Part shown: piece after piece, positions 1-64,000 of the stretch
Numbering within the stretch: position 1 is the first letter of the stretch
Layout: each line of letters begins with the position of its first letter
Assembly (NCBI GenBank): GCA_900543485.1
Contig: UQRM01000002.1
Coordinates: 85,540 to 149,539, forward strand
Direction of reading: 5' to 3'
Length of the DNA: 64,000 bases
DNA from: an uncultured Eubacterium sp.
GTDB lineage: Bacteria > Bacillota > Clostridia > Peptostreptococcales > Anaerovoracaceae
Notes under the pieces: model-generated
Seen by the model: only the letters and a program-made list of their open reading frames with translations
What the model was told of the DNA's origin: nothing
Database searches by the model: none
Translations under genes and position numbers: made by a program

Positions 1-93
1 GAATATATGCTCAGCTATGGCCTCTGTCAGATCCTCTCTCTCCTCATCCGTCAAGCCTGCGTAAAACTCCGCCGCCTGTCTTGTCTCCTTCAC
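1..93 (-). CDS. Catalase-related C-terminal domain protein (partial, runs off the window)
   Basis: The first 31 codons of a leftward gene are visible. It starts at a GTG whose last two bases belong to the TGA stop of the catalase-fold gene upstream (GTGA overlap), with a GAGGTGG ribosome binding site 7-8 nt before it. The visible peptide (KETRQAAEFYAGL, then DEEREDLTEAIAEH) resembles the C-terminal helical region of catalases, where a motif of the type 'ysEEEreRLveNIA' is usual. I infer that the C-terminal helical part of a catalase-like protein is encoded here as a separate, translationally coupled ORF. The end lies outside the window, so length and function cannot be judged. Confidence 0.55.
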   Translation of the reverse strand, partial: MKETRQAAEFYAGLTDEEREDLTEAIAEHIF

Positions 94-1064
94 TCCAGCC
101 CACCTCTTTCCAGCTCTTCCACCCTGTACATGTAATTGATGATATCGCCCAGTCCATCCCCGCGCCATGCGATCCCTTCAACTGTGTTTTCCGGCACGAA
201 ACTCGTCGTATCCCGTCTGGACAGGGCGCCATCCGGGACAGATGTCAGCTTCATTATCCCGGCTGCCACAGCTGGTACGGTCTCCTCATCCCATAACACT
301 GTCCGCTTTGTTATCTCAGCGATATTCTCTCCGTCATATCCTCTCATCTGCACGTACAGCTCATACTGAGGGAAGGCTCCGCTTTTCACAGCCGCCTCCA
401 GATCATCCACCGCTCTGTCGCTGTCGAAGCCGGCCATGAACTCCGCTGACAGTCTGTCGAGAGCCTTGTCGCTTCCCTGGCTCCCTTCCCTGTCTTCCAC
501 GACAGGAAGCCACCTGTATCTCACCAGATATCTTCCTCCTGCCGCGTTTTCCCACACACACGTATCGGCCGAATACCATTTCATACCGATGTAGGATCCT
601 GAGAGACCTTCCTTTGAGAAAAGCCTGAGCGCGCAGTGCGCCGCTTCCGGATTTTCGACGATAAACTCCCAGAAACGGCGGGTATTTATCCCGTCAAAGC
701 TGTACCGTTTCGTGAAAGCGTCAGCCATATCGAAGAATTTTTCCGCCTCATCGATAAAAAACACCGGTATGCTGTGGCATATCATATCGTAATCGCCATC
801 GCCGCTGTGGAACTTCACATTCATCCCCTTGATGTTCCGCGCTGTATCAGCTGTTCCCGGGCTGCCCAGCATAGACGCGAATCTGACCGTCACCGGTGTT
901 ATCTCGTCAAAGCTTCCGAATATCCTCGCCTTCGTATATTCCGAAAAGGACATGTACGGCCTGAAAAAGCCTTCGGCCGTTACGCCCTTCCTGAACAGGA
1001 GCCGCGGCCTGGGAAGCTCCTTTATCATCCTGTGTATCCGTTGTAGCATTAAAAAATCTGTCAT
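90..1064 (-). CDS. Catalase-fold (heme-catalase-like) protein, probably not a normal catalase
   Basis: A 324-residue protein that can be followed along the catalase core: EYTKARIF, PVTVRFAS, GTADTARNIKGMNVKF, IPVFFIDEAEKF, and later RYRWLPV and FPQYELYVQ. In the family the distal heme pocket has His in a VHAKG-type motif and Asn in NNTPVFF. Here the matching positions read LFRKG (Phe24) and CHSIPVFF, so the distal His and apparently the Asn are missing. The Tyr of the proximal RLFSY motif may survive in DIINYMY, while its Arg is replaced. The start at 1064 is preferred over an upstream ATG because GAGGTGG lies just before it. The C-terminal region appears to be encoded by the next, overlapping ORF. 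Heme binding and peroxide chemistry are therefore uncertain. The fold assignment is good, the activity is unknown. Confidence 0.75.
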   Translation of the reverse strand: MTDFLMLQRIHRMIKELPRPRLLFRKGVTAEGFFRPYMSFSEYTKARIFGSFDEITPVTVRFASMLGSPGTADTARNIKGMNVKFHSGDGDYDMICHSIPVFFIDEAEKFFDMADAFTKRYSFDGINTRRFWEFIVENPEAAHCALRLFSKEGLSGSYIGMKWYSADTCVWENAAGGRYLVRYRWLPVVEDREGSQGSDKALDRLSAEFMAGFDSDRAVDDLEAAVKSGAFPQYELYVQMRGYDGENIAEITKRTVLWDEETVPAVAAGIMKLTSVPDGALSRRDTTSFVPENTVEGIAWRGDGLGDIINYMYRVEELERGGLE

Positions 1065-1162
1065 CAACACCACCTCACGGTAGTATATGCGACAGATCCT
1101 GTTTTTGCCTGCATAAGCTTCATACTCGGATGAGCATCTTCGGGTCAAGGGGCAGATCATGG

Positions 1163-1591
1163 TCAAATGCCTGTATGTCCAAAGCCTCCCTCTCCTCTGA
1201 CCGTCTCGCTCAGCTCCTCCGCCTGGACCAGCTGGGCTTTTTCATATCTGGCCACCACCATCTGGGCTATCCTGTCTCCATCGTTGACCGTGAAGACTTC
1301 CTCTCCCCAGTTGATGAGCGAGACCTTCACTTCGCCCCGGTAATCGCTGTCTATGGTGCCGACGCCATTAGTAAGACCGATGCCATGTCTTACTGCCAGT
1401 CCGCTTCTGGCCCGTATCTGCACCTCATATCCTTCAGGTATCTCCATGAAAAGGCCGGTAGGTATCAACGCCCGCTCTCCCGGTCTTATCTCCACAGGTC
1501 CATCCAGATACGCCTTTATATCCATCCCGGCGGAGCCTTCCGTCTCATAACGCGGAAGCTCCCCCGACATCGTCTTCATCATTATCCTCAT
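1163..1591 (-). CDS. dut: Deoxyuridine 5'-triphosphate nucleotidohydrolase (dUTPase)
   Basis: Hydrolyses dUTP to dUMP and pyrophosphate, keeping uracil out of DNA and supplying dUMP for thymidylate synthesis; a cytosolic trimer in this family. At 142 residues it has the usual length. All five trimeric dUTPase motifs are visible in order: [16 protein letters not shown], the uracil-binding [22 protein letters not shown] and the C-terminal [10 protein letters not shown] arm. The ATG at 1591 overlaps the stop of the M16 peptidase (ATGA), so the two are translationally coupled; a longer reading begins inside the peptidase gene and is less likely. Function is certain; the exact start is slightly uncertain because another ATG lies at 1585. 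Confidence 0.95.
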
Positions 1592-2838
1592 CCTCTTACC
1601 AGTCCTTCCAGATCGAACATCCTTCCTGTGACCGCCGCGCCGCAATACGACTTGTAATCTCCTATCATGGCCGCTGCCTGGAGTATGTCCTCACGGGTGA
1701 CGCTGTCGAACTCCTTGAGGACTTCCTCCGGAGAATAGACCTTGCCCAGCAGCAGTTTGTTTTTCCCGATGGAAAACATTCTGCTGTTGATGTTCTCCAG
1801 ACCGAATATATATGAACTCTTGACCTGTTCCTTGGCCATGGACAGTTCCTCATCGGTGACGCCCTTTTCCCTCAGCGAATCCAGCTCACACCTTATGGCT
1901 TCGAGAGCATCCTCCGCTTTGTCATGAGCTACACCGGCATATATGCTGAAGAACCCCCAGTAGCTGGAGAACACATTCATGGAGCATACTGAATAAGCCA
2001 GTCCCTTTTCTTCTCTGATGCTCTGGAAGAGCCTGGAGCTCATGCTGCCGCCAAATATACTGTTCATCAATACAAAGGTATAGTACTTGCTGTCGTCCAT
2101 GGAAACACTCGGCGTCGCAAGGCAGATATGGGTCTGCTCTATATCTCTCTCCTTAACATCGAAGCTTTGTCTGTACGGCTTCAGCTCCGTCCGGACTGTC
2201 ACTTTTTTATCTCGCAGTGAATTGAGCCTGTCCTCGAACAGCTCCGCAATAGCCTTCTCATCGAAATTTCCCGCTATAGCTACGACGATGCTGTCCCTGG
2301 CGTATTTTTCCCGATAATATCCCGTCAGCTTATCTCTGTCTATGGCCGACAGACTTTCCGGCGTCCCCAGGATGGACCTTCCCAGCGGATTGCCACTGGC
2401 CACCAGTTCCGATATAGTATCGTACACGTCATCGTCGGGGCTGTCCTTCACCATCTTTATTTCCTCGAATATGACCTTTCGTTCCTTGTCCATCTCATCA
2501 GGATCGAATCTAGATCCTGTAAGCATGTCCAGCAGGATCTCCGCTCCTTTACATATGTTGGAAGACAGGGTCTTGATATAATAGCAGGTAGCTTCCTTCC
2601 CCGTAAAAGCGTTGAACATACCTCCTATCCTATCCACATCGGACGCGATCTCTTTAGCTGACCTGTTTTCCGTTCCTTTGAACATCATGTGTTCTATATA
2701 ATGGGATACCCCGGAAACATCATCCGTCTCATCGGCAGCCCCGGCCTTTACCCATATGCCCAGAGCTGCCGACTGCACGTAATCAGTCTTCTCCATGATG
2801 AGCGTGGTACCGCACTTCAGCTTTACCGTTTTTACCAT
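1588..2838 (-). CDS. M16 family zinc metallopeptidase (processing-peptidase-like)
   Basis: A 416-residue protein of the insulinase/mitochondrial-processing-peptidase family. The inverted zinc motif HxxEH is at residues 46-50 (HYIEH), and a downstream Glu-rich segment (VIFEEIKM) probably holds the third zinc ligand. The second half has the family's C-terminal domain, including [19 protein letters not shown], so both M16 halves are present in one chain. No signal peptide is seen, which suggests a cytosolic enzyme. The start at 2838 has an AAGGGGAAG site 6-7 nt upstream; an upstream ATG at 2910 would add 24 residues unlike family N-termini. It overlaps dut by 4 nt. The substrate is unknown. Confidence 0.9.
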
Positions 2839-2961
2839 ATCAGCGCTTCCCCTTTCACTGGATTTAAAATGTATTGTAACACAAATTTTAGACTTTTCAT
2901 ATACTGCCATTGAACAATTCAGTATAAATTCATATTGCGGTTACCATTAAGGAGGTAAAAC

Positions 2962-3981
2962 ATGAACTGTTTTTGCACACCACAGAACAACACCCAGGAC
3001 AACGGCTGCTGCAAAGCCAATGAGCTTTGCAGCTTCAGCGGAAATCTGGACGATGTCACCGCTACGCCAATCTACGTGCAGAGCGTGTATGACGCCGTAA
3101 GATTCCACATGCAGGGAATGAAGACGGTACAGTGCCTCAAATTCACTCCGGCCATACCGCCGGGATGCTCTGTCAGCAGGATCATCGATATCAGATGCAA
3201 AAAGGTCTTTGACCCGTCTCAGGCTTCAAGCAGCGATAATCTCACGCTGGATATGGAAACGGGCATCTCAGGAGCCTACTTCGTCAACGAATGCAACAGC
3301 GTCGTGGAAACAGTAGGGCCTGACGGCGTGCCTTCAGAAAAGATACTTTTCGCCGATACCAGTGACTGTGACGCCACCGACTGTGGAACTCCGATATTCG
3401 GTACACAGAACGTGAAGATCTGGGGCAATATCGTGGTCTACATAGACCTGGCTGTCTGCGACAGCTGCGGCAGGGAAAGCACCATGACCGTCTGCGCGGA
3501 GGTGAACATAGCAAAGCCTGCTTGTCCGCTGGTACTGACCAACTTCTTCGAGCTCTGCATGCCTAGCACTACCAACTCGGCCTTCATGCCTAGACTGACT
3601 GAGCTCTCCAACGCAGGCTTCACCTGCAGGATGGCCACCAACAACGCGTCCCGCGACCTGTGCCTGGGGCCTAACGGAGAGATAACAGCTAACCTGATCA
3701 TCACCATCTGTATCACAGTGGAAAAGAAGATCACGGTACCTGTACAGCTCTGTGTCCTCTCCACAGGATTCGCGGAAGCACCGCTCCAGGAAAATGTGTC
3801 AGGGATAGTCACGTGTCCCGGTTTATTTCCTGAGAGAAATGATGGCGGCTGCGGCTCCTGTGGCAGCCAAAATGAGTCAAACGCTTGTGTTACGAACCCG
3901 TGCTGCGATCCATGCTGCTCTCAACAATCTTCAGACCGCGACTGCGGCTGCGGTGATTTCCCACCGTCAGCGTGCAAATAG
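2962..3981 (+). CDS. Cysteine-rich protein, possibly a spore coat or exosporium component
   Basis: A 339-residue protein with about 31 cysteines and no signal peptide or membrane segment. Cysteines are spread along the chain and cluster at both ends (NCFC and GCCK at the N terminus; GGCGSCG, NPCCDPCC and DCGCG at the C terminus). The middle is rich in Val/Ile/Thr beta-type stretches such as NLIITICITVEKKITVPVQLC. It has an excellent ribosome binding site (AAGGAGG, 8 nt before ATG) and a strong terminator just after it, so it is probably a single-gene, well-expressed unit. Cys-rich, beta-rich, leaderless proteins of this kind are common in clostridial spore surface layers, and the window is rich in sporulation genes. 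This role is inference; I do not recognise the family. Confidence 0.8.
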   Translation: MNCFCTPQNNTQDNGCCKANELCSFSGNLDDVTATPIYVQSVYDAVRFHMQGMKTVQCLKFTPAIPPGCSVSRIIDIRCKKVFDPSQASSSDNLTLDMETGISGAYFVNECNSVVETVGPDGVPSEKILFADTSDCDATDCGTPIFGTQNVKIWGNIVVYIDLAVCDSCGRESTMTVCAEVNIAKPACPLVLTNFFELCMPSTTNSAFMPRLTELSNAGFTCRMATNNASRDLCLGPNGEITANLIITICITVEKKITVPVQLCVLSTGFAEAPLQENVSGIVTCPGLFPERNDGGCGSCGSQNESNACVTNPCCDPCCSQQSSDRDCGCGDFPPSACK

Positions 3982-4012
3982 GTGTCCGTAGCCGTCGATG
4001 GCTGTATCCTTG

Positions 4013-4058
4013 AAAAACGGACTGTCCGCCGGAGGTGTCCGGCGGGCAGTCCGTTTTT
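4013..4058. terminator. Bidirectional rho-independent terminator
   Basis: A nearly perfect hairpin of about 20 bp (ACGGACTGTCCGCCGG paired across a 6-nt loop) with A5 before and T5 after. It separates the convergent Cys-rich gene and the 2-hydroxyacid dehydrogenase gene. Confidence 0.9.
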
Positions 4059-4105
4059 CACACAATAGAACATAATGAGAAACATCTGGCGGCAGACAGC
4101 AGGCA

Positions 4106-5101
4106 TCACAGCCCATTGACGATATTGTCAGGCCGTTCTCCCCTGCTTACCTTCTCTATAGCCGACCATATCATCCCGTATCCTCTCCTGAATGAAGCGC
4201 CTGTGATCCCTCCTATGTGACAGCTCAAAAGCAGCTTCCCTGCGGCATCCTCAGGAGCCGTCACCAGCGTATTGTCCGGCTGTACAGGCTCTCCGTCCAT
4301 GGTGTCCAATCCGGCTCCCGCTATCCACCCCGACTCCAGAGCTTTCACCAAAGACGCGCTGTCCACCAGCTCTCCTCTCGACGTGTTTATCAGATAAGCT
4401 GTATCCTTCATCTTCCTCAGAAAATCGTCGTCCACCATGTACCTGGTCACCTCTGTGACAGGCAGATGAAGGCTGACGATGTCACACGAAGCCAGCAGCT
4501 GTTCCCGTTCCATATATCTGACATCCAGTTCAGCTTCTTCCCCGGCAGAAAGCCTGCGCGGCTTGAAATACGCCACATCAGCTCCGAAGGCCGCAAGCAG
4601 TCTGGCCGTCGCCTTTCCGATATCTCCCATCCCTATGAGACCTACGGTACAATCGCCCAGTTCCCGGAGACTCCCCTCCAGCATATACCTTTCCTTCGTC
4701 TCTATCTGTTTCCCGCTCCGGACACTTTCATCTCCGCCTTTCACATCTCTCAGCAGTCCCAGCATCAACAGCACCGCCTGTTCCGCCACTGCGGCCGCGT
4801 TCATCCCTTTGCAGTTGCACACATATATCCCTCTGGCGGCGGCTTTCTCAGTATCCACCCCCTGATAACCTACTCCTTCGGAATGTATGAGCTTCAGATC
4901 CGGCATACCTTCGATCAGTGAAGCTGACACATCAGCGACAGCGTCTACAAGTATGTAATTGGCATCGCTGTGCAGTTCCAATATCGTCCCGTCGTCAGTC
5001 CCTACCGGGACATAGACGATGTCGTATCTGTCAAAGAGGCTGCTGTCAACCGTATACCTGGCCAACCGGCCTTCTTTTCCGATAACCAGCAGTTTTTTCA
5101 T
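4106..5101 (-). CDS. D-isomer-specific 2-hydroxyacid dehydrogenase
   Basis: NAD(P)-dependent reduction of a 2-oxoacid to a D-2-hydroxyacid, or the reverse. The 331-residue protein has the Rossmann motif GLIGMGDIGKATARLL, the catalytic Arg in NTSRGELVD, the Glu in DGEPV and the His in SCHIGGIT, so the full catalytic set is present. The ATG at 5101 (MKKLLVIGKEG) is preferred to one at 5110 because the GAAAGGA site is well spaced for it. The gene stands alone between a terminator and the divergent brnQ. Substrate (lactate, glycerate, phosphoglycerate, hydroxyisocaproate) cannot be read from the sequence; the length argues against a full phosphoglycerate dehydrogenase with an ACT domain. Confidence 0.9.
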   Translation of the reverse strand: MKKLLVIGKEGRLARYTVDSSLFDRYDIVYVPVGTDDGTILELHSDANYILVDAVADVSASLIEGMPDLKLIHSEGVGYQGVDTEKAAARGIYVCNCKGMNAAAVAEQAVLLMLGLLRDVKGGDESVRSGKQIETKERYMLEGSLRELGDCTVGLIGMGDIGKATARLLAAFGADVAYFKPRRLSAGEEAELDVRYMEREQLLASCDIVSLHLPVTEVTRYMVDDDFLRKMKDTAYLINTSRGELVDSASLVKALESGWIAGAGLDTMDGEPVQPDNTLVTAPEDAAGKLLLSCHIGGITGASFRRGYGMIWSAIEKVSRGERPDNIVNGL

Positions 5102-5255
5102 ATCCGTCATCCTTTCTCATCTTCTTCCTGTCGATTTTATAAGAATACGCCATACTATTCAAGGGCGGGAAGCGATTTTTATTGATTTTTATCTCAGTAT
5201 ATGGTACCGTATTTGAACGGGAAATTATTCACATATTCTAAGAGGGACAATCACA

Positions 5256-6530
5256 ATGAAACGTTATTATTTGAACATACTCGTCATCGGCTTCGCTCTC
5301 TTCTCCATGTTTTTCGGAGCGGGGAACATAATCTTTCCTCCTTACCTGGGGCTGGAAGCCGGATCTCACTGGATACTGGGATTCATCTTCTATTACATGG
5401 CCGACATCGGTCTGGCCATCGTAGCCATCTTCGCCCTGATAAAAAACAACGGCGATATTTTCACGCTGACTGGCCGCATAGGCAAGATCCCGGGAAAGCT
5501 GATGGTCTCTGTGATCGTCCTCTGCATAGGGCCTATCATAGCGATACCACGCACGGGAGCCTCCGTCCACGAAATGCTGGTCCTGCCTCATACAGACAGC
5601 GTCTCCCCTATCGTCACCACGGCCATATTCTTCGCCATCGTATTGGTGCTGACCATCAGGGAATCAGCTGTAGTGGATATCCTGGGAAAATTCCTGACCC
5701 CCCTGCTCTTCATAGGACTGCTGCTCCTGATAATATCCGGTATCGTTTCACCTTTCGGAGACATCGCTTCCGAGCCTAAGATAGATAATATCATCATCGC
5801 CGGAGTCAATTCGGGATACCAGACTATGGATGTGCTGGCCGCCATGATATTCGGTATCATCGTGGTCAAAAGCGTCATGGAGAAGGGCTACACTGAGCCT
5901 ACTGCCAAGTACAAGGCCGTCCGTGCCTCCAGCCTGGTAGCCGGCTTCGGGCTCCTGATAGTTTACTGCGGCCTCACATATCTGGGCGCTACCGCTTCCA
6001 CAACTTATGGTATGGATATCAACCGATCCCAGCTGATAATAAACATCACCGATGGCCTCCTGGGAGACGCCGGCGTCCTGGTATTGGGGATCGTCGTGAC
6101 ACTGGCCTGTCTCACCACCGCTGTAGCTCTCGTCAGCTCCGGCTCCGATTACTTCAGCAGTCTCTCGAGAGGAAGACTCAGCTATAAGCTCCTGGCGGTA
6201 GTGATATGCGTGTTCAGTGCTGTCATAGGGAATTTGGGCATAGACGCCATCGTTATGCTGGCCGAACCGGTTCTCAGTCTGGTATATCCCGGCGCTCTGA
6301 CTCTGATCGTGATGGGTCTCTTTTCAGACCGGATATCCGACTACACAATAAGAGGAGCAGTTCTCGGCGCCCTGGCAGGGAGTCTCCTTGAACTGCTCTA
6401 TAATTACGAAATACTCCAGCCGGCATTCGTCCCTCATCTGCCGCTCAGCAATTTCGGGTTCGGCTGGTTCATCTTCGCCGTAGCGGGAGGTATAGCCGGC
6501 GTTGTGATAAGACGCGTGAAGGCCCGTTGA
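5256..6530 (+). CDS. brnQ: Branched-chain amino acid:cation symporter, BrnQ/LIVCS family
   Basis: A 424-residue, strongly hydrophobic protein with about twelve predicted membrane segments, the usual size for BrnQ. The N terminus (ALFSMFFGAGNIIFPPYLG) is the hallmark motif of the family, followed by GASVHEMLV and IRESAVVDILG. It should import leucine, isoleucine and valine with Na+ or H+. The start follows GAGGGAC by a normal distance. It is divergent from the 2-hydroxyacid dehydrogenase, with about 150 bp between, and convergent with spo0A, with only about 20 bp between and no clear terminator. Confidence 0.93.
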   Translation: MKRYYLNILVIGFALFSMFFGAGNIIFPPYLGLEAGSHWILGFIFYYMADIGLAIVAIFALIKNNGDIFTLTGRIGKIPGKLMVSVIVLCIGPIIAIPRTGASVHEMLVLPHTDSVSPIVTTAIFFAIVLVLTIRESAVVDILGKFLTPLLFIGLLLLIISGIVSPFGDIASEPKIDNIIIAGVNSGYQTMDVLAAMIFGIIVVKSVMEKGYTEPTAKYKAVRASSLVAGFGLLIVYCGLTYLGATASTTYGMDINRSQLIINITDGLLGDAGVLVLGIVVTLACLTTAVALVSSGSDYFSSLSRGRLSYKLLAVVICVFSAVIGNLGIDAIVMLAEPVLSLVYPGALTLIVMGLFSDRISDYTIRGAVLGALAGSLLELLYNYEILQPAFVPHLPLSNFGFGWFIFAVAGGIAGVVIRRVKAR

Positions 6531-6553
6531 CATCATCTCCTTCAACAGGTCCG

Positions 6554-7351
6554 TTAGCTGGCTCTCCTCTCTATCCGCAGCTTGTCTGCGATAATAGCGA
6601 TGAACTCCGAGTTTGTCGGCTTGCCCTTATCGTTCTGTACCGTATAGCCGAAGAGCGCGTCTATGGTCTCCAGCTTTCCTCTGTTCCACGCCACCTCTAT
6701 GGCATGTCTGATAGCCCTTTCGACCCGGCTGGGAGTAGTGTTGTTGGCCTTGGCGATGGCCGGGTACAGCTCCTTGGTCACAGCTCCCAGCAGATCTATA
6801 TCTTCCACCACCATGATGATGGCGTCCCTCAGATAATGATATCCTTTGATGTGAGCGGGGACTCCTATTTCGTGTATTATGTTAGTTATATCGATCTCCA
6901 GGCTTTTTTCATCATCATCCTTCTGTCCCGTCAGTATGGCTCTGGCGTATTGCATCTTGTTATCGCTTTTATCGTCCACGCCCGACAGCTGATTGATGCG
7001 CTTCATCAGCACGTCCAGATTGAAGGGCTTCACTATGTAGTATTCCGCGCCCAGGCTTATGGCCTTCTGGGTGATAGGCTCCTGTCCCACTGCTGACAAG
7101 ACGATAGTTCTGGGGTACTTTTCAAGTTCTATGTTGTTTATGGTTTCCAGGACGCCCAATCCGTCAAGATGGGGCATGACCATGTCCAGTATCAAGATCT
7201 CAGGCTGGTGCAGTTTGATGTTTTCTATAGTCTTTATGCCGTCATGAGAAACGAAAGCCAGATCGATATCTTCCTTCTCCTTGAAGTAATCGACGAGAAT
7301 CTCACAGAATTCCTTATTATCGTCAGCGATACCGATTTTAATCCTTTTCAT
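6554..7351 (-). CDS. spo0A: Spo0A, master response regulator of sporulation
   Basis: DNA-binding response regulator that starts sporulation when phosphorylated. The receiver domain has the acidic pocket ADDN (Asp10, Asp11) and the phospho-acceptor Asp56 (LILDMVMP), with the usual VLSAVGQE and VKPFN. The C-terminal Spo0A DNA-binding domain contains the recognition region [19 protein letters not shown], which is almost invariant in the family. Length is 265 residues. The ATG at 7351 lies 9 nt after AGGAGG; the ATG at 7357 is only 3 nt away and less likely. It lies downstream of spoIVB, the same order as in Bacillus and most Clostridia. Two perfect 0A boxes lie upstream. Confidence 0.98.
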
Positions 7352-7390
7352 TTTCATATTCCTCCTGTTTTCCTGCCTTAACACACTATG

Positions 7391-7397
7391 TTCGACA
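7391..7397. promoter_or_regulatory. 0A box (Spo0A binding site)
   Basis: TTCGACA, the complement of the perfect TGTCGAA Spo0A box, 34 nt upstream of the spo0A ribosome binding site in the spoIVB-spo0A gap. Position and identity suggest autoregulation of spo0A. A 7-mer can occur by chance, but two lie within 90 bp here. Confidence 0.6.
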
Positions 7398-7464
7398 ATT
7401 GTTACATATATTATTTTTAAATACATTCTGACTATTATCAATAATTGGATGAATACATTTTGCT

Positions 7465-8532
7465 TTATTTTTCGACAAGGTTCGACTCTTCCAGCATCCA
7501 CTCGATAAATATCCCGTATCCACGCTGAGGATCATTGACGAATACGTGGGTGACGGCACCGATTATCCTGTCGTTCTGTATGATAGGACTGCCGCTCATA
7601 CCCTGGACGATACCACCGCTCTCTTCCAGCAGCTCTTCGTCAGTGACGCGGATGACCATGCTTTTGTCGGCCGGCGAATCCTGATCCTCTATCTTCTCTA
7701 TCTCTATGTCGAAGCGCTTTATCTCATTGTTTGAAAGCGTAGACAAAATATAAGCGTCTCCCAGCTCCACCTGCTCCCTCGTCCCGACAGCCAGCGGCTG
7801 ATCGTACAGCGGACTTTCCATGGGATGATACGCCAGTCCGAAGACGCCATAGCTGCTGTTCTTTTCCAGACTGCCCAGCGGATCGTCAGAATGATAGAAT
7901 ATCCCTCTTATCTCTCCGGGCTCTCCATCCTTTCCCTCCTGTACCTCCTGCACCTGGGATTCCAGCAAAAGACCTGTCTCTACCGAAAGGATAGCGCCCG
8001 TTTCCGGATCTACGATACCATGACCCAGCGCTCCGAAAGTTGAATTAGACGGATCGTAATATGTCAGCGTACCTATCCCGGCAGTCTTGTCCTTGACCCA
8101 TACGCCCAGTTTATAGAGCCCGTCCTCTCCCGATTCTACAGGGTCGACCTCTACGTTGATGATGCTGTCGTTTCTCTTTACCTTGAGTCTGACCGTGCCC
8201 TTCGCCTCGTTGACAATGGACTGTACCTCATCAGCCCTGTATACCTCCGTTCCGTTTATCGCCATTATTATGTCGCCTATCTGCAGACCGCTCAAAAGCC
8301 CCGGATTGACCTTTTCTCCGCTCTTTCCCTCTATTTCTTCCAGGCCTACTATCAGGACTCCTCTCACATCCATCTTGACTCCCACTGACTGGCCTCCCGG
8401 TACCAGCACTTTTTCCGCCACTACAGGCGACGCAGCAGTCCTTTCAGTCTGCGGGAAAAACTGGCCGATGATGATAATAGAAAGAAGAAGTCCGCATAGT
8501 ACGAGCGCACTTTTTTTTAAAAAGCTCTTCAT
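7465..8532 (-). CDS. spoIVB: SpoIVB, sporulation signalling serine protease (S55)
   Basis: Protease made in the forespore that, in Bacillus, crosses into the intermembrane space and triggers SpoIVFB to process pro-sigma-K. The 355-residue protein has an N-terminal membrane/signal segment (residues 8-23), a PDZ domain (about 60-130, [13 protein letters not shown]) and the S55 protease domain with His171 (GALGHGIVD) and the nucleophile Ser313 in GMSGSPI. AGGAGGGC precedes the ATG by 5 nt. It sits 11 nt downstream of a BofC-like gene and upstream of spo0A. Identity is secure. Confidence 0.96.
7471..7477. promoter_or_regulatory. Second 0A box, overlapping the end of spoIVB
   Basis: Another perfect TTCGACA/TGTCGAA. 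It lies in the last codons of spoIVB, about 120 nt upstream of the spo0A start. A partial TTCGAC follows at 7481. It is a less certain site because the bases also encode the SpoIVB C terminus. Confidence 0.4.
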
Positions 8533-8543
8533 TGAAAGCCCTC

Positions 8544-8978
8544 CTAGCTATCGAAATTCTGAAGGAATTCCCCCAGGTCCTCTTCCGTCTCTATAGTTAC
8601 CCCATCGACGAACAATTGCTGATCGTTTTCCGACAGCAGATCGAAAGGTATAGAAGTTATGAGATACAGCTCCTTGTTTCCTTTCTCATCGCATATGAAG
8701 ACCTTGACGACTCCATCTACTTCCTTTATTAGGTATGATTCCGGTTCGCCTGCTGTGCCTGTCTCCTCGCCTTCAGATATCGTTTCTTTTTTGCCGGAGG
8801 TCTCCGTCTCCGCCTTTTCATCCTCTTCTACCCTGACCTTTTGAGCCGCCTCCTCCGCCGCATCGTTGTCCACCGCGCTCTGATAGTTCAACCACACCCC
8901 AAAGCTCAGCACAAAAGCTCCTACGACGGAAAATATTATCCTGTTTCTCAGCTTTTTTCTTCTCGTATCTCTGAACAT
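8544..8978 (-). CDS. Membrane-anchored BofC-like protein
   Basis: A 144-residue protein with one N-terminal membrane segment (about residues 13-30, IIFSVVGAFVLSFGVWL), an acidic linker (about 35-75) and a small C-terminal domain (YLIKEVDGVVKVFI then LYLITSIPFDLLSENDQQL). That C-terminal pattern resembles the C-terminal domain of BofC, the forespore inhibitor of SpoIVB in Bacillus. Directly upstream of spoIVB in the same operon, it is a good candidate for a SpoIVB regulator. The BofC link is from pattern memory and context only. GAGGTG lies 7 nt before the ATG at 8978; a GTG at 8984 is an alternative start. Confidence 0.7.
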   Translation of the reverse strand: MFRDTRRKKLRNRIIFSVVGAFVLSFGVWLNYQSAVDNDAAEEAAQKVRVEEDEKAETETSGKKETISEGEETGTAGEPESYLIKEVDGVVKVFICDEKGNKELYLITSIPFDLLSENDQQLFVDGVTIETEEDLGEFLQNFDS

Positions 8979-9085
8979 ACTCACTCACCTCAAATCTATT
9001 ATGAGCTTTTTGCCCTTATTTATACATGGCTCGCCTCCCGACAGAAATACAGAGGAAACACGACCTGAGTTCTTCATAGCCAATC

Positions 9086-9113
9086 AAAAAAAGCCGTCTC
9101 AAACGGCTTTTTT
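9086..9113 (-). terminator. Rho-independent terminator of the permease-kinase-regulator operon
   Basis: The hairpin AAAAGCCGT/ACGGCTTTT has a 5-nt loop, with a T run on the leftward strand. It lies just after the response-regulator stop at 9140. Confidence 0.85.
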
Positions 9114-9139
9114 ATTTACCATATGTCCATATATCGATG

Positions 9140-10522
9140 CTATTTGAGTCCGAATTCCACCAGCTTGTTGAAAAGCTGCCTTCTCGATATGGATAATATA
9201 TCAGCTACCTTGTTCATATCGGAGTGGTATCTGGACAGCAGCTCCTCTATATAAGCCTTTTCGGCCTTGCTCCTGTACTCCTTCAGCGTTTCCGTATAAT
9301 CGGTCTCGAAGCCTCCGCTGCGTGGAGAGCGAAAACGCTCCGGCGCACGTCCCGACAACATGTCTGATGGCAGATATCCCTTTTCTATCTCACCGTGTTC
9401 CGACAGCACCATGCATCGCTCGATAATGTTCTTCAGCTCTCTTACATTGCCGGGATAATCGTATCCCGTCAGGATCTCCAGCACATCGTCGCTGATCTTT
9501 ATCCCATCCTTTTTCATTTCTCTGGAATAGCTGTCTATGAAATGCTCTATCAGCAATGGTATATCTTCCCGCCTCTCCCTCAGAGGAGGTATCTCTATGA
9601 CGATGGTGCTTATCCTGTAAAACAGATCGCTTCTGAAAAGGCCATTGTCCATATCCTCTTTCAGGTTCCTGTTGGTGGCCGTTATCAACCTGAAGTCCAC
9701 ATTTATCGGGGTGTTGCTCCCCATTCTGTATATGGTCCTGTTTTCTATGGCCTTCAGCAGTTTCGCCTGAAGGTTCATAGAGACGCCGCCTATCTCGTCC
9801 AGGAACAGCGTTCCGCCGCTGGCCGCTTCAAACAGCCCCATCCTCCGCTGCGTAGCGCCTGTAAAGGAGCCTTTCTCATGGCCGAAAAGTTCCGATTCCA
9901 AGATAGAATCCGACAGAGCCTGGCAATTGAGATCCAGCAGACTGGCGTCCTTCCTGTTGCTCCTCTCATGTATAAAGGTGGCCAGCACCTCTTTTCCCGA
10001 GCCTGATTCTCCGAACAGCATTATGTTCGATTCGCTGGCAGCTGCTTTCTCGGCCATCTCCAGCATCTGTCTGTAGCGCGGGCTCTTGCTCTCCAGCATG
10101 TATTTATTCCTGGCCTTCTCCCTCAGAAGGGCGTTTTTCATATCGGTGATGCGCTTGTCTCTGATGTTGCGTATCTCCATCAAAAGCTCCGCCGGATCCA
10201 TGCCCTTGGTCACGTATGTATATGCTCCTGCCTTCATGGCCTCCACAGCCTTTTCCACCGTGCCGTAGGCCGTCAGCATCAATACGTCCGCATCATAGTC
10301 TCTCTCCTTTATGGCCTTCAGCAACTCGAACCCGTCCATCACCGGCATGCTCAGGTCTGATACCACTATGTCGAATGCCTTGTTCTCCATGATCTTCAGC
10401 GCTTCCTGTCCGTTGAAACAAGTCTCGACCGAGTAGCCGTCGTTTTCCAAGATGAGTTTCAGCACTTCGCAGTAATCCTTTTCGTCATCTACCACCAGTA
10501 TGCTCATGTTCTTTTTTACCAT
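9140..10522 (-). CDS. Sigma-54-dependent response regulator (NtrC/AtoC type)
   Basis: A 460-residue enhancer-binding protein. The receiver domain (1-120) has phospho-acceptor Asp56 (VVSDLSMP) and Lys106, in KG rather than the usual KP. The AAA+ domain (about 145-375) has Walker A GESGSGKE (171-178), the sigma-54 contact loop as the GSFTGA variant (218-223), the Walker B LFLDEIG and the FRSDLFYR sensor region. The C-terminal Fis-type HTH ends with NKVADILSISRRQLFNKL. It should activate sigma-54 promoters after phosphorylation by the kinase encoded upstream, whose gene it overlaps by 38 nt. GGGGAGG is 6 nt before ATG 10522; the adjacent ATG 10525 is also possible. Targets are unknown; the linked permease suggests amino-acid use. 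Confidence 0.93.
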   Translation of the reverse strand: MVKKNMSILVVDDEKDYCEVLKLILENDGYSVETCFNGQEALKIMENKAFDIVVSDLSMPVMDGFELLKAIKERDYDADVLMLTAYGTVEKAVEAMKAGAYTYVTKGMDPAELLMEIRNIRDKRITDMKNALLREKARNKYMLESKSPRYRQMLEMAEKAAASESNIMLFGESGSGKEVLATFIHERSNRKDASLLDLNCQALSDSILESELFGHEKGSFTGATQRRMGLFEAASGGTLFLDEIGGVSMNLQAKLLKAIENRTIYRMGSNTPINVDFRLITATNRNLKEDMDNGLFRSDLFYRISTIVIEIPPLRERREDIPLLIEHFIDSYSREMKKDGIKISDDVLEILTGYDYPGNVRELKNIIERCMVLSEHGEIEKGYLPSDMLSGRAPERFRSPRSGGFETDYTETLKEYRSKAEKAYIEELLSRYHSDMNKVADILSISRRQLFNKLVEFGLK

Positions 10523-12479
10523 CATCAACCTCCCCGCTTCTGTGCTCCCGCAGCGGCAGCGTCAGCATGAATACCGAGCCTACGCCCACCTTGCTGCGGA
10601 CATCGATTTTTCCGTCCAGCTTCCCCGTTTCGTTATAGACTATATAAAGCCCCAGACCATTCCCCTTATGTCCTTCTTTGGTAGTAAAAAACGGGTTGAA
10701 TATATTCTGCAATATATCCTCCTCTATGCCTGTCCCGGTATCCTGAACATCTATTTCGAATTCCTGCTTATATTTTACCACTTTTATCGACAATTTTCCA
10801 TTTTCTTTCATCGCATCAGTGGCATTTTGTACCAGATTTATCAATATCATATCGAGAGCTTCTACCCGGATATATGTCTCTATCTTTTCACTGCATGTGA
10901 TCTCCAGCTTTATGTTTTTCTTTCTGAGTATATTGTCATTGAGAGACGCCAGAGAACGTATATGCTCCTCCACGTCTATCCACTCCTCCTGTCCTGATGA
11001 CGCTCTGGAAAAGTTCAGCAGATTATTTATTATGGCCCCCGATCTGTCTACCGCAGCTTCTATGTGTCCTATGGCCTTGTCCCTTATTTCCATATCCACA
11101 TCCATATTTTTCAACACGTAACAGTAATTCCTTATGATTCCCAGCGGGTTCCTTATCTCATGAGCAACACCGGCAGCCAGCTGGCCGACAGCTATCATCT
11201 TATTATCCTGGAGCATCTGACGCTCAGCCATGACCTCTCCTGTGATGTCCCTTGCCATGAACAACAGCTTTTCCACCACACCTTTGGCTCCCTCTATTGG
11301 GAAAATATCCACCTCAAAAATATCCTGCTTCCTCGTGATCTCCCTGCTCTCAGTGTATTCGCCGCGTGATGCACGTTCCATCATCTCCTGCAGACTGGCA
11401 CGTCCTTCCTCATCCATCTCCAATATATCGTATATATTGCTGTTGGTGACATTTTTGTGGACCGCTTCGAAGAAATAGCGGTTTATATCCAGTACCACGC
11501 CGTTGAGATCCAGCTCCGCCAGATAATAGCTGACGCCATTGAACGTAGTCTTCAGCTCCTTCTTGCTTTCGTTGAGCTTTTCCATCCTGTTCTCCAGCTC
11601 CGCGTAAAGATTCTTGTTGGTCTGATAATATATGAAAAACGCTATCATGACAGATGTGAATATGATCAATACGAGCATATAGACGTCTTCATTGTTCTCT
11701 TTCATATAGACGGGCCCGTTTCCATCGAACCATTTCTGGCTGACCTCGTAGCTGAGCGTATGCCGGTCTGTCACGTTTATACACTTGTTCATGAGCGTGT
11801 ATAGCACTGAATCCTCATCCACCATTATGCACACGTTCTGACTGTAGATACTGTCTTCCATGGCCAGATAGTCCTTGTTCCCATCTAGAGCCAGCCACAT
11901 GGCGCTCCTCGGGGCCAGCATGAAGTCCAGATCCTCTGCTCTGGCCAGCTCCAGAGCCTCCTCGGCCGAATCGGCATACACGAAATCCACATCCTGTCCG
12001 TCGTAGCTTATATCGTTAACCTCACTTCTCTGATAGCCCTCTACGATGACTCCCGACAGATCTGAGTTCAACTGCCCGTCTGCCTTCACATACATGGCCC
12101 AGTCCAGCTGAAGAAGCGGCGGAACGTAATTGCTGTCCACGTTCCTGTCCTCATCGGTCACCGCAGTGATACGGCCGTCAGCTCCTTCCTCCTCATCTGT
12201 CAGTCTTATATCCAGATCTACGTTTCTGAACACATCGTCCATATACTCCTGAAGGAACCCATTGCCGTCAGCATTCATGAATCTGATACTGTCATCTACA
12301 TATATGACCACCTCATCGTGGTTTTCCACATACTCCCTCTCGGCTTCGGTCATCTCCAGGCGTCCGGTCTCCCCGGATCTTATATCACCGTCCCTGTCCT
12401 GCAAAGCGTATATGAATATTATGCCTATGAGCACTATGATGACCCCAAGGAACAGATACTGCGAAAACTTTTTCTTCAT
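10485..12479 (-). CDS. Membrane sensor histidine kinase with periplasmic-binding-protein-like sensor and PAS domain
   Basis: A 664-residue kinase. Transmembrane segments at about 8-25 and 267-285 bracket an extracellular region of about 240 residues. Parts of that region (YADSAEEALELARAEDLDFML, split here as YADSAEEALELA and EDLDFML) resemble solute-binding domains (SBP_bac_3) used as sensors in EvgS-type kinases. A coiled segment and a PAS domain (about 310-415) follow. The HisKA domain has His440 in GVAHEIRNPLG. The ATPase domain has the N box NLVQNATDAM, DTGTGI and GNGLGLYIV. Its ATG overlaps the permease stop (ATGA), so sensor and transporter are coupled. The likely signal is an extracellular amino acid or similar solute; this is inference. 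Confidence 0.92.
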   Translation of the reverse strand: MKKKFSQYLFLGVIIVLIGIIFIYALQDRDGDIRSGETGRLEMTEAEREYVENHDEVVIYVDDSIRFMNADGNGFLQEYMDDVFRNVDLDIRLTDEEEGADGRITAVTDEDRNVDSNYVPPLLQLDWAMYVKADGQLNSDLSGVIVEGYQRSEVNDISYDGQDVDFVYADSAEEALELARAEDLDFMLAPRSAMWLALDGNKDYLAMEDSIYSQNVCIMVDEDSVLYTLMNKCINVTDRHTLSYEVSQKWFDGNGPVYMKENNEDVYMLVLIIFTSVMIAFFIYYQTNKNLYAELENRMEKLNESKKELKTTFNGVSYYLAELDLNGVVLDINRYFFEAVHKNVTNSNIYDILEMDEEGRASLQEMMERASRGEYTESREITRKQDIFEVDIFPIEGAKGVVEKLLFMARDITGEVMAERQMLQDNKMIAVGQLAAGVAHEIRNPLGIIRNYCYVLKNMDVDMEIRDKAIGHIEAAVDRSGAIINNLLNFSRASSGQEEWIDVEEHIRSLASLNDNILRKKNIKLEITCSEKIETYIRVEALDMILINLVQNATDAMKENGKLSIKVVKYKQEFEIDVQDTGTGIEEDILQNIFNPFFTTKEGHKGNGLGLYIVYNETGKLDGKIDVRSKVGVGSVFMLTLPLREHRSGEVDDGKKEHEHTGGR

Positions 12480-13903
12480 GATTTACTCCTTCTTCGCGCG
12501 AATCTCTCGCCGAATACATTCAGCTCCATCTCGTCGTCGTCCATCGGCTTTCTCCTCCACCTGGTCAGCAGCGTGATCACTGCTCCCACCGCCAGCCACA
12601 GCAGCGCGATGATGAACTCAGGCGATATGGTCGTGAAGGTGAAATTTTCCCTGAGGTACAGCAGGAAATAGAAGCATACAGCCAGCAGGATGACGATGCC
12701 CATCCCGGCGCCTCCCCTGACGCTGAATGGCCTGCTGAGATCCGGCTCCTTTTTCTTCAGTACGATGTAGGATATCACAACAAATATATATGAAAAGAGT
12801 GAACACAGAGAACTGGTATTGATAAACCATTCCAGCGCGTTCATCCCCAGAAGAGGAGCGACTACAGCGATACCTCCTACCAGCAGCACCGCTACATAAG
12901 GCGTTTTATACTTCTTATGTATCCTCCCAAGCGCGGCCGGAAGGAGCCCTGCCCTGCTCATGGCGCAGAGCAGCCTGGTGGCGCCGATGAAGAACCCGTT
13001 CCAGGTAGTCAGTATGCCGAAGATCCCTCCGATTATGACCAGCAGCGAAAAGACTTCCCCATTAAAAAGGTATATGGCCACATCAGCCAGCGGGATGTTG
13101 TTGGACGCCCTGATCTCCATCGGAGCCGCCAACGAGATCCCTATTATGAGGAGGCAGTACCAGATGATGCTGAAGATGATGCAAACGAGCACCATCTTTC
13201 CGATGTCTTTTTCGGCTATATTCATCTCCTCCGCCGACTGAGGGATGACGTTGAAGCCTATCAGCATGGCAGGGACCATACAGAAGGTGTAATAAAAGCC
13301 ATCCTGCCTCCACAGTGTCCTTCCTATATTGCTTACATCACCGAAAACCACGCCTCCGAAGAGCATGAAGAATACGACCATGATAATGACGACTGTGGCC
13401 ATGACCTGAAACAGCACAGCGGGCCTGGTCCCAAAGAAGTTGATGAGAGTTACCACGACAGCCCCTGCCATTCCAAACACGGCCCATGAAAAATTCACCT
13501 GATAACCCGCCACCTCCCACAGCGGAACGGCTGACGGTACGGAAAACATATAATTTATGGCTGTGGAAGTGGCTATCCCTTCCCACGCCACGACGCCTAT
13601 ATAAGCTATGGACATTATCCAGCCTACCAGCCAGGCCGGCCTCCTGCCTATGGCTCTGTACACGAACACGAACTCCCCTCCTGAGAGAGGCAGCGCGGAG
13701 GTCAGTTCACTGTAAGTAAGACCCACTGCCAGTATCAGCAGACCACCCAGCACAAAAGCAGCCAGTGCCCCCATCATACCTGCTTCGTTGATCCAGGAAG
13801 GAGCCATCATTACCCAGCTCCATCCTATCATCGTACCGAATCCGATAGCTATTATATCAGTCCTTCCAAGGACTTTACTTACGGAATTCCCCATATCTTT
13901 CAT
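12476..13903 (-). CDS. APC-superfamily amino acid permease
   Basis: A 475-residue transporter with about twelve membrane segments. The N terminus has the APC signature (IIAIGFGTMIGWSWVMM in place of the common GIGAIIGSGIF), followed by SELTSALPLSGGEFVFVYRA. The substrate is not evident. AGGAG precedes the ATG by 6 nt. It is the first gene of a three-gene overlapping operon with a sensor kinase and a sigma-54-type regulator, so uptake and signalling are probably linked; the kinase may sense the transported solute or the transporter's activity. Upstream is a perfect inverted repeat (13961-13981) and about 580 bp without a gene. Confidence 0.9.
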   Translation of the reverse strand: MKDMGNSVSKVLGRTDIIAIGFGTMIGWSWVMMAPSWINEAGMMGALAAFVLGGLLILAVGLTYSELTSALPLSGGEFVFVYRAIGRRPAWLVGWIMSIAYIGVVAWEGIATSTAINYMFSVPSAVPLWEVAGYQVNFSWAVFGMAGAVVVTLINFFGTRPAVLFQVMATVVIIMVVFFMLFGGVVFGDVSNIGRTLWRQDGFYYTFCMVPAMLIGFNVIPQSAEEMNIAEKDIGKMVLVCIIFSIIWYCLLIIGISLAAPMEIRASNNIPLADVAIYLFNGEVFSLLVIIGGIFGILTTWNGFFIGATRLLCAMSRAGLLPAALGRIHKKYKTPYVAVLLVGGIAVVAPLLGMNALEWFINTSSLCSLFSYIFVVISYIVLKKKEPDLSRPFSVRGGAGMGIVILLAVCFYFLLYLRENFTFTTISPEFIIALLWLAVGAVITLLTRWRRKPMDDDEMELNVFGERFARRRSKS

Positions 13904-13960
13904 ATTTTTCTCCTAATACATGAGTGCAAGTTATCTATTATTATACAACAAAAAAGCAAC

Positions 13961-13981
13961 AAAGTGGCATATAGCCACTTT
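13961..13981. repeat. Perfect inverted repeat upstream of the permease operon
   Basis: AAAGTGGC and GCCACTTT are separated by ATATA, 58 nt upstream of the permease start. On the leftward strand it is followed by GTTGCTTTTTTG, so it could be a terminator for leftward transcripts, or an operator for the permease operon. The sequence alone does not decide between them. Confidence 0.5.
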
Positions 13982-14564
13982 CCTGCTTCGAGAATTTATT
14001 TAAAGGGGATAAACTAGAAATTGCTTTTTTGCTGTCGGTACCGCCGGGACAACAGCTGCCAAGCCTTCGCCATCAAGGAAGCGAAAGAACAAAACACTGC
14101 ATCGCCGATTGCCATAGCCGCTATCGCTGTTGTCCGGAATACCGCAGAAATCTCAGTTTCTCTATAATCAAGAATCGAGCTGTTCACTTCTCTTATATGC
14201 GGTCCGCAGAGTGTAGCCGCCGCACCTGCCGGGAACGGGTACGATCCTCCTTCTGTGAAGAGGGGAATGTGTGAGATTGACTCGTGTCTCATGACATTGT
14301 GTCATAACTCCGTGCATCGTGATACACCACGATGCTCCGCCTCTTTTCCCGCTAAAACCGATTTGGATTTTCACGGGCCTGAGCTGTTTCTCTGCCATTA
14401 TATATTCCAAGATTCGTGCCAATATCCGCCTTTTTTCGACTTTTTTTCAGGGCATCGTTTCAAAATGCTGTTAGATATTGAAATTCCAACGTTTTAGCGA
14501 GAAAGTTTTTTTCTCGCATCCGTCGCGCCATACGACGTGACTGTCTCATGACGGAAAATCAGAG
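13982..14564. other. Intergenic region with clustered small hairpins, no convincing gene
   Basis: About 580 bp between the permease operon and the terminator of the next gene. The only ORFs (92 codons leftward at 14014-14292, and shorter ones) lack a good ribosome binding site or any recognisable motif. Several perfect inverted repeats are clustered: ATGACA/TGTCAT at 14291-14305, GCATCGTG/CACGATGC at 14314-14335 and GCGAGAA/TTCTCGC at 14497-14517. It may hold a structured leader or small RNA, or the remains of a lost gene. I recognise no known riboswitch class. Confidence 0.4.
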
Positions 14565-14603
14565 AAAAAAAACGGGGAACAGGAAATAAACTTCCTGTTC
14601 CCC
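14565..14603 (-). terminator. Rho-independent terminator
   Basis: The perfect 12-bp stem GGGGAACAGGAA/TTCCTGTTCCCC at 14574-14603 is followed on the leftward strand by a T8 run. It lies 55 nt downstream of the P-loop protein gene that ends at 14659. Confidence 0.9.
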
Positions 14604-14658
14604 ATGAAACTTTTTTCTCAAATGTCATTTTATTTCACACCAGGTCATCAGACCACAT

Positions 14659-15801
14659 TCACTTCATTATACTTCTCGTAATGTGATCCTCCACCTGCCG
14701 GAGCGCATCGAAATCCACAGCGTCCACGTAACACTTCTCCAGCATATCGTGGCGCCCTTTCGCTTTTTCCAGTAAAGCGACCGCCTTCAGGATCAGGCCG
14801 CGGCTGCTCTCCTTCACATCCTCGAAGACTTCTCCGGCCTGACGATCCCCATCCCCCGTAAACACTTCATCAGCCTTTATCCTTACGACCTTTCCATCGA
14901 TATTGGCCGAATCGACGACATGATATTCATTGCTGCATATCACTGCCAGATCTGCTCCTTCGCAGACTACATGCTCCAGCTTTCTTTCAGGGGACATAGG
15001 ACAGTAATATTCCTCCACGTCGAATCCCGCCTCTGTAAGACGCCTGGATACAGGTCCCAGCAGCACCTCGGTCCTGGAGCCCACAGGGACATCCAGCACT
15101 ACCACCCGGCCGACACCCTCTATCACCGAAGTCACGTTGCTTTTTATACCTCCCGGCGTGATGGCCCCCGCGAAGAACTTTCGTCTTTCTCCAAATCTCA
15201 CATCGCCGCCCATCACATAGTCACGTCTCATCTTGCTTTCCGCCCGTCTAAGTATGGATATGGCATCCAGCTTCATCTTGAGCTGGCTCCTGTACTCCCA
15301 TAGCTTCTCATCCGTGACGTTCCTTTCCAGCAGCTCTCCCAGAAACTCATATTGCTGACCGGCGCTTTTCAGATAACCGTAAGCATATCCGAATATATCG
15401 CTTATCTCCTCACCCAGCCTCATTATCTCCCATCTGCTGCCCTTTAGCTTCTCCTCATCCCAGAACTGCCCCAGATTTATTATCTCGTCCACAGCGCCGG
15501 GCGTCACAGGATCCACGATATGTGGCGCCGTCCCATCCAGGACAGCCGCTCTCCTTCCCCTGATGAGTATCCCATCCAGCGAATCGGGATCAGAAGAGCA
15601 CCAGAGAAAATCCACATCCTCTCCCCTGTCGACAAAATACCTGCCTATCCTCTTCATCAAGGTCGATTTTCCCGTTCCCGGACCGCCCTTTATACAAAAT
15701 ATTTTTTCTGCTTTTCTTTGTGGTAAAATATAGTTATAATAGGAATAGAATCCATGAGGGGTATTCCCTCCCGGATACAGATTTCTTACTTTTCCTTCCA
15801 T
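14659..15801 (-). CDS. PRK06851-type P-loop ATPase family protein
   Basis: A 380-residue protein beginning with the family's N-terminal pattern (LYPGGNTPHGFYSYY). Walker A is GGPGTGKST at 39-47, followed by a Cys/Ser-rich WCSSDPDSLDG. The family is thought to have two P-loop halves. In the second half the expected loop reads VLDVPVGSRTEVLL, without the GxGKS lysine, so the second site looks inactive. Function in the family is not established. The start at 15801 has AAGGAGG 5 nt before it; the longer reading frame upstream (to 15954) has no site. It is followed by a strong terminator and is divergent from a membrane protein gene. Confidence 0.8.
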   Translation of the reverse strand: MEGKVRNLYPGGNTPHGFYSYYNYILPQRKAEKIFCIKGGPGTGKSTLMKRIGRYFVDRGEDVDFLWCSSDPDSLDGILIRGRRAAVLDGTAPHIVDPVTPGAVDEIINLGQFWDEEKLKGSRWEIMRLGEEISDIFGYAYGYLKSAGQQYEFLGELLERNVTDEKLWEYRSQLKMKLDAISILRRAESKMRRDYVMGGDVRFGERRKFFAGAITPGGIKSNVTSVIEGVGRVVVLDVPVGSRTEVLLGPVSRRLTEAGFDVEEYYCPMSPERKLEHVVCEGADLAVICSNEYHVVDSANIDGKVVRIKADEVFTGDGDRQAGEVFEDVKESSRGLILKAVALLEKAKGRHDMLEKCYVDAVDFDALRQVEDHITRSIMK

Positions 15802-15942
15802 GATAACCTCCTTCGCTACATAACATACTATGCGGCACGGATCATTGGTTGTTAACGTTTTAAAGCAATTATGCATCTGTATCTGAGACGGATCCCTGTC
15901 TTCAGAAGGACATGGAAAATATAATATCGAAAAGAGGAAAGA

Positions 15943-16845
15943 ATGATGAATCAAAGTTCGAAAAAATCACACATCATAGTAGCGGTAATCCTCTTCGTTA
16001 TCGCTGTTATCTTTCTCTGCTACGGCATCTACATGATCGATCACTCTCTCGAATACATACGGACTTATATGGAAATATCGACGATATCGTTCGAGGATGC
16101 TCTCCAGTATGTCGTATCGTCATCAGCCTCTTACATAGGCTTCGCCATCGTGATAGCCATCGGTGGATTTATCGTATTCTCACTGAGAAAAACTCACTAC
16201 GTCACGTTCGGTCACCATAATGGATATGACGACGGGAACGACGAGGAAGAAGTGGACGAAGCGGAAGAAGAAGTCAAAGAAATCGAAGCAGTCAAAGAAG
16301 ACGTCGAAGAGGAAGAGGTCAAAGAGATCAAAGGCGACGAAGAAAGCAGTGAGAACGGCGGCGATGTGACCGAAAACGAGAGTGTAGCTGCCTTGATGCC
16401 TGACATCGCGGCGCCCGGCGAAAAAGAAAAGCAACCCGAAGGACCCGAAGAAAAAGAAAAGCAGCCCGAAGAAAAAGAGGCTCCGGAAAAGGATCTGGTA
16501 CATACCAGAGAATTCTCCTTCCCCAAAAAACCGGCTATAACCTATGAAGAAGTCATGATACCTCAGGAAGCCTCTTCCGCACCGCGTGACGCCGAGAAGG
16601 ATCACGAGGAGGCTGCCGGCAACGATACGATCCGGCAGGAAAAGAGCCAAGCCCCTCAGCAGGCTGATGGATCTGCCGCGCAGGCAAACAGGCAGGCTTC
16701 TCAGAAAGCAGCTGCCACCGCCAGGCCACAGACCGGAGATCAGTATGACAAGCCACAGCAAAACAAAAGCGGCCAAAACGGCCAGGTATCCAACGCACAT
16801 TTGGATACCGACTCATGGCTGAAGGACTTTTTCGCTGACAAATAA
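15943..16845 (+). CDS. Membrane protein with long acidic and Gln/Pro-rich cytoplasmic tail
   Basis: A 300-residue protein with two membrane segments (about residues 10-30 and 62-80) and a short loop between. It continues with a very acidic stretch (about 95-145, runs of E/D with V and K), a low-complexity KEKQPE-type repeat (about 158-180) and an Ala/Gln-rich region, ending in HLDTDSWLKDFFADK. I do not recognise the family. The tail looks disordered and may be a protein-interaction region. AGAGGA lies before the tandem ATGs. Function unknown. Confidence 0.75.
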   Translation: MMNQSSKKSHIIVAVILFVIAVIFLCYGIYMIDHSLEYIRTYMEISTISFEDALQYVVSSSASYIGFAIVIAIGGFIVFSLRKTHYVTFGHHNGYDDGNDEEEVDEAEEEVKEIEAVKEDVEEEEVKEIKGDEESSENGGDVTENESVAALMPDIAAPGEKEKQPEGPEEKEKQPEEKEAPEKDLVHTREFSFPKKPAITYEEVMIPQEASSAPRDAEKDHEEAAGNDTIRQEKSQAPQQADGSAAQANRQASQKAAATARPQTGDQYDKPQQNKSGQNGQVSNAHLDTDSWLKDFFADK

Positions 16846-16875
16846 AATTTCGATACGAATACAAACATGATCAGA

Positions 16876-16918
16876 AAAGGAGCTGTTTCATCGGCATATG
16901 GCCGCTGACAGCTCCTTT
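16876..16918. terminator. Hairpin terminator between convergent genes
   Basis: AAAGGAGCTGT pairs with ACAGCTCCTTT around a partly paired loop. It lies 30 nt after the acidic membrane protein gene and 20 nt from the end of the DUF975 gene. T-tracts are short, so efficiency is uncertain. Confidence 0.65.
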
Positions 16919-16938
16919 ACTCTTCACTTATTTTTTCT

Positions 16939-18075
16939 TTATTTCATCTCTTTAGGGATGAAAGAGTTATCGTTATCGTCGTTCCCGTCATTATTTTTCG
17001 ACGCTTCTGCTCCGTCTCCTTCCGATGAAGATTCCATCACCGCGGTCACGTCCACAGACTTGCTTTCCATCTTCTCCGGTTTTACTGGCTCATCGGAAGC
17101 TTCCTCCTTATCCCGGATCCCCTCCGCTGTGGAAAGGCCATCCTCCGTCTCAGCAGCCTGGCTATTGTCTTCCGGCTCTTTGACCGATGTTTCAGGATGC
17201 TCCTCCTGATGTACAGATCCGGAAGGTGAAGGTACCGGTATCGCCTCCGGCTCTATAGGCGCAGGCTCCGTCTCCTTGATGAGATGTCCCGCCAGTATCT
17301 CGTAAAAACCCGCAAAGGTCGAATATTGATATGCCGTCACAGGCACCATGAACAGATAAACTATCACAGCGACCAGCGACTGGACTATTACAGGCGCGTT
17401 CAGCAGCGCGACTATCTCTTCGATGAGTACGGCCGGGATCATCGATAAGATCATCCATCCAATAAATGAAAGCTGCAGACAGAAGTATTTCGCACAATTT
17501 CCCTTCATCATCTGCTTACTTTCATTCATACACTGCCTTATCCCTTTTGTAGGGTCGTCGGCCAGTATGAAAAATGCCTGGCTGTATCTCAGAGCAGCTA
17601 TTATCCCCGGGATTATCAGCAAAAGCGACCACAGTGCGATGAACAGCGACTGGAACAGCATGAGCCCCAGCGCCTTTGCGAACTGTTCGAACCCGAGGAA
17701 TATATCGCTGACACCTACCCTCTGACGTCTGAACATTGCCAGGAAAAACAAGGTTATCCCCAGCATGAACGCTCCTGTCACCAGTATGAGATATATACTG
17801 CTGAGAAATGAATATGTAGGCATACTCTCATAGATATATCCGTAATTATAATAAAGCTCCATTCCTCCGGAGTTGTAGCTGTAATACATATCCGCCACAT
17901 TGACGCCGAATAACTCGTTGAGTATGACAGGCGGTATCCCGATGCATAATTCATAGACCACAAGGGCTATCATCGCCACCTTCCACTTGCCCGCCAGCGC
18001 GTTCCTTCCCAGCGCTCTCAGATTACTGCTCGATTCCGTTATCACTATATTGGGACCCATCATATTCTGCTGCAT
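16939..18075 (-). CDS. DUF975-family integral membrane protein with acidic tail
   Basis: A 378-residue protein. The N-terminal two thirds (to about residue 260) have about six hydrophobic segments and the family's typical motifs: LRALGRNALAGKW near the start, FQSLFIALWSLLLIIPGI and ALRYSQAFFILADDP in the middle. The last 110 residues are Glu/Asp/Ser/Pro-rich and probably disordered, ending in SFIPKEMK. AGAGAGG precedes the ATG at 18075 by 7 nt. Function of the family is unknown. It resembles the neighbour at 15943-16845 in joining a membrane domain to an acidic tail. Confidence 0.8.
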   Translation of the reverse strand: MQQNMMGPNIVITESSSNLRALGRNALAGKWKVAMIALVVYELCIGIPPVILNELFGVNVADMYYSYNSGGMELYYNYGYIYESMPTYSFLSSIYLILVTGAFMLGITLFFLAMFRRQRVGVSDIFLGFEQFAKALGLMLFQSLFIALWSLLLIIPGIIAALRYSQAFFILADDPTKGIRQCMNESKQMMKGNCAKYFCLQLSFIGWMILSMIPAVLIEEIVALLNAPVIVQSLVAVIVYLFMVPVTAYQYSTFAGFYEILAGHLIKETEPAPIEPEAIPVPSPSGSVHQEEHPETSVKEPEDNSQAAETEDGLSTAEGIRDKEEASDEPVKPEKMESKSVDVTAVMESSSEGDGAEASKNNDGNDDNDNSFIPKEMK

Positions 18076-18254
18076 ATCCAAACCTCTCTTCGTATATTTT
18101 TTTCTCAAACTCACACGAATTTTTTGATCTCGTTAATAATATCATAAATAAAACTGTGAAGCAACCTTCTGTATCAGGCACCGGATGATTGCAACCGTAT
18201 CCTTTCCATGTTAAAATTTTATGGGATATTTTATCAACATGATTGGGAGGAAAT

Positions 18255-18959
18255 ATGAAAAGATCGTTTATTATTTTGACATGTGCGCTGACCCTTTTTC
18301 TTCTGGCAAGCTGTGGGGGAAATGACGGCGGCGAAGTGAACAGCAAGGAAGCGGAAAAGACAAAAGCTCAGACAGAGGCTGAGGCGACTGATGAAGAAGA
18401 TGAATACATCAACGTAGCCGGATGCTGGCTGCAGACAGCTGAAGGCGACCCCTTCATGATCAACTTCAACGACGACAATACTATGGATTATCGCGCCTTT
18501 TTAAGCAACGAAGAGAGCTTTTTCACAGAGTACTTACTGGAGCCGGATCACCTGACGATAGACATGGTAAATACCAACGCCACGACAGGTACGACTCCCG
18601 TAGTCTACAAAATAGAACTGAATGAAGATCAGCCGAGCCCCATACTGACGCTGACATTGGATCGCGAGCGGTCCAGCGATGATCTGAGCTCTCTCTACGG
18701 ATGGGAAACTGTACTGGAAGGATCCTACCGATACCTCAACCTGACGGCCGATCAGGTGGAAACCGTACGAAAGGAGCTGGGCGTACCGGATGATATAGAT
18801 GTCACGATAGCCCAGAGGACTCCTGAGTACTGGGACGGCGGACAACGCTGGCTCGTCGATATCGAATTCTACGACGGTACTACGCTGATAGCGGCGGCGG
18901 CCGTAGATCCGCAGACGACGGAACCATGCCGCGATATCATAAGGTATACAGGCAACTGA
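18255..18959 (+). CDS. Putative lipoprotein
   Basis: A 234-residue protein with a lipoprotein signal peptide ending in LLASC (lipobox, Cys18), followed by a flexible acidic linker rich in E, K and T. The mature part (from about residue 55) begins INVAGCWLQTAEGDPFMINF, a pattern like small beta-barrel lipoprotein domains that measure a molecule's effect on a baseline; I do not recognise it further. GGGAGG is 4 nt before the ATG. It is followed by a strong terminator and seems to be a single-gene unit at the cell surface. Confidence 0.8.
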   Translation: MKRSFIILTCALTLFLLASCGGNDGGEVNSKEAEKTKAQTEAEATDEEDEYINVAGCWLQTAEGDPFMINFNDDNTMDYRAFLSNEESFFTEYLLEPDHLTIDMVNTNATTGTTPVVYKIELNEDQPSPILTLTLDRERSSDDLSSLYGWETVLEGSYRYLNLTADQVETVRKELGVPDDIDVTIAQRTPEYWDGGQRWLVDIEFYDGTTLIAAAAVDPQTTEPCRDIIRYTGN

Positions 18960-18976
18960 TGAAACTGCATTATGAA

Positions 18977-19002
18977 AAGCGCCGGTCTTACGACCGGCGC
19001 TT
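18977..19002. terminator. Bidirectional terminator between lipoprotein gene and 4hbD
   Basis: Perfect hairpin AAGCGCCGGTC/GACCGGCGCTT with a TTAC loop. T-rich sequence lies to the right and an AT-rich flank to the left. Confidence 0.85.
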
Positions 19003-19024
19003 CTTTGATCTCTTTTTTCTCTGA

Positions 19025-20149
19025 TTAATAGAGGTTGTCGAAGATCTCCTTGATCTCAGCTTCGGAAAGCTCAACGTAGTTGTTGCCCAGCAGTCTCTGC
19101 TGATTGTCGATAGTCGACTTAGCGAACTCAGCGGACTGTTCAGGAGTCATGCCATACTCTCTGAGAGGCTTCTTCTCGAGGATCTTGCCCAGGAACTCAT
19201 CCAGTGCAGGATATACGTTGTCGACATCGCAGCCCATAACGTCTGCCAGCATCTTGTTGAGAACCTCGATCTTGCCCTTAGGCTGCTTTCTCATGTACAT
19301 CTTGAACACTTCTGTGAAGCAGATGAAGTTAGCTTCGCCGTGAGCGATGTGGAAAGCTCCGCCGTGAGCATATGACAGGGCGTGAACAGCAGCGCATCCG
19401 GCGTTACCGAAAGCGATTCCAGCGTAGTTAGCAGCCAGACAGAAGTCCTTCAGAAGGTCTTTTCTGTTTTCAGCAGTGTTGCCGCCGGCAGCTATGATCT
19501 TCTTGTAGCCGTTCATGATCATGTCGATAGCCTTTTCCGAGTACATCTCTGTGAACGGAGAAGCCTTAGGCGACAGATATGATTCTACAGCGTGGATCAG
19601 AGCGTCTACCGAAGAAGTAGCGAATACCTTGTCAGGCAGACCCTGGAGTGATTCAGGGATCAGCACAGCGATATCAGCATAAGTCTCTTCGTCAGCGATA
19701 CCCTTCTTGAGGTTCAGGGAAGGAATGGAAGCTACTGCTACGTTAGTTACTTCCGAACCTGTTCCGCAAGTAGTAGGTACAACGACCAGCTTCTTGATCC
19801 TCTTAGGAGCAACTTTTCCGGTGTAAAGATCAGCAACCTTGTCAGGGATATCGCATGCCAGTACTTTACAGCAGTCAACGATAGTACCGCCGCCGAAAGC
19901 GATGATCCTGTCGAATTCATACTTATCCATTTCTGCCTTCATAGCGTCCATCATCTCATCTGTAGGTTCGCCGGCACCGTACTTTTCCTGATAGATAACA
20001 GGCATGTCGATCCCCAGCGGCTTTACATACGGATCATACATCCACTGGTTAGTTACAAGGATATCGCCCTTGCCCAGCTTGAACTCGTCGTTGAAATCTT
20101 TGAACGTATCAAAATAATGAATTGCAGGAACTACTCTTAATGCTTGCAT
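19025..20149 (-). CDS. 4hbD: NAD-dependent 4-hydroxybutyrate dehydrogenase
   Basis: Iron-containing (type III) alcohol dehydrogenase that interconverts succinic semialdehyde and 4-hydroxybutyrate with NAD. The 374-residue protein has the nucleotide motif FGGGTIVDCCK, the family pattern VPTTCGTGSEVTNVAV, and metal-binding His residues in VDALIHAVE, AAVHALSYAHGGAFHIAHGE (shown as two motifs in one stretch). The N terminus (ALRVVPAIHYFDTF) is typical of the C. kluyveri / C. aminobutyricum enzyme. AGAGGT lies 5 nt before the ATG. It is the last gene of the 4-hydroxybutyrate cluster, 70 nt after the CoA-transferase, and is closed by the terminator at 18977. Confidence 0.95.
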   Translation of the reverse strand: MQALRVVPAIHYFDTFKDFNDEFKLGKGDILVTNQWMYDPYVKPLGIDMPVIYQEKYGAGEPTDEMMDAMKAEMDKYEFDRIIAFGGGTIVDCCKVLACDIPDKVADLYTGKVAPKRIKKLVVVPTTCGTGSEVTNVAVASIPSLNLKKGIADEETYADIAVLIPESLQGLPDKVFATSSVDALIHAVESYLSPKASPFTEMYSEKAIDMIMNGYKKIIAAGGNTAENRKDLLKDFCLAANYAGIAFGNAGCAAVHALSYAHGGAFHIAHGEANFICFTEVFKMYMRKQPKGKIEVLNKMLADVMGCDVDNVYPALDEFLGKILEKKPLREYGMTPEQSAEFAKSTIDNQQRLLGNNYVELSEAEIKEIFDNLY

Positions 20150-20218
20150 AATGTACCTCTTTTCTTTAAACTTCAGTTATACCTTATTAGACTCACTTTT
20201 AGGTGAATTTTAGGCTAA

Positions 20219-21535
20219 TTAAAACTCAGCGTTGAATCTCTCTTTGAACTGCTCTTTCAGCTCATCTCTGAAGTCAGGATGCGCTATGTTGATGAGTTGT
20301 CTTGCTCTCTCCTTGAGGTTTGCTCCCTTGAGTCTGGCTATGCCGTACTCGGTAACCACGTAATCAGCGTCGTTTCTGGAAGTCGTTACAGCAGCGCCGT
20401 GGTCTATGTAAGGAACTACCTTGGAGATCTTAGTGCCGTCCTTCTTGACTGTTACGGAAGGCATAGCCATGATGGATATTCCCTTTCCATCGTGAGACAT
20501 AGCAGCGCCTCTTACGAAGTCTACCTGACCGCCTACGCCGGAGATCTGCTTGGTCCCGATGCTGTCGGAAACGATCTGACCCATGAAGTCTACCTGTACG
20601 CAGGAGTTGATGCATACGAGATTCTTAAGCTGCGATACTACTTCCGGATGATTTACGTAATCTACCGGTCTCAGCTCAACAACAGGATTCTTGTCACAGA
20701 AGTCGTAGAGCTTCTTAGTTCCCATAAGGAATGTAACGACCATCTTGCCCTCGTCGATACCCTTCTGGCTGCAGTCTATAGCTCCCTTTTCATAGAGATC
20801 TACCACTCCGTCAGCGATCATTTCCGAATGTATGCCCAGGTGCTTCTTTTCTCCCAGCTGTGCCAGTACCGCGTCAGGAATAGCGCCGATACCCAGCTGC
20901 AGCGTAGCTCCGTCGTCGATCAGCGACGCGCAGTTCTTACCGATAGCTTCTTCCACCTCAGTGATCTTGGCAGGAGCGCTCTCGAACAGCGGGTGAGAAT
21001 TCTCAACGAAAGCGTCGATCTCGCTTACATGTACGAAAGTTTCGCCGAAAACTGTAGGAACCTGATCGTTTACTTCAGCGATCACTGTTCTGGCTGACTT
21101 GATGCCCTGCACCGTATAGTCGGAGGATACTCCGATGTTGCAGTATCCGTGTTCATCCGGAGGAGTTACCGTCACCATCATAACATCCACATGAAGGATG
21201 TCCTTTCTGATGAGACTAGGTATTTCGTGGAAAAATACAGGTATGAAGTCACCGTGTCCCTGCGCTATCGAATTCCTCGTAGAAGGGCTTGTGAACCATC
21301 CTTCATATCTGAAAACATCGCTGTGTTCAGGTTTGGAGTATTCACCTTTGCCGAGAGTAACCATGTGCGATACCGTTATGTCCTTGTAGAGGTTCTTATT
21401 AGCCACCATCGCGTCAACTACAGCAACCGGTTCGGCAACACAATGTGCCAGAACTACCGTATCTCCCGACTGAATCAGCTTGACAGCCTCATCGGCAGAC
21501 ATCGTTCTGTCTTCGTAAATCTTTTTCCAATCCAT
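20219..21535 (-). CDS. abfT: 4-hydroxybutyrate CoA-transferase
   Basis: Transfers CoA from acetyl-CoA (or butyryl-CoA) to 4-hydroxybutyrate. The 438-residue protein has the CoA-transferase family I features: catalytic Glu in HSEMIADGVV and the glycine loop GIGAIPDAVL, plus the C-terminal pattern VVTEYGIARLKG and RARQLINIAHPDFR. The length matches AbfT of C. aminobutyricum and Cat2 of C. kluyveri. GGAGG lies about 10 nt before the start. The gene begins 2 nt after the CGGC protein gene, so they are one operon. The neighbouring dehydrogenase and dehydratase fix the substrate as 4-hydroxybutyrate. Confidence 0.95.
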   Translation of the reverse strand: MDWKKIYEDRTMSADEAVKLIQSGDTVVLAHCVAEPVAVVDAMVANKNLYKDITVSHMVTLGKGEYSKPEHSDVFRYEGWFTSPSTRNSIAQGHGDFIPVFFHEIPSLIRKDILHVDVMMVTVTPPDEHGYCNIGVSSDYTVQGIKSARTVIAEVNDQVPTVFGETFVHVSEIDAFVENSHPLFESAPAKITEVEEAIGKNCASLIDDGATLQLGIGAIPDAVLAQLGEKKHLGIHSEMIADGVVDLYEKGAIDCSQKGIDEGKMVVTFLMGTKKLYDFCDKNPVVELRPVDYVNHPEVVSQLKNLVCINSCVQVDFMGQIVSDSIGTKQISGVGGQVDFVRGAAMSHDGKGISIMAMPSVTVKKDGTKISKVVPYIDHGAAVTTSRNDADYVVTEYGIARLKGANLKERARQLINIAHPDFRDELKEQFKERFNAEF

Positions 21536-21537
21536 GA

Positions 21538-21822
21538 TTATAAATCCTCCATTTCCAGCTTACTGTCTTCCATAAGCTGCTTTTTAACTTCTTCGATCTG
21601 ACTGTAATCCCATACCATATATGTCCTGCCCTTCACGTCGAAATGCCCGTATGAAGCGCAGTGGGCGGGGCACCCGTTTATTACCAGCAGACAATCGTAT
21701 GTCTCGCCTTCGACCGCATGAGAAAAATCCAGACCTTTTACGTCACTTTCAATTTCTCTAAGAGCTTTGCCACGATCAAACCGGGGATTACATCCCCCGC
21801 AAAATCTAACTCCGCATTTCAT
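21538..21822 (-). CDS. Small CGGC cysteine protein in the 4-hydroxybutyrate operon
   Basis: A 94-residue protein with five cysteines. They lie in RFCGGCNPRFDR at the N terminus (with Cys3) and in INGCPAHCASYGH in the middle. No membrane segment or signal peptide. The C-G-G-C and C-P-A-H-C pattern suggests a small metal or redox protein. It lies 2 nt upstream of the CoA-transferase gene, so a role in the pathway, for example metal-cluster supply or CoA/redox control for the oxygen-sensitive dehydratase, is possible but inferred. The family has no assigned function that I know. AAGGA is about 12 nt before the ATG. Confidence 0.8.
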   Translation of the reverse strand: MKCGVRFCGGCNPRFDRGKALREIESDVKGLDFSHAVEGETYDCLLVINGCPAHCASYGHFDVKGRTYMVWDYSQIEEVKKQLMEDSKLEMEDL

Positions 21823-21874
21823 AAATCATCTTATTCCTTACGATTATAGCTTTTCTTTTTTTCAGAAAATCTGA

Positions 21875-21908
21875 AAAAAGAGACCGCTTTGGGCTACAAA
21901 GCGGCCTC
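21875..21908 (-). terminator. Rho-independent terminator after abfD
   Basis: A 12-bp stem (GAGACCGCTTTG with CAAAGCGGCCTC, one mismatch) is followed leftward by T6. It lies about 40 nt after the abfD stop and probably lowers or ends transcription before the CGGC-abfT-4hbD genes. Confidence 0.8.
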
Positions 21909-21949
21909 AAAATTATCAGCAAATATCAAACTGTCAAGTACAGACTCAA

Positions 21950-23422
21950 CTATTTAATTCCTGCGATAGCTTTTGCCAGTTCTTTCTTGGCTTCGAGATT
22001 ACCCTGTCTCGAGATCATGATTCTCTGAGCCTGTGGGGATCCTGCGCCGTGCAGCGACTCTGTTCTGTATCCTACAGCCGAAGATCCTAAGCAGATGTTT
22101 TCGATGAATCTCAGGACTCTCATTCTCTCTTCAGTTGTGCACGAAGGTGCTGCAGCGAAGTACTTGTTGCAGATCTCTCCGATAGTCTCGCCGTTTCTTC
22201 CAACCTTCAGGTCAGACTTGAAGTCCTTTTCGGATGGCATAGTAACCATCAGACCACCAGCGATATCCTCAGCCAGTCTCGTGATATCGTAAGGGAATCT
22301 CGTTACGTTCTGCTTACATACGTTTGCCAGCAGCAGGTCGATCTCGTAGTTTCCTGCCTGAGTAGGATGTCCCTCAGCCGAGCAGGCGATACCGCAGCAG
22401 TACAGAGTCTCGTTCAGGTGGATCATTTCGATCAGCTTATCCTTGATGTGGGAAGCCTTCTGAGCTCCATTGTATTCAGCAGCCAGAGCAGCAGCACCAA
22501 TCAGGACGTCGCCAACACCTACTTTGCATCCGCCGTAGGACTGTCTGTGGTATCCGGCGAATCTCTCTACCATCATTCCGGCAAAGTCATATTCACCTGC
22601 CATGAATACATATTCGTTAGGGATGAATACGTTGTCGAATACTACCAGAGCTTCCTGTCCGCCGTAAGTCTTGTTACCCAGGTCAACGTCAGCTCCTTCT
22701 TCCAGCTTTCTTGTATCGCATGACTGTCTTCCGTAGATCATGTACATACCTTCAGCATCTGTAGGACATGCAAATGATACAGCGTAATCCTTGTCAGCTT
22801 CCTTCATAGCCTGTGTAGGCATGATGATGTGCCAGTGTGAGTTTATAGTACCCGTCTGGTGAGCCTTAGCACCGCTTACTACGATACCGTCTTCTCTTCT
22901 CTCTACGATATGTACGAAGAGATCCGGGTCTCTCTGAGCGCTTGGAGCAAGTCCTCTGTCACCCTTAGGGTCTGTCATGGCGCCGTCAACTACATAGTCG
23001 TTCTTCTGAACCATTTCGAGGAACTTCTTGAAGTTTTCATGGTAGTTGGTGCCATACTTCTTATCGGTTTCATATGTCGTGGAGAATACAGCGTTGAATG
23101 CGTCCATACCTACGCATCTCTGGAAGCAGGAAGCTGTCTTCTGTCCACAAAGCCTCAGCATTTTTACTTTTTTCTTCAGGTCTTCAGCGTTCTGATGAAG
23201 GTGCGTGAATCTGTTGATAGTTTCGCCTGTAAGGCTGGACTTGGCTGTCATCAGGTCAGCATACTCCGGATCGTTTGCCAGATCGTAAGTAACTGCGACG
23301 CAGTTTATCGAAGGTCTGATAATAGGATGATCTACCCAATCTTTTACCTCTTCGCCGAACATGTAGACTCTCGTCTTCATTTTTCTCAAGCTTTCAATAT
23401 ACTGTGCTCCTGTCATTAACAT
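21950..23422 (-). CDS. abfD: 4-hydroxybutyryl-CoA dehydratase / vinylacetyl-CoA delta-isomerase
   Basis: FAD- and [4Fe-4S]-dependent enzyme that converts 4-hydroxybutyryl-CoA to crotonyl-CoA by a radical mechanism and isomerises vinylacetyl-CoA. The 490-residue protein has the cluster ligands Cys99 and Cys103 (ASCFQRCVG), His292 and Cys299 (YHRQSYGGCK), and the adjacent Lys300, at the residue numbers described for the C. aminobutyricum enzyme. No gap or change is seen in these motifs, so it should be active. AAAGGAG lies 8 nt before ATG 23422. A terminator follows. It delivers the product to the butyrate pathway, whose genes are not in the window. Confidence 0.97.
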   Translation of the reverse strand: MLMTGAQYIESLRKMKTRVYMFGEEVKDWVDHPIIRPSINCVAVTYDLANDPEYADLMTAKSSLTGETINRFTHLHQNAEDLKKKVKMLRLCGQKTASCFQRCVGMDAFNAVFSTTYETDKKYGTNYHENFKKFLEMVQKNDYVVDGAMTDPKGDRGLAPSAQRDPDLFVHIVERREDGIVVSGAKAHQTGTINSHWHIIMPTQAMKEADKDYAVSFACPTDAEGMYMIYGRQSCDTRKLEEGADVDLGNKTYGGQEALVVFDNVFIPNEYVFMAGEYDFAGMMVERFAGYHRQSYGGCKVGVGDVLIGAAALAAEYNGAQKASHIKDKLIEMIHLNETLYCCGIACSAEGHPTQAGNYEIDLLLANVCKQNVTRFPYDITRLAEDIAGGLMVTMPSEKDFKSDLKVGRNGETIGEICNKYFAAAPSCTTEERMRVLRFIENICLGSSAVGYRTESLHGAGSPQAQRIMISRQGNLEAKKELAKAIAGIK

Positions 23423-23513
23423 ATTAAAATCACTCCTTTATTAGATTTAACCCCTCGCAGCGCTTGATTGCGAAGCGAGAAATTACGAACAATTTTAACG
23501 GTTACAGAGATAA

Positions 23514-23795
23514 CTAATGCTTTTCCTTCCTCAATATCATCCTCGCCATATCGAGAAGATCCTCGCTTACGGAAGTGTCTAAAACCACGTCTTTAACACC
23601 CTGAACGTTCTCCATCACGATGCCCTTGACCACTTCTTCTATCGTGGACTGAGCCGACGGACATGACGCGCATGAGCCTGTGAGCTTCACCATCGCCACA
23701 CCATCATCGTACCCGGTGAGAACAGCCCCGCCGTAATGCGCGGCCAGCACAGGGTCGACCTTTTCCTTTAAAACTTTTTTGATTTGCTCTTCCAT
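23514..23795 (-). CDS. NifU C-terminal-domain iron-sulfur scaffold protein
   Basis: A 93-residue single-domain protein like the C-terminal domain of NifU/Nfu. The conserved CxxC is present in TGSCASCPSAQSTIE. It should bind and deliver an Fe-S cluster, perhaps to the Fe-S dehydratase encoded just downstream, though Nfu proteins serve many targets. GAGGTG lies 8 nt before the ATG. It is divergent from thiN. Confidence 0.9.
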   Translation of the reverse strand: MEEQIKKVLKEKVDPVLAAHYGGAVLTGYDDGVAMVKLTGSCASCPSAQSTIEEVVKGIVMENVQGVKDVVLDTSVSEDLLDMARMILRKEKH

Positions 23796-23926
23796 CGCGT
23801 AGTCACCTCATTATCTTCTGTACAATGCTATTATATATCTTGCTTTATGGTTTTTCAAGAGGGTATAATTATCAATATCGCTAAATTAGGTGGTAATTTT
23901 TGAAAATAAGCAAAGGAATTGAAAAA

Positions 23927-24562
23927 ATGAGCAAAGCAGTAATAATCACTTCATTTATAGAGAGCGAAATCGACATAACACGACACATCCGAAACGACAG
24001 CTTCGTCATCTGCACCGACGGAGGATATGACATCGCGTCAGCTCACGGTATAAAGCCTGATCTTTTGCTGGGTGATTTCGATTCCATAGAGAGCGAATTG
24101 CCAAAAAATGTTAAAATCGAACGTTTTTCGCCTGAAAAAGACTACACAGATCTGGATCTGGCGCTGAAGACAGCTGTCAGCTCCGGATCCGACGATGTGA
24201 CCATCCTGGGCGGCATCGGCGGCCGACTGGACCATACGGTGGCCAATCTTCAGCTTCTCTACCATTATAATAAATATTTCAGCAGCCTCACGATGCTGGA
24301 TGGAATGAACAGATGCTTCATATTGGATTCTGAAAAGGACGGCGCCATTTCCATTCCCAGAGAAGAAGGCAGTTATCTGTCCGTATTTTCTCTGTCTGAA
24401 AGATCCCACGGAGTCACCATCGAAGGCGCCAAGTATGAGATAAGCGATCATACGCTGTCCAGGGATTTTCCTTTGGGCGTCAGCAATGAGTTCAAAGAAA
24501 AAAATACCGTCATTTCCGTAAATGACGGTATCCTTCTCATCGTTATCTCAAAGATGGACTGA
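23927..24562 (+). CDS. thiN: Thiamine pyrophosphokinase
   Basis: Transfers pyrophosphate from ATP to thiamine, giving the cofactor thiamine diphosphate. The 211-residue protein has the catalytic Asp-rich motifs CTDGGYD, LLGDFDSI, KDYTDLDLAL and GGIGGRLDHTVANLQLL, in order, then a C-terminal beta-barrel with the RDFPLGVSNEF substrate loop. The start at ATG 23927 gives the normal length and has AAAGGA 9 nt before it. An in-frame TTG at 23900 with AGGTGG before it could add nine residues. No thiamine riboswitch was seen. Confidence 0.93.
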   Translation: MSKAVIITSFIESEIDITRHIRNDSFVICTDGGYDIASAHGIKPDLLLGDFDSIESELPKNVKIERFSPEKDYTDLDLALKTAVSSGSDDVTILGGIGGRLDHTVANLQLLYHYNKYFSSLTMLDGMNRCFILDSEKDGAISIPREEGSYLSVFSLSERSHGVTIEGAKYEISDHTLSRDFPLGVSNEFKEKNTVISVNDGILLIVISKMD

Positions 24563-24606
24563 AGAAACATTTCAGACAACTGATACTCATGCTGATGGCA
24601 TCCGTA

Positions 24607-26109
24607 CTATACTTTCTTCGCCCATCCGAGGGTACGGCCTACAGCTTCATGCCACCCTGATATGAGCCTGTCCTTTTTCTCTTTCTCCATGGACGGCTCG
24701 AAGACCTTATCGATACGCCAGTTGGATGTTATATCTTCTCTGCTGCTCCAGTATCCGGTAGCCAATCCGGCCAGATACGCGGCTCCCAACGATGTAGTCT
24801 CTATGCATTCAGGCCTGCATAACGGCATCCCCAGGATGTCCGCCTGGAACTCCAGCAGGAAATCATTGGCGGCTGCCCCTCCGTCTACCTTGAAGGTGCT
24901 TATGGGCCGTCCCGTATCTTCCGTCATGGCCGTCATCAGATCATAGGTCTGATACGCCATGGATTCCAGCGCCGCCCTGACGATATGGTTCTTGTTCACG
25001 CCTCTGGTCAGTCCCATTACGGCGCCTCTGGCATAAGGATCCCAATAAGGAGCCCCTAATCCTGTAAAGGCTGGTATCAGATATGCTCCCGCCGTATCCT
25101 CCACCGATCTGGCCATTTCCTCCGATCTGGCCGCGTTTCCCAAAAGTCCCATTTCATCTCTCAGCCACTGTATGGATGCTCCCGATATGAACACAGACCC
25201 CTCCAGGGCATAATTCACTTCATTTCCTATGCCCCACGCCACCGTAGTCAAAAGTCCGTTCTTCGATTCTACCGGCTTTATCCCCGTATTGACCAGCATG
25301 AATCCACCGGTCCCATAGGTGTTCTTCGCCTCGCCCTCCGAGAAGCATGCCTGACCAAACAGAGCCGACTGCTGATCTCCCGCAGCACCCGATATAGGTA
25401 TCGCGCCGCCGAATATCCTGGGGTGGCTCTCGCCATACACCATACTGGAAGGCCGGGGTTCAGGAAGCATGCAAGCCGGTATCCCTATGACACGAAGGAT
25501 GTCCTCATCCCATCTGAGAGTATGTATGTTGAACATCATGGTCCTTGAAGCGTTGGAATAATCCGTTATATGTACCTTTCCGCCGGTCAGTCTCCATATG
25601 AGCCACGTTTCTATGGTGCCGAAAAGCAGCTGGCCTGCCTCAGCCCGCTGGCGGGCGCCGTCGACGTTTTCCAGGATCCATCTAAGCTTGGTCGCCGAAA
25701 AATACGGATCTATCAGCAATCCTGTCCTGCTTTTTATCATATCCTCAAGACCCTGCCTTTTCAGTTGGTCACAGAATCCCGCTGTCCGTCTGCACTGCCA
25801 CACGATAGCGTTATACACCGGTTCTCCCGTCTCCCTGTCCCACACTACTGTGGTCTCTCGCTGGTTGGTTATCCCGATCGAATCGATATCCTCGGAGGTG
25901 ACATCCACCTTCAGCATGGCTTCCTGCGCCACCCCCATCTGAGTGGACCAGATATCCATGGGATCGTGCTCCACCCAACCTTCCCGAGGGTATATCTGCC
26001 TGAATTCCTTCTGCGCCACGCTCACCTGCCTGCCCTGTCTGTCATACAATATGCATCTGGCACTGGTCGTGCCCTGATCAAGGGCCATCACGTATTTTTC
26101 TCTCATCAT
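24607..26109 (-). CDS. glpK: Glycerol kinase
   Basis: ATP-dependent phosphorylation of glycerol to glycerol 3-phosphate. The 500-residue protein has the FGGY-kinase pattern in full: N-terminal [15 protein letters not shown], substrate region [17 protein letters not shown] and IVWQCRR, the ATP site [13 protein letters not shown], and the C-terminal signature ([19 protein letters not shown], with QADILG). Its start overlaps the hemW stop (ATGA). No glpF or glpO gene is adjacent. It takes the position often held by hrcA-grpE-dnaK downstream of hemW in Firmicutes. Confidence 0.97.
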
Positions 26110-27257
26110 ACGAACTCCGTCATTATCCTGTTGGAAATATCCATCCCATGCTCCGAAAGGTACAGCCTGTCTCCGTCCAGGATCAGCATTCCCTTATACC
26201 GGTCCAGTATCTTCCTGTCGTAGACCTGGAAGAGCTCCTGACCGAACACTTTCCTGAATTGTCCAAGCTCTATGCCCTCTGCTTTTCTCAGACCGGTAAA
26301 GATGAAGATCCCCATCTCTTCTCTCTGAGTATAGTTTTCCACGCTGTTCCCATCGACAGGCTCCGCGCCTTCTTTTATTGCTCTTATGTAATCGCCCATC
26401 CCGCTGCAGTTTTTGAAACGGCTGCCCTCCAGGAATGAGCTGGCGCCCAGCCCCAGTCCCATGTATTCGTCGTAGGACCAGTACTTCATGTTATGTCTGC
26501 TCCTGTGTCCCGGAAGAGCCGCATTGGAGATCTCGTAGTGGTCATATCCCGCCCGTCTCATCATCCTCAGGGCTGTATGATACATCTCCCTGTCGGTTAT
26601 TTCCGGCACCGGCTCCATGATCCCGTCCTCATACACCATCCTGTACATCTCTGTTCCCTCTTCGATCTGCAGGCTGTACAGGGAGATATGCTCCGGCCTG
26701 AGGAAGACACACTGCCTCACGGTGTCCTTCCACATCTTCATTGTCTGGCCCGGTATCCCGAACATTATGTCCAGATTTATGTTCTCGAACCCCGCCTTCT
26801 TGGCTCTTTGAAAGGAATAGAAGGCGTCATTTTTACTGTGTATTCGCCCCAGCACGTTCAAAATCTGATTATCGAAGGACTGGACTCCGATACTGAGGCG
26901 GTTGACGCCTTTTCTCAGATATCGTTCCATCTTTTCGTCGCTGAGAGTTGCCGGATTAGCCTCTATGGTGATCTCCGCGTCCTCATCGATATTGAAATTG
27001 TCCCGCAGACTATCCAATATCTTTCCCATATCCCATTCCGACAGCAGCGACGGAGTGCCGCCGCCTATGTACACGCTGTCCACCTCCCGGTATCGCCACC
27101 GTTCGGATCTGATCTCTATCTCCCGCATAAGCGCCGCGGCATACTCGGACAATACCTTGCTGTCGCCGCACCCAAATGAGAGGAAGTCGCAGTATCTGCA
27201 CTTCCTCGCGCAAAACGGTATATGAAGATATAACCCCAGTTTATTTGTTGTCGTCAT
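26106..27257 (-). CDS. hemW: Radical SAM heme chaperone HemW
   Basis: HemN-like protein that binds heme and a radical-SAM [4Fe-4S] cluster and is thought to insert heme into respiratory proteins; it is not a true coproporphyrinogen dehydrogenase. The 383-residue protein has CxxxCxxC at Cys16, Cys20, Cys23 (FCARKCRYC), the glycine motif [11 protein letters not shown], and [12 protein letters not shown]. HemW proteins lack the extra N-terminal Cys of HemN; here too the motif starts directly at residue 16. It overlaps lepA by 17 nt and glpK by 4 nt. Confidence 0.94.
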
Positions 27258-29052
27258 ACTTTAATACCGCGGTAAAGGCTTCCTGCGGCACTTCTACGGT
27301 CCCGAACTGCCGCATTCGCTTTTTCCCCTCCTTTTGCTTCTCAAGCAATTTTTTCTTTCTCGATATATCTCCGCCGTAACACTTGGCTATTACGTCCTTC
27401 CTGTATGCTCTCACAGTCTCCCTGGCTATGACCTTCTGTCCGATGGATGCCTGGATAGGCACCTCGAACTGATGCATGGGGATTATCTCCTTCAGCTTCT
27501 CGCAGACGAACCTCCCTCTGGCATACGCCTTGGATTCGTGTACTATCATGGAAAAGGCATCCACCACTTCTTTATTGAGAAGTATATCCAGCTTGACCAC
27601 CTTTGACGGCTCATACCTGGAAAACTCATAATCCAGCGATCCATACCCTCTCGTCTTGGACTTGAGAGCGTCGAAGAAATCATATATGACCTCGTTGAGA
27701 GGCATATCGTAATGGAGGTTCACCCTGTTTTCGGTAATATACTCCATATTGAGCATCCTGCCTCTCCTGTCCTGACATATCTCCATGATATTCCCTACAT
27801 ATTCTTTAGGTACCATGATGTCGGCCTTCACCATCGGCTCCTCGATATGGTCTATAAGAGCCGGATCAGGCAGATTGGACGGATTCTGTACCATCTGGAC
27901 GCTGCCGTCGTTCATGACTACCTTATATATGACGCTTGGCGACGTGGTAACTACTGCCAGGTCGAATTCCCGCTCCAGCCTTTCCACGATTATCTCCATG
28001 TGGAGCAGCCCCAGGAATCCGCATCTGAACCCAAACCCCAGAGCCGTTGACGTCTCAGGTTCGAAATGAAAGGCAGCGTCGTTGACCTGCAGCTTCTCCA
28101 GCGCGTCCTTCACGTTCTCGTACTTTTCCCCCTCTGCCGGATATATACCGCAGTACACCATGGACTGAACTTTTTTATATCCCGGAAGCGGCTCGTCAGC
28201 CGGATCAGATGCCAGCGTTATGGTATCTCCCACTCTGGCGTCAGCCACCTGCTTTATGCTGGCGCATATGTATCCTACTTCTCCTGCCCTGAGGACCTCC
28301 GATTCCACCGGACCCGGAGAGTAGACACCTACCTCGGTGACCTCATATTTCTTCCCGGCGTTCATCATGTATATCTCGTCTCCTTCTTTCACAGTCCCGT
28401 CGAAGATGCGGGTGTAAATGACGACGCCCTTATAATTATCGTAATACGAATCGAATATGAGAGCTTTCAATTTTCCGTTTTCATCGCCTGCCGGAGCCGG
28501 TATATCGGTGACTATCTTCTCCAGCAGCTCTTCTATGCCTATGCCTTCCTTAGCCGAGACCAGAGGAGCCTCCTGAGCGTCTACTCCTATCACGTCCTCT
28601 ATCTCCTGCTTTACCTCGTCAGGTCTGGCCGACGGCAGATCTATCTTGTTGAGAACAGGAAGTATCTCCAGATCCTCGTCCATGGCCAGGTAGACGTTGG
28701 CCAGCGTCTGAGCCTCGACTCCCTGAGTGGCGTCTACCACCAGCACAGCTCCCTCGCAGGCCGCCAGGCTCCTGGACACCTCGTAGGTAAAGTCTACGTG
28801 TCCCGGGGTGTCTATGAGATTAAAAGTGTACTGATTGCCGTCCTTGGCATCATATATGAGTCTTGTAGTCTGGAGCTTTATGGTTATCCCTCTCTCCCGT
28901 TCCAGCTCCATGTTATCCAGGAACTGCTCCCTCATCTCCCTCTTGGAGACCAGCCCCGTCTTCTCTATTATCCTGTCGGCAAGTGTGGACTTGCCGTGAT
29001 CTATATGTGCTATGATACTGAAATTTCTGATGTACTTCTGATAATCCTTCAT
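27241..29052 (-). CDS. lepA: Elongation factor 4 (LepA), ribosomal GTPase
   Basis: Ribosome-associated GTPase with the EF-G-like order of domains. The 603-residue protein shows G1 [13 protein letters not shown], the switch [10 protein letters not shown]3 [13 protein letters not shown]4 NKIDLP and, at the C terminus, the LepA-specific CTD ([21 protein letters not shown], split into [13 protein letters not shown] and EKQKEGKK). The start agrees with the family consensus [21 protein letters not shown] (given here by its first part). It is part of gpr-spoIIP-small ORF-lepA-hemW-glpK. Confidence 0.98.
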
Positions 29053-29087
29053 CTCTGCCTCTCATAATGTGATATATATGCTTTATT

Positions 29088-29240
29088 TTACTGGAAACCT
29101 CCCCATTTATCAACATCCAAAACCAATTTTCCTCCCTGGCCCGTGGTCTCCAGACACACGGTATCCACCATCAGTACGCCTGCCGTCCCTGCCAGGAACA
29201 GGAAAAATACTATGATCATTTCCAACAGAGTCCTTTTCAT
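29088..29240 (-). CDS. Small membrane protein (50 residues) between spoIIP and lepA
   Basis: An intact 50-codon ORF, read as MKRTLLEMIIVFFLFLAGTA, then GVLMVDTVCLETTG, then a soluble tail ending in DVDKWGGFQ. It has one hydrophobic segment (about residues 8-24), AGGTGG four nt before the ATG, and fits the gap exactly, 13 nt after the spoIIP stop and 35 nt before lepA. It looks like a real, small membrane protein of the operon, too short for routine calling. I know no function for it. Confidence 0.65.
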   Translation of the reverse strand: MKRTLLEMIIVFFLFLAGTAGVLMVDTVCLETTGQGGKLVLDVDKWGGFQ

Positions 29241-29253
29241 CGCTCCACCTCAG

Positions 29254-30156
29254 TCACTGCTGTTCTTCCTCTATGATATCTGCCAATACATTGGCGAAAT
29301 ACACGGCGCAGCGCCTCGATTCTTCTATGGTGTTCTTGTTGTTGCCTACTTCCAGAAGCAGCGCCTTATCACTGACGAACTCGTTGTATTTATAGTTTTG
29401 CTCTATTATGGCGCCGCCGTATCCGGCGTACATACTCTCCGCCCTCTCGCTGACTTTTTTGGCGAAAGCGTAGAGAGACGTGTAATTGTCGTTCTGCTTG
29501 CCGACCACCATACTGAATTTTGCCACTCTCTCGCCGTTTATCTCTATGTATTTCCCTTCCGTCGCCGCCGCTGCCGCCGCATCCCTGTGGAGGTCGATGA
29601 CATAGACTGCGGTAGGATACTGCCGGGTCAGGGACTGTATCGTTTCCAGCGACCTGTTATACGACTCGTTGTAAGACGGCCTGTCATGCATCGTCTTGTC
29701 ATGTATGACGTTTATACCTTTTTTCTCCAGCTCTTGCTCCAATACGATCCCTACATCTCTCACCGTACCTTCCTCCGCTTCTCTGTGATAGTTGCTCTCG
29801 GTGTAAGGCATGTAGGATTCGGTGCTGTGTGTATGATATATGATAACGAGAGGATCCTCCGTCACATCGATCTTCTCCACTTCTGCCGGAGCCTCCTCCG
29901 CCTTCTCCTTCGTATCGTCGGAGCCGCCGTTCTGTTCCTCTGACGGCTGCTCCTCTCCGCCGGCCTTTGCCGTTTTCTCTCCCGGCGCCTCACGGTTTAT
30001 CTGCGTCACCTGGCCTATACACAGCTCTCCCAGCTCCTTCTCATCTATCCACCCCAGACCGGCAGACGAAGCCGGTTCGGCTTTCAGGAAAAACAAGGTG
30101 GAGCATATGAACACTAATACCGCGGCGGCGATAAGTACTCTGTTTTTCTTTTCCAT
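29254..30156 (-). CDS. spoIIP: SpoIIP, sporulation peptidoglycan hydrolase
   Basis: With SpoIID and SpoIIM, SpoIIP thins septal peptidoglycan during engulfment of the forespore. The 300-residue protein has an N-terminal membrane anchor (about 7-24), a low-complexity linker (about 50-95, rich in E, K, G), and the catalytic domain with YHTHSTESYMP, IDLHRDA and LLLEVGNNKNT, where His and Glu metal ligands lie. Length and order are normal. It follows gpr by 22 nt, as in many spore formers. Confidence 0.96.
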   Translation of the reverse strand: MEKKNRVLIAAAVLVFICSTLFFLKAEPASSAGLGWIDEKELGELCIGQVTQINREAPGEKTAKAGGEEQPSEEQNGGSDDTKEKAEEAPAEVEKIDVTEDPLVIIYHTHSTESYMPYTESNYHREAEEGTVRDVGIVLEQELEKKGINVIHDKTMHDRPSYNESYNRSLETIQSLTRQYPTAVYVIDLHRDAAAAAATEGKYIEINGERVAKFSMVVGKQNDNYTSLYAFAKKVSERAESMYAGYGGAIIEQNYKYNEFVSDKALLLEVGNNKNTIEESRRCAVYFANVLADIIEEEQQ

Positions 30157-30178
30157 AGTTGTCCTCCAAAGATTTCTT

Positions 30179-31111
30179 TTACGAATATATGCCGGGATGC
30201 AGCGTTTTATTTATTCCATTGGCGATTATATCCGAAAAATCTTTTATCAGCATGTCTATGTCGGTGGATGTGACTATCATCTGACGGTCATACTCTTCCA
30301 TATATCTCTCCATTTTTTCAACATTTTCCACATTGTCAGCCAGAGCATCTCCTATGACCGTTGTGATATCTATGACCGTAGGAACGCCTATGGCCACTAC
30401 TCTGGCTCCCACCGTTTCCTCGTCGATACCTGTCCTGTGATTCCCCGTTCCTGCTCCGGGCGAAATACCAGTATCGGTTATCTGTACTGTAGTATTGAGC
30501 CGCTGTATGTCCCTTGCCGCCAGAGAATCGATGACTATCACTACTTCCGGACGGACCAGGCGCGCTATCTCCGACACGATCTCTGCTGTTTCCATACCTG
30601 TAGTCGCCGTGACACCCGGGGCTATGCAGCTCACTCTTGACATCTCATCATCCTCATCGGCGCCGAACATCTCAAACAGATGGTTGGTCACCCTTATCTT
30701 GGAAACCGCTGCAGGCCCCAGAGAATCAGGGGTCACCATGACGTTTCCCAGTCCTGCCACCAGTACCTTAAGCCGGCTGTGGAATTTTATGAGTCTGCTC
30801 AGTTCTCCGGCTATCACCTGTCCCGCTTTCTCCTTTGTCTCCTCTGCTCCCTCAGTGATACCTTCCGCTTCGATGGTGATATAATTTCCCATAGGTTTCT
30901 CAAGCCTCGCTTCACCGGCAAGGCTGGTTATCTCTATCCTGGTGACACTGACTCCGTCGCCGCATTCCTCCTTTTCCACCGATATCCCATCCGCTGCGCC
31001 TCCTGCCGGACTTCCTTCCCTTTTTCCGCCCGCCTTATCGCCACTGTCATCCGCCTTGGAGACAGCCATCTCCATCCTCTCTATGGCCAGATCTGTCCTG
31101 TACTTCATCAT
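30179..31111 (-). CDS. gpr: GPR, germination protease
   Basis: Aspartate-type protease that degrades small acid-soluble spore proteins at germination; made as a zymogen. The 310-residue protein begins MMKYRTDLAIERME, the family's N-terminal pro-region. Typical patterns follow: VAGLGNVMVTPDSLGP, SCIAPGVTATTGMETAEIV, VIVIDSLAARDIQRLNTT and DTGISPGAGTGN. Residues about 20-50 are Gly/Ala/Lys-rich and longer than usual. The start at 31111 has AGGAG six nt before it; a farther ATG at 31129 is unlikely. It is divergent from rpsT. Confidence 0.95.
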   Translation of the reverse strand: MMKYRTDLAIERMEMAVSKADDSGDKAGGKREGSPAGGAADGISVEKEECGDGVSVTRIEITSLAGEARLEKPMGNYITIEAEGITEGAEETKEKAGQVIAGELSRLIKFHSRLKVLVAGLGNVMVTPDSLGPAAVSKIRVTNHLFEMFGADEDDEMSRVSCIAPGVTATTGMETAEIVSEIARLVRPEVVIVIDSLAARDIQRLNTTVQITDTGISPGAGTGNHRTGIDEETVGARVVAIGVPTVIDITTVIGDALADNVENVEKMERYMEEYDRQMIVTSTDIDMLIKDFSDIIANGINKTLHPGIYS

Positions 31112-31224
31112 GTTCGTCTCCTTTTGCATTTTCTACGATTTTTCCCTTGCAAATCCTCTTTTATTCATATATACTTTAAGTTGCGAATTTTTAGCTGTAT
31201 TTTAAGAAAGTGGGGTAATTTAAA

Positions 31225-31491
31225 ATGGCAAATATTAAATCCGCAAAGAAAAGAATCCGCGTGATCGACAAGAAGACAGCCAGAAACAGACGTGTAAAAG
31301 GTCATCTCAAGGCTATCCTGAAGTCATTCGATGCTGCTATCGAAGCAGGCGACATGGAAACTGCCAAAGAAAAACTCGCTCTGGCAGAGAAGAAGCTCAT
31401 GCAGGCTGCTGCAAAGCACACTATCCATAAAAACGCCGCGTCGAGAAAGGTCTCGAGATTAACGAAGAGATTCAACAAGGCTAACGCCTAG
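31225..31491 (+). CDS. rpsT: 30S ribosomal protein S20
   Basis: Primary 16S rRNA-binding protein of the small subunit. The 88-residue basic protein has the usual MANIKSAKKRIRV start and HKNAASRKVSRLTKR near the end. It is divergent from gpr, the usual arrangement in Firmicutes, and followed by a clear terminator. Confidence 0.98.
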   Translation: MANIKSAKKRIRVIDKKTARNRRVKGHLKAILKSFDAAIEAGDMETAKEKLALAEKKLMQAAAKHTIHKNAASRKVSRLTKRFNKANA

Positions 31492-31564
31492 TTCTCACCC
31501 GTCCCCACCGGTGCATAAGTTAAATGCACAAGAGCTTGCTGTAAGCAAGAGAACAACAAAAAGA

Positions 31565-31593
31565 AAAAAGATGGATGTGTCTCCCATCTTTTT
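31565..31593 (+). terminator. Rho-independent terminator after rpsT
   Basis: A 10-bp stem AAAAAGATGG/CCATCTTTTT with T7 following, 74 nt after the rpsT stop. Confidence 0.9.
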
Positions 31594-31599
31594 TTGTTG

Positions 31600-31960
31600 C
31601 GTAAAAACCCCGGCGGCTCGAATGTCCCGGCGTTCCAGCTACTTGCAGTGAAAATATCGCCACTTCGCTTGCACCCTGCCACTTACGATAAAATCCACCT
31701 TTTTTCCTGCCTCTCCACAAGCAGAATATCGCAGACACCCTTTCACGGCGTCACTTGCGATACTTTTTCATGTCCATCTGCAGTAAAATTATCGCAACTG
31801 TATCATAAATCCGAAGCTGCGATAATACAGTTGAGCAGCAGGGCGAAATATGCCTCATTTTATCGCGGCGCCCGGTTTTGCGGCCCTCTCGCGATATTCT
31901 GATTCAAGGCTCTGTGAATTCAAGGCTCTGCGAATCCGCATTTCTACGAAAGGAAATCTC
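31600..31960. other. Intergenic region with repeated TATCGC motifs
   Basis: About 360 bp upstream of the carboxypeptidase gene without a convincing ORF. The motif GCAGtgAAAATATCGCcac at 31646-31663 recurs in varied form at 31721-31736 (GCAGAATATCGCAGAC) and 31780-31797 (GCAGTAAAATTATCGCAA). It appears in the other orientation at 31818-31833 (TGCGATAATACAG). CAACTGTAT (31795-31803) and ATACAGTTG (31825-31833) form an inverted repeat. This could be a regulator binding array or worn repeat elements. Confidence 0.4.
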
Positions 31961-32962
31961 ATGTGTGTTATCGAAATTCCCGCCGCTGCGCCGTCATGGC
32001 CGCCGCCGCTGAAACCCGGCGACAAGGCTGCCGTTATCGCACCATCGTCACCTCCTCCCGACACGAGGTCCGTCCTCCGCAGCGCTGTCCGCTCACTGAA
32101 AGCCCTCGGCCTGAAGCCTGTCATCATGCCCGGCTGCCGGATGCGTACAGGGCATCTGGCCGGCCCCGACAGGCAACGGGCCCGCGACATGAATGCAGCC
32201 TTCGCCGACGATGATATAAGGGGGATATTCTGCCTGAGAGGCGGCTGCGGAGCCATGAGACTGCTGCCGCTGCTGGACACAGACATCATCAGGCGACACC
32301 CCAAGGTCTTCATAGGATACAGCGACATCACCGCCCTCCATGTATTCCTCAATCAGCGCTGCGGACTCGTCACCTTCCATGGACCTATGGCCGGCGCAGA
32401 TTACACGACTATGGACGCCTTCACTGTCGCTTCCATGAAACGCCGGCTTTTTCATACCGCCAGGCCCGGCCCCATAGCCGAACCGCCCGGCCGCCCTGTG
32501 GAAGCGCTCCTTCCCGGCCGTGCCGAAGGCATCCTGGCGGGAGGAAATCTGACTGTACTGGCCGCCGGACTGGGAACGCCCTATGAGATCGATACCAGAG
32601 GCAGGATACTGTTCCTGGAAGACGTAAATGAACCGCTGTACAGGCTGGACAGAAATCTCACATCTCTGGCCCTTGCCGGTAAATTTGATGACTGTGCCGG
32701 TGTCCTGCTGGGGACCTTCGAAGGATGCCCCCTCACATCGGGGCCGACGCCGGAGGCGCTGTCGCTGGAGGATATCCTGAAAGGCTTCCTGGAGCCGCTG
32801 GGAAAGCCTGTCGTCAGGAGCCTTCAGGCAGGTCATTCCTTCCCGCAGGTTACACTGCCGCTGGGCGCCTGCCTGCGAATGGAAGCCGAAAGGAAGGCGT
32901 CTGCCGACGAAAACGCCGTCTCCGGAATTGACGAAAGCATCGCCAATATATTTGTTTTATAA
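31961..32962 (+). CDS. LD-carboxypeptidase (peptidase S66, LdcA/MccF family)
   Basis: Cytosolic serine peptidase that cleaves the L-D bond between meso-DAP (or Lys) and D-Ala in muropeptide recycling; MccF relatives cleave microcin C. The 333-residue protein has KPGDKAAVIAPSS, the nucleophile Ser in IGYSDITALH, GGNLTVLAAGLGTPYEID, the Glu in LFLEDVNEP and the His in QAGHSFPQVTLPLG: the Ser-Glu-His set. The ATG at 31961 follows AAAGGA by 6 nt; an earlier ATG at 31850 would add 37 residues encoded by intergenic repeat sequence. Base use is slightly richer in GC than neighbours. Confidence 0.92.
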   Translation: MCVIEIPAAAPSWPPPLKPGDKAAVIAPSSPPPDTRSVLRSAVRSLKALGLKPVIMPGCRMRTGHLAGPDRQRARDMNAAFADDDIRGIFCLRGGCGAMRLLPLLDTDIIRRHPKVFIGYSDITALHVFLNQRCGLVTFHGPMAGADYTTMDAFTVASMKRRLFHTARPGPIAEPPGRPVEALLPGRAEGILAGGNLTVLAAGLGTPYEIDTRGRILFLEDVNEPLYRLDRNLTSLALAGKFDDCAGVLLGTFEGCPLTSGPTPEALSLEDILKGFLEPLGKPVVRSLQAGHSFPQVTLPLGACLRMEAERKASADENAVSGIDESIANIFVL

Positions 32963-33013
32963 ATTTCCGAAACATGGTATACTTGTTAAAGAAAATCAAA
33001 GGAGGAAACCTGT

Positions 33014-33721
33014 ATGAGTACACATATAAACGCCGCTGACAGAAAAGATATCGCTCGATCCATCCTGCTGCCCGGCGACCCGCTGCGCGCGAAATTCATA
33101 GCTGAGAATTTCCTTGAAAATCCCAAATGCTACAACGAGATCCGCGGTATGCTGGGATATACCGGAACATATAAAGGAGTGCCTGTATCTGTCCAGGGGA
33201 CCGGTATGGGGATGCCGTCAATGGGCATCTATTCGTGGGAACTGATAACAGAATACGGTGTGGAGAACCTCATCAGGATAGGGACCGCCGGCTCTTTTCA
33301 CGAAGATATCAAGGTAAAGGATATCGTCATCGGCATGGCTGCCTCTACCGATTCCAATTATATCCACGCCTTCGACGTTCCGGGGACATATGCCCCCTGC
33401 GCCAGCTATGAGCTGCTGTCCAAGGTGAGCGCCTCGTCAACGGAGCTGGGGATACCATTCAAAGCGGGAAATATCGTTTCATGCGATGTTTTTTACGAGT
33501 TGAAAGAAGACTGGTGGAAAAGATGGGCCTCCATGGGGATAATGGCAGTGGAGATGGAAGCTGCCGCCCTCTACATGAACGCGGCTTACAACGATGTGAA
33601 CGCCATCGCCATCATGACCATCAGCGACCATTTCGTTACAGGGGAGAAAGCGACTGCCCGGGAAAGAGAGACATCATTCACCGATATGATGAAGCTGGCT
33701 CTGGAAGCCGCGATAAGGTAA
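33014..33721 (+). CDS. deoD: Purine-nucleoside phosphorylase, DeoD type
   Basis: Phosphorolysis of purine (deoxy)nucleosides to base and (deoxy)ribose 1-phosphate; hexameric class. The 235-residue protein has LPGDPLRAKFIAENFLE, the phosphate site in GTGMGMPSMGIYSWEL and RIGTAGS, MEAAALYMNA, and the catalytic Asp in MTISDHFVTGE. AGGAGG lies well placed before the ATG. It is 16 nt upstream of the DtxR-type regulator and may share its transcript. Confidence 0.97.
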   Translation: MSTHINAADRKDIARSILLPGDPLRAKFIAENFLENPKCYNEIRGMLGYTGTYKGVPVSVQGTGMGMPSMGIYSWELITEYGVENLIRIGTAGSFHEDIKVKDIVIGMAASTDSNYIHAFDVPGTYAPCASYELLSKVSASSTELGIPFKAGNIVSCDVFYELKEDWWKRWASMGIMAVEMEAAALYMNAAYNDVNAIAIMTISDHFVTGEKATARERETSFTDMMKLALEAAIR

Positions 33722-33737
33722 ATATCAGGAGGTAATC

Positions 33738-34103
33738 GTGAAAATACTGGAATCTGCAGAAAACTATCTCGAGTCCATACTCATATTGAAAAACGAAAAA
33801 GGCTCCGTCAGAGCCATCGACATCGTAAACTATCTGGGCTTCTCCAAGCCAAGCGTCAGCATCGCCCTCAAGCAGCTGGAGACCAACGGCTTTATCATCA
33901 GAGATGAGGACAACCACATATTCCTCACCGACTCCGGAAAGGAGATAGCCGACTCCATATATGAACGCCATCAGCTGTTGAGCAAGCTGTTTGTGAAGAT
34001 AGGAGTCAACGAAGAAACAGCCAAAGATGACGCCTGCAAGGTGGAGCACCACATCAGCCAGGAAACCTTCGAATGTCTGAAAAAGCTGTATAACAACATG
34101 TGA
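33738..34103 (+). CDS. DtxR/MntR-type metal-dependent transcriptional regulator
   Basis: A 121-residue protein of the DtxR/MntR family: N-terminal winged HTH (ENYLESILIL, then VNYLGFSKPSVSIALKQLETNGFI) followed by the metal-binding dimerisation domain (about 65-121, with EIADSIYERHQLL, KDDACKVEHHISQETFECL). His77 (ERHQLL), Glu and His residues of the Mn/Fe site are visible (CKVEHHIS). It lacks the C-terminal SH3-like domain, as MntR does. GTG start with AGGAGG six nt before. It lies 16 nt after deoD. Regulated genes are not obvious in the window. Confidence 0.9.
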   Translation: MKILESAENYLESILILKNEKGSVRAIDIVNYLGFSKPSVSIALKQLETNGFIIRDEDNHIFLTDSGKEIADSIYERHQLLSKLFVKIGVNEETAKDDACKVEHHISQETFECLKKLYNNM

Positions 34104-34117
34104 TGACAGATGACATC

Positions 34118-34158
34118 TCAGTGACGGAGCGGAAGCTCCGGCCACACTCCGCCACTGA
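34118..34158. terminator. Hairpin terminator between convergent genes
   Basis: TCAGTGACGGAG pairs with CTCCGCCACTGA (one mismatch), with an inner CGGAG/CTCCG pair. It is followed rightward by TTTCTTCC. Confidence 0.7.
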
Positions 34159-34173
34159 TTTCTTCCTGTTCTG

Positions 34174-34815
34174 TCATACCTTTATATCATCTTTCATCTT
34201 CTCGAATGTCTTATCCCCTATACCGGACACATTCTTTATATCCTCCACATCCCTGAACCGGCCATTTTCCTCGCGATACTCTATTATTTTCTCTGCCGTG
34301 ACGGGCCCAACGCCATCCAGCTCCTGCAGCTGCCGGGAATCGGCGGTGTTGATATTTATCTTACCGTCGGAATAGTCGGCCGCACGCTGGCTGCCGTCCG
34401 ATCCTGTCCCTCCTGCCATGCCGCTTTCCTCCGTCATCAGGGCCGGAACATATATCTTCTCGCCGTCTTCCACAAAGGCCGCTCTGTTTATCTCGGCGAT
34501 ATCAGCGTTCTCCGTCAGTCCGCCTGCCGCCTCTATAGCATCGCCTACCCTGCTGCCTTCATCCAGCTCCACCACCATGGGATTGTTGACTTCCCCTCCC
34601 ACATCCACCACTATGGCGGCAGCGGTCGGCTGACTGGCCACGGCAGGCTGCGTCACATCCTCCTCTTCCTCTTCGCCGCCGCCCGGCGCAAAAATAAAAA
34701 AGGCAGCGATGACCGCCACAGCGGTCACGCCCACCTTTATGAGCATGTCCTTGTTTTCTTCCAGGAACTCCCCCAGCTTCCCGTTTTCTTTCACATATTC
34801 CAACAATCTCTTCAT
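34174..34815 (-). CDS. comEA: ComEA-like competence DNA-binding protein
   Basis: Membrane-anchored DNA receptor for natural transformation. The 213-residue protein has an N-terminal membrane segment (about residues 27-44), a SLBB domain (about 65-125, VVDVGGEVNNPMVVELDEGSRVGDAIEAAGGL, shown by VVDVGGEVNNPMVVEL) and tandem helix-hairpin-helix motifs at the C terminus (INTADSRQLQELDGVGPVTA, KNVSGIGDKTFEKM). Domain order matches ComEA exactly. No other com genes are in the window. Confidence 0.93.
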   Translation of the reverse strand: MKRLLEYVKENGKLGEFLEENKDMLIKVGVTAVAVIAAFFIFAPGGGEEEEEDVTQPAVASQPTAAAIVVDVGGEVNNPMVVELDEGSRVGDAIEAAGGLTENADIAEINRAAFVEDGEKIYVPALMTEESGMAGGTGSDGSQRAADYSDGKININTADSRQLQELDGVGPVTAEKIIEYREENGRFRDVEDIKNVSGIGDKTFEKMKDDIKV

Positions 34816-34918
34816 GACCGATACCTCCTTTACCCATTATATTACATTTATTGGAAGTATTTGTCAATATGTTTTGTAGGGTTTTCCATATGGATCGTGA
34901 TATGCTGGGATGGATATC

Positions 34919-35596
34919 TCATCTGAAATATATTTCCTCGCGGGTGACATCCGCCTCGTTCCTGTCGTAAACCAAACCGAAACGTTTTCTCACAGTCTCC
35001 ATCAACAGCTCAGGACTTAGATTCGAAACACTGCCGGAATCCAGCACAGCTTCTATGATCAGAGCCTGGCCGCCCGACACGCCGTTGGAGGAAAAGCTTA
35101 TATCCCTTATCATCGGTCTTATATCGACCTCCAGCAGCTCCTTCTTTTTCTTCTGCTTCTTCATCGCCAGTATCCTCTCCTGGCTCATATATGTCCGTCC
35201 CATCTCTTCCACAGGGATGCCCGGCCTTTCCTGCAGCGGTATCTCTATCAGATACCTGGCCGCCACAGTGCGGGCCGCCAGAGTCTTGCCCCCTTCTTCG
35301 ACCCGGACGCACTCTTTTATTTTCAGTCCTTCCGGCATCAGCTCCGCCAGCTGCTGTCTGATGATATCAGCCTCATATTCCTCCTCTGTCTCCATTTCCA
35401 TCAGCTCGTTGAGGCCGATATATCCCAGGGACAGAGGCTGAGCGAAACTGATCTTGGGATGAGGATTGAACCCTTTGGAATAACCCAGCCTTATCCCCGA
35501 CCTCTTTATCGCTCTGTAGAAGAGCCTCATCAGATCCAGGTGGGAAATATAACATACATTTCCTTCTTTAGAAAATTTAAGTATATATTTAAACAT
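34919..35596 (-). CDS. DUF2344 (TIGR03936) radical-SAM-associated protein
   Basis: A 225-residue protein with the family's N terminus (YILKFSKEGNVCYISHLDLM, GYSKGFNPHPKISFAQPLSLG). It partners a TIGR03960 radical SAM protein; in many genomes the two are fused or adjacent. Their genes overlap by 8 nt here. It is found beside rplU-rpmA-obg in many Firmicutes, often with ribonuclease G, which is missing here. The biochemical role is not known. Confidence 0.9.
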   Translation of the reverse strand: MFKYILKFSKEGNVCYISHLDLMRLFYRAIKRSGIRLGYSKGFNPHPKISFAQPLSLGYIGLNELMEMETEEEYEADIIRQQLAELMPEGLKIKECVRVEEGGKTLAARTVAARYLIEIPLQERPGIPVEEMGRTYMSQERILAMKKQKKKKELLEVDIRPMIRDISFSSNGVSGGQALIIEAVLDSGSVSNLSPELLMETVRKRFGLVYDRNEADVTREEIYFR

Positions 35597-37442
35597 GGGT
35601 CACCTCCCCCAGCTCCGCATCCTTGAAGCATTCCGCATATCTGTTGATACCGCAGCCGGTGCAGCCCAGTCTGCAATCATGAGTCGTCTCCGCCCTTTTG
35701 GCCTTTTCATTTTCCCGGATGAGGTACTCTCTCGTTATCAACGGATCCACCACATCCCACGGCAGGATCTCATCATAGCTTCGCTCTCTGTGACTGTAAA
35801 AGCCAGGGTCGATACCAGTCTCTGAGAACGCCTTTTCCCACAGATCCGGTCTGAACTTATCGCTCCAGCTGTCAAATCTGCATCCCAGCCTGTGAGCCGC
35901 CTCCAGCACCTGGCCTACTCTTCTGTCGCCTCTGGCCAGCACAGCTTCCAGATTACTGGTCCCTGTTTCATGATAATTAAAGGTCACGCCTTTTATCCTC
36001 AGCTTCCCTGAAAGAAAATCATGCTTGTCGATAAACATTTCGTCGGTATCCTGGGCCGCCCACTGAAAAGGCGTATGAGCCTTAGGCACGAAATTGGAGA
36101 CGCTTACAGTGACCCTGAATCTGCCGCCCTTGCGTCCTCTTATCCGATAATTGATATCCATTATCTTTCTGGCGATCTCCCCTATGCCGGCCAGATCCTC
36201 ATAAGTCTCTCCCGGAAGGCCTGCCATGAAATACAGCTTGATATGTTCCCATCCCAGCTGTATGGCCTGCTCCACAGCGCCGAATATATCTTCCTCCGTT
36301 ATGTTCTTGTTGATGATATCCCGGAGCCGCTGACTTCCGGCTTCCGGCGCGAAAGTCAGTCCCGACTTCCTGTATCCCTGTATCTCATCCAGCACTTTGA
36401 ATGAAAAAGAATCCATGCGCAGAGATGGCAGAGAAAGCGCTACATTGCGTCCGGCACACATCTCCATCAGCTCGGTAGCCAGTTCCTCGAATCTGGAGTG
36501 ATCGCTGGTGGACAGAGAAAGGAGCGAAAGCTCGTCATGCCCTGTGTTCTCCAGCTGAGCCATAGCCAGCCTCTCTATCGTCTCCTTCTTTCTCTCCCTC
36601 ACAGGCCTGTATATCATTCCTGCCTGGCAGAACCTGCACCCTCTCGTGCAGCCTCGGAAGGTCTCCACGACGGAACGGTCATGGACTGTCTCTATGAAAG
36701 GCACGATATTCTTCACAGGAAATGAAGCCTTGTCCAGATCCTTCACTACAGCTCTCCGCACCCTGTCAGGCGCGCCGTCGTACATCTTCCTTATTTCCCT
36801 CACAGTCCCGTCATCGTTGTACTGCGGCTCGTAAAAAGCCGGGACATATACGCCATCCATACCACAAACGGCTTTCAGGAATCCATCTTTGGAGCTGCTT
36901 CTCTTCCACGCCATGCATATCTCTTCCTGCATGTCCTCACCATCTCCGATGAGAAAAACGTCGATGAAATCAGCCAGCGGCTCCGGATTATAGGCACATG
37001 GACCACCGGCGACTATGACCGGGAAATCATCGCCCCGTTCTTCACGCCGCAGAGGGATCCCTCCCAGCTCCAGCATATTGAGTATATTAGTGTACGAAAG
37101 CTCGTACTGAAGGGTGAAGCCCAGTATATCCATTTCCTTCACAGGAGACAGAGTCTCCAGGGTGAATAACTCCCTCCCTGTCTGACGCATGAGATTTTCC
37201 ATATCCTCTGCCGGGGCAAATACCCTCTCGCAATATATATCGTCATTTTTATTCAGTATATCGTATAATATCTGCATCCCCATGTAGGACATACCTATCT
37301 CATAGATGTCGGGGAAAGCGAAGCCGAATCTGACAGAAACGCTGTCAGGGTCCTTGATGACCGAATTCACTTCTCCGCCTGTGTATCTGGCCGGCTTTTC
37401 CACCCGTCTAAGCAGCTTATGCAGTTCTCTGTCTATGTTCAT
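35589..37442 (-). CDS. TIGR03960-family B12-binding-fold radical SAM protein
   Basis: A 617-residue protein. The N-terminal part (to about 230) is a cobalamin-binding-like domain (FPDIYEIGMSYMGMQILYDI, GFTLQYELSYTNIL, AGGPCAYNPEPLADF). The radical SAM core follows, with Cys265, Cys269 and Cys272 (CTRGCRFC). The C-terminal tail has cysteines in HDCRLGCTGCGINRYAECF, possibly a second cluster. Substrate unknown; association with ribosomal protein genes suggests RNA or ribosome modification (inference). Confidence 0.92.
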   Translation of the reverse strand: MNIDRELHKLLRRVEKPARYTGGEVNSVIKDPDSVSVRFGFAFPDIYEIGMSYMGMQILYDILNKNDDIYCERVFAPAEDMENLMRQTGRELFTLETLSPVKEMDILGFTLQYELSYTNILNMLELGGIPLRREERGDDFPVIVAGGPCAYNPEPLADFIDVFLIGDGEDMQEEICMAWKRSSSKDGFLKAVCGMDGVYVPAFYEPQYNDDGTVREIRKMYDGAPDRVRRAVVKDLDKASFPVKNIVPFIETVHDRSVVETFRGCTRGCRFCQAGMIYRPVRERKKETIERLAMAQLENTGHDELSLLSLSTSDHSRFEELATELMEMCAGRNVALSLPSLRMDSFSFKVLDEIQGYRKSGLTFAPEAGSQRLRDIINKNITEEDIFGAVEQAIQLGWEHIKLYFMAGLPGETYEDLAGIGEIARKIMDINYRIRGRKGGRFRVTVSVSNFVPKAHTPFQWAAQDTDEMFIDKHDFLSGKLRIKGVTFNYHETGTSNLEAVLARGDRRVGQVLEAAHRLGCRFDSWSDKFRPDLWEKAFSETGIDPGFYSHRERSYDEILPWDVVDPLITREYLIRENEKAKRAETTHDCRLGCTGCGINRYAECFKDAELGEVTHV

Positions 37443-37463
37443 ATATCCTGTCTCCCTCTCATA

Positions 37464-37997
37464 TCAGACTTCACGGCCCATCAGCCGGTCTATGGCGATA
37501 CCCGTCTTCTTCTCTATCTCGTCCATAAACCTCCTGGTTTCCTTCTTTTTCTCCAGGATTATCTTCTCGGCCTCCGGATGACCATTTCTCCTGGCCTTAT
37601 TTATTATGTATTCTATCCTGGCATCCAGGCCTACATATCTGTCTTCCATCACCAGCCTGTCCCCCAGGCAGACCATATCGGTCTCGTTGACCTGCTCTAT
37701 GGGTGAAAAAGGTGAATATTTCATGTGGACAAGTATTATCCTGCTTTCCTCCTCATATCCCAGCTCCTTCATCAGTCCTGCGCCTACTTCCCAGTGCTTG
37801 TCCTCTGTCCTGGCGATGTCGTGGAGCATCCCGGCCGCCAGCACCAGATCCAGGTCCAGGTGAGCGCCCTTTTCGTTGAGAGCCTTCGATATGGTCAGTG
37901 CAGTCCTGGCCACCTCACGGCAATGACCTTTGACATGCTCGGGAGTGCCATACTGATCCAAAAGTCTTTCACATTCTTCTCTTGTAGGGTGTTTCAT
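37464..37997 (-). CDS. HD-domain phosphohydrolase
   Basis: A 177-residue HD-superfamily protein. Metal ligands are seen in HVKGHCREVAR, the HD pair in AAGMLHDIAR and later HWEVGAGLM and ILVHM, and D in CLGDRLV. It may act on a nucleotide or related phosphate ester. It lies between a degenerate LytM gene and the radical SAM gene; a shared transcript with obgE is likely. No closer assignment is possible. Confidence 0.85.
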   Translation of the reverse strand: MKHPTREECERLLDQYGTPEHVKGHCREVARTALTISKALNEKGAHLDLDLVLAAGMLHDIARTEDKHWEVGAGLMKELGYEEESRIILVHMKYSPFSPIEQVNETDMVCLGDRLVMEDRYVGLDARIEYIINKARRNGHPEAEKIILEKKKETRRFMDEIEKKTGIAIDRLMGREV

Positions 37998-38032
37998 CTG
38001 AGTTCCTCCTAGCCTTTTAAGTATACCACATC

Positions 38033-38539
38033 TCAGTCCAATTCCCTAAAGGAATAATAAAATTCTCTCTTCTCGTCCTTCTCGTAAACACCTATGATCT
38101 GCCCTTTTTTCACTCTGGCCGGCACGGATACCTCCACCGATTTCAGGTTGCCGTACAGGCTTTCTGCTGAATCACCGTGTATTATCCTTACATATTTCCC
38201 GATCTCCTCGTTTTCCCCGACAGAAGCCACCTCGCCGCCTCCCACCGCATACACCGATGTAGTATCGCCTTCGAACTCATCATCTATGGGTTCTCCATAC
38301 CTGCTCTTTCCGGCCATGACGCTTACTGTCTCACCCACTTTAGCAGTAACGGATGCGGCCATATCTTTGCTTTTTTCCGCCGCCGCCTTCATATCCTCGA
38401 CAGTATAATCGGTGTCCATATAGCCAAGCACCGTATCCGCTCCCTTTTCCAGGACAGTTATATGAGAATTCTTCGATATGAAAAGCGCCAGCGCTATCAG
38501 AAATGTCAGGACTGCCTGCTTCGCGATCTTTTCCATCAT
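38033..38539 (-). CDS. Membrane-anchored degenerate LytM (M23-like) protein, possibly SpoIVFA-like
   Basis: A 168-residue protein with one N-terminal membrane segment (about 8-22) and a C-terminal LytM-type beta domain (about 95-168: VYAVGGGEVASVG, YVRIIHGDSAESLYGNLKSV, VKKGQIIGVYE). The HxxxD and HxH zinc ligands of active M23 peptidases are absent, so it is probably not a hydrolase. SpoIVFA of Bacillus has the same layout, a similar SxYGNL pattern, and also lies beside rplU-rpmA-obg. No spoIVFB is found here. AGGAGG is 5 nt before the ATG. Assignment to SpoIVFA is inference. Confidence 0.65.
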   Translation of the reverse strand: MMEKIAKQAVLTFLIALALFISKNSHITVLEKGADTVLGYMDTDYTVEDMKAAAEKSKDMAASVTAKVGETVSVMAGKSRYGEPIDDEFEGDTTSVYAVGGGEVASVGENEEIGKYVRIIHGDSAESLYGNLKSVEVSVPARVKKGQIIGVYEKDEKREFYYSFRELD

Positions 38540-38670
38540 AACGACCTCCTGATACTATCTTATTGGGAGACCGCAAAAAAAGAAGGCGAAAGTAAAAATT
38601 CCGCCTTCCTTCATACTGTTTTCCTCCGCAAAGAGATCAAATCTCTCCGCCGACAGGCAATGGTAAAAGA

Positions 38671-39978
38671 TCACAGATAATCTTCATCCAGATATTCGAA
38701 CTCAAAATCCTTTATCCTTATTGTGTCGCCGTCCTCGATGCCCATCTCGCGCATCTTTTCAACGGCTCCGCTCTTTTCTATATACTTGTAGAGATATCTG
38801 AGAGAGCCGGCATCGTTGAAATTAGTCGAATTGAATATCTTTTCCAGCTGCCTGCCTTCCAACACGTAATTTCTTCCATCAAAAGTGACCTTCACGACCC
38901 TGTAGTCCGGATCCTGCTCATCTGCTTCGAAGTCGAACATTTCATACTCATCGTCTTCCGGCGGTTCCTCTGAGAGCCGCTGCAGCTGAGAAGCAGCTTC
39001 CGCCAGTACCTCCCTGACGCCGATGTTTATAGGCGCCGACATGGGGAACACTTTATAACCTTTGGACTCGACATACTCCTTGAACTCGATGTATTCAGGG
39101 GATTCCTCGTCAGTCAGGTCTATCTTGTTGGCCGCCACTATCTGAGGTTTTTTCAGCAGTTTAGGACTGTACTGTTCCAGCTCTTTATTTATCTTGTCAA
39201 AATCCTCCACAGGATCCCTGCCTTCGCTTCCCGAAACATCCACCACATGGATGAGCACCTTAGTACGCTCGATATGTTTGAGGAATTTATGGCCCAGTCC
39301 GGCCCCTTCGTGGGCTCCTTCTATTATACCAGCGATATCGGCCATAACGAAGCTGGTGTCATATATCTGCACCACTCCCAGGTTTGGAGCTATGGTAGTG
39401 AAATGATAATTGGCTATCTTGGGTCTGGCGCTGGTAGAAACGGAGAGCAGAGTCGATTTCCCTACGTTGGGGAATCCCACAAGCCCTACGTCGGCTATCA
39501 ACTTCATCTCCAGAATGACCTGCCTCTCCTTGGCGAAACCTCCCGCCTCCGCAAAGTTAGGCGCCTGTCTGGTGGAGGTGGCGTACTTAGCGTTTCCCTT
39601 ACCGCCTTTGCCGCCTTTCGCCGCCACAAAAGACTGGCCGTTTTCCGTCAGATCCTTCATCAGCAATCCCGACTCTTCATCTATTATCATCGTCCCCACC
39701 GGTACTTTGATCACAAGATCCTGGCCATTCTTGCCGAACCGTTTTTTCTTCATGCCATTCTGACCGTTTTCGGCCTCATACTTTCTCTTATATCTGAAAT
39801 CCATCAGAGTCCTGAGGTTTTCATCGGCCTGGAAGATCACATCGCCGCCTTTGCCCCCGTCGCCGCCGTCGGGTCCTCCCTCAGGCACAAAAGGCTCTCG
39901 TCTGAAGGAAACGGCTCCGTCGCCTCCTTTTCCCGACCTTATATATATCTTAGCTCTGTCTACGAACATGTTTTTCAT
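38671..39978 (-). CDS. obgE: GTPase Obg/CgtA
   Basis: Essential ribosome-assembly and stress-linked GTPase. The 435-residue protein has the Gly-rich N-terminal Obg fold (GKGGDGAVSFRREPFVPEGG), the G domain (G1 GFPNVGKST, G3 DIAGIIEGAHEGAGLGHKFL, G4 ANKIDL) and a C-terminal OCT domain (about 360-430). It follows rpmA as in most Firmicutes. It is preceded by a hairpin at 40006-40029. Confidence 0.97.
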   Translation of the reverse strand: MKNMFVDRAKIYIRSGKGGDGAVSFRREPFVPEGGPDGGDGGKGGDVIFQADENLRTLMDFRYKRKYEAENGQNGMKKKRFGKNGQDLVIKVPVGTMIIDEESGLLMKDLTENGQSFVAAKGGKGGKGNAKYATSTRQAPNFAEAGGFAKERQVILEMKLIADVGLVGFPNVGKSTLLSVSTSARPKIANYHFTTIAPNLGVVQIYDTSFVMADIAGIIEGAHEGAGLGHKFLKHIERTKVLIHVVDVSGSEGRDPVEDFDKINKELEQYSPKLLKKPQIVAANKIDLTDEESPEYIEFKEYVESKGYKVFPMSAPINIGVREVLAEAASQLQRLSEEPPEDDEYEMFDFEADEQDPDYRVVKVTFDGRNYVLEGRQLEKIFNSTNFNDAGSLRYLYKYIEKSGAVEKMREMGIEDGDTIRIKDFEFEYLDEDYL

Positions 39979-40005
39979 CTCCCGGGTATTCCCCGCATAA
40001 TAACA

Positions 40006-40029
40006 GAGCCCCTATGTGAATAGGGGCTC
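40006..40029 (-). terminator. Hairpin between rpmA and obgE (weak terminator or attenuator)
   Basis: The perfect stem GAGCCCCTAT/ATAGGGGCTC has a GTGA loop and no T run. It may reduce transcription from the ribosomal genes into obgE, or protect the 3' end of the rpmA message. Confidence 0.5.
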
Positions 40030-40041
40030 AAAACAATTGGC

Positions 40042-40302
40042 TTACGCTTCTTTCGGATATACGCTTACCTGCTTCCTGGTCTTGTCATATCTTTCGAATT
40101 TGACAGCACCGTCGATCTTTGCAAATAAGGTATCGTCTCCACCGATTCCCACATTGTTGCCAGGATGGAACTTCGTTCCTCTCTGTCTAACCAAAATGCT
40201 TCCGGCGCTTACGAACTGACCGTCGCCCGTCTTTACACCAAGACGTTTCGACTCACTGTCTCGACCGTTCTTCGAGCTACCTACACCTTTTTTACTTGCC
40301 AT
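40042..40302 (-). CDS. rpmA: 50S ribosomal protein L27, without N-terminal extension
   Basis: An 86-residue protein that begins [20 protein letters not shown]. In most Firmicutes L27 has a 9-residue leader ending in LQFF that the Prp protease cuts off, leaving ASKKG. Here the gene starts directly at the mature end (with only Met). GAGGAGGTG is correctly placed before that ATG, and the upstream in-frame codons (V-W-S) do not encode LQFF. The Prp gene (ysxB) usually between rplU and rpmA is also missing: the gap is 107 bp. Confidence 0.97.
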
Positions 40303-40409
40303 CGACCAGACACCTCCTCGCTATATCAATTAAACTACAGTTTTATCTTCCAAACAACAACTATCATCCGGCTGCCGCACCGCTGTCGCGGCCGTTTGCC
40401 TTCGTTACG

Positions 40410-40940
40410 TTACTTCAACGCTGCTTCGATAGTCTCGATCATCACCGCATTAGTCGCTTTTTCATCGATCTCGATGTTGTTTTCCTTGGCGAACTCGATG
40501 AGCTCAGCCTTTCTCATGGACTTGAGCGACGGCTTCTTAGCAGGCTTTACCGCGCTGTCAGCAGCTTCCTTCACCTCTTCGCTCTTCGCAGTCTCAGCTT
40601 TGGCTTCCGCAGGAGCAGCCGGTGCCTTCTCGCCGTCTACAGCTGTTATTTCAACCAGCGTATAAGGCTGTCTGTGGCCCTGCTTCTTTCTGTAATCCTT
40701 CTTGGCCTTGTACTTGAAGATGACCACCTTCTTGCCCTTCCCGGTCTCGATGACTCTTCCCTCGACCGTAGAGCCTTCAACGTAAGGCGTCCCCACCTTA
40801 GCTTCCGCGCCTTCGCCAACGACCAGGACCTTGTCAAATACGACAGTCTCACCGTCAGCAACACCCAGCTTTTCCACAGCGATCTTGTCGCCGTTCTGAA
40901 CTCTGTACTGCTTTCCGCCTGTTTCGATAATTGCGTACAT
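40410..40940 (-). CDS. rplU: 50S ribosomal protein L21 with C-terminal SAP/HeH-like extension
   Basis: A 176-residue protein. Residues 1-102 are a normal L21 ([34 protein letters not shown]). An Ala/Glu/Lys-rich linker (about 103-137) follows, then about 38 residues ([20 protein letters not shown], then a short helix) that resemble SAP/HeH/Rho-N nucleic-acid-binding helices. Typical L21 ends at about 103 residues. The frame is open and well formed, so this is an extension, not readthrough. It has its own promoter upstream and an L21 leader-like region. Confidence 0.95.
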
Positions 40941-41062
40941 TTGTTTTTTCTTACCTCCTCTATCCAGTCTCGCCTATGTAAGGTACCGATCATCTCTCCA
41001 GCGGCCCTGTGAGCTGCCGGGACCGGATTTGCAGACCTTTTTCGAGCGGCTTACATTCATAT
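40941..41062 (-). promoter_or_regulatory. Probable 5' leader of rplU (L21 leader-like)
   Basis: About 120 nt between the promoter at 41063-41091 and the rplU start, with GC-rich paired segments and a strong AGGAGG site 9 nt before the ATG. L21 autoregulatory leaders are known in Firmicutes at this position. I cannot verify the fold by eye, so this is based on position and length. Confidence 0.4.
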
Positions 41063-41091
41063 ATGATACAACATCTCGCAGCTCTTGTAAA
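41063..41091 (-). promoter_or_regulatory. Sigma-A-type promoter of rplU
   Basis: Leftward strand: TTTACA, 17 nt, TATCAT, 120 nt before rplU. The -35 begins only 22 nt after the stop codon of the giant adhesin. Confidence 0.7.
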
Positions 41092-41120
41092 GCAAAAATA
41101 TTGAAAGTCCCGCTACTTTC
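41092..41120 (-). terminator. Weak terminator overlapping the adhesin stop codon
   Basis: The hairpin GAAAGT/ACTTTC with a 6-nt loop (41103-41120) is followed leftward by AATATTTTTG. The stem is only 6 bp with little GC, so readthrough from the adhesin into rplU is possible. Confidence 0.4.
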
Positions 41121-44100
41121 TGGATTTTCGCCTTATCCCTGCCAGCACCGCAGCTATGGCTGCAAGGGACGCGGCCATGACGGCTGCCGGTATTGCCAGG
41201 CTGGTGTCGTCTCCGGTCTTCGTATCTGTATCGCTGTCATCAGCAGGCGGTATATCTTTGCTGTTGACGTATTTCACAGTGATGATGTCTCCGGCCGGGA
41301 TCGTTCCCTCGCTGTTCTCGGATCGTGTCACATATCCGTCGCTGCCGTCTTCCTCTTCTCTCACGGAATATCCTGTTCCTCCCGGAAGGCCGTCAGCACT
41401 CAGCGATTCTCCATCGCTGAGGGTGAACCGTGCCTTTCCGTCTTCGAATTCCATATCGCCGTACAGTCCTGTTATGTTCTCGTTATCCAGGGTCACGATG
41501 AAAGTAAACTCCTTATCTTTGTCTCCGGCATTGCCCTTCACCGTCTTAGTGACTGTAAGGCCGCCCCTGGCGACGTTCTCTACAGTCATACCGTCTACAC
41601 GGACGTCGTATCCGTCAGGCACTTCCTTCTCGGCGACGGTATACTCTATCCTGACTCCGTCCTCGTCATATTCAGGCAGTCCTTCGAAGGTGTAAGCCCA
41701 TCGGCCATCGTCCGTATCCGGCCTTTCCACCGTCGCTTCCCTGTATTCCTCGCCATTGGCGCAGAGCACCAGCCGGATACTGTCAGGTCTGGTCCCTCCC
41801 TTGTCGTCGCTGTCGGTCCAGACCTTCTCCACAGGGATGTCTATCGTATCGGTCAGCGTGTTGGTAAGGGCGTATCCATTATCGGAAGTGCCTTCCGACC
41901 CCGCCCGGTATACATCGCCGTCTCCGGCTTCCATCTCCTCCGCTTCCTTCACGCTGTAGGCATACTCATTCCCCCGGCTGTCTGTGACAGGCAAGCCTGT
42001 GTACTGATAAGACCATCGGTCTCCATCCTTATTCGCCCACCGGAATGCGATGCCTTCCTCCTTCATCGTATCAGCGTCGACGAGGGCCGGTTCTCCTCCT
42101 GCTGTCGCTCTGTAAAGCTTCAGCTCCACATCATCAGGTCTGGTGCCGTAGGCGCCGCCGTTGTCCTTCCAGGTCTTGCTTCCCTCTATATCTGTCCTGC
42201 CTACGTTTATTATCCTGGTGGAATAATCTCCCGAAGCAGGATCCCTTCCGTTCTTGTAGCTGATATACAGCTCATCCTCCGGCGGTTCTTCCCCTCCGAT
42301 GGCAGTCTCCCTGGCAAAGTAGACGTATGTCTTGCCTTCACCGTCGTACTTAGGAAGATCCTCTATGGTGACGTTCCAACCGTTGCCTTTGTTCAATGTA
42401 ACGGTCATCTCTCCGCCGTCGTTGCCCGGCACAGCCTCATCCCGGCTGTCCCCATCCAGCTTGCCTGCCTCCAGCTCCTCATCAGTCACCGCTGCTCTGT
42501 ATATGGACGCCGTCACTTCCTTCAGCGCGTCCGGCTCGACTCCCAGCCATGACTTCTCCACGGTGAGAGAAGTCTTTTCGTTGTTGGATATATCAAAGGT
42601 ATGGTATTTTTCCCCATCGTAATTTTTATCACCGCCTGTCGTCTCTATCAGGTACCTGCCCCTATCCTTCTCCACTACCGTATAAATAGTATGGCCATCA
42701 TTATCGAGACTGCTTCCCGCCATGACCAGCGGTACATTGGACCATGAAGCCCTCCACGAATCGTATTCTCCGTACGAAGCTCCGACGGCAGGCAGACTGC
42801 CTGGCACCGTCTGAGCAAGCTCAGGAATACCGTCCAGCGTTACTGTGGCCGCAGGGACAAATGAACGCCACGTCTCACCGTCTTCATCGAGATATTTCAG
42901 CTCGAAGGTGAGCGTCTGTTTATCCTTTATTCCTTTGTTCCAGATCTTGTCGGCGTATATCCTCGTCGTCTCCAGACGGTTGGTCACAGTCGTTACACCG
43001 TCCTCACGATCGTAGTCCACCTCATAGGACGTGTTGTAGCGGTCATTGCCCGCCGTTCCGTCTATGACGGTATCATCCGTATCGAGCTCCCTTATCCTGT
43101 ACTGGTAAGTGCCGCCTGTAAGGCCTGTCTCCGGAAGTCCGCTGAAGGTCACCACATCGGATCCCGTCTGCAGGTCAGTCCCGTAGATGGTGATGGTAAG
43201 AGGCGTTTCGCCGCCCTCTCCATTCACCATTACATCCGACCATTCATCGCCGTCAAGGCGTTGCTGAACCACGAATGTCACTTCCCAGTCGTAATCGCCG
43301 CGGCCCGTCTCCTCTCTCGTGCCGTAGGCGTTGTTATCATCGCCCTGCCATATCTTCTTCGCGGCCATCTCCGTCGTCTTCAGCATATTGGCAAAATCGC
43401 TGTCGCTATCGTTGTAGGCACCGTCAGATGACCAGCCGTCGCCGTCAGGGTATGCCGGGGCGAAAGGGCCGTCGAAAGCACCGGCGTCCTCATCGCCAAC
43501 AGACGCCTCCGGAAATTCCAACTTGTAGGTCGTTCCCTCATCGGCTGTCACGTTCACGTTCTGGATCACGGTATTTTCTCCAGCCTCATATCTTATCTTC
43601 CTCTCTACCACCCGATATGTCAGCTGCGTCGTTTCCGCCGAAGAACTATCTTTCTTTATATATCCCGGAAGACCGGAGAATGAGCCTCTGTTATCCTTTC
43701 CCCATACCTCATCGTCGTCTATATGGCCTGTTTTAGTCTGGGTGAACTGATATTCGCCATCTTCACCGAATACATTCTCGTACGCACTCCGGCCATTATC
43801 GTCAATCCAGCCAAGATTTGTCCGGAAATACGTTTCCGCATCGCTCCATTCAGATATCTGCTCCTGACTGTCCTCTCCTTTCGTCACCTCGGCTACCTGG
43901 AGGGTGAAATCTACGGAAAGTTCCACGCCCAGCAGATCCTCGTCTATCACATCACCGTCGCTGTCGACCCACGTCTTGCTGAAAGAGGTCGAGGTCATCA
44001 TGCTGTTGGTCAGATGGCCGAGAGTTATCTCGCCGCTGTCTCCCGCCGCGCCTTTCGCGGAAGTCTCGCCTCCCGCAGGCGTCATATCGTATATCTCAGC

Positions 44101-47100
44101 CGCTCCGCCGTCTGTATCCGCTAATGTCTCCCTGACGGAATATTTCCACGGCATGCCGTTAGGCGCATACTTTTCAAGCTCGACGGCGACCTGCTTGCCG
44201 GTTATGGTATAAGTCCAGACGTTGCCGCTCGTCTCATCCCATATCACACTATACAACCCATCCGACACCTCGGTTTTCCCTATGGAATTGCTCTGTCCCG
44301 GCTGTGAGTCGGCCTGCCTGTAAAGCGTCAGCGTTATTTCATCCGGCCTTGTTCCGAACACGTCATCGTAATCGTTCCAGTTTTTCTGCCCTGAGACGGT
44401 CACAATCTCCCTTTCAGTATCCTGTCTGTTGATGAAGGTGGCGGCGATCGTCCTTTCCTCTTCCGTGCCGTCTTCGCTGTCAGCCGCAGGAGTCAGCTCT
44501 CCTGTCGCCGGATCGCCGGGAACAGGCTCTCCCGTCATCTTCGTCTCAGCATCTTCAATAGCCACATCCCCCTCCACGGCCCACGTATCGTAACCGTTGA
44601 GGCTGCTCTTCACCTCCTTGACGGTATAGACGTACGGTGAACCGTTGGGAGCGTATATCTCCAGGGCTTCAAAGGTGATGACCTTTTCCAGCGGCTCGAA
44701 ATCGCCGTTCTCATCGACCTGCGACCCGTTCACGGTCACAGGATCTCCTGTGAAGAAGGACGCTATCTTCGAAAGCAGGCCTCCGGCCTGGCTCTCATAC
44801 TCGTCCCGTACAGCTTCCGAACTCCATGTCATTGTGTCCACTGTCTCAGCAGGCGAGGTGGTCCCATCGTTTTTCGTATAGGTCCTGGTCAGTTCAAAGG
44901 TGACGGCAGGATATGCCTCCGGAGCCCACCGTTCTCCATCTTTTGCCATCGGAAGGTACAGAAGCTTCTTTACGGAAAGTGACCCCAGGTTTTCCTCGTT
45001 ATCATAAGTATTCTCGATGACCACGCCGGAGCTGCTGCCGGCCTGGTCGAACACCTTGGAAAAATCCGGGCCTGTGATGTTGCTACCGCTGCCCTGAATA
45101 TCAGTAGCCATGGAGGTCTCCACTACGGTGTACCTCCACAGATTGCCGTCCTCATCGTACTTCTGGAGTCTGGAAGCATTTTCGTCTTCAGGCGTTATCA
45201 CCATTTCCCCGTCCTCTCCGAAGTTATATTCATTCACACCTTCATACAGGAACTGGAATCTGTAACTGCCATTCCTCGATATATCCGCCCAATCGCTCCC
45301 CTTTATGGTGATCTCGGCAATCTTCTTTCCATCGGTGGCCGGATCGCCGGAAGAATCGCTTGCCAGCTGCCTGTAAAGGGTGAAGGTCGCCGTAGGCAGA
45401 TCTTTCATATCATAACCTGCCGGCAGGGAGCTCCACAGCTTTTCCGCCGTCACCTCCACGTACCTGTCCAGATGATTGTTGAATGTTCCTTCCTCGATGA
45501 GGGCATAGTGAGAAGTCCCGTATCCATCTCCCAACTCCACATCGCTGACGTTCTGAACGTATCCATTTTCTATCGCAGCCTCTGTTACCTCGTATTCCGA
45601 GCCGATATAATCCTCCGATGTAACATCTTCGTCTGTCCCATCGTGATTCGGATCGAGATAGTATACGTCGGTGTAGTCGAATGAACCTCTGTCCACAATG
45701 GTCTTCTCGATGGCATAATAGGTCATCTCATATCCCAGGGCGTCGTACTTTGGAACACCCTCTATCTGAGCCAGCCAGTAATGCTCCCTGCTGTACTGTC
45801 CGCCCTGATCCGTCAGCTCATCGTCAAAGGTCCATCTGTAATCCCGCTGATATACCTGCATCTGCTCCTTTATCGCCCCGTCTTCCTCATAGTGGGAAAC
45901 ACTGTAGATGTCAAGATATATGTCGGGACGCAGGCTGTTTTCATAATTATACAGATCGTGCCACAGCTTCTTCCATTTGATATCTTTCGCTCCGGAAAGA
46001 TAGTTTTCCACACCGATGGTCTGTACGTCCGGTTTGCCGTGGTTATCGACGATCTGATACTCGCCCTCCGCGTACCTGGTGCTGTAGTCGGCGATGAGGC
46101 TGTAGAGGTTTTCATACTTTTTCTCGATGTCACCTCGCGATATCTCCTTGCCGTCTTCGATCCACACCTCCCGTATGTCGTAACGGACGATATCGCTGTT
46201 GGCGTCATACTTAGGCAGGTTGTAGAAATATATCTTCTGATCATCCGTAAAATCCACGGTCTGCCTGTAGGAAACACGGTTTCCCTCATTGTCGTATATA
46301 GCGACATCGCTTTCCTTTCGTCCGATGGACACGTAACCGTTGCCGTCTTTGTCATTACCCACTTTGTAATCGCCGTGGTTGGCGTTGTACTGAGCGCTGT
46401 CGTGGAAATCAAGCTCAATGGCGAGCCGGATGTCAACACCACTTTCTTCTTTGATTCGGCTCAGCTCGTCCGCTATCGCCTGTCTCTGGCTCCCGTCTCC
46501 GTCGGTCCATTCCTTGGTCACGGTGAGATCCACATTACCCAGCCGCCTGTTCTCAGCCGTGTAAAACTTAAGACCTTCCACCGTTTCCACGCTGTAGCTG
46601 ACCTCGTACTTGTGATTTTCGGCCTGATACTGGAGGGTGGAGTAATCGTTGTTGCTGCCTGTATCCAGGACAGGGGCGTCGCCGGTCCATGAATCGTATA
46701 AATCCTTATCAGCAGGAATGTCCGTATCCCCGACCTGCGTCTCCAGTATGTACACATCGTCCGGATCTACGTCGGCCGGAATGCTCAGCCAGTCGTACCA
46801 TGCTCCCTGAGAACCGTCCCCGTCAGTCTGCCCCAACGTTACGCTTCCTAAAGGCTCGTCAGGATTTGTCTTATCATAAGCCGTTATGGTCACCGGCTCC
46901 CTGTGGGCGATGTCGCTGTTGTCGTTCCAGTTCTTCCTGACCATGATCCGCTGGCCGGAGCCCGGTTTGTTGATAACAGTCGCGTAATAATCCCCATCCT
47001 GATCCTTCGTCACCTCGTATTCAGGGATATACGCCTGTTCTCCCGCCATTTCCAGCAGCACATACTCGTACTGATTCCCGTTCTCGTCAAATTCCACCAA

Positions 47101-49824
47101 CGGACTGACGACGGCATTCCATGGGCTCTCCTCCCTGACGGATATTCCCAGCTCTTCATTTACCTTCTCGGCCTCCTCGTCGGCCTCGCCATCCATGGTA
47201 AACTCCGCCACCTTCTTATCACTCGTTATATCTTCACCGTTGATGACCCTGTATATGGCAAATTTCACGGACGCATCTTCAGGCGGGTCCGTCTCCTTGC
47301 CATCTTCATCGTACCACTTCTTATCCACCGTATACTTGACGGTGTTGGCGATACTGTTAGTTATGACAGTATCGCCTGTCTCCTCATCTGTCTCCGACAG
47401 CGAAGTGTACTTCACATCCCTGCCATCCTGACGGAGAACAAAGAAGGCCTTCAGAAAATTCTCCTCATCGACCGTCAGCTCGATCTTTTCATCCCCCTGA
47501 TATACGCCTGTCTCCCGCCAGATATACTGGAGCTGCTGGCCGAACTCATCGTACTTCGGCACGGTCTCGCTTATATCGTCCACAGATATCTCAGCCGAGA
47601 AATCCTCCATGGTCCGGGTCTTCCCTGTCGATTCCCATCGTTCATCATCTTTGGTCTTCGAATAAAGGGTCATTTCTATTTTCACCCCATCGAATGCTGC
47701 CTGGAAGGCGGCGGCATTCCATATCTTTGACACGGACACGCTGGTGCTTTCATCTATCCTGTTGAGGATGATCCCGCCGTTGTAGAGGAAGGTATTGCCT
47801 TCCTGGCGGCGAGGCTCGTTATCAGGATCCTCCCCGGTGATCTCCACACCTTCTACCGTATCATGATATCCATTGACTCCTCCGAATACCTGAATATAAT
47901 TCTGTGCTGCTTCGTTATCTTTATCAGTCGTATCCAGATATTCCCTGAGGACGTAGTAATACCTGTACCCTTCCGTATCGTACTTCGGAAGGTCCTCGAA
48001 CTGGAGCTTCTGGGAATCGAATCCATCTTCTCCCTCGACCGGATCCTTCGATCCGCTGCTGTCCAGCTCTATGCTCATTATATCGCCTGTTCCGTCTCTG
48101 ACAGGAGCTGCGGTAGCATAGCTGCTGCCTTCCCTGTATCTCCAGAGCTGGAACTCTCCCGTAGGCCGGTTATCGACAGTCTCGTCTTCGCCGTCATCGA
48201 GCCATATCTTGGCGGCTTCATAATCTCTCGTTCCTGCCAGAGTAAGATACATGGTGCCGCCATCGTAAAGCTGGTCAGTCTGGGATGAAAATCCCGGAAC
48301 AGCCGTGTTGTCATAGATTATCGAGTAGTAATCCCCCTTTTCAAATCCGGGAACGTCTTCAAAATCATCGACCAGGATCTTGTCCTCATCTTCAAACTTA
48401 TCCTCCATGCTGTAGGTTATTCTCGTACCGTCCAGGTTGTACTTCGGCACACCTGTCATGCTGCACTTGCCGTTCTTGTTCTCGCTGTCGACCTCCACAT
48501 CTATATCGAATCTGCCGCTGTGCTCCTCGTCCGTCAGATCGATGGATTCCCTCACGTCCTGACGATATTCGACATTGAAATAGAAATTCTTCTTTATCAC
48601 ATCCTCCGCAACAGTCTCATCCACAGCATTCCCGCCCTTTCTGAAAGCGAGATCGAACACTATGTCCTCCATAAGGACATAGTACCATCCGGGCTCTGTC
48701 AGACCGGTATAAATACTTTCACCTGATCCTATGTCCTCCCGGGTAACCTCCGTAAGCTGATAACCGTTCGCTGCCGCCGGAACTACTTCCCACTGGATAT
48801 CATCGTAAACTGTAGCATCCCCATATGCATCGTAATATGTCACCTTGCTCGGGAGCTGAGGGATCTGGACGTTCCATCTGCCTATGCCGTTTTCAGTGAT
48901 ACTCACTTCAGGCATCTGAGTAAGGCCGAGAGTCGCCATGTTATCCGCAGTAAGCTCGGTGAAGCTGCCGTTTCCTTCCAGGGAAAAGCGAAGCACAGGA
49001 ACCATCTCCGCAGTCCCGGGCCTGATGCTCATTTCGTCATTGTTGTCCACCCAGAAGATATCGAAGGACTGGACGTCCTGTCTCTCGTCTATATCGACAC
49101 GCTCCCGGGAAGACAGGCTCCTTGCTGTCATCTTCCCGGAGAGGCTGTTCTTCCCGGATAAACTATCTGTTCCGAAAAGACCCGGCAGATCCTTCTCATC
49201 GGATATCATGACTGTGAAGCTCTCCGCGTCCACGGCTATATTTTCCGCATCTACAGGCTCCGCCTCATTTCCTTCTCCATATCGCGCCCCGGCCAGGACA
49301 TCACCGGCCTCCACAGCCACGTCATGTGCTCCCGGCTCCGTCGCGGCTCCCTCAGCCTTTCCAAAGTCAAGATCCGCTTTCAATACAGGCTCCTGGCGAT
49401 CCAACGTGAATTCGAGGAAAAGCGCCCCATCATCTCCGTGTCTGATAGAAATATCATTCCCTGCGGAAGGTTTGACCGTTATGGTCTCGTCCAGCTCCGA
49501 TCCGGGATCTCGAAACTGCATGAGAAGCTGAGCCTCGTCTTCCTCCAGCCTTATCTCCATATCCACGGAGTCCGCCCCGCTCTTTTCAGGATCATAGGCA
49601 GCCTCGAGGGAAACCTTCACCTTTTCCCTCTCAGCGTTGTCGTACGCCTTCTCAGGCTTCCAGGACAGCGTGATCATACGGCCGTCGGCTCCGCCTTCCG
49701 TCCCGGAGTCTTCTTTATCCCGTCCCCCCTCGTATGCAGCACTTATCGTACCCGGCATCATCGTCACTATCATGACCAGCGTCATCATCATGACCATGAA
49801 CTTCTTCCCTGCACTCACTCTCAT
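41113..49824 (-). CDS. Giant Cna-B-repeat surface adhesin
   Basis: A 2903-residue secreted, cell-surface protein. Residues 1-29 are a signal peptide (MMMTLVMIVTMMPGTISA). Residues about 30-530 are a non-repetitive, acidic N-terminal region. From about residue 535 come around 15-16 Cna-B-type domains, each opening with a K-x-W pattern (AAKIWLDDG, DKKWYDEDG, VRKNWNDNS, GQKNWNDYDD, GSKTWKDNGG, VEKVWTDSDD) and often RPDxxxLxLYR. Such domains usually form Lys-Asn isopeptide bonds. The C terminus has DTKTGDDTS (TGD at 2870-2872), a hydrophobic stretch (about 2876-2896) and RRKSRK: a sorting-signal-like end without the usual Pro. It lies 44 nt after an HTH gene that is itself next to an invertible promoter. 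No sortase is in the window. Ligand unknown. Confidence 0.92.
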   Translation of the reverse strand: MRVSAGKKFMVMMMTLVMIVTMMPGTISAAYEGGRDKEDSGTEGGADGRMITLSWKPEKAYDNAEREKVKVSLEAAYDPEKSGADSVDMEIRLEEDEAQLLMQFRDPGSELDETITVKPSAGNDISIRHGDDGALFLEFTLDRQEPVLKADLDFGKAEGAATEPGAHDVAVEAGDVLAGARYGEGNEAEPVDAENIAVDAESFTVMISDEKDLPGLFGTDSLSGKNSLSGKMTARSLSSRERVDIDERQDVQSFDIFWVDNNDEMSIRPGTAEMVPVLRFSLEGNGSFTELTADNMATLGLTQMPEVSITENGIGRWNVQIPQLPSKVTYYDAYGDATVYDDIQWEVVPAAANGYQLTEVTREDIGSGESIYTGLTEPGWYYVLMEDIVFDLAFRKGGNAVDETVAEDVIKKNFYFNVEYRQDVRESIDLTDEEHSGRFDIDVEVDSENKNGKCSMTGVPKYNLDGTRITYSMEDKFEDEDKILVDDFEDVPGFEKGDYYSIIYDNTAVPGFSSQTDQLYDGGTMYLTLAGTRDYEAAKIWLDDGEDETVDNRPTGEFQLWRYREGSSYATAAPVRDGTGDIMSIELDSSGSKDPVEGEDGFDSQKLQFEDLPKYDTEGYRYYYVLREYLDTTDKDNEAAQNYIQVFGGVNGYHDTVEGVEITGEDPDNEPRRQEGNTFLYNGGIILNRIDESTSVSVSKIWNAAAFQAAFDGVKIEMTLYSKTKDDERWESTGKTRTMEDFSAEISVDDISETVPKYDEFGQQLQYIWRETGVYQGDEKIELTVDEENFLKAFFVLRQDGRDVKYTSLSETDEETGDTVITNSIANTVKYTVDKKWYDEDGKETDPPEDASVKFAIYRVINGEDITSDKKVAEFTMDGEADEEAEKVNEELGISVREESPWNAVVSPLVEFDENGNQYEYVLLEMAGEQAYIPEYEVTKDQDGDYYATVINKPGSGQRIMVRKNWNDNSDIAHREPVTITAYDKTNPDEPLGSVTLGQTDGDGSQGAWYDWLSIPADVDPDDVYILETQVGDTDIPADKDLYDSWTGDAPVLDTGSNNDYSTLQYQAENHKYEVSYSVETVEGLKFYTAENRRLGNVDLTVTKEWTDGDGSQRQAIADELSRIKEESGVDIRLAIELDFHDSAQYNANHGDYKVGNDKDGNGYVSIGRKESDVAIYDNEGNRVSYRQTVDFTDDQKIYFYNLPKYDANSDIVRYDIREVWIEDGKEISRGDIEKKYENLYSLIADYSTRYAEGEYQIVDNHGKPDVQTIGVENYLSGAKDIKWKKLWHDLYNYENSLRPDIYLDIYSVSHYEEDGAIKEQMQVYQRDYRWTFDDELTDQGGQYSREHYWLAQIEGVPKYDALGYEMTYYAIEKTIVDRGSFDYTDVYYLDPNHDGTDEDVTSEDYIGSEYEVTEAAIENGYVQNVSDVELGDGYGTSHYALIEEGTFNNHLDRYVEVTAEKLWSSLPAGYDMKDLPTATFTLYRQLASDSSGDPATDGKKIAEITIKGSDWADISRNGSYRFQFLYEGVNEYNFGEDGEMVITPEDENASRLQKYDEDGNLWRYTVVETSMATDIQGSGSNITGPDFSKVFDQAGSSSGVVIENTYDNEENLGSLSVKKLLYLPMAKDGERWAPEAYPAVTFELTRTYTKNDGTTSPAETVDTMTWSSEAVRDEYESQAGGLLSKIASFFTGDPVTVNGSQVDENGDFEPLEKVITFEALEIYAPNGSPYVYTVKEVKSSLNGYDTWAVEGDVAIEDAETKMTGEPVPGDPATGELTPAADSEDGTEEERTIAATFINRQDTEREIVTVSGQKNWNDYDDVFGTRPDEITLTLYRQADSQPGQSNSIGKTEVSDGLYSVIWDETSGNVWTYTITGKQVAVELEKYAPNGMPWKYSVRETLADTDGGAAEIYDMTPAGGETSAKGAAGDSGEITLGHLTNSMMTSTSFSKTWVDSDGDVIDEDLLGVELSVDFTLQVAEVTKGEDSQEQISEWSDAETYFRTNLGWIDDNGRSAYENVFGEDGEYQFTQTKTGHIDDDEVWGKDNRGSFSGLPGYIKKDSSSAETTQLTYRVVERKIRYEAGENTVIQNVNVTADEGTTYKLEFPEASVGDEDAGAFDGPFAPAYPDGDGWSSDGAYNDSDSDFANMLKTTEMAAKKIWQGDDNNAYGTREETGRGDYDWEVTFVVQQRLDGDEWSDVMVNGEGGETPLTITIYGTDLQTGSDVVTFSGLPETGLTGGTYQYRIRELDTDDTVIDGTAGNDRYNTSYEVDYDREDGVTTVTNRLETTRIYADKIWNKGIKDKQTLTFELKYLDEDGETWRSFVPAATVTLDGIPELAQTVPGSLPAVGASYGEYDSWRASWSNVPLVMAGSSLDNDGHTIYTVVEKDRGRYLIETTGGDKNYDGEKYHTFDISNNEKTSLTVEKSWLGVEPDALKEVTASIYRAAVTDEELEAGKLDGDSRDEAVPGNDGGEMTVTLNKGNGWNVTIEDLPKYDGEGKTYVYFARETAIGGEEPPEDELYISYKNGRDPASGDYSTRIINVGRTDIEGSKTWKDNGGAYGTRPDDVELKLYRATAGGEPALVDADTMKEEGIAFRWANKDGDRWSYQYTGLPVTDSRGNEYAYSVKEAEEMEAGDGDVYRAGSEGTSDNGYALTNTLTDTIDIPVEKVWTDSDDKGGTRPDSIRLVLCANGEEYREATVERPDTDDGRWAYTFEGLPEYDEDGVRIEYTVAEKEVPDGYDVRVDGMTVENVARGGLTVTKTVKGNAGDKDKEFTFIVTLDNENITGLYGDMEFEDGKARFTLSDGESLSADGLPGGTGYSVREEEDGSDGYVTRSENSEGTIPAGDIITVKYVNSKDIPPADDSDTDTKTGDDTSLAIPAAVMAASLAAIAAVLAGIRRKSRK

Positions 49825-49868
49825 ACAGCTTTCTCCTCACTTTCGAAAAACAATACATCCACACGCTT

Positions 49869-50321
49869 TCAGAGTTTCCCGGATGCCCTCTTCTTCATCT
49901 CCTCCAGCTCAGCACGCTGTCTTTTTATGACATGCTCCTGTTTCCTTATCAGCCCCCGCAGCAGCTTTATATGCTCCGCGGCTTCAAATCTGCCGTCCGC
50001 TCCGGGATCCCTGCGCTTATCGGTCATATGACGAGTATCGCCATCCGCTCCGGAATCGGGGATGTCGATGTCAAGGGCGCCTGAGCAATACATCGCTCTC
50101 CACCTCGAACATGCTCTCTCGACCCTTTTCGATCCAAGCACTGTCGTATCGAATCCCGCATTCCTGAATATATTTCCAGGTCGTTCTCCATTCAGATATT
50201 TGCACATGAACAACTTCTTGAAGTCATCGGAATATTTTATCCGCGCAGAATCTACCGATACGACGTACGGATTGCGCCTGAGTTCTTCGATCTCCTCCTG
50301 CGTAAGCTTTCCTCGTCCCAC
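49869..50321 (-). CDS. Small HTH protein with C-terminal coiled coil, upstream of the adhesin
   Basis: A 150-residue basic protein. After LTQEEIEELRRNPYV comes a helix-turn-helix-like block (YSDDFKKLFMCKYLNGERPG, then IFRNAGFDTTVLGSKRVERA), reminiscent of the HTH of IS3-type OrfA proteins and of a small family found near adhesins. The end (about 115-150) is a charged coiled coil (LIRKQEHVIKRQRAELEEMK). The GTG at 50321 has GAGGAGGGAG a few nt before it and lies outside the invertible segment; a longer reading would start inside that segment. It is probably co-transcribed with the adhesin and could control the operon or its switch. Confidence 0.75.
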   Translation of the reverse strand: MGRGKLTQEEIEELRRNPYVVSVDSARIKYSDDFKKLFMCKYLNGERPGNIFRNAGFDTTVLGSKRVERACSRWRAMYCSGALDIDIPDSGADGDTRHMTDKRRDPGADGRFEAAEHIKLLRGLIRKQEHVIKRQRAELEEMKKRASGKL

Positions 50322-50392
50322 TTTTCTCCCTCCTCTAAACGATATGCATTTTGCAGAAAGACGCGCAGCTCTTCCGTGCAGCCATAGGCTCC

Positions 50393-50420
50393 ATACCACA
50401 TAATTCGTCTTATGTTGTAT
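50393..50420. repeat. Left recombination site of the inversion switch
   Basis: Arms ATACCACATAA and TTATGTTGTAT (10 of 11 complementary) surround the spacer TTCGTC (50404-50409). The 17 bp at 50399-50415 recur exactly, inverted, at 50688-50704. Layout (two inverted arms and a 6-bp crossover spacer) is typical for tyrosine recombinase core sites. Confidence 0.85.
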
Positions 50421-50543
50421 GGATCTCCGACAGTTTGTACCATTGCTAAACAAAAAAGGGATATAAAGGATTTTTCGTAAAGATCAGGTTAACGATCATC
50501 GAAACGATGATAAAAAAAGAAGATATGTCAGTCATCTAAAGTA

Positions 50544-50580
50544 ACCCTTAATTGGCTTTTTCAAGCATAAGGGTGATTTT
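50544..50580 (+). terminator. Terminator-like hairpin inside the invertible segment
   Basis: ACCCTTA (50544-50550) pairs with TAAGGGT (50568-50574), with TTG/CAA pairing inside, and is followed rightward by GATTTTTTG. It works in one direction only, so its effect changes with inversion. Confidence 0.5.
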
Positions 50581-50616
50581 TTGTGAAAAGAATGTTAAAT
50601 TGGTATTAAAGTTCAA

Positions 50617-50646
50617 TTGACATGCGCTGGTGTTACATACTATACT
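50617..50646 (+). promoter_or_regulatory. Strong sigma-A-type promoter on the invertible segment
   Basis: TTGACA, 18 nt, TATACT: a perfect -35 and near-perfect -10. In this orientation it reads rightward, antisense to the recombinase gene and away from the adhesin. After inversion it would lie at about 50457-50486, reading left, with a start about 130 nt before the HTH gene's GTG. Confidence 0.75.
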
Positions 50647-50682
50647 GTATATATCTAATCATATTTTAAAATGTATATCTAT

Positions 50683-50710
50683 GTACCACATAAGACGAAT
50701 TATGCCGTCA
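50683..50710. repeat. Right recombination site of the inversion switch
   Basis: Arms GTACCACATAA and TTATGCCGTCA surround spacer GACGAA (50694-50699), the reverse complement of the left spacer. The outer arm is less conserved (about 7 of 11) and its last 3 bases are the stop codon of the recombinase gene. Confidence 0.85.
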
Positions 50711-51544
50711 CAGCACCAATCCCAGCGCATCGATCTTTCTGCGATGTTCGTACCCTGAGGTCATTATATATATCCTGGTCGTGTCTATATTGCTGTGCCC
50801 CAGCACATCAGCCAGTTTCGCTATGTCCTTATCGTTTTCATAGAAACATCTGGCAAAAAGATGACGTACATTGTGCGGGAATACCTTTTCTTTCCCTACT
50901 CCTGCTTTTTCGCCGAGCCTTTTCATCATCTTCCATATGTTTGACCTGTCCAGCGGTTTCCTGCCGCTGGTCACGAAAACCGGGCCGCCGGTGAGTTTTT
51001 CCCTGCGTATATAGCTCTGGAGGCGTTTTTTCAGCCTTCCTGCGATAAGGACAGTCCTGTTCTTTCCCTTGAGCCATATACTGGCTTCCCCCTTTTCCAC
51101 AGCCTCCACCGTTATATATCTCAGCTCCGACACTCTTATGCCCGTACCGCCGAGGGTCTGCATCAACAGACTCATCCGCTCATCTCCCTGAGCTATCGCC
51201 TGATCGATCATGCTGAGATATTCACGCTTAGTCAGCTCCTTTTCTCCGGGGCAGTACGCACGCCGTTGTATTCTCATAGTCTTCACCCTCAGATCTCTTC
51301 TGCCTGTGTATTCAAGGAATCCGTTTATAGCCGCCAGCTTCGTATTCACACTGGAGACCCTGTACCTTTCGCAAAGCTGCATCTTATATTTTATGACCGC
51401 TTCCTTCGTTACGCATCCATCTGCCGCCGCTCTGCTCATTTCGATGATAAATGCCGAGATATCCCTGCGATACTGATTCACGGTCGCTCTGGACCGTTCT
51501 TTTCTCGTGAGATAACCAATGTAGCTTTCAAGTTGTTCATACAT
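50708..51544 (-). CDS. Tyrosine recombinase (site-specific invertase) of the adhesin switch
   Basis: A 278-residue tyrosine recombinase with an N-terminal SAM-like core-binding domain (about 1-90) and a catalytic domain with Arg137 (GGTGIRVSEL), Lys160/161 (WLKGKN), His224 and Arg227 (FPHNVRHLF), His250 (LGHSNIDTT) and nucleophile Tyr259 (TRIYI). All active-site residues are present. Its gene ends inside the right recombination site, so it is physically part of the switch, and it should invert the segment between the sites. The start at 51544 is best spaced from AAAGGGG; 51550 is an alternative. It has the promoter of the segment running antisense to its 3' end in this orientation. Confidence 0.93.
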   Translation of the reverse strand: MYEQLESYIGYLTRKERSRATVNQYRRDISAFIIEMSRAAADGCVTKEAVIKYKMQLCERYRVSSVNTKLAAINGFLEYTGRRDLRVKTMRIQRRAYCPGEKELTKREYLSMIDQAIAQGDERMSLLMQTLGGTGIRVSELRYITVEAVEKGEASIWLKGKNRTVLIAGRLKKRLQSYIRREKLTGGPVFVTSGRKPLDRSNIWKMMKRLGEKAGVGKEKVFPHNVRHLFARCFYENDKDIAKLADVLGHSNIDTTRIYIMTSGYEHRRKIDALGLVL

Positions 51545-51698
51545 GTTCATTTCCCCTTTCGATTTCTCATAAAATTGAACATTACATCAATATATATTAT
51601 ATCTGTTTTTACGTTGCATAAACCACCGCTTTACGCGGCAATAAACAGTATCATTGAGACAATCAATAAAACATATGAAAAAGGAGGATAATTAAGAT

Positions 51699-52256
51699 AT
51701 GTATACGATGAATAAAAAAACAGGAATAATCATTTCAATAGTCATGATAGGGCTGGGGCTGTTAGCCTTCTTCGACCCTCTCGCCCTGGGACTCGGGATC
51801 TCTTACATAGTAACGGCAGGCCTGGGCATATACGGCATCTCCAGCATCATAACCTACTTCAGATCCAAAGCTTCCTACAGAAGCGGCTGGTCTCTTGCCA
51901 ACGGTATCGTACTGACACTGCTGTCAGGGCTGATGCTGTGGACTGCCCTCGGTAATCCTTACGGCTCTGTAGAATTGCTGAGCACACTGACATTCGCTAT
52001 CGGTTTCTTCACCCTGCTGAGCGGGATAGAGCAGATACAGGCCTTCAGCGCCCTGCGAAAAGCTTCTGTTCCCGGAGCCGGACTGATGTTGACCAGCGGT
52101 ATCATGAACCTGTTTCTGACGTTGATAATACTTATCAACCCTCTTCTGGGCTGGTTTGGTCTCAGCGTGATATGGGGGCTTTACCTGACCATGTCCGGTA
52201 TCGTACTGCTGACCGAGTCTTTCGTCGGAAACAGTACCCGATACCACGCCGCCTGA
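51699..52256 (+). CDS. DUF308/HdeD-family membrane protein
   Basis: A 185-residue protein with about six hydrophobic segments and the family's paired repeat pattern (IIISIVMIGLGLLAFFDPLA, then GLMLTSGIMNLFLTLIILIN). Homologues include HdeD of acid resistance, but most have no known role. AAGGAGG lies 11 nt before ATG 51699. It is divergent from the recombinase and convergent with the Crp/Fnr gene. Confidence 0.85.
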   Translation: MYTMNKKTGIIISIVMIGLGLLAFFDPLALGLGISYIVTAGLGIYGISSIITYFRSKASYRSGWSLANGIVLTLLSGLMLWTALGNPYGSVELLSTLTFAIGFFTLLSGIEQIQAFSALRKASVPGAGLMLTSGIMNLFLTLIILINPLLGWFGLSVIWGLYLTMSGIVLLTESFVGNSTRYHAA

Positions 52257-52285
52257 CCGGCGGAGGGCTCATATGCCCAAAAAAT

Positions 52286-52314
52286 AAAGGCTGCTTCTCA
52301 CGAAGCAGACCTTT
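52286..52314. terminator. Hairpin between convergent genes
   Basis: AAAGG-CTGCTTC pairs with GAAGCAG-A-CCTTT around a TCAC loop, between the DUF308 and Crp/Fnr genes. T-tracts are short. Confidence 0.65.
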
Positions 52315-52322
52315 CACATAGA

Positions 52323-53045
52323 TCAGAGCTTCTCATTGGGATCCATCTCCTCATCGGTCATGGGCATCTTGATGAGAAGCTCGAATTTGCTTTTTTCAAA
52401 CTTCAACAATCCTTCATCACGCATCTTGCAGAGTTCTTTCGACATCGCGCTGCGATCCGCGAAGAGAAAATCCGCCAGTTCCTGTCTGTTTAACGGTATG
52501 GAAAAAGTGCGGCTCTTTTCCTCATGATACCGCGCGGACAGGTAATCCTGAAGTTTTTCACGCGTCGACCGTCTGACACTGTCCTCCAGCTTCACCGTCA
52601 GATCGTGTGCTTTCTGAGCCAATGCCACGGTAAGATTCCGAAGGAACCGGAGCTGCAAAGGCGTTATCGGCGAATCTCCCCTCAGGAGCGGATCTACATC
52701 GATCAGCAGCAGTTCCGTCTCCTCCAGCGCCATCGCTGATACGTGAAGCCTATATTTGCCTACGGCATTGAGCATCCCCACGGTATCTCCCGGTCCCGGC
52801 ACCTCCAGCAGATTGCTGTTCCCGTTGGGGTCTATATGGAAAAGATGTATTTTACCCGACAAGACGATCATCATGCTCCCGACAAGTTCACCATCCTGAA
52901 GGATCATATCTTTTTTCTGAAACCTTCTCACCCTCGGGTCCATCGCGTCGATGACATCTAATATCTCCTCTTTCGTCATAGTGCGGAACAGGACGCTTTC
53001 CTCCAGCGCCTTCATACCGGCAGTCTTTATCTCAAGACCCTTCAT
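52323..53045 (-). CDS. Crp/Fnr-family transcriptional regulator
   Basis: A 240-residue regulator: N-terminal cyclic-nucleotide-binding-type beta domain (about 15-135, ILQDGELVGSMMIVLSGKIH, VPGPGDTVGML) and C-terminal winged HTH (NRQELADFLFADRSAMSKEL). No Fnr-type cysteine cluster is seen, so it is unlikely to sense oxygen by Fe-S; the ligand is unknown. It overlaps a 68-residue gene upstream by 4 nt (ATGA). Targets cannot be read from the sequence. Confidence 0.9.
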   Translation of the reverse strand: MKGLEIKTAGMKALEESVLFRTMTKEEILDVIDAMDPRVRRFQKKDMILQDGELVGSMMIVLSGKIHLFHIDPNGNSNLLEVPGPGDTVGMLNAVGKYRLHVSAMALEETELLLIDVDPLLRGDSPITPLQLRFLRNLTVALAQKAHDLTVKLEDSVRRSTREKLQDYLSARYHEEKSRTFSIPLNRQELADFLFADRSAMSKELCKMRDEGLLKFEKSKFELLIKMPMTDEEMDPNEKL

Positions 53046-53248
53046 GATACGAGCCTCTCCACCTTTGCCAGCGTCTCGTCTTCAGGCAGATCCATATCGA
53101 GGATATCAGTGATGGCGTCGACCTTTTCCGGATGCTCCAGCGCTACTCGCCATATCTTGTCGCCGCCCTCCTGGGAAACAGCGCCCGAACGGATCTTATA
53201 TGCCAGGAATTCGGCTATCTGACTTATTATTTCACGTTTTTCTTTCAT
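53042..53248 (-). CDS. Small hypothetical protein coupled to the Crp/Fnr regulator
   Basis: A 68-residue protein (MKEKREIISQIAEFLAYKIR, later EDETLAKVERLVS) with no membrane segment. AAGGAG lies well placed before the ATG, and the stop overlaps the Crp/Fnr start (ATGA), so they are translationally coupled. Not recognised. Confidence 0.7.
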   Translation of the reverse strand: MKEKREIISQIAEFLAYKIRSGAVSQEGGDKIWRVALEHPEKVDAITDILDMDLPEDETLAKVERLVS

Positions 53249-53283
53249 GATGTCTCTCCTTTTTCTGATTGTCTCATACTCAC

Positions 53284-56200
53284 TTATCTTCTGAAACTTA
53301 TGTCTGGTAACAACACCGCGGTTTCTTCTTCATCAGTTTTACCTTTCCATGCTACTATAAACCTGACTTTTGAGGAAACCAGATGATATCCCTTATTATA
53401 CAACTTTTCCAGCCTCTCACGGAAACCTTTTGAAAATTTCACCACTTTGATTCGTCTCCCGTCAATATCAGCATAAATATGATCACCTGATACGAACAAC
53501 TCATTTCCACTGCGCATCCTGAAAATGTCCCGTTTCCTCCCTTTGAAAAAATCAAGGACTACATCCCTGTAACCCAGCTGGATCGTGACCTCTCCGCTTT
53601 CCGTATACATTTCACGATCTACAGTATATTCTATCCCATCCGGGATCATGTCTTTGAACATCCCCGTATCACAATGGATATACAACTCATCCTTCGCTCT
53701 CGTCATCCCAACATATATTTTCCGCTTTTCTTCATCTGTGATGGCTAATATCCCCTTGAGCATCATATATACTATATCGAATTCTCTTCCCTTAGACTTA
53801 TGGATCGTCGAAACATAGACCGCCTCTCTTTTGTCATCATAAAAATCCTCATACCTGGACTGTCTTATGAATTCTTCAAGATCATTACGATATTTCATCG
53901 GATATACCATCTCGAAATCCCGGATCATATTTTTACAATTCTCAAGACATTCGCTTTCTGAATACACTCTCATCAAGCTCATTTTTGCTTCTTCCCATAC
54001 TGCGTCCGGTATAGCCGGTGTCTGCAAATTCCTGTCTATCACTTTCAGGAAATATCTTACCTCTACCAGATTATACAGAGAAACGCTGTCATCCAGGGAT
54101 TGGATCAATTTTGTCCTTACACCTTGTCGCTTTAGAAGCCCCATGATCCGCAGCGCTTCGTCATTGGTATTAGTTAGAACACAGACCCTTCCGCTGCTGT
54201 GTCTGTCGACGATATCATGGACCAATGGTTCCTCCATAAAGCTGCAACAGTGCTGGACGATCACAACGTTGCCGCGCTCCTGCCGAACCGCTCTGACTGC
54301 TGACTCTTTCATCCTATGGCTGATCAAACCGGCGAAAGCGTTACTCAACTTCACTATATCTGCCTTACTGCGATGATTTTCCGTCATTTCATATTTAACA
54401 GCTCCATGTTCATCTATTAAAGAACGCAGATATTTCGAATCAGAGCCACGGAACTGATAGATGTTCTGGTCATCGTCACCGACAGCAATAACTCTCATAT
54501 CATCGTTTTTACGCATCAGCGCTTCCAGCAATCGAAACTCGTTCTCATCCATATCCTGTGCTTCATCGATGACGAGTACATTCTTTGTGATCTTACCCTG
54601 CTCTACTTCTCCACGCTCGATCATTACCGCCGCGTTTTTCACGACATCTTTGATGTCCTCAAGATTCCCCGTCTTGCCAATCAAATCGAAGCAATACGAA
54701 TGAAAAGTCTTGATTTCCACAAAGTAAGCCGCGCGTCCGATCAATGAAATAAGCCGTTTCTTGAATTCCACCGCTGCCGCGCGGGAAAACGTCAACATCA
54801 GGAGCTGTTCATTCTTTACATCCTCCAACATCAGCAGAGAAGCCAATTTATGTACCAATACACGGGTTTTCCCGCTTCCCGGTCCCGCGGCAACTACGAT
54901 ATACTTTGATTCGGCATCATTGATGATATTCAACTGCGTATCAGACAGCTCTCCAAATATCCTGTTATACTTTTTTAACGTGATATTCCTATTGATCTCA
55001 TTAACGCGCTCACCTTTAAAGTATTTCGCGATAAATTTCCTAAAATCCATCTGAAAATAGTCATGCACAAATTGTAATGCGGCATTATAATCCCTTACCA
55101 TCATATTCGCATATTCACCTACAATGTGGATCTGCTGGATCTTATGCTTGTAAAAATCATCTAGGAACCTGTAATCGTCTACTTTGTACTTTATTCTATT
55201 ATCTACGACGAGTCGTTTTATCTCCATCCTGTTGTAGAGAACGAGAAAACCACCTTCCAGTCTCAATGCGCCGATCTTAGATAAATAAAGAAGCGCGTCT
55301 TCAACATCTTTCAACGCGATCTTTTCCTTATATGTATCTATGCGTGGAATATCGTTATACTCCTTGTAAAGCTCTACGATGGAAAACAGGACTTTCTTCC
55401 CGTCTCTTCCATAACCAATGATCTCGTCGCCTGTCTTTTTATACAAAAAATCGATAATGAACCTGCATATATCTATTCTCCGGCTATACCTTTCCAGCAG
55501 CTGCGCCGTCGGCATCGTCGCCGAAAACTCCGTGATTCCCGTATCCTGGTCCATCCTTTTCTGTACGTAATTATTAATGATGTGATAGTACAAAATAGTA
55601 CGTATATTTTTAACACTTGACGTCTTTAACCCATCTGCCTGCGCGTCCTCGTTCAGCTCCTTGAAATTGAGCGTATGCCACTCCTCCGCCGACTGAGAGA
55701 GCATAAATTTCTCCAGTTTCGAGAAACGGTCAAGGATCATCTTGGATCTCTTTTCTGTATCTGTATCGAAAATATACGCAGACATATCCCTCTCATCGTT
55801 TAGCAAACCTTCCTGACGCATGAGATTGATCGCATTGATCACATCTTTTCTTTCTATCCCCAGCATATCCGCCATATAGTCTACTCTCGATTCTCCCTCG
55901 TCTCCCGACGCCTTGCTTATGTACTTGCTGGAAATCAGAGAACTGATGATGCGTTTCGCGTCTACTCTCTGGCGTTCTGAAAACAGCGGAGACGTATTTA
56001 TCCTGTTTACCGCTTCCGCCATATTGTTTACAGAGATGCTCGTCGCGTACACCTGAGGCATGTTTCTCTCACGCTTAACATAACCGGCATTCTCAAGGGC
56101 CGATATCGCTGTCTTCACTCTCGTTTCGATTTCTCTGACAGAATCGTCCCATCCTGCCTGCCTCGCTATTTCGAGAGGTGAACAGCATACACGTTTTCGC

Positions 56201-58140
56201 ACCCCGGTCATATCTTTGATCGCTTTCCACACCTGCTGTATCTCATTGATGCTGAGCTTCGATCGATTGAGCATAGAGAAATGATTATCCAGATCATTAT
56301 CATTATACAGAACAAAACAATCCGCTTCCATGGAAGGGTCCCGTCCCGCACGTCCGGCTTCCTGAATATAATCCTCCAGTGAGCCTGAGATATCATAATG
56401 GATCACCAGCCCCACATCCTTTTTATCGACGCCCATTCCAAATGCTGACGTCGCAACGATGATATTTATCTCATTTCTGATAAAAGAGTCCTGATTCTTT
56501 ACTTTTTCCTCCGGATCCATCTGCCCATTAAAAGGGCAGGCAGGAAATCCGTCAGCCGTCAGCTTCTGAGCGATTTCACGAGTCTGCCTGGTTCTCGATA
56601 CATAAACGATCGTCGGACAATCTTTCGCGGAAATCAGGTTCCTGAGTGTATTATATTTTTCCGCGTCTGTTTCTTCATGAATAACTTTATAACGCAGGTT
56701 TTCACGGGTAGCTTCAGCAGCGAATACTTTGATATCCAAGTTTAACTTTTTCCTGAAGTAATCGCAAATATCACTGATGACCTTCTGCTTGGCTGTAGCG
56801 GTAAAACAGGATACAGGAATAACGCTCTTCGAACCTTTCTCTTTCATCAGACGTTTTATAAAATCCCCTATATACAGATAATCCACGCGAAAATCCTGTC
56901 CCCATGCGGAAAAGCAGTGGGCTTCATCGATTACGAACCGGACAACATTTCTGGAAATCAGAAGCCGTTCTATCGTCCTGGACCTAAGCTGCTCCGGCGA
57001 AATATATAAAAGGACAGCCGATCCGTCACCTATACGCCTGAAAGCGTCAGCGCGTTCTATCTCATTCAGCAACCCATTGATCGTCACAGCTTCCACGATC
57101 CCCTGTGCATTGAGATTATCCACCTGGTCTTTCATCAATGACTGTAGAGGAGAAATGACGACAGTAAGGCCATGTACCGTATTTCCTGCCATAAGAGCAG
57201 GGAGCTGAAATGTAAGCGACTTTCCCCCTCCCGTAGGGAATACCGCTAACAGCGATTTTCCATCCACTGCCGCCCGAACTGCCTCCTCCTGCAGAGCTTT
57301 ACCCCCATATGTCCTGAAACCATCGTAACCGAAGATTTTTTTCAATTCTTTCCGGACATTGAAATGCTGTCTGCAATAATCACATCCAGCCTCACAAGGC
57401 ATATTGCACAACATCTCCATCATGTGTCCAGTTTCGGGATAAGTGTTAACGACCCACGAGGGAATAGCAATACGATCACCGCAATTGATCAACGCCAGCG
57501 CATAGGCCAGCTCGACAGGATATTCCAAGATGAGCCGCTGTAGATCCGAATTCTCGCAGATCTTACCTGAAAAAACTGATTTGATCAAGGTTTCCGTATC
57601 CTGATCCGACGGTATGAAATCAATATACTGAAAAAAGCCTTTGAATTCTTCGTGGTCATAGAGCAACGCCGCAAAAATTCTCCTGATATCAGACGGCAAT
57701 AGAAAAAAAGCATTTATCTCATCTCTAAATAGTTTCTCCGCTTTCCTGCAATCATTTACAGGATTGTTCCATTCTCCATCCTGCAGCTTTTCGTCTTTGA
57801 ATAACGCATGTGATAATCTTTCCGGAAAAAGTAGAGGAGAGAGATATAAGGTATCGATCGCACGAAGATCCAGAGTTTTACTGAGAATGTTTTCCAAGTA
57901 TTTCAAATCATGATTTACGATGTTATGCCCGCAGATATATCCTGTCCCGGGCAAAAATCGTTGCAGATCTCTTTTAGAAGGAGAATGTAACTTCTCCCCA
58001 TCAGACCTGACCGCTCCTATATCCAGGATCTGCCCACTCTCAGCGCCTATTTCCAGGTCAAGAAACACGACTGGTTTATCCATCGCTAGCATTTTTCTTT
58101 TTCTAAATATGCCGTACTTATTCAACTTATTGCCACGCAT
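53284..58140 (-). CDS. Exonuclease-RecQ-UvrD fusion helicase (1618 residues)
   Basis: One chain with three enzyme modules. Residues about 22-140 resemble a DEDD exonuclease (VVFLDLEIG with Asp28 and Glu30; GHNIVNHDLKYL; NPVNDCRKAEKLF, where the usual His may be Asn). A Cys cluster (MPCEAGCDYC, 245-256) precedes a RecQ helicase: Walker A FPTGGGKS (301-308), Asp405-Glu-Ala-His408 (FVIDEAHCFSAWGQDFR), and the SF2 motif VI YIQEAGRAGRDP (591-602). Residues about 1070 to 1500 are a UvrD/PcrA-type SF1 helicase: Walker A AGPGSGKT (1085-1092), VIDEAQDMDENE, DDDQNIYQFRG, STIHKSKGREFD, YVGMTRAKDELYIH. It may process DNA ends or foreign DNA. Ribosome binding sites are weak at 58140 and at the alternatives 58092 and 58083. 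Flanking genes give no system. Confidence 0.9.
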   Translation of the reverse strand: MRGNKLNKYGIFRKRKMLAMDKPVVFLDLEIGAESGQILDIGAVRSDGEKLHSPSKRDLQRFLPGTGYICGHNIVNHDLKYLENILSKTLDLRAIDTLYLSPLLFPERLSHALFKDEKLQDGEWNNPVNDCRKAEKLFRDEINAFFLLPSDIRRIFAALLYDHEEFKGFFQYIDFIPSDQDTETLIKSVFSGKICENSDLQRLILEYPVELAYALALINCGDRIAIPSWVVNTYPETGHMMEMLCNMPCEAGCDYCRQHFNVRKELKKIFGYDGFRTYGGKALQEEAVRAAVDGKSLLAVFPTGGGKSLTFQLPALMAGNTVHGLTVVISPLQSLMKDQVDNLNAQGIVEAVTINGLLNEIERADAFRRIGDGSAVLLYISPEQLRSRTIERLLISRNVVRFVIDEAHCFSAWGQDFRVDYLYIGDFIKRLMKEKGSKSVIPVSCFTATAKQKVISDICDYFRKKLNLDIKVFAAEATRENLRYKVIHEETDAEKYNTLRNLISAKDCPTIVYVSRTRQTREIAQKLTADGFPACPFNGQMDPEEKVKNQDSFIRNEINIIVATSAFGMGVDKKDVGLVIHYDISGSLEDYIQEAGRAGRDPSMEADCFVLYNDNDLDNHFSMLNRSKLSINEIQQVWKAIKDMTGVRKRVCCSPLEIARQAGWDDSVREIETRVKTAISALENAGYVKRERNMPQVYATSISVNNMAEAVNRINTSPLFSERQRVDAKRIISSLISSKYISKASGDEGESRVDYMADMLGIERKDVINAINLMRQEGLLNDERDMSAYIFDTDTEKRSKMILDRFSKLEKFMLSQSAEEWHTLNFKELNEDAQADGLKTSSVKNIRTILYYHIINNYVQKRMDQDTGITEFSATMPTAQLLERYSRRIDICRFIIDFLYKKTGDEIIGYGRDGKKVLFSIVELYKEYNDIPRIDTYKEKIALKDVEDALLYLSKIGALRLEGGFLVLYNRMEIKRLVVDNRIKYKVDDYRFLDDFYKHKIQQIHIVGEYANMMVRDYNAALQFVHDYFQMDFRKFIAKYFKGERVNEINRNITLKKYNRIFGELSDTQLNIINDAESKYIVVAAGPGSGKTRVLVHKLASLLMLEDVKNEQLLMLTFSRAAAVEFKKRLISLIGRAAYFVEIKTFHSYCFDLIGKTGNLEDIKDVVKNAAVMIERGEVEQGKITKNVLVIDEAQDMDENEFRLLEALMRKNDDMRVIAVGDDDQNIYQFRGSDSKYLRSLIDEHGAVKYEMTENHRSKADIVKLSNAFAGLISHRMKESAVRAVRQERGNVVIVQHCCSFMEEPLVHDIVDRHSSGRVCVLTNTNDEALRIMGLLKRQGVRTKLIQSLDDSVSLYNLVEVRYFLKVIDRNLQTPAIPDAVWEEAKMSLMRVYSESECLENCKNMIRDFEMVYPMKYRNDLEEFIRQSRYEDFYDDKREAVYVSTIHKSKGREFDIVYMMLKGILAITDEEKRKIYVGMTRAKDELYIHCDTGMFKDMIPDGIEYTVDREMYTESGEVTIQLGYRDVVLDFFKGRKRDIFRMRSGNELFVSGDHIYADIDGRRIKVVKFSKGFRERLEKLYNKGYHLVSSKVRFIVAWKGKTDEEETAVLLPDISFRR

Positions 58141-58217
58141 TTTTTCACACTTTCTACTATCGTTCCCCGATATCGTCAGACAGCTCGTGGTGTCTCATAT
58201 CCCCTCCCCTTTTTTTC

Positions 58218-59609
58218 TCATCTATCGCCCAGCTTACTGTGTTTCCTGCCGTAGAGGAAATAGACTATCATTCCGCAGCAAGACCATATGACGAAGACCA
58301 CCCATGTCACTGGATTCAGCTGGGACGCCAGGAAAGCGCACAACGCCATGGACATCACCGGTACGAAAGGTACCAATGGCGTCCTGAAGTCCCTTCTCAG
58401 TCCCGGTTGACTTTTTCTCAGTACTATAACCGTAAGTGAAACCATGAAAAAGGCCCACAATGTACCTATGTTGCACAGCTCCGCTATCCTGTCTATGGGA
58501 ACGAATCCGGCGATCAGTCCACCTACGATCCACACGCAGACCACAGCTCTCCTTGGAACGCCACTGTCGCTGACTTTTGAAAATGAAGATGGCATCAGTC
58601 CATCCCTGGCCATGGAATAGACCAATCTCGATTCGCTTCCCAAAAGCACCAGCACACCTGTAGTCAAGCCCGCTATAGCTCCCACAGAAACAAGGGCCGA
58701 CCCCCATCGTATCCCCGCTTCATTTAAAGCGTACGCCACGGGAGCGGCAACTCCCGCGTATTCTGTATATTTGATGGCGCCTGTCAGCATCAATGTAACT
58801 ATTATATACAGAGTCGTTGCTATCACCAGGGATCCTATTATCCCACGAGGCATATCCTTCTGGGGATTTTTCACTTCCTCCGCCGAATTGGCTATGGCGT
58901 CGAATCCGAGAAATGCAAAGAATACCACCGCCGCTCCGGAAAATACGCCGCTCCAGCCAAAAGGCATAAATGGTTCATAGTTATCCAGGTCTATGCTGCG
59001 CGCTATGAGGATCACAAATATCAGTATCACCGCCAGCTTGACAAACACCAGTATATTGTTGAGACGCGCGCTGGCCTTCGTTCCCTTCAGCTGTAGTACG
59101 GCCATCAGCGACACGATAAAAATCGCCGGAATATTTGTCACTCCGCCGCTGAAAGGATCTGCCAGCAGCGTTTTCGGAAGGCCGACGCCGAGCAGCTCTA
59201 ATATGTTTGCCCCGTAGGCCGACCACCCTACAGCAATAGCGGACATGGCAACCACGTATTCCAGCGTTATACACCAGCCGATGAACCAGCCAAAGACCTC
59301 TCCCAACCCTACGTAAACAAAAGTATACGAGCTTCCTGACGCCGGGATAGACGACGCCAATTCTCCATAACAAAGAGCCGCGCAGGCGCAGGCAAGTCCC
59401 GCCAATACAAATGATAATATCAATGCCGGCCCGGCGTGTTCAGCCGCCGCCACTCCCGTTATCACAAAAAGCCCCGAGCCTATTATCACTCCGACGCCCA
59501 GCATCATCAGTTCAAAAGCTCCGAGGCTTCTCTTCAATCCATGTTTTCTCTCATTTCCTGCGATCATACTGTCCACAGACAGTTTCCTGAACAGCTCCGC
59601 TCTATTCAT
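58218..59609 (-). CDS. APC-superfamily amino acid permease (CAT-like)
   Basis: A 463-residue transporter with about twelve membrane segments and the family start (GLKRSLGAFELMMLGVGVII, GSGLFVITG). The pattern (AYVGLGE-type region at FVYVGLGEVFGWFIGWCITLEY, here FVYVGLGEVFGWFIGW) and FLGFDAIANSAEEVKNPQ place it with cationic amino acid transporters (YfnA/CAT). Substrate not determined. It lies 77 nt upstream of the fusion helicase on the same strand, without a clear terminator. Confidence 0.9.
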   Translation of the reverse strand: MNRAELFRKLSVDSMIAGNERKHGLKRSLGAFELMMLGVGVIIGSGLFVITGVAAAEHAGPALILSFVLAGLACACAALCYGELASSIPASGSSYTFVYVGLGEVFGWFIGWCITLEYVVAMSAIAVGWSAYGANILELLGVGLPKTLLADPFSGGVTNIPAIFIVSLMAVLQLKGTKASARLNNILVFVKLAVILIFVILIARSIDLDNYEPFMPFGWSGVFSGAAVVFFAFLGFDAIANSAEEVKNPQKDMPRGIIGSLVIATTLYIIVTLMLTGAIKYTEYAGVAAPVAYALNEAGIRWGSALVSVGAIAGLTTGVLVLLGSESRLVYSMARDGLMPSSFSKVSDSGVPRRAVVCVWIVGGLIAGFVPIDRIAELCNIGTLWAFFMVSLTVIVLRKSQPGLRRDFRTPLVPFVPVMSMALCAFLASQLNPVTWVVFVIWSCCGMIVYFLYGRKHSKLGDR

Positions 59610-59716
59610 TTCCCGTTCCTGTTATCCTTTCACATGTCTTCTGTAGTCCGGACTTTATCATACTACATAAATCCTTTTATTGCAATTCCTCCAGGAAAAT
59701 GAACGGAAGCGTTCTC

Positions 59717-61000
59717 TCATATATCCTTTTTCTTTCTCGATCCTATCAATACTGTCACCGCGCCGCCCAATACGATGCAGGCTACTATCGCCGCGGCGTA
59801 TGTCACTGTATTGTCGCCTGTCTCCGGCACCTTCTCGATACTCACGATACTGTCAGGCAGCTCCATATTTTCTGTTCCGGAGTCCTGTCCTGTTATCACG
59901 CTACCGCTGCCTGTCCCTGTCCCATCACCGCCTGTCTCATCGGAAGGCTCCGCAGGGCAATCATTTTCAACATGAAACACTATGCCGGCCGCAAGGGTGA
60001 CACCGTTTTCAGTATAAGTATAGGTGAGCTCCATACCATCGTAGATGCCGCTGACTGTCGCGTCCTCCACGCTTCCGCCCGACACGCCGGTTATATACTG
60101 CGGCATGATCTCAGGGTCGATCTTTCTCAGGTCGTATGACGTCTCCCCGCAGGGGAGGTCCACGTTGATCGCCCGTTCGGAATAAGCTGATACCTCACTG
60201 CCATGCGGGATATCGCTGTGCAGCGATATCATCTCATTGTACGACACATTGACATTTTCACCCTGAAGATACGGCTTGTCTCTCAGATCGAGAGTCCTTA
60301 TCTCCGTCCAGGTACACACGATCGCCTCCAGCTTACCGTTGTTACTGAGATCCAGCGATTTAAGCGGCGCCGCGGTTATCCACAGCGATCTCAGCTCCGT
60401 ATTATGAGACAGATCTATCTGCTCCAGACTCCCTCCGATATATGCGAAGCTCTCAAGAGCAGTGTTTCGAGAGAGATCTATCGTCGAAAAGCTGTTGTCT
60501 CCGCACTGGAGATTCTTCAGTTTCGTATTCCCTCTGACATCGAGAGCGCTCAGCTCGTTCCCATAACAGTTGAGATCCGTCAGCTCAGGATTTCCCGACA
60601 AGTCGAGAAGTGTGATATCATTTGATTCGCAATTGAGTTTCTCCAGCTTCGTGTTTCCCTTCAGATCCAACTCCGTCAAATGATTGCCGCGGCATGACAG
60701 CTCTTTGAGATTGGCGAATATCTCTATACCCTCGAGGCTTTCTATATCCGCATTGTCCACGTCCATCACCGTCACCCTGTCCACATCCTGCTGTGTTATC
60801 TGTCCGTCATGATCGAAATCAAAGCTTCGTTCTATATAATTCCTGAAATTCCCATCTTTAATGCTTCCGAGTATATCGGCCCCGTAAGACTTGTCCGCCG
60901 TATATACCATGAATATGGCTATCGCCATCAACCACGCGCATATCACCGCTATAACTTTTCTGTTCTTTTTTATTACTGTCATATTCTCTCTCGCTTTCAT
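59717..61000 (-). CDS. Leucine-rich-repeat surface protein with LPXTG-like anchor
   Basis: A 427-residue protein. The signal peptide (about 10-40) ends near YTADKSYGA. A dockerin/EF-hand-like loop follows (DFDHDGQITQQDV). Then come about eight LRRs of the 21-residue type (LKELSCRGNHLTELDLKGN and variants), then a beta domain (YTENGVTLAAGIVFHVEND). A Gly/Thr-rich linker leads to VPETGDN, a hydrophobic stretch and SRKKKDI, i.e. a sortase-type cell wall anchor (VPETG). AAGGA lies 7 nt before ATG 61000. Ligand unknown. Confidence 0.88.
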   Translation of the reverse strand: MKARENMTVIKKNRKVIAVICAWLMAIAIFMVYTADKSYGADILGSIKDGNFRNYIERSFDFDHDGQITQQDVDRVTVMDVDNADIESLEGIEIFANLKELSCRGNHLTELDLKGNTKLEKLNCESNDITLLDLSGNPELTDLNCYGNELSALDVRGNTKLKNLQCGDNSFSTIDLSRNTALESFAYIGGSLEQIDLSHNTELRSLWITAAPLKSLDLSNNGKLEAIVCTWTEIRTLDLRDKPYLQGENVNVSYNEMISLHSDIPHGSEVSAYSERAINVDLPCGETSYDLRKIDPEIMPQYITGVSGGSVEDATVSGIYDGMELTYTYTENGVTLAAGIVFHVENDCPAEPSDETGGDGTGTGSGSVITGQDSGTENMELPDSIVSIEKVPETGDNTVTYAAAIVACIVLGGAVTVLIGSRKKKDI

Positions 61001-61138
61001 CAGATGGTCCTTCTGCATATGTTTGTCTCAATTATACCTTAAGCCTCATCAAAAAACAGTTGTTTTTACCACAAAAACCAGGATAACTTTCAGCTCAAAA
61101 TTTCGTTCTGAGCTTTAAAGACAGAGATCCTTTTTTCA

Positions 61139-61642
61139 CTATGTGTTCAAAGAAAATGTGACGGTCACATCACCGCGACCCAAAGCCTCTTCCCAACCGG
61201 CGAGATCATCGATATGGCCCAACAGGGTATAGCTCCAGGAATTGGGGCCGTAGAACATAACGATCTGATCGTTCTGATACAGCACAATGTCTCCGGACTG
61301 TGTGGTGATTTGCTGGTTGCTGGCGGGAAAGCTCGTTCCCAGAGGCCCGACTTTTTCAAAACCGGAATAGTCGCTCATCTGAATGGTAACAGGGCCTTGT
61401 TCCATCATCTCCACCAGCGCGTCCGCTGCTGCATTTTCTTCCAAGGTGGCGGTAAATTCACTGCCGCCAACCTGAACATTCATCTGTGTTTCACTGTTTT
61501 CCGCTTCAGAAGAATTATCTTCCATACGGACAGCAGAACTGCTTTCCTGATCGCTCTCTTCCTGCTCACTGTTGCTACAGCCCGCAAGCAGCACCGCCAG
61601 AGACATAATAACAACAACGGTCAGATACATTGCTTTTTTCAT
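61139..61642 (-). CDS. Lipoprotein with cyclophilin-like fold domain
   Basis: A 167-residue protein with a lipoprotein signal ending in LLAGC (Cys21), a Ser/Glu-rich linker and a cyclophilin-like domain (FTATLEENAAADALVEMMEQ, YSGFEKVGPLG, DIVLYQNDQIVMFYGPNSWS). Proteins of this type are often found near LysR regulators and flavin enzymes. Start at 61642 with GTGGTGA before it; a GTG at 61675 would add 11 residues. It is divergent from a broken LysR gene. Confidence 0.85.
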   Translation of the reverse strand: MKKAMYLTVVVIMSLAVLLAGCSNSEQEESDQESSSAVRMEDNSSEAENSETQMNVQVGGSEFTATLEENAAADALVEMMEQGPVTIQMSDYSGFEKVGPLGTSFPASNQQITTQSGDIVLYQNDQIVMFYGPNSWSYTLLGHIDDLAGWEEALGRGDVTVTFSLNT

Positions 61643-61830
61643 TGTTCGATCACCACTTTCTTCATTGATTCCCACCTCGTAAAATGAAAAGCAGAGTATT
61701 ACGGGCTTTTCTCCTTACAATTTCAATATAATCACTCAAAGATACCATATCAAATACTTATTTATTATCATTTTTCATAATTGATTTTTATATGTTTTCC
61801 TCTTATACTGATGCTCAGGAGGTGAGCCTA

Positions 61831-62625
61831 ATGGAATTTCGTTTATTGGAATACTTTTTGGCGGTAGCGAGAGAACAAAATATTACCGCAGCGGCGGAAT
61901 CCCTGCATATCTCCCAGCCCGCCTTATCCACACAACTAAAAAACATGGAGAAGGAGTTGGGGAAACAGCTTTTGATCCGTGGAGTCAAAGGTTCACGCAA
62001 GGTTATTCTGACAGAGGAAGGCATGATCCTGCGCAAGCGCGCGGAAGAGCTGCTCTTGCTGAAGAGTTGCAAAAAAATTGTAACAGAAATATCCCGATAT
62101 CCGATACAGCATCTCCAGCGGGAATGCGGAACACGTCCTTGAATATCTGGACAAAGGGCTTATCGATTTTGGATTGCTCTTTACGGAGATCGATCCGCAG
62201 AAATACGAAGCCATCCCGGTTCCCATCAAAGATGCCTGGGGTGTTTGATGCGCAAGGATTCTCCACTGGCCAAAAAAGAGACCATCTGTCCGGAAGATCT
62301 GTGGGATAAACCATTGATCGTCTCTCATCAAAAGGGGGATGATGTATATCTGAATCAATGGCTTCGGCGGGAAGCGTCAGAACTGCATATCGTAGCCACC
62401 TACAACTTGCTTTTCAACGCCTCTCTCCTGGTTGATGAAGGCCTTGGATATGCCCTGTGTTATGACAAGCTCATCAACACACAGGGCAGCAATCTCTGTT
62501 TTCGCCCTTTTTCCCCTAAATTGGCGGCTCACGGCTTTATCGTATGGAAAAAGTATCAGGTATTTTCCAGGGCCGCAAATATCTTTTTGCAATATCTGCA
62601 GGAAATGCTCAGATCAGAAGGATGA
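61831..62625 (+). pseudogene. LysR-type regulator, broken by an internal deletion and a frameshift
   Basis: The N-terminal HTH is intact (MEFRLLEYFLAVAREQNITA, AESLHISQPALSTQLKNMEK), with AGGAGGTG before the ATG at 61831. After VTEISRYP the frame is lost. The next frame reads YPDIRYSISSGNAEHVLEYL from about 62095, so about 30-40 codons of a normal LysR are missing there. It then continues to KDAWGV and stops at a TGA (62247). A one-base loss there (GTTTGATG for GTTTTGATG) shifts to the third frame (MRKDSPLAKKETICPE), which runs to a natural stop at 62625. Divergent to the cyclophilin-like lipoprotein, its likely former target. Confidence 0.85.
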
Positions 62626-62648
62626 TCGTATATGCCGTCAGAAGAATG

Positions 62649-62675
62649 CGTCCATTGCCGCAGAAGCAATGGACG
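62649..62675. terminator. Hairpin between the LysR pseudogene and rtcB
   Basis: The perfect 10-bp stem CGTCCATTGC/GCAATGGACG has a 7-nt loop between convergent genes. It has no T-tract, so a terminator role is uncertain. Confidence 0.45.
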
Positions 62676-62705
62676 GGAGGGACAGGATATCGGAAAATGT
62701 AAATA

Positions 62706-63914
62706 TTAATCAGTGGCTTTAAAATTATAAACAGGTTTTAATATATCGATCACATCGACAGATTCCCGTATCACATCTATTATGTCCTCAAGGGCCTTGT
62801 ACGCCATCGGGGCCTCGTCTAAGGTTGCACTGTTCACAGAAGTGGTGTATATACCTTCCATGGACTTTCTGTATGTCTCCATGTCAAGGGTGTTCTTTGC
62901 CACTGACCGGGACATGATCCGGCCGGCTCCGTGAGGCGCAGAATAGTTCCAGTCCGGGTTACCCTTTCCCCTCGCCAGGACGCTGCCGTCCCTCATATTG
63001 ATAGGGATCAACACCAGTTCGTCCTTGTGGGCGGCTATGGCCCCCTTGCGGAGTATCATCTCGTCTGTGTTTATATAGTTGTGTACGGTGTGGAAAGCGC
63101 CTGCGCCGCTCATGCCGGTCCTTTCCAGTATGATCTCCGCCATCTTTTCGCGGCTGCGCTGTGCAAACTGCTGGCATATCTGCACATCGTGCAGATAATC
63201 CTCCAGATACTGCCCGTAAAGATAGCACAGGTCCGCCGGCATCGTCAGTTCTCTCGGCTGCCACTCCTTTTCCATGGTCCTCAAGATCGGCTGTATTTCC
63301 TTGCGGCGTCCCTGCTCCTTATATGTGCGTATCAGTTCCTGGCGCTTTTCAAACAGTTCTCCCTTTCCCATGGCAAGATCGACAGCCAGTTTCTGGTAGT
63401 ATTCCGCCACCTGTTTCCCCAGATTGCGGCTTCCCGAATGGATTATCAGGTATTTAGTGCCGTCCGGAGCGGAGTCTATCTCGATGAAGTGGTTGCCTCC
63501 GCCCAGAGTACCAAGACTTTTTTCCAGCCGTTTTGCGTCTTTCAGGTTTCTATAGCAGCGAAGGTCCATGAGATCGAAGCGCTCTACCCGCCCTTCCCAT
63601 ACATTTCTGCCACTCGGTATGAAGTGCGCGGCTTCGTCCACCTTTTGCGGGTCAATGTCCTGCTGCTCTAGCTTTACCGTATACATACCGCAGCCTATGT
63701 CCACGCCCACCACATTGGGAACGGCCTTGTCGATCACCGTCATGGTCGTCCCTATGGTGCAGCCTTTGCCCACATGGACATCGGGCATTATCCTTATCTT
63801 GGACCCTTCCGTAAATTCATGGTCGCACATCCGCCGTATCTGTTCTATGGCTTCATCCTCTACTACCGTGGCATAGCATACGGCAGTATTGACTTTTCCT
63901 TTAATATCAAACAT
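62706..63914 (-). CDS. rtcB: RtcB RNA ligase (3'-phosphate/5'-OH)
   Basis: GTP- and Mn-dependent ligase joining RNA 2',3'-cyclic or 3'-phosphate ends to 5'-OH ends. The 402-residue protein has PDVHVGKG (His47), GVDIGCGM (Asp72, Cys75), LGGGNHFIE, HSGSRNLG, NYINTDEMIL and the guanylylation His in SAPHGAGRIMSR, so the active site is complete. It is a short RtcB. An imperfect tandem repeat lies upstream. No archease gene is seen in the window. GAAAGGA precedes the ATG. Confidence 0.96.
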   Translation of the reverse strand: MFDIKGKVNTAVCYATVVEDEAIEQIRRMCDHEFTEGSKIRIMPDVHVGKGCTIGTTMTVIDKAVPNVVGVDIGCGMYTVKLEQQDIDPQKVDEAAHFIPSGRNVWEGRVERFDLMDLRCYRNLKDAKRLEKSLGTLGGGNHFIEIDSAPDGTKYLIIHSGSRNLGKQVAEYYQKLAVDLAMGKGELFEKRQELIRTYKEQGRRKEIQPILRTMEKEWQPRELTMPADLCYLYGQYLEDYLHDVQICQQFAQRSREKMAEIILERTGMSGAGAFHTVHNYINTDEMILRKGAIAAHKDELVLIPINMRDGSVLARGKGNPDWNYSAPHGAGRIMSRSVAKNTLDMETYRKSMEGIYTTSVNSATLDEAPMAYKALEDIIDVIRESVDVIDILKPVYNFKATD

Positions 63915-63922
63915 TTTCTCGT

Positions 63923-63972
63923 TCCTTTCGTATCGTTATGCGATAAATCCTTTCGTATCATTACGCAATAAA
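63923..63972. repeat. Imperfect 25-bp tandem repeat in the rtcB leader
   Basis: Two adjacent 25-bp copies (63923-63947 and 63948-63972) differ at three positions. Each begins TCCTTTCGTATC and, on the rtcB strand, ends with GAAAGGA, the rtcB ribosome binding site in the nearer copy. The nearer copy also contains TATCG-TTATG-CGATA, a small hairpin. Confidence 0.7.
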
Positions 63973-64000
63973 GCCTATTCTCGGCCTTTCGCATGGCTTT

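What the first reader, a model, noticed from the sequence alone, without database searches (positions are those of the whole stretch)
50393..51544. DNA-inversion promoter switch for a giant adhesin, with its own tyrosine recombinase
Seen directly: two sites in inverted orientation, each 11-bp arm + 6-bp spacer + 11-bp arm. They have a 17-bp identical core (50399-50415 and 50688-50704) and spacers that are exact reverse complements (TTCGTC, GACGAA). They bound about 290 bp with a consensus promoter and no gene. A complete tyrosine recombinase gene ends inside the right site. A small HTH gene and a 2903-residue Cna-B adhesin lie on the other side. This matches the logic of known clostridial switches (for example cwpV and flg of C. 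difficile with RecV), but here recombinase, sites, HTH gene and adhesin form one compact module.
Basis: partly seen in the sequence, partly recalled or inferred. Interest (0 to 1): 0.92.

Follow-up and report, generated by a model that had tools for sequence, protein, structure and literature searches.

The report
Flip-switch promoter beside giant surface protein
A bacterium, probably a gut Clostridia, carries a short stretch of DNA with a promoter that its neighbouring recombinase can probably flip, most likely turning a giant surface protein on and off, and many related bacteria carry the same kind of switch.

Summary
Two 24-bp sites (50395-50418, 50685-50708; ACCACATAA-N6-TTATGTGGT type) face each other around 266 bp holding one strong promoter. 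A complete tyrosine recombinase ends at the right site; an HTH gene and a 2903-aa Cna-B protein follow the left one.

Relatives make inversion close to certain for the family. 33 of 38 related recombinase loci have a site pair behind the recombinase, spacers exact reverse complements in 33 of 33. Two Mediterraneibacter MAGs have identical recombinases (828/828 nt) and adjoining flanks, but the 229-bp segment matches only as its reverse complement (229/229). Starting from the site alone, 12 of 13 new genomes had a family recombinase beside it.

It works like fim (promoter inside), not like cwpV, whose promoter lies outside the inverted DNA. A published Clostridia set (hCom2 inverton group 139) looks like the same family, but its motif was not readable. 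I file the window as a new member of a known kind. Possibly new: spacers that differ between loci, and segments often carrying a promoter one way and a terminator the other. No reads from the window's species were available.

The parts
50395..50418 (.). left recombination site ACCACATAA-TTCGTC-TTATGTTGT
   Evidence: 1 mismatch to the family consensus; 0 in 100 shuffles
50685..50708 (.). right recombination site, inverted, ACCACATAA-GACGAA-TTATGCCGT; its last base is the last base of the recombinase ORF
   Evidence: 2 mismatches to consensus; 0 in 100 shuffles
50419..50684 (.). 266-bp predicted invertible segment, without a credible gene
   Evidence: 155-440 bp in the relatives scored (the longest includes tandem sites)
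50617..50646 (+). promoter TTGACA-18-TATACT pointing away from HTH/adhesin (OFF as sequenced); -10 lies 38 bp from the segment edge
   Evidence: 11 of 12; 31 of 41 segments (window included) have a 10+/12 promoter with its -10 30-50 bp from an edge, shuffles mean 0.4, largest 2
50544..50583 (+). hairpin ACCCTTA..TAAGGGT followed by a T-run; terminator-like in the promoter's direction, upstream of it
   Evidence: -11.4 kcal/mol, z -1.8, 12 of 200 shuffles fold as well; not listed by the simple scan
50708..51550 (-). tyrosine recombinase, 280 aa, likely catalyst of the inversion
   Evidence: PF00589 4.3e-24; R139, K161, H226, R229, H252, Y261 invariant in 15 of 15 aligned sequences (window plus 14 of the 38 relatives)
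49869..50321 (-). small HTH protein (HTH_Tnp_2), 150 aa, likely GTG start
   Evidence: PF20310 9.5e-11; start judged from the GGAGGG upstream
41113..49824 (-). giant Cna-B surface protein, 2903 aa, with signal-peptide-like start and TKTGD-hydrophobic-RRKSRK end; likely target of the switch
   Evidence: PF05738 1.4e-59; signals read by eye; a homologue lies directly behind a related switch in L012

Best explanation
This is a fim-type phase-variation switch. The neighbouring tyrosine recombinase binds the two inverted ACCACATAA-N6-TTATGTGGT sites, exchanges strands within the identical 6-bp spacer and flips the 266-bp segment (inversion is shown by sequence for a related locus; the catalyst and the window's own inversion are inferred). 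The promoter inside points toward the recombinase in the sequenced state (adhesin OFF). After inversion it points through the left site into the HTH gene and the giant Cna-B protein, which start about 75 bp and 570 bp further on (ON; inferred). The recombinase coding sequence is not altered by the flip. The result would be a mixed population with and without the surface protein.
For: Site pair in 33 of the 38 relatives examined (39 loci found; L039, a 26%-identity Rhodobacteraceae hit, was left out before the count), spacers exact reverse complements in 33 of 33; a search for inverted repeats that assumes no motif finds a pair in the same 33. A few of the 33 are near-copies (L021/L023/L038, L028/L030, L013/L014). 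The five without a pair: L001, L008, L009 and L036 sit at contig ends (115, 33, 212 and 2 bp after the match); L037 has a truncated recombinase and no site. L013 and L014: recombinase 828/828 nt and adjoining flanks identical, segment 229/229 only as reverse complement. Homologous segments also lie in opposite orientation between L032 and L028/L030 (93% over 147 bp). Site-first test: exact site in 17 of 391 genomes of the class sample, reversed-pattern control 0; in the 13 genomes new to me, 12 have a family recombinase beside the site (one with an internal stop, one cut by the contig end) and 10 have the full pair. A promoter of 11+/12 in 29 of 41 segments, shuffle mean 0.6, pointing either way: 30 toward the recombinase, 7 away, 4 unclear. 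In G005 one contig begins and another ends exactly on a site with the same spacer, as a mixed orientation in the sample could produce.
Against: No reads or second assembly from the window's own species; only one orientation seen. No promoter, transcript or recombination was measured. In a wider sample (family of G005) 7 of 23 recombinase loci with enough flank show no inverted pair, so not every relative sits at a recognisable switch. The window's only terminator-like hairpin in the segment faces the same way as the promoter, unlike the opposing one found in 21 of 37 segments, so it is unclear what stops recombinase read-through into the HTH gene in the OFF state. The role of the HTH gene is unknown. 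Adhesin control is inferred from position and from one relative (L012).
Confidence: 0.9

Rival explanations
1. A cwpV-like switch: a promoter outside the segment (for example the recombinase's) transcribes through it, and inversion toggles termination.
For: Recombinase, HTH gene and adhesin all read in one direction; 21 of 37 segments carry a terminator-like hairpin facing opposite to the promoter, which in the OFF state would stop recombinase read-through. It may act together with promoter inversion.
Against: A strong, position-conserved promoter lies inside the segment in 31 of 41 cases; cwpV has none inside. The window lacks the opposing terminator.
Confidence: 0.07
2. The two sites are att remnants of an integrated cassette or element, not a switch.
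For: Tyrosine recombinases commonly integrate elements (general knowledge); relatives occur in phage records, best 41.6% identity.
Against: Sites face each other, the recombinase is outside them, there is no cargo, and one segment is found in both orientations with unchanged flanks. The recombinase search of viral contigs gave no relative and the exact site pattern one contig.
Confidence: 0.01
3. The palindromic sites are operators for a regulator and the recombinase is unrelated.
For: Each site is a near-perfect palindrome.
Against: Spacers vary between loci yet match within a pair in 33 of 33; a family recombinase stands beside 13 of 13 further complete pairs and in 12 of 13 site-first genomes; L013/L014 show physical inversion.
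Confidence: 0.01
4. The switch is real but has decayed or is locked OFF in this strain.
For: The window sites differ from consensus at 3 of 36 arm positions; a decayed relative exists (L037).
Against: Recombinase complete with its conserved residues; spacers perfectly matched; L002, with an open recombinase frame, has 4 site mismatches, though whether it inverts is not known.
Confidence: 0.08

Closest known systems
hCom2 inverton group 139 with invertase group 35 (PMC11892184, Microbiome 2025)
   Same: 33 invertons, 32 from Clostridia, nearly all with a nearby tyrosine-type recombinase; the two examples given span 255 and 257 bp; orientation shifts measured by reads (passages and section 8).
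   Different: The IR motif is in a supplement I could not read, so identity with the ACCACATAA-N6-TTATGTGGT family is likely but untested. The window's span, site to site, is 314 bp and has no read data.
E. coli fim switch (FimB/FimE)
   Same: Promoter inside a roughly 300-bp segment, recombinases beside it, surface structure downstream (described in passages of PMC2784873; fim length 314 bp in PMC5903667).
   Different: One recombinase here. Sites not compared; the recombinase is only a weak match to NCBIfam's tyrosine-type DNA invertase models, far below cut-off.
C. difficile cwpV and flg switches with RecV
   Same: Clostridial, XerC/XerD-type tyrosine recombinase, short inverted repeats, large surface protein (cwpV).
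   Different: cwpV promoter lies outside the segment, OFF by proposed termination, recV encoded elsewhere (PMC2784873). For flg only the start of an abstract was seen (PMC7446863).
C. difficile Cdi7 with CDR20291_3416
   Same: The only C. difficile R20291 switch with a recombinase in its vicinity (PMC5903667 passages).
   Different: Its segment contains a small ORF; the recombinase link is only suggested there. Sequences not compared here.

Membership tests
invertible-promoter switch (inverton) | inverted repeats bounding a short segment | tested here: met
invertible-promoter switch (inverton) | promoter inside the segment | tested here: met
   by consensus only:
invertible-promoter switch (inverton) | both orientations occur in nature | tested here: inconclusive
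   met for a homologous locus (L013/L014); the window's own species could not be tested
tyrosine recombinase family | catalytic R-K-H-R-H-Y residues (labels recalled) | tested here: met
   R139, K161, H226, R229, H252, Y261 invariant in 15 of 15 aligned, the window plus 14 of 38 relatives; PF00589
hCom2 inverton group 139 | the group's IR motif | not testable with these tools
   supplement look-ups not available; main-text passages only
hCom2 inverton group 139 | tyrosine-type recombinase next to the inverton | tested here: met
   window; 33 of 38 relatives
hCom2 inverton group 139 | span like the two published examples (255 and 257 bp) | tested here: inconclusive
   window 314 bp site to site; relatives' segments vary, 155-440 bp without the outer sites
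cwpV-type switch | promoter outside the inverted segment | tested here: not met
   promoter inside by consensus; definition
RecV-controlled switch | recombinase orthologous to RecV | not tested

The most novel reading that the evidence does not exclude
The window belongs to a large, so far unnamed family of self-contained surface-gene switches in Clostridia. Each locus carries its own recombinase plus its own 6-bp spacer that acts as an address, so that many switches in one genome do not recombine with each other. Recombinases and site arms co-diverge, and the flipped segment often exchanges a promoter for an opposing terminator, so that OFF is actively insulated from recombinase read-through. 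The cassette can be copied onto new surface operons, after which the copies still share a spacer and could recombine.
Probability: 0.5. Interest if true: 0.62.

Novelty: new member of a known kind. Interest (0 to 1): 0.47.

Why it matters
It offers a clean, testable recombinase-site pair in gut Clostridia, where fewer switches per genome have been reported than in Bacteroidota (PMC11892184 passage), and a simple sequence signature (paired sites with matched spacers behind a recombinase) for finding such switches without reads. The spacers that differ between loci make a direct prediction about how one genome keeps several switches from recombining with each other.

Tried and rejected
Own genome: not held, so neither a second orientation nor further copies in the same genome could be checked. 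Mobile-element reading: the recombinase search of viral contigs gave no relative, the exact site one viral contig with its own recombinase, phage records 78 relatives, all below 60% identity; rejected. Literature: seven searches. One search looked for the half-site letters; 284 papers hold them, 20 were listed and none of those concerns invertons, so this does not show that the motif is unpublished. The second recombinase search, aimed at named hCom2 species, showed none among the 120 proteins listed of 7999. HTH_Tnp_2 as a conserved part of the switch: rejected for now (weak because its controls found nothing). Expecting the ACCACATAA site at every relative: in the family sample only 4 of 30 recombinase loci have that pair and 5 a single site; 16 of the 23 with enough flank have an inverted pair, 12 of them with other letters. 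One search was a first pass on terminators, superseded.

Full report
What is there. The two inverted sites are real and not chance. The 17-bp perfect core pair is the only one in the window for spacings of 100-600 bp, with none in 30 shuffles, and the consensus site learned from relatives occurs exactly twice in 64 kb at up to 3 mismatches, 0 in 100 shuffles. Written in full the sites are ACCACATAA-TTCGTC-TTATGTTGT (50395-50418) and ACCACATAA-GACGAA-TTATGCCGT (50685-50708). The 266 bp between them hold one strong promoter, 50617-50646, + strand, 11 of 12; weaker promoter-like sites in the region are no more frequent than chance (3 found, 4.0 expected). The recombinase (50708-51550), HTH gene (49869-50321) and adhesin (41113-49824) are all on the - strand. 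So the promoter as sequenced fires toward the 3' end of the recombinase, away from the adhesin: the sequence shows the OFF state.

The recombinase. It matches Phage_integrase PF00589, falls below NCBIfam's cut-offs for XerA, XerC and XerD, and its best match among solved structures by sequence is XerA, 5hxy. Residues corresponding to the catalytic set (labels recalled) are invariant in 15 of 15 aligned sequences, the window plus 14 of the 38 relatives, as is the stretch RSNIWKMMK.

Relatives, recombinase first. A search of one genome per species gave 39 loci. I examined 38, leaving out L039, a 26%-identity hit in Rhodobacteraceae. 33 of 38 have two or more sites, the first within about 120 bp behind the recombinase, and the spacers of each pair are exact reverse complements in 33 of 33, although spacers differ widely between loci (threshold 5 of 18 arm mismatches, 2 in the core). 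A motif-free search finds an inverted pair in the same 33. Some of the 33 are near-copies (L021/L023/L038; L028/L030; L013/L014). Of the other five, four sit at contig ends and one (L037) has a truncated recombinase and no site. Record titles are Lachnospiraceae, Oscillospiraceae, other Clostridia and, for L017 and L018, Erysipelotrichaceae.

Relatives, site first. For 22 of the 39 loci I searched the whole genome they lie in: the site (up to 1 mismatch) occurs in 20 of 22 genomes, the reversed pattern in 0 of 22. I then took 17 stretches around site hits, 16 of them new (L076 repeats L008), plus one viral contig: 13 of 18 have a site pair and 13 of those 13 a family recombinase beside it; the other five have a single site, two of them with recombinase sequence. 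In a class-wide sample the exact site occurs in 17 of 391 genomes, control 0. Of the 13 genomes new to me, 12 have a family recombinase beside the site (G267's copy has an internal stop, G536's is cut by the contig end) and 10 the full pair; the thirteenth site lies at base 8 of its contig.

Inversion seen in nature. L013 and L014 are MAGs given different Candidatus Mediterraneibacter names. Their recombinases are identical over 828 nt, 18 bp before and 125 bp after the switch are identical, and the 229-bp segment matches 229/229 as reverse complement and only 80/229 directly. A second, more diverged case is L032 against L028/L030 (93% over 147 bp, inverted). In G005 one contig begins and another ends exactly on a site with the same spacer, as an assembler may do with a mixed population; that is my inference.

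Spacers within one genome. Read by eye, loci of one genome that are not near-copies have different spacers (for example four in G017). Exceptions, all near-copies: two sets of three contigs in G016 and the pair L028/L030 in G018, whose copies lie in unrelated flanks yet share a spacer. In G004 one spacer appears at the ends of two contigs, which may be the two halves of one locus. That different spacers prevent cross-talk is inference from how tyrosine recombinases work in general.

Promoter and terminator. Among 41 segments, the window included (near-duplicates L014, L023, L030 and L038 dropped; L064 and L065, near-copies of L063, not entered; for L019, L020, L025, L033 and L034 the segment was taken between the outermost sites), 29 have a promoter of at least 11 of 12 (shuffle mean 0.6, largest 3), and 31 have one of at least 10 whose -10 lies 30-50 bp from a segment edge (shuffle mean 0.4, largest 2). 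Orientation: 30 toward the recombinase, 7 away, 4 unclear (the dropped L014 points away). Upstream of the promoter, 21 of 37 segments have a terminator-like hairpin facing the opposite way (shuffle mean 1.05, largest 3) and 7 of 37 one facing the same way (shuffle mean 0.9, largest 3); four have both. In the OFF state an opposing terminator would stop recombinase transcripts from reaching the downstream operon (inference). The window has only a same-way one, which counts against extending this detail to it.

Targets. L012 has a 2746-aa Cna-B protein directly behind its switch, homologous to the window's adhesin (38-40% identity over the two pieces compared). Other examples are an Rrf2-type regulator followed by a large secreted protein without Pfam match (L005), an LRR/SLH protein some 2 kb on (L020), a signal peptidase (L010), or a helicase followed by what look by eye like glycan-synthesis genes (L021, L024). 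I did not count target classes over all loci. The adhesin target in the window is likely but inferred from position.

How wide the family is. In 197 genomes of the family of G005, 31 have a recombinase relative at E <= 1e-50. Of 30 loci fetched (two repeat L008 and L010), only 4 have the ACCACATAA pair and 5 a single such site. Of the 23 with at least 500 bp of flank, 16 have an inverted pair starting within 100 bp of the recombinase match, 12 of them with other letters (for example GGACAAAAT..ATTTTGTCC, GACAGAAT..ATTCTGTC), against 0 in 40 shuffles of the set; 7 have none. This suggests that recombinases and site arms diverge together, but not that every relative runs a switch.

What is known. 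Promoter inversion with a neighbouring recombinase is the fim design. The hCom2 study reports inverton group 139, 33 invertons of which 32 are from Clostridia, nearly all beside one tyrosine recombinase group, with orientation changes measured by reads in two examples (PMC11892184, passages and section 8). I judge it likely to be the same family, but its motif is in a supplement I could not read. Hence 'new member of a known kind'.

What stays inferred: inversion and its catalyst in the window's own species, ON/OFF control of the adhesin, and the role of the HTH gene.

Noticed in passing
L037:981-1950: A related recombinase gene that matches only to residue 212 of 280, so lacks the region with the last catalytic residues; no site is left before the surface gene, as if recombinase and sites decayed together.
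   Followed up: partly
L028 and L030 (same MAG): About 1.56 kb with recombinase, switch and the start of the downstream region is 93% identical at two loci with otherwise unrelated flanks and the same spacer: the cassette seems to have been copied between loci.
   Followed up: partly
L019, L020, L025, L033, L034, L071, L077, L108: Extra tandem copies of a site with the same spacer on one or both sides of the segment; role unknown.
   Followed up: no
L078-L107: Relatives with inverted pairs of other letters directly behind the recombinase, suggesting several site types in the wider family.
   Followed up: partly
G005:C6 base 1 and G005:C55 last base (L076, L075): One contig begins and another ends exactly on a site with the same spacer; a sign of mixed orientation, or of an assembly break at a repeat.
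   Followed up: partly
P0003, P0004: Recombinases 83-84% identical to the window's whose last residues differ from those of P0001 and P0002; cause unknown.
   Followed up: no
L032:4127-4426 and L062:8186-8494: Short matches to the C-terminal part of the window's adhesin away from the position directly behind a switch.
   Followed up: no
53284-58140: 1618-aa protein joining DEAD-type (RecQ-like by eye) and UvrD-type helicase domains, with an exonuclease-like start by eye.
   Followed up: no
59717-61018: Leucine-rich-repeat protein with internalin-model matches far below the curated cut-off.
   Followed up: no
52323-53045: Crp/Fnr-type regulator about 0.8 kb upstream of the recombinase start; whether it acts on the switch is unknown.
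   Followed up: no
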